Shown: piece by piece, positions 1 through 37,691 of the stretch
How positions within the stretch are numbered: the first letter of the stretch is position 1
Layout: every line of letters starts with the position of its first letter
Assembly (NCBI GenBank): GCA_947478455.1
Contig: CANJWR010000024.1
Coordinates: forward strand, 1 to 37,691
Direction: 5' to 3'
Source: Beijerinckiaceae bacterium
GTDB taxonomy: Bacteria; Pseudomonadota; Alphaproteobacteria; Rhizobiales; Beijerinckiaceae
DNA: 37,691 nt
Made by a program: the position numbers and the translations under genes
The notes under the pieces: generated by a model
What the model was told of the DNA's origin: nothing
What the model saw: the letters and a program-made list of their open reading frames with translations, nothing else
Database searches by the model: none

Positions 1-54
1 CGGATCGTCGATTTCGCCTTTATGGCGGAGCGGGATCACTCTATCCTCGTTCAT
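1..54 (-). CDS. IS256-family transposase, N-terminal 18 residues only
   Basis: Translation from ATG at 54 gives MNEDRVIPLRHKGEIDDP, which resembles the N-terminus of IS256-family (mutator-type, DDE) transposases. An AGGAG ribosome-binding site lies about nine bases upstream. The catalytic domain is outside the window, so activity cannot be judged. The family call rests on a short N-terminal match and the flanking terminal-repeat-like sequence. Confidence 0.55.
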   Translation of the reverse strand, partial: MNEDRVIPLRHKGEIDDP

Positions 55-148
55 GGCGTAACGCTCCTTCGGGAGGTTCGGGTGGCTTCAGCACCAACCC
101 CGTTACGCCGCCTTCTTCATACCGTCACCCAGTTTCCGACATAGCTCC
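1..148 (-). mobile_element. End of an IS256-family insertion sequence (partial, runs off the left edge)
   Basis: The minus strand carries the start of a transposase (54 to 1), preceded by a short untranslated stretch. The outer boundary lies near 145-150, where a sequence reading ATGTCGGAAACTGGGTGAC on the minus strand looks like the terminal inverted repeat of alphaproteobacterial IS256-type elements. Immediately beyond it the plus strand continues as the 3' part of an MFS transporter gene, so the element appears to have interrupted that gene. The exact end cannot be fixed because the other terminal repeat and the target duplication lie outside the window. Confidence 0.6.
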
Positions 149-153
149 TCGGA

Positions 154-462
154 TTGTCCATGTTCACGCACTGGTCATCAATGGCCCTGATGTTTACGGT
201 GACGGGCCTTGGCTTTTTCATGCTGCACAATTCATTGCAGGCGGAAGTAGCCGAACTTGTGCCGGACCTGCGCGCAACCGCATTTTCGATGCACGCCTTC
301 TGGTTTTACATCGGTCAGGCGCTGGGACCGCCGGCGATTGGTCTTTTGTTGCCAAGATTTGGCGCGCCGCCATCCATGTGGATCTGCGCTGCAATCCTCG
401 CGATTACCGGCGCCGCCGCGAGCTTGATGATTGCACGCAACGGGCGACGATACCCGATCTGA
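154..462 (+). pseudogene. MFS transporter, 3' fragment truncated by the IS element
   Basis: The reading frame encodes about 100 residues with three hydrophobic helices and the small-residue-rich pattern of the last helices (about 10-12) of a major facilitator superfamily permease, for example the stretch FWFYIGQALGPPAIGLLLP. The normal family length is about 400 residues, so roughly the first three quarters is missing. Upstream the frame closes at a TAG at 142-144 inside the IS terminal region, and the only available starts (TTG at 154, ATG at 160) fall within a membrane segment. The fragment ends at a normal TGA, so it is most simply the tail of a gene interrupted by the IS. The 5' part may survive beyond the element. 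The transported substrate cannot be inferred. Confidence 0.7.
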
Positions 463-540
463 TTTCAAAACGCCTTGATGCCAGGACGCTTCATAAGCAA
501 GAGTGTCACTCTCGCACGAATGCAGACCGGTTACCGATAG

Positions 541-1335
541 ATGTTTTTTGAACTTTCAAAGATCTTCTGGATCTTCGTTTCGCCATCGAGCTTTTTGGCA
601 CTATTGCTGATTGCATCGGCGCTCGGACAATTCACGCGTTGGCGGGGCGCTGCACGCATCTGCGCGATCACCGGGGCTTCAATCTTCATTTGCCTGACGT
701 TCTTTCCGGTTGGTCCTGGGCTCTTGTGGCCGTTGGAAAATCGCTTCGCGCCCCCGCCTGCCGATATGGCGACGCCTGACGGCATCGTCGTTCTAGGAGG
801 CGGAATGGATGAGGTCATTTCGGCGGAACGGGGACTGGCGCAACTTGCGGATGGCGGAAATCGCATGACGCAGGCGGCTCTTCTGGCGCGTCGCTACCCG
901 CAGGCGAGGCTCGTGTTTTCCGGCGGATCAGGGCGCCTGTTCCCCGGCGATCAGACCGAGTCTGATACGGCAAGGCGTTTTTTCAATGACGAGGGCATAG
1001 CGCCCGAACGCATGGTCTTCGAAGATCGGTCGCGCAATACGTGGGAAAACGCCGTCTACACGAAAGAACTTGTGCAACCAAAAGCGGGTGAGCGCTGGAT
1101 TCTGGTCACATCAGCGTTCCACATGCCGCGATCGATGGGAATTTTCAGGCGCGTCGGATTCGACGTCACTCCCTGGCCAGCCGACTACAATACCAGACCC
1201 GCAGCACCGCGATTTTTGCCCGGCACAGGATCGGCGCGCGGGCTGCTCCTCACTGAAAAAGCCCTGCGGGAATATGCCGGTCTGGTCGCCTATTATCTGA
1301 CCGACAAGACCAGCGCGCTCTTTCCTGCCCCGTGA
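541..1335 (+). CDS. YdcF/SanA/ElyC-type DUF218 membrane protein
   Basis: The 264-residue protein has two N-terminal membrane helices (about residues 10-30 and 38-58) followed by a DUF218 domain from about residue 80. Typical family features are the strand VVLGGG (about 83-88), an ESDTA segment, a TWENA segment (N and E conserved) and the WILVTSAFHMPR segment with its Ser/His pair. DUF218 proteins such as ElyC and SanA are linked to envelope integrity and to polyprenyl-phosphate or peptidoglycan metabolism; the biochemical activity is poorly defined. The domain would face the periplasm. The start ATG at 541 has no strong ribosome-binding site. The gene stands alone on the plus strand and its stop abuts the stop of the convergent DUF3253 gene with no spacer. 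A 13-bp dyad (AGAGTG-T-CACTCT, 500-512) lies 28 bases upstream. Confidence 0.85.
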   Translation: MFFELSKIFWIFVSPSSFLALLLIASALGQFTRWRGAARICAITGASIFICLTFFPVGPGLLWPLENRFAPPPADMATPDGIVVLGGGMDEVISAERGLAQLADGGNRMTQAALLARRYPQARLVFSGGSGRLFPGDQTESDTARRFFNDEGIAPERMVFEDRSRNTWENAVYTKELVQPKAGERWILVTSAFHMPRSMGIFRRVGFDVTPWPADYNTRPAAPRFLPGTGSARGLLLTEKALREYAGLVAYYLTDKTSALFPAP

Positions 1336-1632
1336 CTATTCGCTGCGCGGCAAGCCCAGACGATAGACGCCACGAAAATCGTTGGGATCAACCGGCTTGC
1401 CCTTGCGGTAGATGACGAGCCGGCCTTCGCGGGCAAGATCGACGGCGCTGCGACGCACCTTTGTGAGCCATTCGCGCCACGCCAGATCATCCTCGCCGCG
1501 CTCCTTTGCAAAGGCCTTGGCGGCCTCCGTCGGGCAAATGGATTTTCCCGGCCCGACTTCAGCGCAGAGTGAGACTATGACGGCGGCAAGATCGCGCGTT
1601 GCATCGGCAGATTGAGGTGATTCCTGAGACAT
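1336..1632 (-). CDS. DUF3253 family small protein
   Basis: This 98-residue protein matches the DUF3253 pattern: an N-terminal helix with VSLCAEVGPGKSICPTEAA, a central W-REWLTKVRRSAVDLAREG segment and a C-terminal VIYRKGKPVDPNDFRGVYRL motif. The fold is predicted to be a small winged-helix-like domain. No function is established for the family, and I see no catalytic residues. It lies 36 bases downstream of the DUF599 gene on the same strand and is probably the last gene of that transcript. It ends exactly where the DUF218 gene ends on the opposite strand. Confidence 0.85.
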   Translation of the reverse strand: MSQESPQSADATRDLAAVIVSLCAEVGPGKSICPTEAAKAFAKERGEDDLAWREWLTKVRRSAVDLAREGRLVIYRKGKPVDPNDFRGVYRLGLPRSE

Positions 1633-1668
1633 GCTGTGCTGATGGGCGTCCGGCGGCTTCTCGTCAAG

Positions 1669-2364
1669 TCACGGCTCTTCGGCATCCTCGACAAGCGTGA
1701 CGGCGGCGCGGGCGTCGGACGCATACTGACGAAGCCACATGACGATCAGAACTGCGCCGGTGCAGCCCATAAAGAAATATGGCCCCAGAAACCAGCCCAT
1801 ATAGGCGATTGCGAAAAAGAACGCCCTCTGGCCGCGCGTGAAATGTTTGCCGGCGACCACATTCATCTGTGCGGCGCGCAGGGCCACGCGGCGGCGCTGT
1901 TCCGAATCCGGCGACGAACGCGGCGGCGTCGCGCCGATCAAAACAGCCGTGTAGTTGAACAGGCGATACGCCCATGAGAATTTGAAGAACGCGTAGCCGA
2001 AAATCAGCAGAAGGCCGATGACCTTCATTTCCCACAGTCCGCGCGAGGCCACGAGGCCCAGTGGCAGATCGCTGAAAATGCGTTGCACATCGTCGGTCGA
2101 ACGCAGCACCGTGATGGTTCCGCCCATGGCGAGCAATGAGGTTGAAGCAAAAAACGCCGTACCGTTCTGCAACGTCGCCATGATGCTCGAATCGACCATG
2201 CGCTGGTCGCGGTCGGCCATTTCGAGCATCCATTTGAGACGGTAGCCGTTCATCAAATGGTTAAGGCTCATGCGTCCTTGACGCTCGATCGAAAAATGAT
2301 AGGCGCCCCATGCAAAGGCGAAAATCGCCAGTGCAATTGCGTCGAGCGTCGAGAATCCGATCAT
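1669..2364 (-). CDS. DUF599 family inner-membrane protein
   Basis: The 231-residue protein has an N-terminal membrane helix (about 6-24), a cytoplasmic-looking region containing the family signature RDQRMVDSSIMATLQNGTAFFAST, two or three central helices, and a last long hydrophobic stretch (FFFAIAYMGWFLGPYFFMG) before a charged tail. This is the layout of DUF599 proteins, widespread in alphaproteobacteria and of unknown function. I place the start at ATG 2364 because GGAG lies seven bases upstream. An in-frame start 11 codons earlier would add only a basic stretch without a better ribosome-binding site. A TTAACCAT octamer, a CtrA half-site sequence, lies at 2412-2419 upstream. Confidence 0.85.
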   Translation of the reverse strand: MIGFSTLDAIALAIFAFAWGAYHFSIERQGRMSLNHLMNGYRLKWMLEMADRDQRMVDSSIMATLQNGTAFFASTSLLAMGGTITVLRSTDDVQRIFSDLPLGLVASRGLWEMKVIGLLLIFGYAFFKFSWAYRLFNYTAVLIGATPPRSSPDSEQRRRVALRAAQMNVVAGKHFTRGQRAFFFAIAYMGWFLGPYFFMGCTGAVLIVMWLRQYASDARAAVTLVEDAEEP

Positions 2365-2438
2365 TTTCAATCTCCGTGCCCGGACGTTGACGAGCACGGA
2401 TAAAGATTTCGTTAACCATATGGTCGATGGCCAATGTT

Positions 2439-3923
2439 TTAATTGGCGAACCGCGCCGCACCCTCGCCTGCCAGCGTGCTGAACACGGCATTGCGGGTCT
2501 GGCCGGTGCAGGATGGGTAATTGTGGAAGAACAGCCCCACCACGTCGCCCGAGGCATAAAGCCCACGGATCGGCTCAAGTCCTGTCGACAGAACGCGCGC
2601 CTGATCGTCAACCTTGAGCCCGCCGAACGAGAAGGTGACGCCGGTGGTGATCGGATAGGCGCGGAACGGTCCCTTCTCGATCGGGAATGCCCAGTTGGAT
2701 TTCGGGACAGCCAGTCCAATCGTGTTCTTGCCGTCCGGACCGGCGGCATCGAACGGCACATCGGTGCGGCAGGCGGCGTTGTAGCGCGTCACCTCGTCCA
2801 CGAGGACTTCGGGCTGGATGCCGATTTTAGTCGCCAGTTCTGCAATCGTATCGGCCTCGACCATGGTGGCGGCGTAATCTCGGCCATGGCGGAAGAGATC
2901 TATGCCGGTCTGATCGTAGATCTGGTAGGCGACGCCGGCCGGTTCCTGCAGAACAGCGCGACCGGTCTTGGCGTAAGTGTAGGAAATCTTGTCCTCGCCC
3001 TCATCGTAGAAGCGGCGACCGAGCTGGTTGACGGTAATCCCCCAAATGTAATCGTAGCGGTTCATGGAATTGCCGCGCCCGCCGTGCATGGCAGGCGTTT
3101 CGACCGCCGGAGCATTTGAATCAATCGGCGTCATATGGGCGCCCTGCCAGTGGCCGGCCGAAGCCGCGCCCAGATCCAGAAGCATGTGCAGCACCTCGCC
3201 GGTGTTATGGCGGCTGCCGCGCACCTTCACGAAATCCGTGTTGGCCCCCAGATAGCGTGCCCGCATGGAGGCGCTGGCCTGAAAGCCGCCGCTGCAGCAG
3301 ATAATCGATCGGGCGGTGAGGTCATATTCGCCGTCGGGTGTCGACACCCGTACGCCCTCGACCCGGCGGTCGCTGCCGTGGAAGGCGCGGACGCGCGACT
3401 CATAGCGAATGTCGATTCCCATCCCGAGCGCGATTTCGCGCAGGGACAGCAGCATCCCCAGACCGCCTCCGATGGGATGAATATTGATGCCGGGCTCCAT
3501 ATAAAGCTTGTCGCCGACCTTGGTGACCTTCTCGTTTTCCCATTTCACGCCGATTTTGCGCATCCAATGGACGGCCGCGTTGGATCGGTCGACCAGCGTG
3601 GCTGCGAGGATCGGATCGATCCGGCTCCGGGTCACTCGGTTGAGATCGCCCAGAAACTGCTCGCGCGTGTAGGGCGGAATGACCATGCGGCGGAAGGTGG
3701 GTTCGTCGATCTGCGGAATGAACTCGCGGATCTCCTCGGCCCCGGAATGAACAAATCGAAATCCCGTATGGGAGAAGCGAGCATTCCCACCGAATTCTTT
3801 TTCGGGGGCCTTTTCGAGCACCACGACTCGCTCGGCGCCCGATTCGCGCGCCGAAACAGCGGCCTCAAGCGCGGCGCTGCCGGCGCCGACCACGATAACG
3901 TCACACTCCTGAGTCGACCGCAT
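2439..3923 (-). CDS. FAD-dependent dehydrogenase of the TcuA / fumarate reductase flavoprotein family
   Basis: The protein has 494 residues, normal for the family. An N-terminal Rossmann motif VVGAGSAALEAA (about 11-22) binds FAD, EKAPEKEFGGNARFS corresponds to the second FAD contact region, and the C-terminal GLYASGDVVG...NYPSCTGQTRNAV segment is the usual flavin-binding end of succinate dehydrogenase/fumarate reductase flavoproteins. TcuA oxidises tricarballylate to aconitate and passes electrons to the membrane protein TcuB. No tcuB lies in the window, so the substrate is open; other members are 3-ketosteroid dehydrogenase-like or fumarate reductase-like. It sits on the same strand as the P450 and rkpH-like genes and could act on the same metabolite, but that is inference from position only. 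No signal peptide is seen. Confidence 0.8.
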   Translation of the reverse strand: MRSTQECDVIVVGAGSAALEAAVSARESGAERVVVLEKAPEKEFGGNARFSHTGFRFVHSGAEEIREFIPQIDEPTFRRMVIPPYTREQFLGDLNRVTRSRIDPILAATLVDRSNAAVHWMRKIGVKWENEKVTKVGDKLYMEPGINIHPIGGGLGMLLSLREIALGMGIDIRYESRVRAFHGSDRRVEGVRVSTPDGEYDLTARSIICCSGGFQASASMRARYLGANTDFVKVRGSRHNTGEVLHMLLDLGAASAGHWQGAHMTPIDSNAPAVETPAMHGGRGNSMNRYDYIWGITVNQLGRRFYDEGEDKISYTYAKTGRAVLQEPAGVAYQIYDQTGIDLFRHGRDYAATMVEADTIAELATKIGIQPEVLVDEVTRYNAACRTDVPFDAAGPDGKNTIGLAVPKSNWAFPIEKGPFRAYPITTGVTFSFGGLKVDDQARVLSTGLEPIRGLYASGDVVGLFFHNYPSCTGQTRNAVFSTLAGEGAARFAN

Positions 3924-4066
3924 GTCCCCGTCTCCCTATGTCCGCACTTGACCGAGCGGCTCTGGAGACTTTTTGGCGGAATCAGACGGTTCTGTCCATT
4001 CCGGCGAAGCTTCCCCCTGCCGGATCAGCCCGAATTGCCGAGATCGCGGAGAATCATCGCCAGCGC

Positions 4067-4255
4067 CTATTGCTGCTCGCCAAGCGGGCGCAGGTGAATC
4101 GCCGCAAAGTCGCGCAGCCGCTTTTCCTTGTCCGGAGTGATCTGAACCAGCGTTTTGCGCCCTTCGGCCTTGTCGGCGGCCATGACGACGAGTCCCGAAC
4201 CGGTCAGCCGGACGACGTCGCGCCCCTCCGCTGTCTGGAACGATCTCGAAATCAC
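4067..4255 (-). CDS. Small conserved-looking hypothetical protein (62 residues)
   Basis: This short frame starts at GTG 4255, ten bases after the stop of the lipoprotein-like gene, and ends at TAG. The translation is evenly mixed and charged (for example VRLTGSGLVVMAADKAEGRK and TPDKEKRLRDFAAIHLRP), with no membrane helix or signal peptide. It looks like a genuine small soluble protein rather than an antisense shadow, and it fills an otherwise empty 330-base gap in the same-strand gene run. I do not recognise a family. The ribosome-binding site is weak, so expression may depend on translation of the gene just upstream. Confidence 0.5.
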   Translation of the reverse strand: MISRSFQTAEGRDVVRLTGSGLVVMAADKAEGRKTLVQITPDKEKRLRDFAAIHLRPLGEQQ

Positions 4256-4265
4256 GAGTCTTTAG

Positions 4266-4634
4266 TCAGCGCTTGCGACGTGTGAGCGTATAGGATTCCA
4301 GCAACCCGCCCCGCGTAACCACCATCGTGTTTGGATCGGACATCTGGGCGACAAACAGGTCCGGCCCGATGACGAAGACAATCATCGGGCCAGTGACATT
4401 GCGAATGATGAAGGGCTGGCGATTAAAGGGCTTCGTGGCGTCAGCATTGGCCTGATGGCGCGACGGATCGATGAAAAGCGACAAGCCGGGGCCCGTCCAG
4501 CTTCCACCAAGATCGGGAATCTTTTCAAGCTTCTGCGCGAGGCTCGCCTCTGGCCAACAACCGATCAAAACAAACGCCAGAGCTTGCATCAAGCTTCGTC
4601 GCATGGCCGGCTTCGCCTCTGCGTTCTTGCCCAT
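4266..4634 (-). CDS. Small exported protein, possible lipoprotein, unknown function
   Basis: The 122-residue protein begins with a basic segment and a hydrophobic stretch (MRRSLMQALAFVLIGCWPEASLAQ from residue 11), a classic export signal. Two cleavage readings are possible: a lipobox-like LIGC that would make it a lipoprotein, or signal peptidase I cleavage after ASLA. The mature part of about 90 residues contains SWTGPGLSLFIDPSRH and a hydrophobic MIVFVIGPDLFVAQM strand, suggesting a small beta-rich domain. I do not recognise the family. A start at the internal Met (residue 11) is also plausible. It lies 76 bases downstream of the P450 gene on the same strand. Confidence 0.65.
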   Translation of the reverse strand: MGKNAEAKPAMRRSLMQALAFVLIGCWPEASLAQKLEKIPDLGGSWTGPGLSLFIDPSRHQANADATKPFNRQPFIIRNVTGPMIVFVIGPDLFVAQMSDPNTMVVTRGGLLESYTLTRRKR

Positions 4635-4710
4635 AGTCTGCGATCAAAGCTCCGGGCGCATTTAAGCGACGACAGAATGCTACCACTGATCAGACCGGCG
4701 ATCCATTCGG

Positions 4711-6120
4711 TCAATGGCGGGGCGTCATCGTCACCGGAATGCCGCCGCGTGGACGCAGCGTGAGGCGACAGACCGGATCGACCTTGAAGCCCTCGACGAC
4801 ACGTATCCTGAATCGCTGGATGAGAATCGCAAGACAAAGAATCGATTCCGTGAGGCCGAAATTCATGCCTGCGCAAATGCGCGGGCCAATCGCGAACGGA
4901 ATGTAGCTGTAGGGTATGGGCCGCTGGTTGTTGAGAAAACGCTCTGGCATGAAACGGTCGGGCTGATCCCACAAATCCCTGGCGCGATGCAGCAACCACG
5001 GCACCACAAGCGCCAGCGCCGCCGGATCGACATCGATGTTGCCGATCCTGTCGGCCTCTTTCGCCTGACGGGCAAGAATCGGCACGGGCGGATAAAGGCG
5101 CAGCGTCTCCTCGATTACCGCCCGGCACCATTCGAGTTGCGGCACATCGTCGACCGTGGGGCGGCGTCCGCCGGTCACCCGGTCGATCTCCGCCAGCACC
5201 TGTTCCTCGACCCATGGGGCGTTGGAAAGAAGATACCAGGCCCATGTGAGGGTCGCGGCAGTCGTCTCGTGGCCGGCCATGAAGATGGTGGCGGCCTCGT
5301 TGCGCAGCGCGCTGAGATCTAGACCCAGTTCGGGATTGCGCGTCTGACGCTTCACCAGAAGCTGGATCATCGAATTGTCGTCGCCCTTGCCGGCCAGATG
5401 ATCGCTGACGACCTTGTCGATGACATTGTGAACGCGCTTCACGGACTTGCGCAGGCGCGGCCCGCGAATGACCGGCCAGCCTTCGTCCGCGCCAAGGAAA
5501 TAGCCGAAATTGAACGAGTCGATGAGGCTCTGGTATTTCGAGAACCCCTCGATCACCTCATTGGCCGCAGCCGCGCCGAGATCGTTGCCGAAAACCGTGC
5601 GGGCAATAATCTCCGCCGTCAGTTCCGCCATTTCGATCAGCACATTCACCGGCTGTCCGGCGGGGATATTTTCCCAACGGGCGACCATTTCGGCGGTCAC
5701 TGCCTCCATGGTCTTGCCGAAGGTCGGCACACGGTTCTTGTGCACGATGTCGGCCACGAGTGGCCGGCGCTTCTTCCACGTTTCGCCGTCGGAAATGAAC
5801 AGGCCGTCGCCAAGCAGGAATTCCAGCGCGCGCCGCATCTGCGGGCTCTTGCGCTCGAAATTCTCGTGGCGCGTGTGCATGACGTATTTCACCGATTCCG
5901 GCGAATTCACCAGCACGACCTGACGGCCAACGATCCGCGTCGTGCCAGTGGTCGACATGTAGTCGGACGCCGGCCAGATCGTCAGCAGATTGCGGCGCGC
6001 ATTGATGACCAGTTCATGCAGCGGCAAGAGCTTGGGCGGCGCAACAGGCCTTGCGGGCTCGAAGAAATCTGGCCCGCGCCGCTCGAGCACCTCTGGCTCA
6101 CTGAACCCGAAACTGAACAT
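4711..6120 (-). CDS. Cytochrome P450 monooxygenase
   Basis: All diagnostic P450 elements are present in this 469-residue protein. They are the I-helix oxygen-activation motif AGHETT (282-287), the K-helix ExxR (E338-R341), the meander/PERF-like region PERF (392-395), and the heme-ligand loop FAIGPRICAGMNF with the thiolate cysteine at 416. There is no N-terminal membrane anchor, so it should be soluble, and no fused reductase, so it needs separate redox partners that are not in this window. The overall type resembles bacterial P450s related to eukaryotic fatty-acid hydroxylases (long form, ETLRLYPPVP), which fits a lipid-chain substrate. It lies 116 bases downstream of the rkpH-like gene on the same strand. 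Hydroxylation of the lipid made by the neighbouring synthase is an attractive but unproven role. Confidence 0.92.
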   Translation of the reverse strand: MFSFGFSEPEVLERRGPDFFEPARPVAPPKLLPLHELVINARRNLLTIWPASDYMSTTGTTRIVGRQVVLVNSPESVKYVMHTRHENFERKSPQMRRALEFLLGDGLFISDGETWKKRRPLVADIVHKNRVPTFGKTMEAVTAEMVARWENIPAGQPVNVLIEMAELTAEIIARTVFGNDLGAAAANEVIEGFSKYQSLIDSFNFGYFLGADEGWPVIRGPRLRKSVKRVHNVIDKVVSDHLAGKGDDNSMIQLLVKRQTRNPELGLDLSALRNEAATIFMAGHETTAATLTWAWYLLSNAPWVEEQVLAEIDRVTGGRRPTVDDVPQLEWCRAVIEETLRLYPPVPILARQAKEADRIGNIDVDPAALALVVPWLLHRARDLWDQPDRFMPERFLNNQRPIPYSYIPFAIGPRICAGMNFGLTESILCLAILIQRFRIRVVEGFKVDPVCRLTLRPRGGIPVTMTPRH

Positions 6121-6236
6121 GGCTGAACCGAAAAGATGCGCCCGCCGTGTGGCGAACTGGAAATTCCCGGTCGAGGTAGGACTTCGGGTCCGGCTGTGTC
6201 AATGAGCGGAGAGTCGCGGCGACTAAAGTTGCCGCC

Positions 6237-7055
6237 CTAAAGCGGCTTCTGGCCATCATAGCGCGAGACCCTGAAGCGCATGCCGTTCATCACCAGACGC
6301 CTGATCCAGGCAGGCGCGACAATCGAGCAACGGGCTGCGAAGAACAGGAAGTACGGGAAGCCGAACAGGCTCTTGTCGGCAGCCGCGCCGGCGATGATCT
6401 TGCGAGCGGCCTTTTCGGCGGAAATCTTGAACGGGTGCGAACCCAGATGGGCCTGCGTCATCCGCGATGTCACATAGCCGGGGCAGACGACGCTGATGCC
6501 CACGCCCTCACCCGCCAAGGCCTCCCGCATGGCCAGACCGTAGGAGATCAGTCCCGCCTTGCTGGCGCTGTAGGCAGGGGCGTCCGGCAGCGGCGCAAGG
6601 CCGGCCTGTGACGTCACCAGCACGATCTGGCCGGACTTCCTGGCCCGCATGTGCGGCAGAGCGGCATGCAGGGTCTCGATGGAGCCCAGCAGATTGGTGT
6701 CGATCAGATTTCGGGCGGCGGCGGCTGTTTCGATGTCTCCATCGGGCGTCCGCCCGTCCAGAATGCCCGCATTGGCGATGACGAGGTCGAGCGGCGCTGT
6801 TGCGGCAAAGGAATCGACGAAATCGCGCAGGGCCTGCACGTCGCGCACGTCGAAAAGGCCCTGCCGCACCGTCGCGCCCCTGCCCTGCGCGGCTGCGGCA
6901 ACTGCGCCCAGCCGTTCCGCATTGCGACCGACGAGGCCCAGCGCGATGCCGGGCCCGGCGAGTTCAAGCGCCAGCGCCTCGCCGATGCCGCTCGACGCGC
7001 CGGTGATGATGATGCCCTGAAACGCCAATGGCCGGTTCCGCTGCCTGAGAAACAC
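6237..7055 (-). CDS. rkpH: Short-chain dehydrogenase/reductase, RkpH-like
   Basis: This 272-residue protein is a classical SDR. It has the cofactor loop TGASSGIG (about 18-25), NAG (about 95-97), and the catalytic Ser (about 149), Tyr (162) and Lys (166) in YSASK. A hydrophobic C-terminal region (FGFPYFLFFAARCSIVAP) may attach it to the membrane, as in ketosphinganine-reductase-like SDRs. I place the start at GTG 7055 because AGGAAGG lies five bases upstream; a TTG at 7091 is possible but adds no domain. In Sinorhizobium, rkpH lies beside rkpG and rkpJ in the K-antigen region. Here it is divergent from the rkpJ-like gene (99-base spacer). The natural substrate would be the ketone made by the RkpG-like enzyme, which is inference. 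Arg in the NRxER segment after the second strand suggests NADP(H) preference. Confidence 0.85.
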   Translation of the reverse strand: MFLRQRNRPLAFQGIIITGASSGIGEALALELAGPGIALGLVGRNAERLGAVAAAAQGRGATVRQGLFDVRDVQALRDFVDSFAATAPLDLVIANAGILDGRTPDGDIETAAAARNLIDTNLLGSIETLHAALPHMRARKSGQIVLVTSQAGLAPLPDAPAYSASKAGLISYGLAMREALAGEGVGISVVCPGYVTSRMTQAHLGSHPFKISAEKAARKIIAGAAADKSLFGFPYFLFFAARCSIVAPAWIRRLVMNGMRFRVSRYDGQKPL

Positions 7056-7154
7056 AAATGCCTTCCTAGACCCAAGGGCGGGTGCGGCCAAGCGTGCTCG
7101 CAGGGCTCCCTATTCCGGCTTGCGGAACCTGCCGGGCAATCCTACAGAACGTCC

Positions 7155-8441
7155 ATGGCTGAAAAGCGTTCAATTCTGTTCCTGCAGGGACCACCTTCGG
7201 TTTTCTGGTCCGAACTCGCGGTCGCGCTCGAGACTGAGGGACACAAGACATTCCGCATCAACGTCTGCCCGGCCGATCTGCTTTTCTGGCGAAAGCGCGG
7301 CGCAGTGAACTATCGCGGCCGTTTCGCCGACTGGGGCAAATATCTCGAAGACTTTCTTCGCCGGAACTCCATCACGGATGTCGTCTACTACGCAGACCAG
7401 CAGGCCTATCATCGTGTCGCCGCAGATGTCGCGCGGCGGCTCGACATCAACGCTGTCGCCATTGAGTTCGGCTATCTGCGGCCCGACTGGCTGACTGTCG
7501 AGCGCAACGGAATGGGGGTCTATTCCCACTTCCCAAACGACCCGGCGCAGATTCATGCCATCGCCAAAAATGCGCCCGCGCCCGATCTGCCGGTGCGCTA
7601 TCCATATTCGTTCGGCGCGGAAGCGGTGGCGGAAGTCGTGTTCAATCTGTCGAATGTATTTTTGCGTCCGCTCTATCCGCATTTTAACGCCGACAAATAC
7701 TATCATCCGTTCGTGGACTATCTGAGCTGGGTTCCGCGCACGATGCGGCAATGGAAAGCGCAGCGCGATGCAGCCGGGGTGATCGCCGATTGCAAGGCGC
7801 AGAAGTGGCCGTTCTTCATGCTCGCCATGCAATTGCAGAGCGATTATCAAATCCGCCGTAATTCGCAGTACGGGCATTTGTCCGGCATGCTCGACGAGGT
7901 AATTGGTTCATTCGCCCGCCATGCGTCGCCCGATGCGAGGCTCGTGGCGAAACTGCATCCGCTCGACAATGGCCGCGAGAACTGGCCGCGCGTCCTGCGC
8001 GACGTTGCGCAGCGCCACGGAGTCGCGGATCGAGTGCTGATCATCGACGGCGGCGATGTGGCGGATATTCTGCCGCACGCCAAAGGCTGCGTGCTGGTGA
8101 ATTCGACGGTCGGTCTTTATGCGATCCGCGCGCGCTGTCCGACGAAAGTGCTTGGCATCGCGGTGTTCGACATTCCGGGCCTGACACATCAGGGAACGCT
8201 TGATGATTTCTGGCCTGCGCCCGAGCCCGTGGATGCAGAACTGGCGGAAGATTTCGTCAAGGCGCTCGCCGTCACCATTCAGGTGAAGGGCTCGTTCTAT
8301 GATCCTGCCGGACGCCATGCGGCGCAGGCCGAGATCGTGCGTCGCATCGCATCGGGCACGGTCAATGAGCCCGGCGCCTTCGTATCGCCTCCCCCGCGCA
8401 TTGAACATGCGCGCAGGATTGGTGTTCCGCTCGACGCATAG
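7155..8441 (+). CDS. rkpJ: Capsule polysaccharide biosynthesis/export protein, KpsS/RkpJ-like
   Basis: The 428-residue protein fits the capsule polysaccharide synthesis family that includes KpsS and RkpJ. It opens with SILFLQGPPSVFWSELA, continues with the family stretch GYLRPDWLTVERNGMG (about 120-135), and has a C-terminal KLHPLDNG...VLVNSTVGLYAI region, as in KpsC/KpsS-type retaining Kdo transferases. KpsS adds the first Kdo to the lyso-phosphatidylglycerol carrier of group 2 capsules. The start is ATG 7155; the frame is open further upstream, but that extension overlaps the divergent rkpH gene antisense and has no family similarity. No KpsC, KpsMT or KpsDE genes lie in this window. It is followed 53 bases later by the hydrolase gene on the same strand. 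Confidence 0.88.
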   Translation: MAEKRSILFLQGPPSVFWSELAVALETEGHKTFRINVCPADLLFWRKRGAVNYRGRFADWGKYLEDFLRRNSITDVVYYADQQAYHRVAADVARRLDINAVAIEFGYLRPDWLTVERNGMGVYSHFPNDPAQIHAIAKNAPAPDLPVRYPYSFGAEAVAEVVFNLSNVFLRPLYPHFNADKYYHPFVDYLSWVPRTMRQWKAQRDAAGVIADCKAQKWPFFMLAMQLQSDYQIRRNSQYGHLSGMLDEVIGSFARHASPDARLVAKLHPLDNGRENWPRVLRDVAQRHGVADRVLIIDGGDVADILPHAKGCVLVNSTVGLYAIRARCPTKVLGIAVFDIPGLTHQGTLDDFWPAPEPVDAELAEDFVKALAVTIQVKGSFYDPAGRHAAQAEIVRRIASGTVNEPGAFVSPPPRIEHARRIGVPLDA

Positions 8442-8494
8442 GCTTACATTTCCAGCGCAGCGGTCTATCTTCGACGCCGGAGGAGCTGCAGCAA

Positions 8495-9604
8495 ATGACC
8501 CGGCAAAACATTCTGACCATCGATCGACTGATCGATCATGTCTCGACCGTGCCGGCGATTGCGGGTCAGCATATCAATCTGTTCGTACGCGAACGCATCG
8601 ACGCAAATGTGCTGGAAAAGACGGACGGCAGGGCGACGCCCGGTTCTGTCGTCCTGTTCGTGCACGGCGGCTATTCGCCCTCGACGCTCGCCTTCGATGT
8701 GCAATATCGCAACTATAGCTGGATGGAGCATCTCGCCCGAGCGGGTTTCGACGTTTTCTGCATGGATATGACCGGCTACGGTCGCTCATCGCATCCGATG
8801 ATGGACGATCCGCGCAATCTCGATCCGAAGCAGCAGGGCCTGCTGATTCCGAGAAATCTTCACGAGCCCTGCGCAAATCCGTATCCGTTTCAACTGGTCA
8901 ACAGCGACTCGGAAACAGCAGACATCAAGGCCGTGGTTGATTTCATTTGTCGCTTGCGCGGCGTCGATCAGATCAATCTCATCGGGTGGTCGGGCGGCGG
9001 AATTCGAACCGGCACGTTCACAGTGCGGCATCCCGAACTCGTTGCGAAGCTCATCATTCTGGCGTCGTCGAATTACAGACGCGACAATCCCGATGTTGCG
9101 CCAGAACTGCCGAAGCCCGGCGCTCCGATGACGATGCAGACGCGCGAAGTCGGCATCGCCAAACGCTGGACGTCTCTGGCTGTTGCGGAGGATCAGATCG
9201 AGCCGGGATTTCCCGATCACATCTGGAACCTCAATGCCGATTGCGATCCGGTTGGCGCCACATGGGGACCGGGCGGGTTGCGGGCGCCGACGCGCACCTA
9301 CTGGGGCTGGAATGCAAAAGCGGCAGCCATCATCCACGCCCCGGTGCTGATCATGTCGGGCGAACAGGATGATTTATTCAACGCCAATGTGCAGCTTTTC
9401 GACGACCTCGGCTCATCGCAAAAGGCGTTTCTGGGCATCGCGCATGCGACGCATTTTGTAGCTTGGGAAAAGCAGCGGCGCGTGCTGCACGAAGCCTCGC
9501 TCGCATGGCTGCGCGACACTCGTTTGCCATGCGGCGATCGAGGTTGGTTTCGGGCGAACGGGGCTGGACAAATCGCACCGGCGCAAAGGTCGCAGCATCC
9601 TTGA
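8495..9604 (+). CDS. Alpha/beta hydrolase
   Basis: The protein has 369 residues. The alpha/beta-hydrolase fold is shown by the oxyanion-hole region LFVHGGY (54-60), the turn DMTGYGRSS (91-99), the nucleophile elbow GWSGGG with Ser166, an acid at Asp292/293 in SGEQDDLF, and His in AHATHF (317 or 320). A cap-like insertion lies between about 195 and 270. The last ~25 residues after WLRDTR are polar and outside the normal fold. GGAGGAG lies nine bases before the ATG. The substrate is unknown: an esterase or thioesterase acting on the acyl product of the neighbouring synthase, which lacks a thioesterase domain, is possible but not shown. It ends seven bases before the end of the convergent glycosyltransferase gene. 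Confidence 0.85.
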   Translation: MTRQNILTIDRLIDHVSTVPAIAGQHINLFVRERIDANVLEKTDGRATPGSVVLFVHGGYSPSTLAFDVQYRNYSWMEHLARAGFDVFCMDMTGYGRSSHPMMDDPRNLDPKQQGLLIPRNLHEPCANPYPFQLVNSDSETADIKAVVDFICRLRGVDQINLIGWSGGGIRTGTFTVRHPELVAKLIILASSNYRRDNPDVAPELPKPGAPMTMQTREVGIAKRWTSLAVAEDQIEPGFPDHIWNLNADCDPVGATWGPGGLRAPTRTYWGWNAKAAAIIHAPVLIMSGEQDDLFNANVQLFDDLGSSQKAFLGIAHATHFVAWEKQRRVLHEASLAWLRDTRLPCGDRGWFRANGAGQIAPAQRSQHP

Positions 9605-9610
9605 GGCGCT

Positions 9611-10906
9611 TTACTGGATCGAGAGAAGTATCTCTTCGACTTCCTTCATGTATTGGGGCCACGTCTTCGGCTTGAAGCTGGCGATCTTTTCGCGCAAGGC
9701 CAGATAGACCGCATTGTCGTCGATCATCGCCTCGATCTGGCGCAGCCACGCCGGCCCATCGGTCGGATCGAGAAAAATCCCGTACTCGCCGGCGGCCTCG
9801 CGATGCGCGGCAATATCCGACAGCACAGCAGGTGTGCCGGTTGTCAGCGCTTCTACGGGGGGCAAACCGAAACCTTCCGCAAAGGACGGCATCAAGAGCG
9901 CACGTGCACCAGACATTACGCTGCGCAGCGCGGGAGTCGAGAGTCCGCTCGCCAGGTGCACGTGATCGCGCAAGGCGTCGCACTTGCGCAGATAGTACAT
10001 GATGGGTTCCGACGACCAGCCGGGCGGGCCGGCAATGACCAGTACCGGAGCGTCCTTGCCGCGCTTGCGGACGAGTTCGCGCCACAACTGCAACAGCAGC
10101 ATGTGGTTCTTTCGCGGCTCTACAGCGCCGCAAATCACGAAATAGGGCCTCGCCGCAAGGTCGGGATCAGGCGCCATCGGGGTGATGAAGGCGTCGCTGA
10201 TCGGCAACGTCACCGGATAGATCGGGATTTCGCGAGCGCCGCGACGGCGCAGTTCTTCGAGTGTGGCCTGCTTGGTCGCCTCGCTGGGAACGATCAGCGC
10301 ATTCGCATAGCGGATCACGGCTTCCATAACCGCGTGATGCGAATTGTAGGTGCTAGGCGCGACTAACTCCGGCGTCTCCAGCGGAATAACGTCATGCACC
10401 ATGAAGACCGAGACGATGTCGGGGCGCTTGTCGAGCCAGGACAGAAAGCGCGGAACACTCAGGCCATAATGGCCGACGTTCAAGTAAATCGAATTGAGCG
10501 GCAAGCCGAGCGTCGTGCCGCCGAACGACCAGGGTCCGCGCGACAACAAATCGACAAAGCGAGCGGCACCACGAAGCTTCGTCATCATGCGCGACGACGG
10601 CCGCTTGTAGGCAAGCGGGCTGGACGGATCAGCCAGAAATCTCTTCAGCCGCGCGTAGGCAGGATCGTGATCGCGATCCATAGTCTCGCGCCAGAAAAAG
10701 TCGAGACGCTCCAGACCATGCACGAGCTTCTTGCGTCCGAACCAGCGCATGCCCCACATCATCGGCGCGATGCCGACAAAGTCCGTTGGCCAGTCGTGAT
10801 AGAGCGACGCCGCATAGCCGAAGTCGATGCGGTCGATGCCGCGCGGCGTTGATGCGAAAGGTCCGAGCATCAGCCGGACCATGTCGTAGGCAATCGGTCT
10901 CGTCAT
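9611..10906 (-). CDS. GT4-family glycosyltransferase (GT-B fold)
   Basis: This 431-residue protein shows a GT4 donor-binding domain: YFVICGAVEPRKNH (about 255-268), VLVIAGPPGW (288-297) and the EX7E motif FAEGFGLPPVE with E344 and E352, followed by SDIAAHREAAGEYGIFLDP. The N-terminal half has PRGIDRIDFGYA, seen in bacterial GT4 enzymes acting on exopolysaccharide or lipid-linked acceptors. It should be cytoplasmic and peripheral to the membrane. I chose ATG 10906; a longer frame would overlap the upstream gene without adding conserved sequence. It starts 34 bases after the rkpG-like stop and is probably cotranscribed with rkpA-rkpG. Its context suggests it adds a sugar to the lipid made by that pair, or works on the capsule. 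Donor and acceptor are unknown. Confidence 0.88.
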   Translation of the reverse strand: MTRPIAYDMVRLMLGPFASTPRGIDRIDFGYAASLYHDWPTDFVGIAPMMWGMRWFGRKKLVHGLERLDFFWRETMDRDHDPAYARLKRFLADPSSPLAYKRPSSRMMTKLRGAARFVDLLSRGPWSFGGTTLGLPLNSIYLNVGHYGLSVPRFLSWLDKRPDIVSVFMVHDVIPLETPELVAPSTYNSHHAVMEAVIRYANALIVPSEATKQATLEELRRRGAREIPIYPVTLPISDAFITPMAPDPDLAARPYFVICGAVEPRKNHMLLLQLWRELVRKRGKDAPVLVIAGPPGWSSEPIMYYLRKCDALRDHVHLASGLSTPALRSVMSGARALLMPSFAEGFGLPPVEALTTGTPAVLSDIAAHREAAGEYGIFLDPTDGPAWLRQIEAMIDDNAVYLALREKIASFKPKTWPQYMKEVEEILLSIQ

Positions 10907-10940
10907 TGAGCCCGCATACCCGAAAATTGGCGGCCGCGCA

Positions 10941-12308
10941 TCACCGCTTGAGGAGGCGGTTGGCAGTGCCGACCGCGAGTCCCGCAGCTTCCAGCGCTGA
11001 CAATTCTTCCTGCGTGGCCTGCACGGCTGCTTCAATCTGCTCCGGCGTATGACTGGCTGAGATGAAGAAGCGCAGACGCGCGGACTTTTCCGGCACGCCG
11101 GGCGGAATAATCGGGAAGGCGTTCACGCCGCGTTTCAGCAGCCGGTCCGCCAGAATGACGGTGCGCAGCGTATCGCCGACAATGATCGGCGTGACCGCAT
11201 AACCCCAACTGGAGCCTACATCGAGACCGGCGGCGCGGGCTTTATCGAGAAACAGCTTTCCGTTGGCCTGCAGCTTTGCGACGCGCTCCGGTTCGCGGCG
11301 CATGATATCGAGCGCAACGATAGACGCGACCGTTGCGGGGCCCGGCATTCCGACGCTGTACACAAGTCCGTTGGCTGCAAATTTCAGATAGTCAATCACC
11401 GCATGATTGCCGGCCACATAGCCGCCGCAACTCACCAGCGTCTTCGACAACGTACCGAGCCAGAGATCGACGCGGCGCGGATCGACGCCCTGCATTTCCC
11501 AGATCCCCTTGCCGGTCTTGCCGAGCACTCCGATTGAATGCGCCTCATCGACCAGCAGCCATGCGCCCCAACGCTCCTTGATCTCGACGAGACGCGCCAG
11601 ATCAGGGCCGTCGCCGTCCATCGAATAGAGACCCTCCGCGACGATGAGTACGCGCTCGAAGGAATCGCGCGAACTCTCAAGAATCGATTCGAGAACATCG
11701 AGGTCGTTGTGCGGGAATACACGTCGCGCTGAGCCCGAAAGCTGCGTGCCTACCATGATGCAATTGTGGATCAGCGCATCGTGGATAACGAGGTCTTTCG
11801 AACCTACGAGCGCCGCAATCGCCGTGACGGCCGTCGCGTGGCCGCTGACAAAAACGACCGAATCCTCGGCCTGATAGACGTCCGCGATGCTGCGCTCCAG
11901 ATCGCGATGGAACTTGCGCTCGCCCGCTGTTATGCGGCTGGCGGACACGCTGGTGCCCCATTCGGCAGCTGCTCGCGAAACAGCTTCGGTAATCTCCGGG
12001 TGACCGTTCAGACCGAGATAGTCATACGATGCAAAATTGACGACGTGCTGATTGCCGATCTGGCTTTCGGCGCCAGCCTTCGCGTCGTGCTGGCGATAAA
12101 AAGGATTGGAAATTCCCAGAACGTCGGCTGCGGCTCGCTGCGTCTTGAAAATCTGGAACGCCGGCAGGCTTTCAAAAGACGTGTCCCAGGTTTTCGTCGC
12201 AACAGGTTTCAGTGCCTTGGCAGGTTCCGACGTGCGGACATTCGCGCGCAAACTTTGCAGCAGCGCGGACTTGTCCGACGCCGATAGACGATCCGTGCGA
12301 CGGCTCAT
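10941..12308 (-). CDS. rkpG: PLP-dependent alpha-oxoamine synthase (AONS/SPT family), RkpG-like
   Basis: The protein has 455 residues. Alpha-oxoamine synthases condense an amino acid with an acyl thioester, losing CO2, to give an alpha-amino ketone; relatives are BioF, KBL, serine palmitoyltransferase and fungal Fum8. Visible elements are the NFASYDYLGL entry (91-100), the GTSVSASRITAGE stretch (118-130), the PLP-stacking region with VFVSGHATA, DEAHSIG with Asp254 and His257, and the Schiff-base lysine 289 in GTLSKTL. An extra N-terminal region of about 60 residues precedes the core and is absent from BioF. The ATG overlaps the stop of the synthase gene by four bases (ATGA, 12305-12308), with AGAGG five bases upstream, so translation is coupled and acyl transfer straight from the synthase ACP is likely. 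The amino-acid substrate cannot be read from the sequence. Confidence 0.9.
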   Translation of the reverse strand: MSRRTDRLSASDKSALLQSLRANVRTSEPAKALKPVATKTWDTSFESLPAFQIFKTQRAAADVLGISNPFYRQHDAKAGAESQIGNQHVVNFASYDYLGLNGHPEITEAVSRAAAEWGTSVSASRITAGERKFHRDLERSIADVYQAEDSVVFVSGHATAVTAIAALVGSKDLVIHDALIHNCIMVGTQLSGSARRVFPHNDLDVLESILESSRDSFERVLIVAEGLYSMDGDGPDLARLVEIKERWGAWLLVDEAHSIGVLGKTGKGIWEMQGVDPRRVDLWLGTLSKTLVSCGGYVAGNHAVIDYLKFAANGLVYSVGMPGPATVASIVALDIMRREPERVAKLQANGKLFLDKARAAGLDVGSSWGYAVTPIIVGDTLRTVILADRLLKRGVNAFPIIPPGVPEKSARLRFFISASHTPEQIEAAVQATQEELSALEAAGLAVGTANRLLKR

Positions 12309-15300
12309 TGCAGCCTCTTGACTGAACGACGCTGCTCGCCAATCGCTTCAGCAACCGCTGCAAGATTGTCGGCGTCAACATCGTCCGTGGTGTGCTTCTC
12401 GTACAGGCCGCGCTCGATTGTAGCTCCGCTGGCCTCGCCTGCCGCATCTGCGGTTGCATCGGCTGCGGGACGAATGTTGGCAATCATGCGGCCGGCAAGA
12501 TCGGTCAGGTTCGTAACCGATGTAATGGCGATCAGCGGCAGTTCAACGCCGAAGCGCTTCTCAATATCCATCCGGAGTTCGAGACCCATCAGCGAATCCA
12601 TGCCGAGTTCCGACAAAGGCCGATGAATATCGAGTTCTTCCGACGAGAGACGCAGGATGCGGCCCACTTCGACGGCAAGCAATTCTGCAACCTTCACGCG
12701 GGCCTCAACTTCGCTGAGGCCATCGATCAGTTTGAGAATGTCGACGCCCTCGCCGACATCGGCGTCGCCGCGGTTTCGGAAGACGCGCGCGAAGGCCGGC
12801 GTCTGCAACAGCTTCATGTCGCGCATGGCGCCGCCGGGATGAATGTCGGCGAAATAATGCGTAGCTTCGCCGTTTTGATTGACCAGCATGTGGCCCAGTT
12901 GGTCGAGCGCATCGCGCGAAGCAATACCCACGACGCCGGTGGCGCGCGCCAGTTTCTTGGCCGTTTCTCCATCGCGGGCGAGTACGCCCGCGTCGGAAAT
13001 TGCGCCCCACGCGACCGCGAGAGCCGGCAGGCCCTCCGAACGGCGCTTGCGGGCAAGGCCCTGCAGATAGCCGTTAGCCGCCACGTAAGCACTCTGGCCG
13101 GGACTGCCGATGAGCGTCGTAGCCGACGAATAGACGACAAAATAGTCGAGCTTCAGGTTCCGCGTGGCGCGATCAAGCTGGATCGCTCCGCCGACCTTGG
13201 GGGACAGAACCTTGTGGACCATGTCGTCATCGATGCCCGACATCAGGCGATCTTCCAGCACCATCGCGGTGTGGATGACCCCAGCCAGCTTGCCGTAGCG
13301 CGACAGGATGCGACCGATCATGGCGTCCACCGACCTGGTGTCGGTTACATCGACCTGTTCAATTTCGAGCCTTGCGCCCGTTGCGCGGATCGCGGCGGCC
13401 CGAACTTCGAGAGCCCCAGACAGCGCGCCCTTGCGGGACGCCACGATAATGTTCTGCGCGCCCTGCTCAGCCAGCCATGCGGCGGCTTCAAAGCCGAATC
13501 CACCAGTGCCGCCGACAACCAGATGCACGCCCGCGCCGGGCTTGAAACGCGCCTGACCATTGGCGAGTGGAACCGGACGACGCGGCGGCGCGATGAGAAT
13601 CTTGCCGACATGGCCGGCGCTCTGCATCAACCGGAACGCCGACGGCACGTCCTCGGCTTCAAATACACGGTACGGGAGCGGCGTGAGATTGCCGTCCTCA
13701 AAAGCGCGTTCCAGTTCGCGCATCAGGCGATCAGCCGTATCCGGGTCCGCCAGCAACAACTGATCGATATCGACGCCGAAATAGCTGAGGTTGCGACGGA
13801 AAGGCCGCAGGCCCATCCAGGTGTTCTCGACATAGTCGCGCTTGCCAAGTTCCACAAAGCGTCCGAACGGCTTCAGGCACTTGACGCTGGCCAGCATGGC
13901 CTCGCCGTAAAGCGAGTTCAGCACAATATCGACGCCGCCGAGTTCGCGTTTCACATCTTCGGCGAAAGTGAGTGAGCGGGAATCGAAAATCTTGTCCGCG
14001 CCGAACAGTTCGACCAGCGCGCGTTTGTCAGGCGACCCGACGGTCGCGACGATCTTGGCTCCCTTCCAGCGGGCAATCTGCATGGCAGCGAGGCCGACGC
14101 CACCGGCTGCACCGTGGATCAGCACCCATTCGCCGCGCTTGATGCGGGCGACCTCGATCAACGAATACCAGGCGGTGAGGAACGCCACCGGCACGGTTGC
14201 GGCCGCTTCAATCGGCAGACGATCCGGCACCGGCACGAAGACGCGACGATCCGCCGTCACATAGGTCGCAAAAGCCTTGGCCGCAAAGCCCATGACGCGC
14301 GAACCCGGCTGCAGGTCACGCACCTTTTCGCCGACGCGCACGACACGGCCCGAACATTCGAAGCCCAGAACGGCTCCCGCAAGGCCGGCATCCAGAACGT
14401 CGTCATCCAGCAGGCCCATCGACATCATGACATCGCGGAAGTTCAGACCGGCTGCGGCGACTTCCACTTCGACTTCGTTCGGGCCGGGCGCAACACGCTC
14501 GATGCCCGACCAGATGAATTGCGAAAGGGCCCCCTTGTGAGGAAGTTCCAGCACTGCGGCAGGCGCATGTTTGGTCTTGTCCGCATCAGCGCTGCGGCCG
14601 CGACCGACGCGATGAGCCCACAGACCAGACGCATCAACCAGCAGCTCTGCTTCAGCGCCCGGAGCATCAAGCAAACCGGTCAAGCGCTCCGCTGCCTCGG
14701 TGGCCGACAGGTCGCCGGCAATATCGATGAGCCGAATATCGACTTCCGGATATTCGTTCATCGCCACGCGGGCGAAAGACCAGATGGCTTCAGCGACAGG
14801 ATCAACCGCATGCGCGTTGGCCTCAAGCCCGCGCACCACAATCCATAGCGCAATATGATTTCCGCAGCCGCGCGCCGCCTCGACGATAGAGGTAATTTCC
14901 GCGATGCGATGTTCGAGACGGGACTGATCGTCTCCGTCGCGTTCGACGCCTGTAACATCGGCGACATCGATGCGTTTTCCGCGCGTTTCAGCGCCCAGAA
15001 TCGTCCGCCAGGCCTGGCGACGATTTTCATCCGGCGTCGCACCCGCATAGCTGCGCACAGAACGACCGGCGGCGCGCGCCTTCTGCAGCAACTGCGTAAC
15101 GAACGCATTTTCCGAAGGCGTGCCATTTGCGGCAATCACCAGCGGAGGATGCTCACCGACCGTTGTGTCAGCTGCCTGAGCAGGCGTTGCGACGAGAATT
15201 GTGCCGACGCCGTCGCCGCCCTCAATGGTCTGAATATCGCGATAGCCGGCGCTGACGAGAGCGCGGCGCGTATCCTCAATTCCCGGCAGACGACCGACCG

Positions 15301-18300
15301 GGAAATGCGGGTCCAGCGTTCGTGAGAACCAGCCTTCCGTCAGACCCAGCAGAACGTCGAACACCGGATCGGCCGGCGGCTGCAGAACGACAAGCGCCGC
15401 ATTCGGCGCAAGACGAGCCGAGACTGCGCTGCCGAATGCGGCGTCGCTGCCAAACAGAGAGTCCGAAGTCATTGCCAGCGCGAGATTGAAGACCGGTCCT
15501 GCCGCAGCATCGGGGCCTAATTCTAGGAATTCAACGCCATTATCAGCGCCGATGCGCGCCGCAATATGATCGAGGCGCTTGTGATCGGCGCTTGCGACCG
15601 TAACCTTGACGCGACGATCATGAATGAACGGCCGCAACATGCGGATAATGCCGAGGCAGCCGGGTTCGAGCACGACCACGTTAACCGGATCGGGCTTCAT
15701 GGCGGTTTCGGTCGTCTCAATAATCGAAGCCGCGCGTTCAAGCAGCGGTTCGAACAATAGTGTCGAAGTCTCGAACTGTTCGATCAATTGCTGGCGATAG
15801 GTTGGTGCGTGTCCGGTCGCAATCGCCTTGTCGAGATGCGACAGGACTTTCGCCGCCAACACAAGCTCGACGCTTGAAGCCGGATATTCAGCCGCAAAGG
15901 TCGCGAGAATCGTCGCCGGATCAGGCAAACCACTATCAGCCTCAAGCAGCCAACTATCACCATTTTCCGTCGCCAAACCGGCGCTGGAAAGGCAAACCAG
16001 CAGTGTATTTGTGAGCGGCGCCATGGTCGAAGCAATGGAGCCCTTTTCGACGCTCGCCTCGACTGTTGCGCCTGCAATCCCGATGCGATTGACGAGCACG
16101 TCATGTGCGAGTGAGCGCGCAAAGGCCTCAAGCAACAGCCAGCTGTCGGGGCGCTCGCCCGGCTTCTTGCTGCTCAGCGCCTTTCGGGCGACACTGCGTC
16201 CGTCGAACACGCGATCGAGACGCTCGATGCGTGTGCGCTCGACATGGAAATAGAGCTGATCCGCCGTGCTGCGCGACAGCACGACAGAACGGAACAGACC
16301 GCCGGCCAGCGTGGCGACTATCTGGTCGTCAGCATCATAGAGCGCTATCGACACGGACATTGAATCGTCCGTGCTGCGTTCGAGCACCAGCAATGCGCGG
16401 GAAATCTCGGCGCTGTCGCGATAGACGCGCAACTGGCCGAAGCGAACCGGCAAATAGGTTTTCTTGATGCCCTTCTTGACCGTCATCGTCTGGAAGAGCG
16501 GATGGAAGGCGGCGTCCAGTCCGACAGGAGACAGAACCTGCGCACGGTCGAACAGGCCAGTGGGCATGTCGGTCGGCGCAAAATCAGCGTAGATCACCTT
16601 GTCATTGTAGCGCATGCCGCGCACGCGGCGGAACGACGGGCCATATTCCATGCCGGTTTCGCGGGCGCGGGAATAAATGTCGTCTGCAGTTGCGCCGTCG
16701 AACGGCTTGCCGGGCGGCGCTACGAGATCGTGGACTGCGCCGACAACTTGCACAATGCGGCCACGCGCGTGCAGCGACCACTCATCGCCGGCCAGACGCG
16801 GACGGCTCCAGACCTCGACAAGCTGGGTGTCGTCATGCAGACGCACGGAGATTTCGCGCATGGCGTCGCGCAGCAGAACGAGCGGCGCGAGAATATCGAA
16901 ATCCTCAATGCCGATAGGCCCTTCCGGGAAGGTCTCGCGTGCGACAGCAAGAAGCATTTCGGCAAGGCCTGCGCCCGGCACGACAACTTCGCCGTCGACC
17001 TTGTGGTCGACAAGGTAGGGAACAATATCTGTATCGAGCAGCGTGCGCCATTCGGGCGAACCTTGCGACAAACGCGCGCCAATCAACGGATGTCGCGACT
17101 GGCCGCCGTACAGATTCAGAGCTTCGTTGGTCTCAACCAGATTGTAGGTCTTGTGCTGCCACGGATAGGCCGGCAGCCCTACGCGGCCAAGCGGAGCCGC
17201 GCCGAAAATCTTTTCTTCATCGAGACGCGCGCCCCGGACCAGAGCGCGACCGACGATGGCGCGGATTGGATCGAACCCGGCAGCATCCTTCTCGTCGAGC
17301 GTCTGGATGTAGTCGCCGCGAATGCCGGCGTCTTTCATCGTGTCGTTCAGATTGGCGCGCAGAATCGGGCGAGCGCCAATTTCGATGAAAAGCGTTGCGC
17401 CCTTCGCGGTTGCGGCTTCGATCGCCGAGCGGAATTTTACCTGCTCGCGAACGTTGCGCCACCAATATTCGCCATCGAGCAATTTGCCGTCGAGCACGTC
17501 ACCGGTGACGCTCGAAATAAAGTCGATGGACGACTTCTTCGGCTTCAGACCTGCGAGCGACTGCAACAGTGCTTCGTGCAGCGGATCGAGCAGCGGGCTA
17601 TGGAACGGATAGTCGAGATCAAGGACGCGGATCGCAATACGACGCTTGCGGCCCGCCTTTGCGGCCTCCTGGATCGATGCTTCAGGTCCGGAAAGAGTAA
17701 CCGATGAGGCGCTGTTTTCGGCAGCAATTTCCACATCGCCGAGAGCAAGGTCACGCAGGAACTGGCGCGTATCGGAGACGCCACTGTTGGTGGCGGCCAT
17801 CTTGCCAAGGCCGCGCACCTTTTCCTGCTGCTCGCTGCGGTTGACGATCAGACGAACGGCATCGGCGAGCGTTAACGCGCCGGCCGCTTCCGCCGCCGCA
17901 ACTTCACCGACGCTGTGACCAAACACCATTGCGGGCTTGAGTCCGTATTCGGCGAGCGCTGCTGTGACAGACGACTGGATCGCAAACAGAAGCGGCTGCG
18001 CCACCGACGTCTTAGGCAGGCGCTCGGCCAGTTCCGGATCGTTGATCGCCTCAACGAGCGACCAACCGGCGAGCGGCTTGAAGATGGCGTCGATCTGCTG
18101 CATCCGCTTGCGAAAAGCGGGATTGTTGGCATAGGCGGCGCGACCCATTCCGGGCCATTGTGCGCCGTTGCCAGAAAACACGAACGCAACTACGGGCGCG
18201 GCCGAGGGCGCAGTGCCGGAGGTTACGCTTCTGGTGTCTTTCGTATCGGCGAAAGCACGCAGTTCCTCGATCATCGCTCCCGCATCGGCTAGCGGCATGG

Positions 18301-19801
18301 CAAGACGATGGGACAGACGCTCGCGACGGTGGGCGGACGCGCCAGCCACGACTGCTGCTGTCACATCGCCAGCCTCGATGAGGTCTGCGTAACGGGTGGC
18401 TGTTTCGGCCAGCGCTTCGCGCGTCTGAGCGGAAAGAACCAGGAATTCAGGTTCGGATTTTCCTGCGCGGCTGGCGACAGGAAGCTCGGACGAATCGGGT
18501 TCGCGCATGATCACATGCGCGTTGGTGCCGCCGAAGCCGAAAGAGGAGACACCGCAATGCAGCGTCACGCCATGGCTGGCCAGTTGGATCGGCTCGACAG
18601 CCGCTTCGAGATTGAGCGCCGCAAAATCAATCAGCGGGTTGGGTTCGCCCAGATGGAGCGAGCGCGGGAGAACGCGATGCTCCATGGCAAGAATCGCTTT
18701 GAATGCACCAGCGAGACCGGATGCCGGCTCCAGATGGCCGATGTTCGACTTGACCGAGCCCATTGGCAGCGGCGACTGGCGCTTCTGGCCGAGCGCCTGA
18801 CCGATCGCCTGAGCCTCGGCGGGATCGCCAACGCGTGTGCCAGTGCCGTGAGCTTCCACGAAAGCCAGCTTGCCCGGGTTGATGCCCGAATCGCCATAAA
18901 CACGCTCAAGCAAAGCCCTCTGGCCATCGGCGGAGGGGAGCGAAATGCCGGAAGTGCGACCGTCCGAATTGATCCCCGAGGCCAGCACCATCGCGCGCGG
19001 CGCAAGATTGCGCTGCTTTGCAATGTCGCCACGCATAATCAGGAACGCTACAGCGCCCTCGGCGCGCACGTAACCGTCGCCCTGTGCGGAGAAAGGCCGG
19101 CACAAGCCTGTCGGGGACAACATCGAGGCGCGCGAGAATCCGATGAACGAGCCCGGCGATAGAAGGAGATTGACGCCTGCTACGACCGCTATCTCGACAC
19201 GACCGCTTTCGACGGCCGCCATGGCTTCGGAAAAGGCCACCAGAGACGACGAACAGGCTGTGTCGACGGTAAAGCTCGGTCCACGCCAATCGAAAACATA
19301 GGAAATCCGGTTCGACACGATGGACAATGTATTGCCCGTCATGAAGTGGCTTTCGATCGCCGCCGGATCGGTCATATGGAGGTTGCCGTAGTCGAGGCTC
19401 GACGCCCCGACGTAAACGCCAACTTCCTTGCCGGCGAGGGACGACGGCGCAATCCCGGCGTCCTCAAGAGCTTCCCAGACTACTTCGAGCAGCAAGCGCT
19501 GCTGGGGATCGATCTGCCGCGCTTCGCGGGGCGATATCCCGAAAACCGTGGGATCGAAAGCGAAAGGCTCGCTCAGATAACCGCCGTTGAAAGTGTAACT
19601 GAAGCCCGGCTCGGTTGCGCGCGGGTGCTGGTATTTCTCGGCGCGCCAGCGCCCGGCCGGCAACGCGCCAACCGTGCAGCGCCCGGATTCCAGGACATTC
19701 CAAAAGGCGGATTCGTTGGGTGCGCCGGGCAATCTGCACGCTGCGCCAACTACCGCGACGGGGGCCGATCCGACCCGGAAAATGCTTACCGGTTCATTCA
19801 T
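12305..19801 (-). CDS. rkpA: Highly reducing iterative type I polyketide/fatty-acid synthase, RkpA-like
   Basis: The 2,498-residue enzyme has one complete module. KS is at about 14-430, with Cys183 in DTACSSS, His318 in VEAHGTGT and His356 in NIGHLE. AT is at about 537-840, with Ser630 in GHSVGE and YPFHS at 731-735. DH is at about 903-1180, with His933 in DHKVDGEVVVPG and Asp1096 in GLDAAF. An unassigned stretch of about 550 residues contains a degenerate methyltransferase-like part (1375-1540). ER follows at about 1755-2070 (LNFRD, AAGGVG 1898-1903). KR is at about 2091-2320, with GGTGGFG, Ser2225/2226, Tyr2239 and Asn2243. ACP is at about 2365-2440, with the phosphopantetheine Ser2403 in GMDSL, then a ~58-residue tail. 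There is no thioesterase, consistent with release by the coupled RkpG-like enzyme. All reductive domains look intact, so a saturated or nearly saturated chain is expected. Length and order match RkpA, known from rhizobial K-antigen synthesis. The ribosome-binding site is weak. Confidence 0.93.
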   Translation of the reverse strand: MNEPVSIFRVGSAPVAVVGAACRLPGAPNESAFWNVLESGRCTVGALPAGRWRAEKYQHPRATEPGFSYTFNGGYLSEPFAFDPTVFGISPREARQIDPQQRLLLEVVWEALEDAGIAPSSLAGKEVGVYVGASSLDYGNLHMTDPAAIESHFMTGNTLSIVSNRISYVFDWRGPSFTVDTACSSSLVAFSEAMAAVESGRVEIAVVAGVNLLLSPGSFIGFSRASMLSPTGLCRPFSAQGDGYVRAEGAVAFLIMRGDIAKQRNLAPRAMVLASGINSDGRTSGISLPSADGQRALLERVYGDSGINPGKLAFVEAHGTGTRVGDPAEAQAIGQALGQKRQSPLPMGSVKSNIGHLEPASGLAGAFKAILAMEHRVLPRSLHLGEPNPLIDFAALNLEAAVEPIQLASHGVTLHCGVSSFGFGGTNAHVIMREPDSSELPVASRAGKSEPEFLVLSAQTREALAETATRYADLIEAGDVTAAVVAGASAHRRERLSHRLAMPLADAGAMIEELRAFADTKDTRSVTSGTAPSAAPVVAFVFSGNGAQWPGMGRAAYANNPAFRKRMQQIDAIFKPLAGWSLVEAINDPELAERLPKTSVAQPLLFAIQSSVTAALAEYGLKPAMVFGHSVGEVAAAEAAGALTLADAVRLIVNRSEQQEKVRGLGKMAATNSGVSDTRQFLRDLALGDVEIAAENSASSVTLSGPEASIQEAAKAGRKRRIAIRVLDLDYPFHSPLLDPLHEALLQSLAGLKPKKSSIDFISSVTGDVLDGKLLDGEYWWRNVREQVKFRSAIEAATAKGATLFIEIGARPILRANLNDTMKDAGIRGDYIQTLDEKDAAGFDPIRAIVGRALVRGARLDEEKIFGAAPLGRVGLPAYPWQHKTYNLVETNEALNLYGGQSRHPLIGARLSQGSPEWRTLLDTDIVPYLVDHKVDGEVVVPGAGLAEMLLAVARETFPEGPIGIEDFDILAPLVLLRDAMREISVRLHDDTQLVEVWSRPRLAGDEWSLHARGRIVQVVGAVHDLVAPPGKPFDGATADDIYSRARETGMEYGPSFRRVRGMRYNDKVIYADFAPTDMPTGLFDRAQVLSPVGLDAAFHPLFQTMTVKKGIKKTYLPVRFGQLRVYRDSAEISRALLVLERSTDDSMSVSIALYDADDQIVATLAGGLFRSVVLSRSTADQLYFHVERTRIERLDRVFDGRSVARKALSSKKPGERPDSWLLLEAFARSLAHDVLVNRIGIAGATVEASVEKGSIASTMAPLTNTLLVCLSSAGLATENGDSWLLEADSGLPDPATILATFAAEYPASSVELVLAAKVLSHLDKAIATGHAPTYRQQLIEQFETSTLLFEPLLERAASIIETTETAMKPDPVNVVVLEPGCLGIIRMLRPFIHDRRVKVTVASADHKRLDHIAARIGADNGVEFLELGPDAAAGPVFNLALAMTSDSLFGSDAAFGSAVSARLAPNAALVVLQPPADPVFDVLLGLTEGWFSRTLDPHFPVGRLPGIEDTRRALVSAGYRDIQTIEGGDGVGTILVATPAQAADTTVGEHPPLVIAANGTPSENAFVTQLLQKARAAGRSVRSYAGATPDENRRQAWRTILGAETRGKRIDVADVTGVERDGDDQSRLEHRIAEITSIVEAARGCGNHIALWIVVRGLEANAHAVDPVAEAIWSFARVAMNEYPEVDIRLIDIAGDLSATEAAERLTGLLDAPGAEAELLVDASGLWAHRVGRGRSADADKTKHAPAAVLELPHKGALSQFIWSGIERVAPGPNEVEVEVAAAGLNFRDVMMSMGLLDDDVLDAGLAGAVLGFECSGRVVRVGEKVRDLQPGSRVMGFAAKAFATYVTADRRVFVPVPDRLPIEAAATVPVAFLTAWYSLIEVARIKRGEWVLIHGAAGGVGLAAMQIARWKGAKIVATVGSPDKRALVELFGADKIFDSRSLTFAEDVKRELGGVDIVLNSLYGEAMLASVKCLKPFGRFVELGKRDYVENTWMGLRPFRRNLSYFGVDIDQLLLADPDTADRLMRELERAFEDGNLTPLPYRVFEAEDVPSAFRLMQSAGHVGKILIAPPRRPVPLANGQARFKPGAGVHLVVGGTGGFGFEAAAWLAEQGAQNIIVASRKGALSGALEVRAAAIRATGARLEIEQVDVTDTRSVDAMIGRILSRYGKLAGVIHTAMVLEDRLMSGIDDDMVHKVLSPKVGGAIQLDRATRNLKLDYFVVYSSATTLIGSPGQSAYVAANGYLQGLARKRRSEGLPALAVAWGAISDAGVLARDGETAKKLARATGVVGIASRDALDQLGHMLVNQNGEATHYFADIHPGGAMRDMKLLQTPAFARVFRNRGDADVGEGVDILKLIDGLSEVEARVKVAELLAVEVGRILRLSSEELDIHRPLSELGMDSLMGLELRMDIEKRFGVELPLIAITSVTNLTDLAGRMIANIRPAADATADAAGEASGATIERGLYEKHTTDDVDADNLAAVAEAIGEQRRSVKRLQ

Positions 19802-20077
19802 AACCGTTCAGTCGGCCTCCACGCCTTCGCCATCGGGGCACGCATTCTCTTTGCATAGCAACGGATTGCGTGATCATTCAAGCGAACGAGGCGCATTACA
19901 ACAAGCAAGGACTAACCATGATTGGCTCCGGACTCTACCGCGCAAGCGTCATGACAGAAAGGCCGCCAGTCCGGGACGCCGGTCTGTAACCGCATCAGAC
20001 CGCGAGCGCAAGTTTGCAGGCCATCGCCACGGACGTGCCAATCAACATATTGAAATATATTGATTTTTTCTACAGCT

Positions 20078-20138
20078 TTGCGACTATCGCAAGAGCGACC
20101 GCTCTTACAAGACGCGCCGAACAGCGTTAACCACGCTG
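20078..20138. promoter_or_regulatory. Cluster of three inverted repeats upstream of rkpA
   Basis: Three perfect dyads fall within 61 bases: TTGCGA-CTA-TCGCAA (20078-20092), AAGAGCG-AC-CGCTCTT (20091-20106, sharing two bases with the first) and CAGCGT-TAACC-ACGCTG (20122-20138). They lie about 280-340 bases upstream of the rkpA start. They could be binding sites for one or more regulators, or hairpins in a long leader RNA. No gene for a cognate regulator is adjacent. Confidence 0.45.
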
Positions 20139-20247
20139 AAAAATTTTAACTATTTTGTTTACGGATGACGGTTCCGGGCGCCTGTTGAAGCGAACAGATC
20201 TTTGGCTGAGGTAACAACCCGTTAGCAAAGTTGACCACTCCGAATAG

Positions 20248-20272
20248 CCGAAAATGCTGCATTGCAGCATTT
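20248..20272 (-). terminator. Likely intrinsic terminator of the tRNA-Val gene
   Basis: A perfect 21-base palindrome, AAATGCTGCA-T-TGCAGCATTT on the plus strand, lies 42 bases beyond the tRNA 3' end. Read on the minus strand it forms a nine-pair stem and is followed by one more T, giving a short U4 tract. The stem is not GC-rich and the U tract is short, so it is a moderate terminator; it could instead be a protein-binding palindrome. Confidence 0.45.
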
Positions 20273-20313
20273 ACATCACAGTATCGAGGGTGATCAGGGT
20301 CAGAGGATATGAA

Positions 20314-20388
20314 TGGTGGGCGCGACAGGGATTGAACCTGTGACCCCTCCCGTGTGAAGGGAGTGCTCTCCCGCTGAGCTACGCGCCC
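20314..20388 (-). tRNA. tRNA-Val (anticodon CAC)
   Basis: Read on the minus strand, the sequence folds as a standard tRNA. It has a seven-pair acceptor stem (GGGCGCG/CGCGCCC), a D arm GCTCAGCGGGAGAGC, an anticodon stem CTCCC/GGGAG enclosing the loop TTCACAC, and a T arm with GGTTCAATCC. Anticodon CAC decodes the valine codon GUG. The discriminator A and the 3' CCA (20314-20316) are encoded. It stands alone, with its own promoter upstream. Confidence 0.95.
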
Positions 20389-20411
20389 GACCGATCCTTG
20401 CGGACGGACTT

Positions 20412-20440
20412 CGTTTACGGAGCGCACCGGTTCAAGTCAA
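20412..20440 (-). promoter_or_regulatory. Sigma70-type promoter for tRNA-Val
   Basis: On the minus strand TTGACT (20440-20435), a 17-base spacer and TAAACG (20417-20412) lie with the expected spacing, placing the start of transcription near 20405, about 17 bases before the mature tRNA 5' end. The -35 is close to consensus and the -10 is weaker. Confidence 0.55.
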
Positions 20441-20584
20441 TCGCTTTCCGCGTATGCGCATGAGCGACCGTCCCATCCACCGGTTCTGCAGACATTTTCG
20501 CTAAGTAGCCGGCGTGGTTAAGCGAATCTTCATCGTGTGCCTGAATATTGGGCTCGTCTTCAGTTTTCAGCTTAACGGGTTCCC

Positions 20585-20917
20585 ATGCGACGCTCTCTCG
20601 CCCTGGACGGCGCCTTGCCACACTATTTCCTCCCATTCGTGGCGGCCATGATCGCTCTGGCGAGTTTGAAAGCCCCTGCGCAGGCACAGACCTCATCAAC
20701 TTTTGTGATTGCGGCAACGGACGGGTATGGCGTCGCCGAGTGCCTGACCAGCGGTGGCCAGTGCGGTCAGATCGTGGCCAACGCCTGGTGCGAAGCTCAC
20801 GGGTTTGCCGAAGCCCTGGCCTTCGGCCTCGCCAGCGACGTAACCGCCACCATCAACCGCGCCTCTGCGGCTCCCGCGCCTGAAAAAGGCGCGATCATCA
20901 TCCGCTGCAAGGAATAG
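20585..20917 (+). CDS. Small exported protein of unknown function
   Basis: The 110-residue protein starts with a twin-Arg-containing basic end and a hydrophobic segment (LPFVAAMIALASL) followed by the cleavage site APAQAQ, so it should be secreted to the periplasm. The mature part, about 75 residues, contains ATDGYGVAECL, QIVANAWCEAHGFAEA and a closing IIIRC, with four cysteines that could form two disulfides. I recognise it only as a type of small periplasmic protein seen in Hyphomicrobiales, with no known activity. It ends four bases before the end of the convergent creA-like gene, with no terminator visible between them. Confidence 0.75.
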   Translation: MRRSLALDGALPHYFLPFVAAMIALASLKAPAQAQTSSTFVIAATDGYGVAECLTSGGQCGQIVANAWCEAHGFAEALAFGLASDVTATINRASAAPAPEKGAIIIRCKE

Positions 20918-20921
20918 GGCG

Positions 20922-21443
20922 TCAGTCCTTCAGCCAGTCGCTGCATCTGATTGCGCCGGTTGAACCCCATGGCATGACCGGCACCGTCGATGTCGAATTC
21001 TTCGGCGATCCCTCGATCAGTCGGTCCGAATAGACCATGTAGACGAGAACATTGCGCTTCTCGTCGCAACCGCGCACAATCTGCATCTTCTTGAAAATGA
21101 GCGATCGGCGTTCGCTGAACACCACATCGCCCTGTTTGAACTTTTCGGTGAACTTCACCGGTCCATATTGGCGGCAAGCCAGAGAAATATCGGACACTTC
21201 CTCGGCCACGCCGAACATGCCCGCCAGACCGCCCCGTTCGGGCACCGTATAGTGACAGGCGACGCCATCGACGACCGGATCGTCAATCGCATAGGTCGCG
21301 AGTTTGTCATTGGGCGTCAAGAGCTTGAAGACCGTAGACTTGCGGAAAATCAGATCGGGCCCATCAGCAGCGGCAGCGGAAAAGCCCGCAAGAATCCCGA
21401 AGGCCAAGGCGGCGGCGCGCAGGGGGGCGGCAAAAGCAATCAT
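20922..21443 (-). CDS. creA: CreA family exported protein
   Basis: This protein of about 173 residues has a signal peptide ending near AAAA-DGPD and the CreA pattern: a FRKSTVFK start, DDPVVDGVACHYTVPERGG, SDISLACRQYGPV and ERRSLIFKKMQIVRGCDEKRNVLVYMVYSDRL. CreA is a periplasmic protein of unknown function, found in many proteobacteria. I favour the start at ATG 21443, since GGAG lies six bases upstream; the ATG two codons earlier directly abuts that same GGAG. The frame is open for about 28 further codons without signal-like sequence. The gene is monocistronic and convergent with the small exported protein gene. Confidence 0.85.
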   Translation of the reverse strand: MIAFAAPLRAAALAFGILAGFSAAAADGPDLIFRKSTVFKLLTPNDKLATYAIDDPVVDGVACHYTVPERGGLAGMFGVAEEVSDISLACRQYGPVKFTEKFKQGDVVFSERRSLIFKKMQIVRGCDEKRNVLVYMVYSDRLIEGSPKNSTSTVPVMPWGSTGAIRCSDWLKD

Positions 21444-21675
21444 TTTCATCTCCAGACCAACGCGCCACATATGGAGCGTCTTCAAGCTTGCCGAAAGACC
21501 GAAGTGGTGAGGATTTTTTGACGTCGCCGCCATGTTATGGTCATCAAGGCGGATCAGATGAACATGTTAACCAGTTTGATCGATTCTCTGCGATTAAATT
21601 TGGTGAGACGAATCAATGCCTCCCCGCCCGCGAGGGACTGGAGGTCCGAACGAGGCCAGACGGGACTGTCGCCAG

Positions 21676-22827
21676 ATGTCAGCTGACTTGATCAGCCCTA
21701 ACGGACCCGGAACCCTGCCGCGCGGATGGTTGCAGCTGGCGCGCGCAGCCGTGTTCGTTTTGGCCAGTCTGCAGGGGTCTTCGGCTATCGCACAAGCCAT
21801 TGATTGCGGGCGGCTTCAGGCGCAGATCGCCACGCTCCCGCGCGGTGGCGATCCGGCTGGGACAGCGAAATATGTGCAGGCGGCCCAGAAGCAGAGATCC
21901 GAGATCGACCGGACCGCCAATTACGCCAGGTCGCTTGGGTGCGATCGTCAGCAGTTTCTGTTTTTCGGCAGCCCGCCGCCGGCGCAATGCGGTCCCATTC
22001 AGGCTCAGATCGCCCGCATGCAGGCGAACCTGCAAACGCTGACCGCTCAGGCGCAGCGCGCCGGCGGCGATGCCGCGCGGCGCGATCTGACGGCCCGCTA
22101 CAACCAGTATTGCCGGAACGGAGAGGCCAAGGGCTTCCTTGAACAATTGTTCGGCGGACGCGAGACCGAAGAGGATATGGTCGACGAATTGCCGCAAATC
22201 GACCCCGAGGATCTGGCGCCGCGCGGCGGCCCGAAAGCCGTTTGCGTGCGCACATGCGACGGCGCCTTCTTCCCGATCAGCTACACTGCCACCAAGCGGC
22301 GCATGGGGTCATTGAGCGAGCTTTGCACAGCGCTCTGCCCCAATGCCGAAACGGAGGTCTTCACCTATTCGATGTCACGTGACATCGACGATTCGGTCTC
22401 GGCCAGCGGCCAGACCTACAAGTCGATGCCCTATGCGGGAAAATACCGGGCGAAATTCGACCCCACGTGCTCATGCAAGGGGAAGGACCAGAGCTGGGTG
22501 GAGGCTCTGGCGGACGCCGAGCGTATTTTGGGCAAGACCAAGACAGACCTGATTGTCACACAGGAAAAGTCGGACGAACTTTTCCGGGCAAGGCCGGGCC
22601 AGAAGAACGCCAAGACTCCGCCGAAAAAGAAGGATGTCGTCGAGGAGACCGCTTTCGAAAACGCGGAATCCGAGGACAAGTCAGCGCCCCCGCAAGCCAA
22701 TTCCGGCATCGAAGCCGGAAATCTCAATCCGGGCCGTGTCTTCGGCCGCAAGGATGGCGAAGAACGCCAGATGCCGGGCCCGGACGGAGTTACGAAACGC
22801 GTTCGAATAGTCGGGCCGACGCTTTAA
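21676..22827 (+). CDS. DUF2865 domain exported protein
   Basis: The ~383-residue protein has an N-terminal hydrophobic signal segment ([21 protein letters not shown]) and then the DUF2865 domain. That domain has [11 protein letters not shown], a Q/A-rich helical region likely to form a coiled coil (about 95-140), the central [18 protein letters not shown] segment, [16 protein letters not shown], and [19 protein letters not shown]. Paired cysteines suggest disulfides in the periplasm. The C-terminal ~110 residues are charged and low in complexity (Lys/Pro-rich), probably disordered. The family is typical of Hyphomicrobiales and its function is unknown. The start at 21676 is chosen because it leaves a normal signal peptide; ATG 21616 is an alternative. 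The last 38 bases overlap the end of the convergent gltX. Confidence 0.85.
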
Positions 22828-24142
22828 GCTTTCCAATCAGCGGTAAAAGCACGGCCAGTTCCGGGCCAGAGTCCCGCCCCGTCAGCGCAAGCCGCAGCGG
22901 GTGGAAAAGTTCCCTGCCCTTGCGGCCTGTCTTTTCGCGCACGGCCTTCGTCCAGTTCGACCATGTGGTCGCGTCCCACGGCTCGTCGGGTAAAAGCCCT
23001 GCGGCGGCGGTGGCAAGTTCCGCGTCCTCGATCACTGCCTCGATCTCGCCTTCGACCACGCGCCACCAGTCGACGATGTCGAGAAACGTCGCGAGATTGC
23101 CGCGCACCGCGAGCCAGAAGGCTTCGGCTTTGTGGCCGACCACATCGTGCGGAGCGAGACGGTCGCGCACCGCCTCGAACGGCAGGGCGTGAAGCGTACG
23201 GGCCGACAAGGCGTCGAGTTCGGCAGGATCGAATTTCGCCGCATTGCGTGACACATGCGACAGATCGAACGTCGCCATCAATTCATCGAGAGAGGCGACC
23301 GCATGAACGCTGTCGGATGAGCCTGTCAGGACGGCCAGCGAGGCCACGGCCAACGACTCGATGCCTCCGTCGCGCAGCCCGCCGATGGACAGCGCGCCAG
23401 AGCGTTTCGAGAGCCCTTCGCCGCTCGCTGTCGCCAGCAGGTTGTGATGACCGAAGACCGGCGCGCGGCCGATTCCCGCCAGCGTTTCGAAAATCTGGAT
23501 CTGCACGGCGGTGTTGGTGACGTGATCCTCGCCACGGATGACATGGGTAATGTGCAGGTCGATGTCGTCCACCACGGACGGCAGCGTATAGAGATAAGTG
23601 CCGTCCTCGCGGATCAGCACCGGATCGGACAGGGAGGCGCAGTCGATATGGCTGGGGCCACGCACCAAATCGGTCCATTCAATCGTGCGGTGATCGAGCT
23701 TGTAACGCCAGTGGGCCTTGCGCCCTTCGGCCTCAAGCCCGGCACGCTCTTCATCCGACAACACCAGCGCGGCGCGGTCATAGACAGGCGGCAGGCCGCG
23801 GGCGATCTGGCGCTTGCGGCGACGGTCGAGTTCATCCGCCGTTTCGTAGCAGGGATAAAGCAGGCCGGCGGCTTTCAGCCTTGCGGCGGCGGCATCGTAT
23901 AAAGTGAAACGCTGAGACTGGCGCACCGTCAGGTCTGGAATAGCGCCCAGCCAGGCAAGATCGACCTCGATAGAGGCGGCATATTCCTCTTTTGACCGCT
24001 CAAGGTCGGTATCGTCGAAGCGGAGCACGAAACGCCCGCCGCCGCGCCGGGCGAACAGATAGTTGAACAGGGCCGTGCGGGCATTGCCGATGTGAATGCG
24101 GCCGGTGGGCGACGGGGCGAAGCGGACGATGGGTGCGGTCAT
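22790..24142 (-). CDS. gltX: Glutamyl-tRNA synthetase (short second type)
   Basis: The ~450-residue class I synthetase charges tRNA with glutamate. It has the opening [18 protein letters not shown] with the HIGH-type motif near residues 17-20, [36 protein letters not shown], and the KMSKS-type loop [10 protein letters not shown] near 244-251. A C-terminal helical anticodon-binding region follows, so this is a full synthetase and not a truncated Glu-Q-RS. Many alphaproteobacteria carry two GltX proteins, and this length fits the shorter one. Such enzymes can be discriminating (tRNA-Glu) or act on tRNA-Gln for amidation; I cannot tell which. ATG 24142 is preferred over GTG 24148. It overlaps the DUF2865 gene 3' end by 38 bases. 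Confidence 0.92.
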
Positions 24143-24281
24143 AGTCACGTCTTAGTGCAGAAAATGCGCGGCGTCAGCCTGTTCGGCGCGCCCGGCTGCC
24201 GGACTGCGCAAGCTGTGCGCAGGTCGCGCGCAATTTGACCGGATTTGAGGATCATTCGGGCAGGCCATCTCCCGGAAAGAT

Positions 24282-24310
24282 TTGCCGAACCAAAACAGCG
24301 GGATTACACT
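24282..24310 (+). promoter_or_regulatory. Sigma70-type promoter of the small ORF/RNA unit
   Basis: TTGCCG (24282-24287), a spacer of exactly 17 bases and TACACT (24305-24310) form a good vegetative promoter pointing right. Transcription would start near 24317, next to a GANTC site (24315-24319), giving a transcript of about 180 bases that ends at the terminator at 24499. Confidence 0.6.
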
Positions 24311-24329
24311 TTGTGAGTCGTCAACAATC

Positions 24330-24346
24330 GAAAGGAGGTGATCCAG
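24330..24346 (+). promoter_or_regulatory. Full-length anti-16S-tail Shine-Dalgarno sequence
   Basis: The 17 bases GAAAGGAGGTGATCCAG are the exact complement of the conserved 3' end of bacterial 16S rRNA, far longer than the usual 4-6 base pairing. GGAGG lies seven bases before the GTG at 24346, the ideal spacing, so it can act as a very strong ribosome-binding site. Confidence 0.7.
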
Positions 24347-24423
24347 TGTCTCATTGTCATATGCCGTGGTCTTCGGTGACTGGGTTCTGGGCTCTCGTTC
24401 GTGTGGAGTCCCGCCCCGCGTGA
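24346..24423 (+). CDS. 25-codon small ORF in an independent transcription unit
   Basis: GTG at 24346 follows an extended ribosome-binding site, and the frame runs 25 codons to TGA, giving a peptide that begins MSHCHMPWSSVTGFW and ends RVESRPA. It contains two tryptophans, one cysteine, two histidines and several Val/Arg residues, and no clear membrane helix. It has its own promoter and a strong intrinsic terminator 43 bases after the stop, so the unit is a stand-alone gene. I cannot assign a function. It may be a genuine micropeptide, or the peptide may be incidental and the transcript act as an RNA that binds 30S subunits. It is divergent from gltX (203-base spacer). Confidence 0.55.
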   Translation: MSHCHMPWSSVTGFWALVRVESRPA

Positions 24424-24466
24424 GCGGCGCTTCGTAATTCCAGTTTCGGCCTCGGCCAGACAATGG

Positions 24467-24499
24467 AAGGGCCGTCCGCAAGGACGGCCCTTCTTTTTT
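24467..24499 (+). terminator. Strong intrinsic terminator
   Basis: An 11-pair GC-rich stem (AAGGGCCGTCC / GGACGGCCCTT, 24467-24477 and 24482-24492) closed by a GCAA tetraloop is followed by CTTTTTT. There is no matching A tract on the left side, so it acts rightward, ending the small-ORF transcript. Confidence 0.92.
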
Positions 24500-24525
24500 A
24501 CTCGCGAGCGCCAGAATCGAACTGC

Positions 24526-25620
24526 CTATTTCTTTTTCTGGTAGTCGACCTCGTCGCCCTCCCGATGCTTCATCACAGCGTGCACCTTTTCAAGAAGCGG
24601 TTTGGGCGTATTCAGGATCTCCTGCGTCAGACGCTGGACTGTTTCACCGTCCATGCTGGGGCCAACCTCGGCGGCCTGCTTGGCCGCCTCGGCCAGAAAG
24701 TCAGGATCCTCCATAGTCGCCATAAAGGCCTTGCGCAGCGCCGCAACCCTTTCGGGCGGAACGCCCGCATTGGTGGCCATCGGCCGCGTCAGGGCGGCGA
24801 CATTGGAGAAGAAATCAAAAATCTGCTTTTCCTCTGCGTTCTTCGCCAGATCGCTTAGAAGCGGAACATCCGGCAGTTCAGGTTCCTTCTTCAGTCCCAC
24901 CTGAAGCAGGAGGTTGAGCTTCCTGTCTCGCACCCAGGCGGGAGAGGTCGTCTTGTATGCGGCCCATGTGGCCGATGCGCGACCGTCGATTTCCAGTCGT
25001 TCCATGGCGATGGCGTCATCCCCTTCGTAGCCGTAGATGACCTTGAATTTCGTCCCGAGCAGATTGTTGTAAACGGCTGGCAATTGCGCCGAAATTGAGC
25101 CTGCACCCGAGGTGCCGAGATGCGCCACGTTGCGACGTGCATCGTCAAGAGTCTTCACTTTTGACTCATGCCAGGTGACCAATACCGGATTGGAGGTGCT
25201 GACATTGCCGATCCACTGAAACTGCCCCATGTCGGCTTTCAGACTGTCGCCGAAGAAATTGAGCGCCTGATACATTGCGATGCCGAGTGAAGGAATGATC
25301 AGGGTCGTTCCGTCCTTGGGAGCAATCTGCGCGACATGGTTCGTGGCCAGCAAGCCGCCGCCACCAGGCATATTCACCGGCACGGATGTCGGATTGCCCG
25401 GAATATGTTTCACTATATGGCGACCAATCAGGCGAGAATAAATGTCGTAAGATCCGCCCGGCGCGCTGCGGATGATCACCCTGATCTGCTTGTCCTTATA
25501 AAAGGCCGCGACAGAATCCTGCGCGACAGCTTCGCCGGGAGGCACAACAAATCCGGCAGAAATGCCAGACAACATAATGCCGAAAGCAATGCGCGAAGCG
25601 TCGCGTCGTGCGTGAAGCAT
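24526..25620 (-). CDS. Tripartite tricarboxylate transporter (TTT/Bug) solute-binding protein
   Basis: The 364-residue protein has an N-terminal export signal (IAFGIMLSGISAGFVVPPGEAVAQ) and the Bug/TctC layout: KQIRVIIRSAPGGSYDIYSRLIGRHI (about 44-69), PGNPTSVPVNMPGGGGLLATN, and PKDGTTLIIPS, in which the PGG and PKDGT loops bind carboxylate ligands. Such proteins deliver tricarboxylates or other organic acids to TctA/TctB membrane partners. Neither partner is in the window, so this is an orphan receptor; the ligand is unknown. The start at ATG 25620 is supported by GGAGG five bases upstream; the longer open frame would overlap nadE and hide the signal peptide. It lies 107 bases downstream of nadE on the same strand. 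Confidence 0.88.
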   Translation of the reverse strand: MLHARRDASRIAFGIMLSGISAGFVVPPGEAVAQDSVAAFYKDKQIRVIIRSAPGGSYDIYSRLIGRHIVKHIPGNPTSVPVNMPGGGGLLATNHVAQIAPKDGTTLIIPSLGIAMYQALNFFGDSLKADMGQFQWIGNVSTSNPVLVTWHESKVKTLDDARRNVAHLGTSGAGSISAQLPAVYNNLLGTKFKVIYGYEGDDAIAMERLEIDGRASATWAAYKTTSPAWVRDRKLNLLLQVGLKKEPELPDVPLLSDLAKNAEEKQIFDFFSNVAALTRPMATNAGVPPERVAALRKAFMATMEDPDFLAEAAKQAAEVGPSMDGETVQRLTQEILNTPKPLLEKVHAVMKHREGDEVDYQKKK

Positions 25621-25727
25621 GAAATCCTCCCATATGTCGATGTCCCGGAGACCGGGCATCGCCCTCAAGGGAAGACTAGGAGTAACAAGCTCAGGCAGCA
25701 AGGGCCTGTCCGAGCCAGTTAGATTGC

Positions 25728-27479
25728 CTATTCCTCGAAACGCTCCGCGCCCCCGATCACCTTCTTTGGCGCTATCGAGGCATCGGGCGCTTTTGCGGCT
25801 TCGCCTGAATCGCGGAAACGGTTGACGATGGGATAGCGGCGGTCGCGGCCGAAGTTCTTCTTCGTCACCTTCACGCCGGGCGCAGCCTGACGACGCTTGT
25901 ATTCGGCGATGTAGAGTAGACGTTCGACCTTCTTCACGACCTCTATGTCGTGGCCGCGTGTGACTATTTCCGAGACGCGCATTTCGCGCTCGACAAGACA
26001 TTCCAGAATATCGTCCAGAACCTCGTAGGGCGGCAGTGAATCCTGATCCTTCTGGTTCTCGCGCAGTTCTGCTGTCTGCGGCTTTGTGATGATATTCTCG
26101 GGGATGACAATTCCGTCCGGCCCCAGCGCGCCAGCGGGTTTCCACCTGTTGCGCAGGGCCGCGAGGCGGAACACCTGCAACTTGTAGAGATCCTTGATCG
26201 GATTGAACCCGCCGTTCATGTCGCCGTAAATCGTCGCGTAGCCGACCGACATTTCGGACTTGTTGCCGGTCGTCACCAGCATGGAGCCGAACTTGTTCGA
26301 GACCGACATGAGCAGCGTTCCGCGTGCCCGGCTTTGCAGATTTTCTTCGGTCGTATCGCGCGGCCGGTCGGCAAACAGCGGCTTAAGGACAGCTTCAAGA
26401 CCTTCCGCGACTGGCGCAATCGACAAGGTATCATAGCGGACGCCCAGCGCCTTCGAGCATTGCTGCGCATCAGCAAGCGATTCGTCCGACGTGAATCGGT
26501 AGGGCAGCATGATGCAATGAACGCGCGACGGCCCCAGCGCATCGACGGCGAGAGCAGCACAAAGAGCAGAATCGATGCCGCCCGACATGCCCATGACGAC
26601 GCCCGGAAAATTGTTCTTGTGCACGTAGTCGCGGAGACCAAGCACGCAGGCGGCATAATCTGCTTCGTCGCCTTCCGGCGTCGTTACGCGAGGCGCCTCG
26701 ATACAGATCCATTCGCCGTCCTGCCGTTCCCACACTGTCTTGCAGATGGTCTCGACAAAGGCCGGCAATTGCGCCGACAGGGAACAATCGCCGTTCAGCG
26801 CGAAGGATGCTCCGTCGAAAACGAGCTCGTCCTGTCCGCCGACCTGATTGAGGTAGATCATCGGCAGACCGCTTTCGCGCACGCGCGCCACCGCGACGTT
26901 CACCCGTTCGTCATTCTTGCCGCGCCAATAAGGAGAACCATTGGGGACGAGCAGAATTTCCGCACCGGTTTCGGCGAGACATTCGACGACTTCCTCACTC
27001 CAGATGTCCTCGCAAATCGGAACGCCCAGCCGCACGCCACGAAAGGCAATCGGGCCCGGCAGAGGGCCGGAGCGGAACACGCGCTTCTCGTCGAACACGC
27101 CATAATTCGGCAAATCGACCTTGAAACGCACCGCCTCGATGCGTCCATGATCCAGCAAAGCGACCGCATTGTAGACCGCGTCATCTTCCGCCCACGGTAG
27201 TCCAACCAGCAGCGCCGGGCCGCCATCGGCGGTTTCGCGGGCGAGGTCTTCCAGTGCTGCGCGGCAGGCCTCCTGAAAGGCAGGTTTGAGAACCAGATCC
27301 TCGGGCGTATAGCCCGCCAGAAAAAGCTCGGAAAACAGCACAAGATCTGCGCCGAAAGCGGCGGCCTGCGCGCGCGCGGCGCGAACGCGGGCGGCATTGC
27401 CGGCGATGTCGCCCACCGTGCAACCGATTTGGGCAAGAGCGATTACGAGACGATTTGCGGGGGAAGTTTTGGCCATCAT
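25728..27479 (-). CDS. nadE: Glutamine-dependent NAD+ synthetase
   Basis: The 583-residue protein fuses an N-terminal nitrilase-type glutaminase to a C-terminal NAD synthetase. The glutaminase triad is visible as Glu51 (FSELFLAGY), Lys120 (RFKVDLPNYGVFDE) and Cys156 (PICEDIW). The synthetase domain has the ATP pyrophosphatase P-loop SGGIDS (299-304) and the family segments TTGNKSEMSVGYATIYGD and DLYKLQVF. It makes NAD+ from deamido-NAD+ using glutamine and ATP in the cytoplasm. Two ATG codons stand in tandem at the start and either may be used. It is divergent from the acyltransferase operon, and the 148-base spacer holds the TetR-type operator. Confidence 0.95.
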   Translation of the reverse strand: MMAKTSPANRLVIALAQIGCTVGDIAGNAARVRAARAQAAAFGADLVLFSELFLAGYTPEDLVLKPAFQEACRAALEDLARETADGGPALLVGLPWAEDDAVYNAVALLDHGRIEAVRFKVDLPNYGVFDEKRVFRSGPLPGPIAFRGVRLGVPICEDIWSEEVVECLAETGAEILLVPNGSPYWRGKNDERVNVAVARVRESGLPMIYLNQVGGQDELVFDGASFALNGDCSLSAQLPAFVETICKTVWERQDGEWICIEAPRVTTPEGDEADYAACVLGLRDYVHKNNFPGVVMGMSGGIDSALCAALAVDALGPSRVHCIMLPYRFTSDESLADAQQCSKALGVRYDTLSIAPVAEGLEAVLKPLFADRPRDTTEENLQSRARGTLLMSVSNKFGSMLVTTGNKSEMSVGYATIYGDMNGGFNPIKDLYKLQVFRLAALRNRWKPAGALGPDGIVIPENIITKPQTAELRENQKDQDSLPPYEVLDDILECLVEREMRVSEIVTRGHDIEVVKKVERLLYIAEYKRRQAAPGVKVTKKNFGRDRRYPIVNRFRDSGEAAKAPDASIAPKKVIGGAERFEE

Positions 27480-27570
27480 CCAGCGGGTTTAGCCGCCCGC
27501 GCGCCATGCGGCAATCGGGCGGAAATTTAACCGGACTTGGGCAGGCTTGACCGCATATGGATTTTTTGTT

Positions 27571-27584
27571 AGTGAATATTCACT
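27571..27584. promoter_or_regulatory. Palindromic operator, probably for the TetR regulator
   Basis: AGTGAATATTCACT is a perfect 14-base palindrome in the spacer between nadE and the acyltransferase operon. It fills the region just upstream of a TACAAT -10 candidate (27585-27590), with TTTTTG 16 bases before that, so a bound protein would block RNA polymerase. Size and symmetry fit TetR-family operators, and the only TetR gene in the window is the last gene of this operon (31042-31638). Autoregulation is therefore likely but inferred. Confidence 0.6.
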
Positions 27585-27627
27585 TACAATATTTCAGGCT
27601 CGACCGGGGCCGGGGCGGAGACAGGCA

Positions 27628-30600
27628 ATGTTTGGCAATTTGATGAAATCGCGGCGCTTTGCGCCCCTGTTCTGGTGTCAGTTCTTTTCGGCATTCAACG
27701 ACAATTTCGTCCGCAACATGCTGGCTATGCTGATCCTGTTCCGGCTCGGCGACGAGCTGGCCGGTTCGCTGATCACGCTGGCGGTGGGCATTTTCATTTT
27801 GCCCTCGATCTTTCTGTCGGCGCCGGGCGGTGAAATCGCCGACGCCAACGACAAGGCGCACATCGCACGCCGGCTGAAATTCGGCGAGATTTTCGTCCAG
27901 ATGGTTGCAGCTGCGGGGTTCCTGTTCGGATCGCTGCCGCTGCTTTATCTGGCTTTGTTCGGCCTCGGCGTTATTGCGGCGCTGTTCGGGCCGATCAAGT
28001 ACGGCATTCTGCCCGATCATCTGGAAACATCCGAATTGCCCGCCGGCAATGCGCTGGTGGAAGGCGCGACCTTTCTGGCGATCCTGCTTGGTCTTGTGGT
28101 TGGCGGCTATGCGGCTTCGGGCGATCGTTCGGCCTGGAGCGTGGTCGTTCAGTTGATGCTGGTCGCCGTCGCCTGCTGGCTGGCGAGCCGCTGGATACCC
28201 GCAACCGGTGTGGCGGCTCCGGGACTGAAGGTCCGCCCGAATATTTTCGCCTCTACCGCCGCGATGGTGCGCGAGTTGAAGCAGGACGCGCGCCTGTGGG
28301 CCTGCGGCCTTGCGGTGAGCTGGTTCTGGATGACGGGCGCGATTGCGCTGTCGCTAGTGCCGGTGGTTATTCGCCATCGTATCGGCGGCGGCATCGACGT
28401 TGAAACCGCGATCAGCGCTCTGTTCGCCATCGGCATCGCCGTCGGCTCCGTTCTGGCGGCGATCATTGCCCACGGGCGCATCATGTTGCTGCCGGTGCCG
28501 CTGGCCGGCCTCGGCATGGCGGCATTCCTGATCGACCTCGGCTTCGCCACCATGGGCCTGCCGCAGGCGTCCACAGACATCGGACTGGGTAGCTTCCTGT
28601 CAAGCGCTGTCGGCATGCGCATCGCCATCGATGTACTCGGACTGGCGGGCTGCGGCGGCTTGTTCGTGGTGCCGGCATTCTCTGCCGTGCAGGCATGGGC
28701 AGGCGAGGATCGCCGTGCGCGCGTCGTAGCCGCCGTGAATATCGTCAATTCCATCTTCATCGTCGGCGGATCGCTGACGACAGCCTTGCTGCAATGGCAC
28801 GGAATCGGATTGAGCGAACCGACGCTTCTGCTTGGCCTTGGCCTGCTCAACGCGATAGCTGCCTTTGTGTGGATCAAGATTCTGCCCGGTCACTTTGTAT
28901 CAGACCTGCTGAATCTCATCTTCAGACTGGTTTATCGGCTCGAAGTGAAGGGCCTCGAAAACCTCCCGCCTTCAGGCACCCCCTGTGTGATCGCGCTCAA
29001 TCACGTGTCGTTCCTTGATGCGCCGGTGATCCTGTCGATCCTCGACGAGAAGCCGGTTTTCGCCATCGACTGGCAGATCGCGAACGCGTGGTGGGTCAAG
29101 CCGTTCCTGTCCATTGCGCGCTGCTATCCGATGGACCCCACACGCCCGCTTTCGACGCGTGGCCTCATCAACGAAGTGAAGGCCGGGCACAGGCTGGTGA
29201 TTTTCCCGGAAGGCCGCATCACCGTCACCGGAAGCCTGATGAAGGTTTATGACGGCGCAGCGATGATTGCCGACAAATCAGGGGCCGTTGTGATTCCCGT
29301 GCGTCTCGACGGACTGGAGCGCACGCATTTCTCACGCATGCCTGTCGGGATGATCCGCAAGAAGCTGTTTCCGAAAGTGCGCGTCACGATCCTCCCCGGT
29401 ACGCCGCTCAGGATCGACGAGAATGTCTTCGGTCGCAAACGCCGTCAGCAGGCGGGTGCCGCCTTGTACGATCGCATGTCGGATCTGATCTTCCGCACGT
29501 CCAACACCGACCGGACGATCTTTCAGGCCATTCTGGACAGCGCCAATCTCCTCGGCACGTCACGTACGATGCTGGAAGACCCGCTGGGCGGCTCGCTGAC
29601 CACCCGCAAAGCGCTCATCGGCGCTGCCGTTCTGGGCCGCAAGATTCAGGCGATCACCGCTGATGCGGAAATCGTCGGCATGATGTTGCCGAATGCGAAT
29701 GGCGCTGCGGTCACATTCATGGCGCTGCAGTCAGGCGGTCGCATCGTGGCGATGCTCAACTATACTGCCGGCATCGCCAATCTGGTTTCAGCCTGCGGCT
29801 CTGCGCGGGTGAAGACCGTCCTTACTTCAAGAGCCTTTGTGGAAAAGGCCAATCTGCAAAATGTGGTCGCCGAACTCGGCAAGCATGTATCCATCTGCTG
29901 GCTGGAAGATCTCCGCAAGGAGATCGGAGCGCTCGACAAGTTGCGCGGATTGCTGGGCGCCATGCGTCCTTTAACGACGAGCGCGGCGCCGGACGATCCC
30001 GCCGTCGTGCTCTTCACCTCGGGCTCAGAAGGCGCGCCCAAGGGCGTGGTTCTGTCGCACAGAAACATCGTATCCAATGTTGCTCAGATCAACGCACGCT
30101 TCGACATCACGCCCGCCGACATCGTCTTCAATGCATTGCCGGTGTTTCATTCCTTCGGCCTGACGGGCGGCATGCTGCTTGGCATGCTTTCGGGCATGAA
30201 AGTCTATCTCTATCCGTCTCCCCTGCACTACCGGCAGATTCCGGAAATCGTCTACGGCATCAATGCGACCGTACTGTTTGGAACAGATACGTTCGTCAAC
30301 GGCTATGCGCGTATGGCGAACCCTTATGACTTCCGCTCGCTGCGTTACATCATCGCTGGCGCGGAGCCGGTGAAGGCCGAGACCCGCAGGCTCTATTCCG
30401 AGAAATTCGGACTCAGAATTCTGGAAGGGTATGGCGTGACCGAAACCGCGCCGGTGCTGGCTGTCAACTCGGCGATGTTCAACCAGGTCGGCACGGTCGG
30501 CCGACTCATGCCGGGCGTCGAATACAAGCTCGAAACGGTTCCCGGCATCGACGATGGGGGGCGACTGCATGTGCGCGGCCCCAATGTGATGCTCGGATAT

Positions 30601-31038
30601 TATCGCGCCGACAATCCGGGCGTTCTGGAAGAAACGCCCGGCGGCTGGCACGATACAGGCGATATCGTCACGGTCGATCCGCTGACTTTTGTGACCATCA
30701 AGGGACGCGCGAAACGGTTTGCGAAGATTGCGGGCGAGATGGTTTCGCTGGCGGCTGTCGAACTCATGTGCTCGGGTCTGTGGCCCGAACATCCGCCCGC
30801 CCTTGTGTCGGTTCCCGATGCCCGCAAGGGCGAGCGGCTCATCATGGTGACCACCAAGCCGGAGGCCACTCGCGCAGAAGTTCAAGCCTATATGAAGTCG
30901 CGCGGCGCGACCGAACTTATGATGCCAGGCGACATCATGTGTGTTGACGCCCTGCCGCTGCTGGGCTCCGGCAAGACCGACTATGTGGAACTCAACCGCA
31001 TGGTGCGCGAGCGCGTCGATGCGGCGAAGCAGGCCTGA
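27628..31038 (+). CDS. LplT-PlsC-acyl-ACP synthetase fusion (acyl-ACP--phospholipid acyltransferase, Aas-type)
   Basis: Three functions are joined in one 1,136-residue chain. Residues 1 to about 420 form a 12-helix MFS transporter of the lysophospholipid type (LplT), opening with RRFAPLFWCQFFSAFNDNF. Residues about 430-640 are a PlsC-type acyltransferase, with the HX4D box (His459, Asp464, in NHVSFLDAP) and FPEGRITVTG near 526. From about 650 an AMP-forming acyl-ACP synthetase follows, with the P-loop FTSGSEGAPKGV near 795-806, GYGVTETAP and the HDTGDIV hinge. Together they flip lysophospholipid inward, activate a fatty acid on ACP and re-acylate the lipid. The start at 27628 has GGAG seven bases upstream. 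In E. coli lplT and aas are separate; the three-part fusion is common in alphaproteobacteria. The TetR gene follows after four bases. Confidence 0.92.
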   Translation: MFGNLMKSRRFAPLFWCQFFSAFNDNFVRNMLAMLILFRLGDELAGSLITLAVGIFILPSIFLSAPGGEIADANDKAHIARRLKFGEIFVQMVAAAGFLFGSLPLLYLALFGLGVIAALFGPIKYGILPDHLETSELPAGNALVEGATFLAILLGLVVGGYAASGDRSAWSVVVQLMLVAVACWLASRWIPATGVAAPGLKVRPNIFASTAAMVRELKQDARLWACGLAVSWFWMTGAIALSLVPVVIRHRIGGGIDVETAISALFAIGIAVGSVLAAIIAHGRIMLLPVPLAGLGMAAFLIDLGFATMGLPQASTDIGLGSFLSSAVGMRIAIDVLGLAGCGGLFVVPAFSAVQAWAGEDRRARVVAAVNIVNSIFIVGGSLTTALLQWHGIGLSEPTLLLGLGLLNAIAAFVWIKILPGHFVSDLLNLIFRLVYRLEVKGLENLPPSGTPCVIALNHVSFLDAPVILSILDEKPVFAIDWQIANAWWVKPFLSIARCYPMDPTRPLSTRGLINEVKAGHRLVIFPEGRITVTGSLMKVYDGAAMIADKSGAVVIPVRLDGLERTHFSRMPVGMIRKKLFPKVRVTILPGTPLRIDENVFGRKRRQQAGAALYDRMSDLIFRTSNTDRTIFQAILDSANLLGTSRTMLEDPLGGSLTTRKALIGAAVLGRKIQAITADAEIVGMMLPNANGAAVTFMALQSGGRIVAMLNYTAGIANLVSACGSARVKTVLTSRAFVEKANLQNVVAELGKHVSICWLEDLRKEIGALDKLRGLLGAMRPLTTSAAPDDPAVVLFTSGSEGAPKGVVLSHRNIVSNVAQINARFDITPADIVFNALPVFHSFGLTGGMLLGMLSGMKVYLYPSPLHYRQIPEIVYGINATVLFGTDTFVNGYARMANPYDFRSLRYIIAGAEPVKAETRRLYSEKFGLRILEGYGVTETAPVLAVNSAMFNQVGTVGRLMPGVEYKLETVPGIDDGGRLHVRGPNVMLGYYRADNPGVLEETPGGWHDTGDIVTVDPLTFVTIKGRAKRFAKIAGEMVSLAAVELMCSGLWPEHPPALVSVPDARKGERLIMVTTKPEATRAEVQAYMKSRGATELMMPGDIMCVDALPLLGSGKTDYVELNRMVRERVDAAKQA

Positions 31039-31041
31039 CCG

Positions 31042-31638
31042 GTGCTACCTGTTGCAGAAAAGGTGCGCCGCAGCGGCCGCGACACGCGACAGCGTATCGA
31101 GACGGAAGCCCTGCGGCTGTTCGCCCTGAAGGGCGTAGACGGAACATCGATTCGTGATATCGCGCTGGCGGTGGGGGTCGCCGACGCGGCGCTCTACCGT
31201 CATTTCAAATCGAAGGACGAAATCGCCGAGAGCCTGTTCCGGATGCACTATGCAAAACTGGCGAAGGACATTGCGGCCATCAGCAGCGAGACAGTTGACT
31301 TTCCAACGCTGGCCCGGCGACTGATCGGTCTATTCTGCCAACTGTTCGACGAAACGCCGGATGTGTTTCGCTTTCTCCTGATGAACCAGCATGCGCATCT
31401 GCAAGAGATCGACGATGACGAAAACGTTGTGCGTCATTTGCACTCCATCATGCAAAATGCCCGGGACAGTGGTCAGATCGGCATCGCCGACGCTGACCTC
31501 GCCGCCGCCATTGCGCTCGGGGCCGTCGTGCAGCCGGCGACGTTCAAGCTCTACGGGCGACTGCCCGGCGCACTTTGGACCCATGCGGAAACGATCTCAA
31601 AAGCAGTCATCCGGGCATTGGGCGGTAGGGACGATTAA
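31042..31638 (+). CDS. TetR/AcrR-family transcriptional regulator
   Basis: The 198-residue regulator has an N-terminal helix-turn-helix in ALRLFALKGVDGTSIRDIALAVGVADAALYRHFKSKDEI (about 24-61), cited here only as a landmark for positions. The DNA-contact signature LYRHF is typical of TetR repressors. The C-terminal ligand domain is all-helical with no recognisable effector signature. It starts at GTG three bases after the acyltransferase stop, so the two genes form an operon. The probable target is the palindrome at 27571-27584, and the inducer may be a fatty acid, acyl-CoA or lysolipid, judging by the partner gene; both points are inference. Confidence 0.9.
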   Translation: MLPVAEKVRRSGRDTRQRIETEALRLFALKGVDGTSIRDIALAVGVADAALYRHFKSKDEIAESLFRMHYAKLAKDIAAISSETVDFPTLARRLIGLFCQLFDETPDVFRFLLMNQHAHLQEIDDDENVVRHLHSIMQNARDSGQIGIADADLAAAIALGAVVQPATFKLYGRLPGALWTHAETISKAVIRALGGRDD

Positions 31639-31702
31639 AGTTTCCCGGCTGAAAAACGGGACGCGGCACGTTCGCGCTGGAAACGCCCTTCGAGTAAAAC
31701 TT

Positions 31703-31726
31703 GTCTTGGCGAAGCCTCGCCTAGAC
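31703..31726. promoter_or_regulatory. Imperfect palindrome/hairpin in the pepN promoter region
   Basis: The arms GTCT-T-GGCGA and TCGCC-T-AGAC are complementary except for one T-T pair and enclose AGCC. The dyad stands immediately before a TATATAA stretch (31731-31737) and 40 bases before the pepN start. There is no T tract after it, so it is not an intrinsic terminator; it could be an operator or part of the leader RNA. Confidence 0.4.
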
Positions 31727-31766
31727 GCCATATATAAATCGAGAATTTCAATCCCGGAAGGTTCCG

Positions 31767-34433
31767 ATGCGCACAGATGCCGCCAAGCCGCCAGTTCGTC
31801 TCGTCGACTACCGGCCGCCCGACTATCTGATCGATCGCGTCGAACTCGATATCAATCTTCACCTCACGCGCACGAAAGTGCGCGCCCGCCTGTCGATCCG
31901 CCCCAACGCCGCAGGCGAGCCCGGCGCGCCTCTTGTGCTTGATGGCGACGGACTGCACGCCCAGTCCGCAACTGTCGATGATCGCTCGTTGAAGTTTGAC
32001 GAGATCGTCGTCACGCCGGACAAATTTGTTTTGCCCAAGCCGCCGCAACAGCCCTTTACGCTCACTATCGAGACGTTGGTCGATCCTTCCGCGAACACGC
32101 AATTGATGGGGCTTTACAGGTCCGGCTCTGCCTATTGCACACAATGCGAGGCGGAAGGCTTCCGGCGCATCACGTATTTCCTCGACCGGCCAGACGTGCT
32201 GGCGATCTATACGACGCGCGTCGAGGCCGATCGTCAGGAAGCGCCTGTGCTCCTCGGCAACGGCAACCTTGTCGAAGCGGGAGGCATCGAAGGCGGAAAC
32301 CGGCATTCCGCAATCTGGTACGATCCGTTCCCGAAGCCGAGCTATCTGTTTGCGCTCGTTGGCGGCGATCTCGGCTGCCTGTCCGACACGTTCACCACAA
32401 TGTCTGGCCGAACGGTGAAACTTGGAATCTATGTCGAGCATGGCAAGGAAATCCGCGCGTTTTACGCGATGGACGCCCTGAAACGTTCGATGAAGTGGGA
32501 CGAAGACGTTTTCGGCCGCGAGTACGATCTCGATGTTTTCAACATTGTCGCCGTGTCGGATTTCAACATGGGCGCGATGGAGAACAAGGGGCTCAACGTC
32601 TTCAACGACAAGTATGTTCTGGCCCTGCCGGAGACCGCGACGGATGCAGACTACGCCAATATCGAAGCCATTATCGCGCACGAATACTTTCACAACTGGA
32701 CCGGCAACCGCATCACGTGCCGCGACTGGTTCCAGCTTTGCCTCAAGGAAGGCCTGACAGTTTTCCGCGATCAGGAGTTTTCATCTGATCAGCGGTCTCG
32801 CGCCGTCAAGCGCATAGCGGATGTGCGCGCTCTTCGGGCGTCACAATTCACCGAGGACGCAGGTCCGCTTGCCCACAACGTCCGGCCGGAAATTTATCAC
32901 GAGATCAACAACTTCTACACGCCGACCGTCTACGAAAAAGGCGCCGAGGTTATTCGCGTTTTGAAAATCCTGCTTGGTGACGAAGCTTTTCGGAGCGGTA
33001 TGGATCTCTATTTCGAACGTTATGATGGCACGGCGGCGACGGTTGAACAATTTGTCGAATGTTTCGCCCGCTCTTCAGGCCGCGATCTGTCGCAATTCAT
33101 GCTGTGGTATTCGCAGGCCGGAACGCCTGTGGTGAAAATTGACGCCAGCTACGATAGCGCTGCGAAATCTCTCACTCTCGATCTGTCGCAGCATACGCCT
33201 CCTACGCCCGGACAGGACACCAAGAAACCTCTGGTCATTCCTGTGCGGCTCGGCCTGCTCGATCAAAGCGGTTCGGAAATCCGCCTCGCGACGGAGGCCG
33301 GCAACCATGCCGCTACCGAGCACGAACTCTCGACAGGCGTCATCGAGCTCAATCAAGACACGCGGCGCGTAGTCTTTACGGGCGTCAACAACAAGCCGAC
33401 CATTTCGGCGTTGCGCGGCTTCTCCGCCCCAGTTCGGCTAGAGGCAGACTTCACGTCGGCCGATCTTCTGTCCATGCTGGCGCACGACACGGATACGTTC
33501 AATCGCTGGCAGGCGGCGCAGACTTATGCGACGAACCTGCTTGTGGACTCGTCGAAAGCTATTCGAAAGGGTCTTGCGCCGGTCAATGATCCAGCCTTCG
33601 CCGAAGGTCTCGGGAAAATTCTGGTCTTGGGTCTGGACGACCCCGCCTTTGCGGCCCTTGCATTGTCACTGCCTGGAGAAAGCGACATTGCGCGGGAAAT
33701 CGGTTCCGATGTCGATCCGGATGCGATCTATCAGGCCCGCAGGGCCCTGCGCCAGTCGGTGGGAGTTGCGCTGGCTTCGAAGCTGATCGACATTTACAAC
33801 CAGCTCACAACGACGGAGCCGTTCAGTCCCGACGCCACGAGCGCGGGACGTCGCTCCTTGCGCAATGTTGCGCTCGATCTCTATGCGGCAGGCAATCCAG
33901 GTGACGCATCGGAAATCGCGATGCGGCAATTCTCGATGTCGCGCGACATGACGAACCGCTTCTCGGCGCTCGGCATTCTGGCGCATATTCCGGGCGACAC
34001 GCGCGAACACGCGCTCGACTCGTTCTTCCGCGCCCATGCGGGCGATCCTCTCGTGATCGACAAATGGTTTGCGCTTCAGGCGATGATCCCGGAAGCGGGC
34101 ACCCTGGCCCGCGTCCGTACACTGATGGAGCACCATACATTCTCGTTGAACAATCCGAACCGGCTACGCTCACTGGTCGGCACATTCTCCATGGCCAATC
34201 CCACGCAATTCAACGCTGCGGATGGCAGTGGCTATGATTTTCTGGCCGATCTCGTCGCCACCATGGACAAGCGCAATGCGCAGGTCGCGGCGCGCCTGCT
34301 GGTTGCGTTCAAGAGCTGGCGCAATCTCGAACCCGGCCGACGCGCCCTGGCCGAGGCAGCCTTACGCCGTGTCCAGGCCATCGCTCAGCTGTCGCCCGAT
34401 GTCCGCGACATTGTCGAGCGGTCGCTAGCGTAA
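31767..34433 (+). CDS. pepN: Aminopeptidase N (M1 family)
   Basis: This 888-residue zinc aminopeptidase has the normal length for bacterial PepN. The substrate N-terminus-binding GAMEN motif lies at about 269-273, and the zinc site is HEYFH (305-309) with the third ligand Glu328 in CLKEGLTVF. The catalytic Tyr is expected in the YEKGAEVIR region near 390. The C-terminal half is the beta-sandwich and helical-repeat domain typical of the E. coli type (DUF3458 regions). It removes N-terminal residues from peptides in the cytoplasm; there is no signal peptide. GGAAGG lies five bases before the ATG. It is preceded by a hairpin-containing promoter region and is not obviously cotranscribed with the TetR gene. 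Confidence 0.95.
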   Translation: MRTDAAKPPVRLVDYRPPDYLIDRVELDINLHLTRTKVRARLSIRPNAAGEPGAPLVLDGDGLHAQSATVDDRSLKFDEIVVTPDKFVLPKPPQQPFTLTIETLVDPSANTQLMGLYRSGSAYCTQCEAEGFRRITYFLDRPDVLAIYTTRVEADRQEAPVLLGNGNLVEAGGIEGGNRHSAIWYDPFPKPSYLFALVGGDLGCLSDTFTTMSGRTVKLGIYVEHGKEIRAFYAMDALKRSMKWDEDVFGREYDLDVFNIVAVSDFNMGAMENKGLNVFNDKYVLALPETATDADYANIEAIIAHEYFHNWTGNRITCRDWFQLCLKEGLTVFRDQEFSSDQRSRAVKRIADVRALRASQFTEDAGPLAHNVRPEIYHEINNFYTPTVYEKGAEVIRVLKILLGDEAFRSGMDLYFERYDGTAATVEQFVECFARSSGRDLSQFMLWYSQAGTPVVKIDASYDSAAKSLTLDLSQHTPPTPGQDTKKPLVIPVRLGLLDQSGSEIRLATEAGNHAATEHELSTGVIELNQDTRRVVFTGVNNKPTISALRGFSAPVRLEADFTSADLLSMLAHDTDTFNRWQAAQTYATNLLVDSSKAIRKGLAPVNDPAFAEGLGKILVLGLDDPAFAALALSLPGESDIAREIGSDVDPDAIYQARRALRQSVGVALASKLIDIYNQLTTTEPFSPDATSAGRRSLRNVALDLYAAGNPGDASEIAMRQFSMSRDMTNRFSALGILAHIPGDTREHALDSFFRAHAGDPLVIDKWFALQAMIPEAGTLARVRTLMEHHTFSLNNPNRLRSLVGTFSMANPTQFNAADGSGYDFLADLVATMDKRNAQVAARLLVAFKSWRNLEPGRRALAEAALRRVQAIAQLSPDVRDIVERSLA

Positions 34434-34464
34434 GGGAAACCTCCGGCCTCATTTCTCGCACGGC

Positions 34465-34606
34465 GAGTCCTGCGGCCTTGAGACTCGTCTGGCGTGTGGC
34501 CTGTGGCGATTTTTTTGCGTCAACGATTCATTAATATCTGGACAAATCAGCCCCTCAAGATTCAGATGGTCCTGATTCGAAGCGATGCGGCACATGGCTT
34601 CGAATC
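34465..34606. promoter_or_regulatory. Cluster of six GANTC (CcrM) sites before the sensor kinase gene
   Basis: GANTC occurs at 34465, 34482, 34525, 34559, 34574 and 34602, with a seventh at 34682 just inside the gene. Chance would give fewer than one in a stretch this long. CcrM methylates GANTC in alphaproteobacteria, and methylation state controls several cell-cycle promoters. Confidence 0.6.
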
Positions 34607-34607
34607 A
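34573..34607. promoter_or_regulatory. Perfect 11-bp inverted repeat in the kinase leader
   Basis: TGATTCGAAGC and GCTTCGAATCA (34573-34583 and 34597-34607) are separated by 13 bases and end 23 bases before the ATG. Each arm contains one GANTC. It could be a regulator-binding site or a hairpin close to the ribosome-binding site (GAGGGG at 34619-34624). Confidence 0.6.
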
Positions 34608-34630
34608 TCGAAAGATCGAGGGGGCCAACC

Positions 34631-36970
34631 ATGGCGCGTGCAAGCGTCGCCAATATCTCTGTTTGCGCAGAGGTATCGCGAGAATCCGTGCGTTCAAAAT
34701 CCGCACGATTTTACATTGACGTTACGGAAAGGGTGCGCGCGCTCTCGCGGCTTGTTCCCTATTTCGCAGCGCTGTTTCTCGCATCGCTCTGCCTGATCGG
34801 CATAGTCTTTACCTTTCAACTCAAGGACTGGATCGTATCGGACGCTATCTCCGAAATGGAGATGATCGCCTCCGCTGTCGCGGCGCAACTTGATCGTGAA
34901 GTCCTCGACGGCAATCGGTTGACACCGGAAATACTGGCCGAAGCAGCATTTCCCGGACGCGTCATCCTGAATGGTCGCCGTGTTCTCATTGCTGACATGT
35001 CGGGAAAGATTATAGCCAGCGCCCCGAAGGGCGAGACTGCCAGTCAGATATCCGATGTTCTCGGCTCCTCACAGCCGCTGACCACTTTCGCCGAAAAGGC
35101 CGGCGTCCTTACCCTCGTCACACCTGCAGGAACCGAAATTCTTGCGACAGTGCATAGCTTGCGAGCGCCACTGGGCCAGGTTGCTCTGGTGCAGCCCGTC
35201 ACCGACATGCTGGCAGGGTGGCGCGCAGCTGCAGGGCGCATTGCGATGCTGATCGGCGCCTCAGCCCTGGCGACGTTTGTGGTCGCCGTTGCATACATGC
35301 GGCAGGTCCGGCGCGCACGCGAGACCAATGATCAATGCGACGATCTGAACGAACGCATCAATACGGCGCTGACGCGGGGCCATTGCGGCCTTTGGGACTG
35401 GGATATCGGACGCGGACGTATTTACTGGTCTGGCTCCATGTTCGAATTGCTCGGAATGGATCCCGAGGCTCGCTACCTGTCGGTGGCGGACGCGAACAAT
35501 CTTCTGCATCCTGACGAAATCGATCTCACGCAGATTGCCCGGCAGTTGCTGGCATCAGAGACGCGCATGATCGACCATGAGTTCCGCATCAGAAACTCTG
35601 CGGGAAAATGGCTCTGGATGCGGGCTCGCGCCGAACTTGTCGCCAAAGGCGCGGAAGCCTCGCCACGCGTTATCGGCATAGCGGTGGATATTTCCGAGCA
35701 GAAGGAAATGGCTGAACGCAGCGCTACCGCCGACATGCGCCTGCACGACGCCATTGAGGCCATTTCGGAAGCCTTCGTGCTGTGGGACGCCAACAACTGC
35801 CTCGTGATGTGCAATTCCAAATTTCAGAAATTGCACAATTTACCTTTCGATGTTGTCGAGCCGGGCGTTCCCTATGCGCGCGTCATGCAGAGCGGCACTT
35901 TTCCGCGCATCCAGTCGGAAGTGGAAGGCGACGACAACGCCGAGGCCTACGAGGCATTGCTAGACGATGGTCGCTGGCTCCAGATCAATGAAAGACGCAC
36001 CAACGACGGTGGCTACGTTTCGGTAGGAACCGACATCACGTCGATCAAGCGTCACGAAGCACAACTAATGGATTCCGAACGTCGGCTGATGGCGACTGTG
36101 GCGGACCTTCGCCGCTCGCGGCAAACACTGGAAACGCAGGCGCGACAACTTGCGGAACTGGCAGAAAAATATCTAGAGCAGAAAGCTGAAGCCGAAATAG
36201 CCAGCCGGGCAAAATCCGAATTCCTGTCGAATATGAGCCATGAGTTACGGACGCCGCTCAACGCCATCATCGGTTTTTCCGAAGTGATGGAACAGGAAAC
36301 ATTCGGAGCGCTCGGATCGTCAAAATATCGCGATTACTGCAAGGATATTCAGTCGAGCGGGCAACATCTGCTGGGAATTATTTCAGACATTCTGGATATG
36401 TCGCGTCTCGACACCGGCCGTTTCGAACTGGACCGGGAAACGTTCTCGCTGCGCACCGTGCTGGACAGCACTCTGGCCACACTGAAAGAGGTCGCTACCG
36501 AAAAGAGGGTCGCCATTCGTGTCGCCCCATTTGTCGATGCCGACCTTGTAGCCGATCGCAACGCTATCGCGCAGGTGCTTCTCAAGCTGACGCGCAACTC
36601 AATCAAGTTCACACCGGAAGGTGGTAACGTGACGTTGCATACACGCGTCATCAATGATCACGTCCATATTTATGTCGAGGATACCGGGGTAGGCATTCCG
36701 CCTTACGCCATATCGAGCCTCGGGCGTCCATTCGAGCAGATCGCATCGCCGCTTGAAAACGGCTCGAAAGGTTCGGGGCTCGGCCTTGCGATCGCTCGCT
36801 GCCTTGTCGAATTGCATGGCGGCTCGCTGCGCATCAAATCGGCGATGGGGCTTGGGACGATCGTGCGCATTCGTATTCCACTTCAACCGCCAGAGCATGA
36901 GCAGGCATCCCTCGGCAGCCGCATCAACCGGCTTCGGACGCTGGCGCGCGAGACCGAGGTAGCCGCCTGA
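34631..36970 (+). CDS. pleC: PAS-domain sensor histidine kinase, PleC-like
   Basis: The 779-residue kinase has a membrane helix at about 42-63, a periplasmic region to about 200, a second helix at about 203-223 and then cytoplasmic domains. These are a PAS domain (about 245-355, opening GLWDWDIGRGRIYWSG), a second PAS domain (about 370-480, AFVLWDANNCLVMCNSKFQ), a coiled-coil linker (485-530), and a HisKA domain with the phosphorylated His537 in SNMSHELRTPLNAIIGFSEVME. The ATPase domain carries GVGIP and GSGLGLAIARCLVELHGG. There is no receiver domain, so it needs a separate response regulator. The architecture, the DHp sequence and the position next to glnE match PleC of Hyphomicrobiales, the DivK phosphatase/kinase of the cell-cycle network. 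Orthology is likely but not proven from one sequence. Six GANTC sites precede it. Confidence 0.78.
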   Translation: MARASVANISVCAEVSRESVRSKSARFYIDVTERVRALSRLVPYFAALFLASLCLIGIVFTFQLKDWIVSDAISEMEMIASAVAAQLDREVLDGNRLTPEILAEAAFPGRVILNGRRVLIADMSGKIIASAPKGETASQISDVLGSSQPLTTFAEKAGVLTLVTPAGTEILATVHSLRAPLGQVALVQPVTDMLAGWRAAAGRIAMLIGASALATFVVAVAYMRQVRRARETNDQCDDLNERINTALTRGHCGLWDWDIGRGRIYWSGSMFELLGMDPEARYLSVADANNLLHPDEIDLTQIARQLLASETRMIDHEFRIRNSAGKWLWMRARAELVAKGAEASPRVIGIAVDISEQKEMAERSATADMRLHDAIEAISEAFVLWDANNCLVMCNSKFQKLHNLPFDVVEPGVPYARVMQSGTFPRIQSEVEGDDNAEAYEALLDDGRWLQINERRTNDGGYVSVGTDITSIKRHEAQLMDSERRLMATVADLRRSRQTLETQARQLAELAEKYLEQKAEAEIASRAKSEFLSNMSHELRTPLNAIIGFSEVMEQETFGALGSSKYRDYCKDIQSSGQHLLGIISDILDMSRLDTGRFELDRETFSLRTVLDSTLATLKEVATEKRVAIRVAPFVDADLVADRNAIAQVLLKLTRNSIKFTPEGGNVTLHTRVINDHVHIYVEDTGVGIPPYAISSLGRPFEQIASPLENGSKGSGLGLAIARCLVELHGGSLRIKSAMGLGTIVRIRIPLQPPEHEQASLGSRINRLRTLARETEVAA

Positions 36971-37691
36971 CTATTGCGAGCCCAGAACCTCGTTAAAGAT
37001 AGCCCGTACAGCGATGCGCATTTCGGCGAGCGCGCCTTCAAGGGTTCTGAAATCGGGTAGGCCTGCGGCGAGCGATATCCGTCGCTTCACGCTTTCGGGC
37101 GTCTGCGCAGGATCGAAGACGCCTTCAACCGTCATGCGGCTGATTTGCATGAAATCTCCGTAGAGCTTGTGTGCGCTCTGGAGCTTCTCGCAGGACGCTG
37201 AATCAATCAGCTTCAGTTTTTCTGCCATGGTGATCGTCGACGCGGTATCGGCGGCGAACATTTCCGGATGCTGGGCGCTCCATCGCAAAGTCAGATACTG
37301 AGCAAGAAACTCAACGTCGAGCAACCCACCGGCGACGAGCTTGAGATCCCATATATTGTTGTCGCCCTTTTCCTGCGCGATCAGATTACGCATTTCGACA
37401 ATCGACGCCCGCAACTTCTTGTCATCTGCGTGACTTGCCAATGATGCTTTGACAATCTGCATCACCTCCGCGGCAAGAGACGGATCGCCCGCAATGACGT
37501 GTGCGCGCGTGATAGCCATGTGTTCCCAGGTCTCCGCCTCACTCTGCTGGTAGTCGCGGAAACTTCTCAACTGCGTCGCCACGGGCCCCTTGCCGCCCGA
37601 AGGGCGCAAACGCATGTCGACTTCATAGAGCCTGCCTCGCCGGGTCGCGACCGTAAGCGCTGAAACGAGGCGTTGTGTCAGACGTGTGTAG
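36971..37691 (-). CDS. glnE: GlnE, bifunctional glutamine synthetase adenylyltransferase (C-terminal part)
   Basis: The open frame enters from the right edge and covers about 239 residues, starting YTRLTQRLVSALTVATRRG and running through LYEVDMRLRPSG, which belongs to the second nucleotidyltransferase domain of GlnE. QSEAETWEHMAITRAHVIAG, LKLVAGGLLDVEFLAQYLTLRW and the C-terminal helical part follow. The C-terminal half of GlnE adenylylates glutamine synthetase; the N-terminal half removes AMP. The first metal-binding strand and the N-terminal half (about three quarters of the protein) lie outside the window. A Met at 37615 is internal, not a start. Its stop directly abuts the stop of the PleC-like gene, with no base between them. 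Confidence 0.93.
   Translation of the reverse strand, partial: YTRLTQRLVSALTVATRRGRLYEVDMRLRPSGGKGPVATQLRSFRDYQQSEAETWEHMAITRAHVIAGDPSLAAEVMQIVKASLASHADDKKLRASIVEMRNLIAQEKGDNNIWDLKLVAGGLLDVEFLAQYLTLRWSAQHPEMFAADTASTITMAEKLKLIDSASCEKLQSAHKLYGDFMQISRMTVEGVFDPAQTPESVKRRISLAAGLPDFRTLEGALAEMRIAVRAIFNEVLGSQ

What the first reader, a model, noticed from the sequence alone, without database searches (positions are those of the whole stretch)
6237..19801. Iterative PKS coupled to an alpha-oxoamine synthase: a probable sphingoid-like lipid pathway
The sequence shows a full reducing module (KS-AT-DH-ER-KR-ACP) with no thioesterase, directly followed by an alpha-oxoamine synthase (lysine 289), then a GT4 enzyme, with an SDR and a KpsS-like protein nearby. 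Established knowledge: rkpA/rkpG/rkpH/rkpJ serve K-antigen synthesis in Sinorhizobium, and the same PKS plus oxoamine-synthase logic makes fumonisin in fungi (Fum1/Fum8). Inference: the synthase-bound chain is off-loaded onto an amino acid, giving a 3-keto amino lipid that RkpH reduces and the GT glycosylates. As far as I know, the lipid made by the rkp pathway has not been structurally resolved.
Basis: partly seen in the sequence, partly recalled or inferred. Interest (0 to 1): 0.8.

Follow-up and report, generated by a model that had tools for sequence, protein, structure and literature searches.

The report
Sphingolipid-type pathway wired to capsule genes
This bacterium carries genes that probably build a sphingolipid-like fat on a polyketide assembly line, and gene neighbours in many other bacteria suggest that such fats serve to anchor a sugar capsule to the cell surface.

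Summary
At 12305-19801 (-) lies a one-module KS-AT-DH-ER-KR-ACP synthase with intact catalytic motifs and no thioesterase hit. The proposed chemistry is already shown in a relative: PfSgaA (PKS) and PfSgaB (AOS with serine palmitoyltransferase activity) make C24-C28 sphinganines (PMC12134224). So the chemistry is known.

What I add is context. Of 80 related loci, 48 have the PKS beside the AOS, and 31 of these also show KpsS/KpsC-type or capsule-export genes (36 if LTA-synthase-type genes count), against 3 of 32 without that PKS. The gene at the RkpI position is of the LTA-synthase superfamily. The window's own genome has a KpsF-KpsEMET export locus on another contig. Best reading: the pathway makes a sphingoid lipid that primes or anchors an ABC-exported polysaccharide. 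I found no paper saying this; the anchor role is inferred. Against it: no KpsC and no clustered LTA synthase here; a sister with 93% AOS identity lacks the exporter homologue; half of the AOS genomes lack KpsS.

The parts
12305..19801 (-). one-module reducing type I PKS (KS-AT-DH-[degenerate methyltransferase-like linker]-ER-KR-ACP), RkpA/SgaA type, no thioesterase hit
10941..12308 (-). alpha-oxoamine synthase (PLP; K289, H181, D254, H257, R413), RkpG/SgaB type; predicted serine palmitoyltransferase-like condensation
9611..10906 (-). GT4 glycosyltransferase, third gene of the PKS-AOS-GT4 set; a 46% paralogue lies in the capsule-export locus on contig C23
8495..9604 (+). alpha/beta hydrolase; kept in G035 beside KpsS, no room for it between GT4 and KpsS in G004; role unclear
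7155..8441 (+). KpsS-like protein (PF05159), predicted beta-Kdo transferase; the only PF05159 match found in this genome assembly
6237..7091 (-). SDR (TGASSGIG, YxxxK), predicted 3-ketosphinganine reductase, SgaC-like; start codon uncertain
4711..6120 (-). cytochrome P450 next to the SDR in the window and both sister species, and within about 6 kb of PKS or AOS in four more loci; predicted to hydroxylate the chain (a guess)

Best explanation
The window encodes a PKS-derived sphingoid-base pathway of the SgaABC/RkpAGH kind. The one-module PKS builds a saturated, unbranched long chain on its own ACP. The AOS releases it by decarboxylative condensation with an amino acid, most likely serine, giving a 3-ketosphinganine. 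The SDR reduces this to a sphinganine-like base, and the P450 may hydroxylate it. The base then serves as the lipid acceptor (anchor) of an ABC-transporter-dependent surface polysaccharide: the GT4 and the KpsS-like beta-Kdo transferase put the first sugars on it, and an export locus elsewhere in the genome (contig C23: KpsF, KpsE, KpsM, KpsE, KpsT, second GT4) carries the chain out. In many relatives (21 of 48 PKS-linked loci) an LTA-synthase-type enzyme in the cluster could first add phosphoglycerol, giving phosphoglycerol-sphinganine, a mimic of the (lyso)phosphatidylglycerol on which E. coli KpsS and KpsC act. SHOWN: gene content, motifs, conserved linkage, the export locus. SHOWN IN A RELATIVE (published): AOS activity with serine; sphinganines; phosphoglycerol sphingolipids proposed there from mass. 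INFERRED: product of this window, serine here, SDR and P450 roles, KpsS acceptor, capsule anchoring. Rough step odds: sphingoid chemistry 0.85; capsule/surface-glycan link 0.6; phosphoglycerol-sphinganine as KpsS acceptor in relatives 0.4.
For: Chemistry: PKS and AOS motifs; nearest solved AOS sequences are serine palmitoyltransferases; the AOS sits in a 13-row clade, all PKS-linked (SH-aLRT 100), and the PKS label needs 5 changes on the 117-row tree against a mean of 37.5 shuffled (near-copies help such clustering); PKS and AOS are one annotated protein in Planktothrix; PfSgaB/PfSgaAB experiments. In 387 alphaproteobacterial genomes 14 have an RkpG-type AOS and 24 have PF05159; 7 have both, all 7 within 8 kb of each other (p 4e-6, or 3e-5 without the window's own genome). 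Of 46 genomes with only weaker AOS matches, 4 have PF05159, none of them near the AOS; of 327 without a match, 13 do. The gene at the RkpI position is PF00884 in L031 (as is its homologue in L030, which has ES and GDH motifs), and the L030 protein is homologous to the Caballeronia cluster protein. Own-genome KpsF and KpsE-KpsM-KpsE-KpsT-GT4 locus; the KpsE-M-E-T order is that seen behind PKS-AOS-GT4 in G001. In L049 (Pseudomonas plasmid) PKS-AOS is followed, on the other strand, by PhyH, KpsC-type, GNAT, LTA-synthase-type, SDR and KpsS-type genes; the SDR is the fifth gene after the AOS, the same locus-tag spacing as PfSgaC to PfSgaB.
Against: The genome shows one PF05159 protein and no KpsC (assembly 92% complete). 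No LTA-synthase-type gene lies in the window; the four PF00884 proteins elsewhere are distant, 22-28%. Sister G004, with the same cluster at 93% AOS identity, has no KpsM homologue at E 1e-30. 7 of 14 genomes with the AOS have no PF05159 at E 1e-20. 12 of 48 PKS-linked loci show no capsule, LTA-type or export gene in view; 5 of those 12 are at least 15 kb, among them L063, whose AOS is the closest named one at 66%. The loci are related, so the Fisher p values overstate independence; the E 1e-186 cut for the AOS was chosen after seeing the gap; PKS adjacency was not checked in the 387-genome test, where at most four AOS candidates a genome were scored. KpsS scores below its NCBIfam cut-off and no solved structure matched by sequence. 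The published study treats the sphinganines as secondary metabolites, and its main text has no occurrence of capsul-, rkpA or wcbR.
Confidence: 0.58

Rival explanations
1. The pathway makes a free or glycosylated sphinganine-like secondary metabolite or membrane lipid; the capsule genes beside it in relatives are unrelated passengers of surface-polysaccharide islands.
For: PfSgaAB makes free sphinganines with an effect on a nematode host. The window has no KpsC, no LTA-synthase-type gene and no exporter beside the cluster. G004 lacks the exporter homologue; L063 shows PKS-AOS-SDR without capsule genes in 21 kb.
Against: Linkage to KpsS-type, LTA-synthase-type or export genes recurs across alpha-, beta- and gammaproteobacteria and in Desulfomicrobium. 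rkpA mutations are listed as affecting the Kdo capsule of S. meliloti (passage).
Confidence: 0.25
2. The product is a glycosphingoid outer-membrane lipid: GT4 and a single KpsS-like step decorate the base with a sugar and one Kdo, with no polymer on it.
For: KpsS without KpsC would add one Kdo (KpsS adds the first residue, KpsC extends it: passage in PMC7694667). GT4 follows the AOS at 34 bases; no KpsC was found.
Against: The genome does have a KpsF and KpsEMET export locus with a GT4 paralogue.
Confidence: 0.25
3. The AOS uses glycine, alanine or another amino acid, giving a 1-deoxy base or amino ketone rather than a sphingoid base.
For: The AOS is no equivalog of known serine palmitoyltransferases: 281 bits against a cut-off of 640; the best model is BioF, also below its cut-off.
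Against: [quoted passage not shown] The Pseudomonas AOS in L049 has a similar profile pattern and is 49-52% identical to the window's; the PfSgaB sequence itself was not compared.
Confidence: 0.12
4. The AOS is a housekeeping biotin or 2-amino-3-ketobutyrate enzyme that happens to lie beside a PKS.
For: Best NCBIfam score is BioF (342.8 bits).
Against: Below that cut-off of 426; ATGA overlap with the PKS; PKS-linked clade; fused to a PKS in Planktothrix.
Confidence: 0.02

Closest known systems
PfSgaA/PfSgaB/PfSgaC of Pseudomonas fluorescens MYb115 (PMC12134224)
   Same: one-module iterative PKS, AOS, SDR; 3-ketosphinganine route
   Different: window adds GT4, P450 and alpha/beta hydrolase; no LTA-synthase-type gene beside it. 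The text I saw gives no capsule context; that its cluster has the L049 layout is my inference from locus-tag spacing
rkp-1 region (rkpA, G, H, I, J) of Sinorhizobium meliloti
   Same: PKS, AOS, SDR and KpsS-type gene (order by name from PMC7902896, passage); rkpA listed among genes affecting K polysaccharide (PMC5539429, passage)
   Different: PKS about 37% and AOS 47% identical in L031; SDR of another subgroup; KpsS divergently placed; GT4 and no PF00884 gene
Burkholderiales PKS-AOS loci (wcbR-type name from PMC3908369 passages)
   Same: PKS plus AOS in L050, L051, L092, L103, L105, L106, L109; export genes in view in L050 and L103, KpsS-type in L051
   Different: all seven carry an LpxC-like and an LTA-synthase-type gene, five a GNAT gene, which the window lacks
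fungal Fum1/Fum8 and sphingofungin-type PKS plus AOS
   Same: chemical logic of a PKS chain off-loaded by an AOS (recalled)
   Different: fungal system; the window's methyltransferase-like stretch has no SAM glycine motif
canonical bacterial serine palmitoyltransferase
   Same: AOS family, active-site residues; best solved-sequence hits
   Different: acyl donor predicted to be the PKS ACP; scores far below SPT equivalog cut-offs

Membership tests
PKS-AOS sphinganine pathway (SgaAB kind) | single-module KS-AT-DH-ER-KR-ACP PKS without thioesterase | tested here: met
PKS-AOS sphinganine pathway (SgaAB kind) | AOS with PLP lysine adjacent to the PKS and in a PKS-linked clade | tested here: met
   the PfSgaB sequence itself was not available
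PKS-AOS sphinganine pathway (SgaAB kind) | SDR related to the ketosphinganine reductase of the cluster | tested here: inconclusive
   41-42% to SDRs of Pseudomonas L049 and Paraburkholderia L051 clusters; same best NCBIfam model NF005437 as L049's, below its cut-off; PfSgaC itself not compared
PKS-AOS sphinganine pathway (SgaAB kind) | serine condensation and sphinganine product | not testable with these tools
   shown only for PfSgaB/MYb115
rkp-1 K-polysaccharide locus | order PKS-AOS-SDR-LTA-synthase-type (PF00884)-KpsS | tested here: not met
   seen in L031, L047, L048, L075, L076, L082, L088, L090, L093, L102 (PF00884 by Pfam checked only for L031 of these); the window lacks that gene and has another order
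ABC-transporter-dependent capsule (group 2 kind) | KpsS and KpsC beta-Kdo transferases | tested here: not met
   one KpsS-like protein only, no KpsC in a 92% complete assembly
ABC-transporter-dependent capsule (group 2 kind) | KpsM, KpsT, KpsE and outer-membrane export protein in the genome | tested here: met
   contig C23 KpsE/M/E/T; Wza-type proteins on C271 and C12
serine palmitoyltransferase (NCBIfam equivalogs) | score above the curated cut-off | tested here: not met
   281 bits against 640, 269 against 500, 186 against 670

The most novel reading that the evidence does not exclude
In rhizobia, Burkholderiales, some Pseudomonas and others, the ABC-exported capsule is built on a PKS-derived sphingolipid (phosphoglycerol-sphinganine made by PKS, AOS, SDR and an LTA-synthase-type phosphoglycerol transferase) instead of (lyso)phosphatidylglycerol, with KpsS putting the first Kdo on its glycerol. 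The window's lineage is a variant in which a GT4 replaces the phosphoglycerol step. The 'phospholipid anchor' reported for S. meliloti could then be a sphingolipid: phosphoglycerol plus C28 sphinganine is 595.458 Da, 1.03 Da from phosphoglycerol plus hydroxy-octacosanoate (594.426). That the 2005 paper assigned hydroxy-octacosanoate is my recall; only its title was seen.
Probability: 0.33. Interest if true: 0.85.

Novelty: new variant of a known kind. Interest (0 to 1): 0.6.

Why it matters
Some bacterial capsule loci carry a fatty-acid-synthase-like PKS and an AOS whose product I did not find explained. If they make the capsule's lipid anchor, a gap in rhizobial K-antigen and related capsule biology closes, sphingolipids become structural parts of many capsules, and the reported Pseudomonas phosphoglycerol sphingolipids become likely capsule precursors. 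Each step can be tested with deletions and mass spectrometry.

Tried and rejected
A thioesterase domain in the PKS was looked for and not found. A PKS-AOS fusion in G046, suggested by a 2716-codon open frame, was rejected: PKS and AOS matches there end and start at 8085 and 8121 and were labelled as separate open frames. A working C-methyltransferase between DH and ER was rejected: no SAM-binding glycine motif (GxGxG) in the window or the rows printed from 60 aligned synthases; the fold was not tested. The KpsS-like protein had no sequence match among solved structures at E 0.01. Housekeeping BioF/Kbl was rejected.

Papers. Ten searches showed me no paper that links a PKS-derived sphingoid base to a capsule anchor. 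They cover open-access papers only, and long listings were cut: 20 of 129, 12 of 4,046, 30 of 162, 12 of 78, 12 of 92, 12 of 15; some searches were listed in full. What I saw of each paper: PMC12134224 outline with abstract, sections 7, 8, 9, 15 and passages; PMC3908369 outline with abstract, and passages; PMC7694667, PMC11041684, PMC12220298, PMC13410964, PMC5539429, PMC9386255, PMC7902896 passages only; all others listings only. Kiss 1997, Fraysse 2005, Muller 2009 and Willis 2013 were not held; anything from them beyond titles in reference lists is recall.

Counting choices. The PKS-adjacent label asked for at least 34% identity, 150 bits and the same strand, less than about 3 kb upstream. 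L068, L084 and L130 (short contigs with PKS pieces) fell into the 'without' group; its 3 positives are L095, L130 and L133. Neighbour labels are best blastp hits at E 1e-10 to a small query set, so they are not curated annotations and single components of other export systems may be among them. The tree left out nine duplicate loci and any AOS piece under 280 residues, and its 'PKS' label (68 rows) added L068, L084, L130 and earlier loci to the 48; a first try failed on a file-reading slip. The 60 synthases are those with an open frame of at least 2000 residues. In the 387-genome test the classes are AOS at E 1e-186 or better (14), weaker matches down to 1e-90 (46) and none (327).

Full report
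OBSERVATION. The PKS (12305-19801, minus) has KS, AT, DH, ER, KR and ACP domains in order with no thioesterase hit, and each catalytic residue I checked is present: KS C183, H318, H356; AT S630; DH H933 and D1096; KR Y2239; ACP GMDSL. The KS, AT, ER, KR and ACP motifs are also the common variants among 60 related synthases (top seven variants per motif printed, DH histidine not covered). The AT motifs (GHSVG, YPFH) point to malonyl-CoA (motif reading recalled). The AOS overlaps the PKS by four bases and its PLP lysine is residue 289. H181, D254, H257, K289 and R413 are invariant in 16 aligned AOS sequences. The GT4 begins 34 bases after the AOS, taking the first methionine of its frame as start. 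The divergent KpsS-like gene starts near 7155; the ORF antisense to it (7170-7877) has no family hit.

THE SAME CLUSTER IN SISTERS. In G004 (AOS 93%) the order PKS-AOS-GT4-KpsS-SDR-P450 is whole, between CreA on one side and the FAD, DUF599 and DUF218 genes on the other, as in the window, but without the hydrolase. In G035 (88%) two contigs show PKS(end)-AOS-GT4 and P450-SDR-KpsS-hydrolase. Two other species of the genus (G001, G007) have PKS-AOS-GT4 beside a Wza-type gene, in G001 with KpsE, KpsM, KpsE and KpsT further on, but no PF05159 protein.

CHEMISTRY. The closest solved AOS sequences are serine palmitoyltransferases, although the protein scores below the curated cut-off of all 12 NCBIfam models it hits. 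The tree puts it in a 13-row clade, all PKS-linked. The decisive outside fact is PMC12134224 (sections read): PfSgaB condenses acyl-CoA with L-serine, sgaA and sgaB deletions lose C24-C28 sphinganines, and species 154 Da heavier are proposed to be phosphoglycerol sphingolipids. 154.003 Da is what a glycerophosphoryl group adds.

CAPSULE CONTEXT. Eleven plasmid regions were fetched; eight carry annotation. Of those eight, six (L030, L031, L049, L050, L051, L054) show genes annotated as capsule or polysaccharide biosynthesis/export near the AOS, four an 'LTA synthase family' gene, and L049 also KpsF, kdsB and kdsA; Planktothrix (L052) and Streptomyces (L053) show none, and L054 has no PKS beside its AOS. 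Neighbours were labelled by blastp at E 1e-10 against a fixed query set and counted: of 48 with the PKS adjacent, 20 had a PF05159-like gene, 21 an LTA-synthase-like gene, 21 an SDR, 19 an exporter part and 3 the P450. 31 had PF05159 or exporter, 36 with LTA-type added; five (L081, L092, L105, L106, L109) count only through the LTA-type gene. Of the 32 others, 3 did. 12 of 48 have none in view; 7 of these loci are under 15 kb, but L063 (the closest named AOS, 66%), L069, L086, L089 and L096 are longer. The loci are related, so p values are only a guide.

A genome-level test in 387 alphaproteobacterial genomes agrees in part: 14 with the AOS (E 1e-186 or better, a cut chosen after seeing the gap to 1e-145), 24 with PF05159, 7 with both, and in all 7 the two lie within 8 kb. 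As a control, of 46 genomes with weaker AOS matches 4 have PF05159, on other contigs or at least 47 kb away, and of 327 without a match 13 do (counts). Half of the AOS genomes have no PF05159 protein, which is against a strict KpsS requirement. In the window's relatives 5 of 9 genomes with the AOS at about E 1e-150 or better have PF05159 and 6 of the other 52 do.

THE RKPI POSITION. In rhizobial loci the gene between SDR and KpsS is LTA-synthase-like; Pfam gives PF00884 for the ones tested, the L030 homologue and the larger piece of L031. The L030 protein is homologous to the Caballeronia LTA-synthase-family protein (31%, E 1e-49); both have ES and GDH motifs and hydrophobic stretches near the N-terminus. 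By order (rkpA to rkpJ; passage in PMC7902896) this would be RkpI; I did not see the RkpI sequence itself. A likely phosphoglycerol transferase beside a sphinganine pathway and KpsS suggests phosphoglycerol-sphinganine as a stand-in for the (lyso)phosphatidylglycerol on which KpsS and KpsC work in E. coli (passages in PMC7694667 and PMC11041684). In the Pseudomonas plasmid L049 the SDR is the fifth gene after the AOS, matching the tag spacing of PfSgaC (RS19775) and PfSgaB (RS19800); I infer, without having seen it, that MYb115 has the same capsule-type layout.

OWN GENOME. One PF05159 protein, the one in the window. Contig C23 carries KpsF (TIGR00393 above cut-off), KpsE, KpsM, KpsE, KpsT, a GlcNAc-2-epimerase-family gene, a 46% paralogue of the window's GT4, an NAD-epimerase-family gene and two GT9 genes; Wza-type proteins are on C271 and C12. 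So export and a Kdo-pathway isomerase exist, but not next to the window. Within the genus (37 genomes) a KpsM homologue at E 1e-30 is in 4 of 6 PKS-AOS genomes and 4 of 31 others (Fisher p 0.013). G004, the closest sister, is one of the two without, which weakens the model for exactly this lineage.

WHAT REMAINS OPEN. KpsC and a clustered LTA-synthase-type gene are missing here, so either a GT4-primed variant of the anchor or a short Kdo-glycosphingoid lipid fits. The P450 lies beside the SDR in both sisters (90%, 86%) and near PKS or AOS in L030, L066, L069 and L086 (42-62%); its solved relatives include P450 BM3, a fatty-acid hydroxylase (recalled). Chain hydroxylation is a guess.

NOVELTY. 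PKS-AOS sphinganine synthesis: published in 2025. Capsule anchoring by its product: not found in my ten searches of open-access papers (listed, with their cut lists, under Tried and rejected), and the main text of PMC12134224 has no occurrence of capsul-, rkpA or wcbR. I therefore call the window a new variant of a known kind and put the bold reading in the section on the most novel reading.

Noticed in passing
window 27547-31038 (+): One 1163-aa protein joins an MFS transporter, an acyltransferase and an AMP-binding domain (a layout like a fused LplT-Aas lysophospholipid recycler; name recalled), followed by a TetR gene.
   Followed up: no
window 24322-24491 (+): Rfam CC2171 sRNA ('caulobacter sRNA'), 84.5 bits, between a glutamyl-tRNA-synthetase-like and a TctC-domain ORF.
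   Followed up: no
L052 7581-15179 and L053 8311-13134: PKS and AOS in a single annotated protein in Planktothrix agardhii; in Streptomyces anthocyanicus a shorter protein with KS-AT-type similarity ends in an AOS. Supports AOS as a PKS release domain.
   Followed up: partly
L050 12904-13830; also L051, L092, L103, L105, L106, L109, L110: Burkholderiales clusters put an LpxC-like deacetylase between PKS and AOS (PF03331 by Pfam for L050); its substrate here is unknown.
   Followed up: no
window 12305-19801, residues about 1180-1750: Long DH-ER linker with a Rossmann-like, methyltransferase-like stretch lacking the SAM glycine motif in the window and the aligned relatives printed: probably a structural relic.
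   Followed up: partly
L031 16374-17902: The RkpI-position gene of S. meliloti Ak57 matches in two pieces, while L048 matches in one; the record's annotation leaves the stretch blank.
   Followed up: no
L018-L022 / L041-L045: A second AOS group (41-45%) in the same genus has no full RkpA-type PKS beside it but ketosynthase-like and SDR genes within the fetched stretches.
   Followed up: no
L154 (contig C227 of the own genome): A second KpsE/KpsM-like pair with a gene 50% identical to a Shinella capsule-cluster protein annotated as methyltransferase; no Pfam hit for that piece.
   Followed up: no
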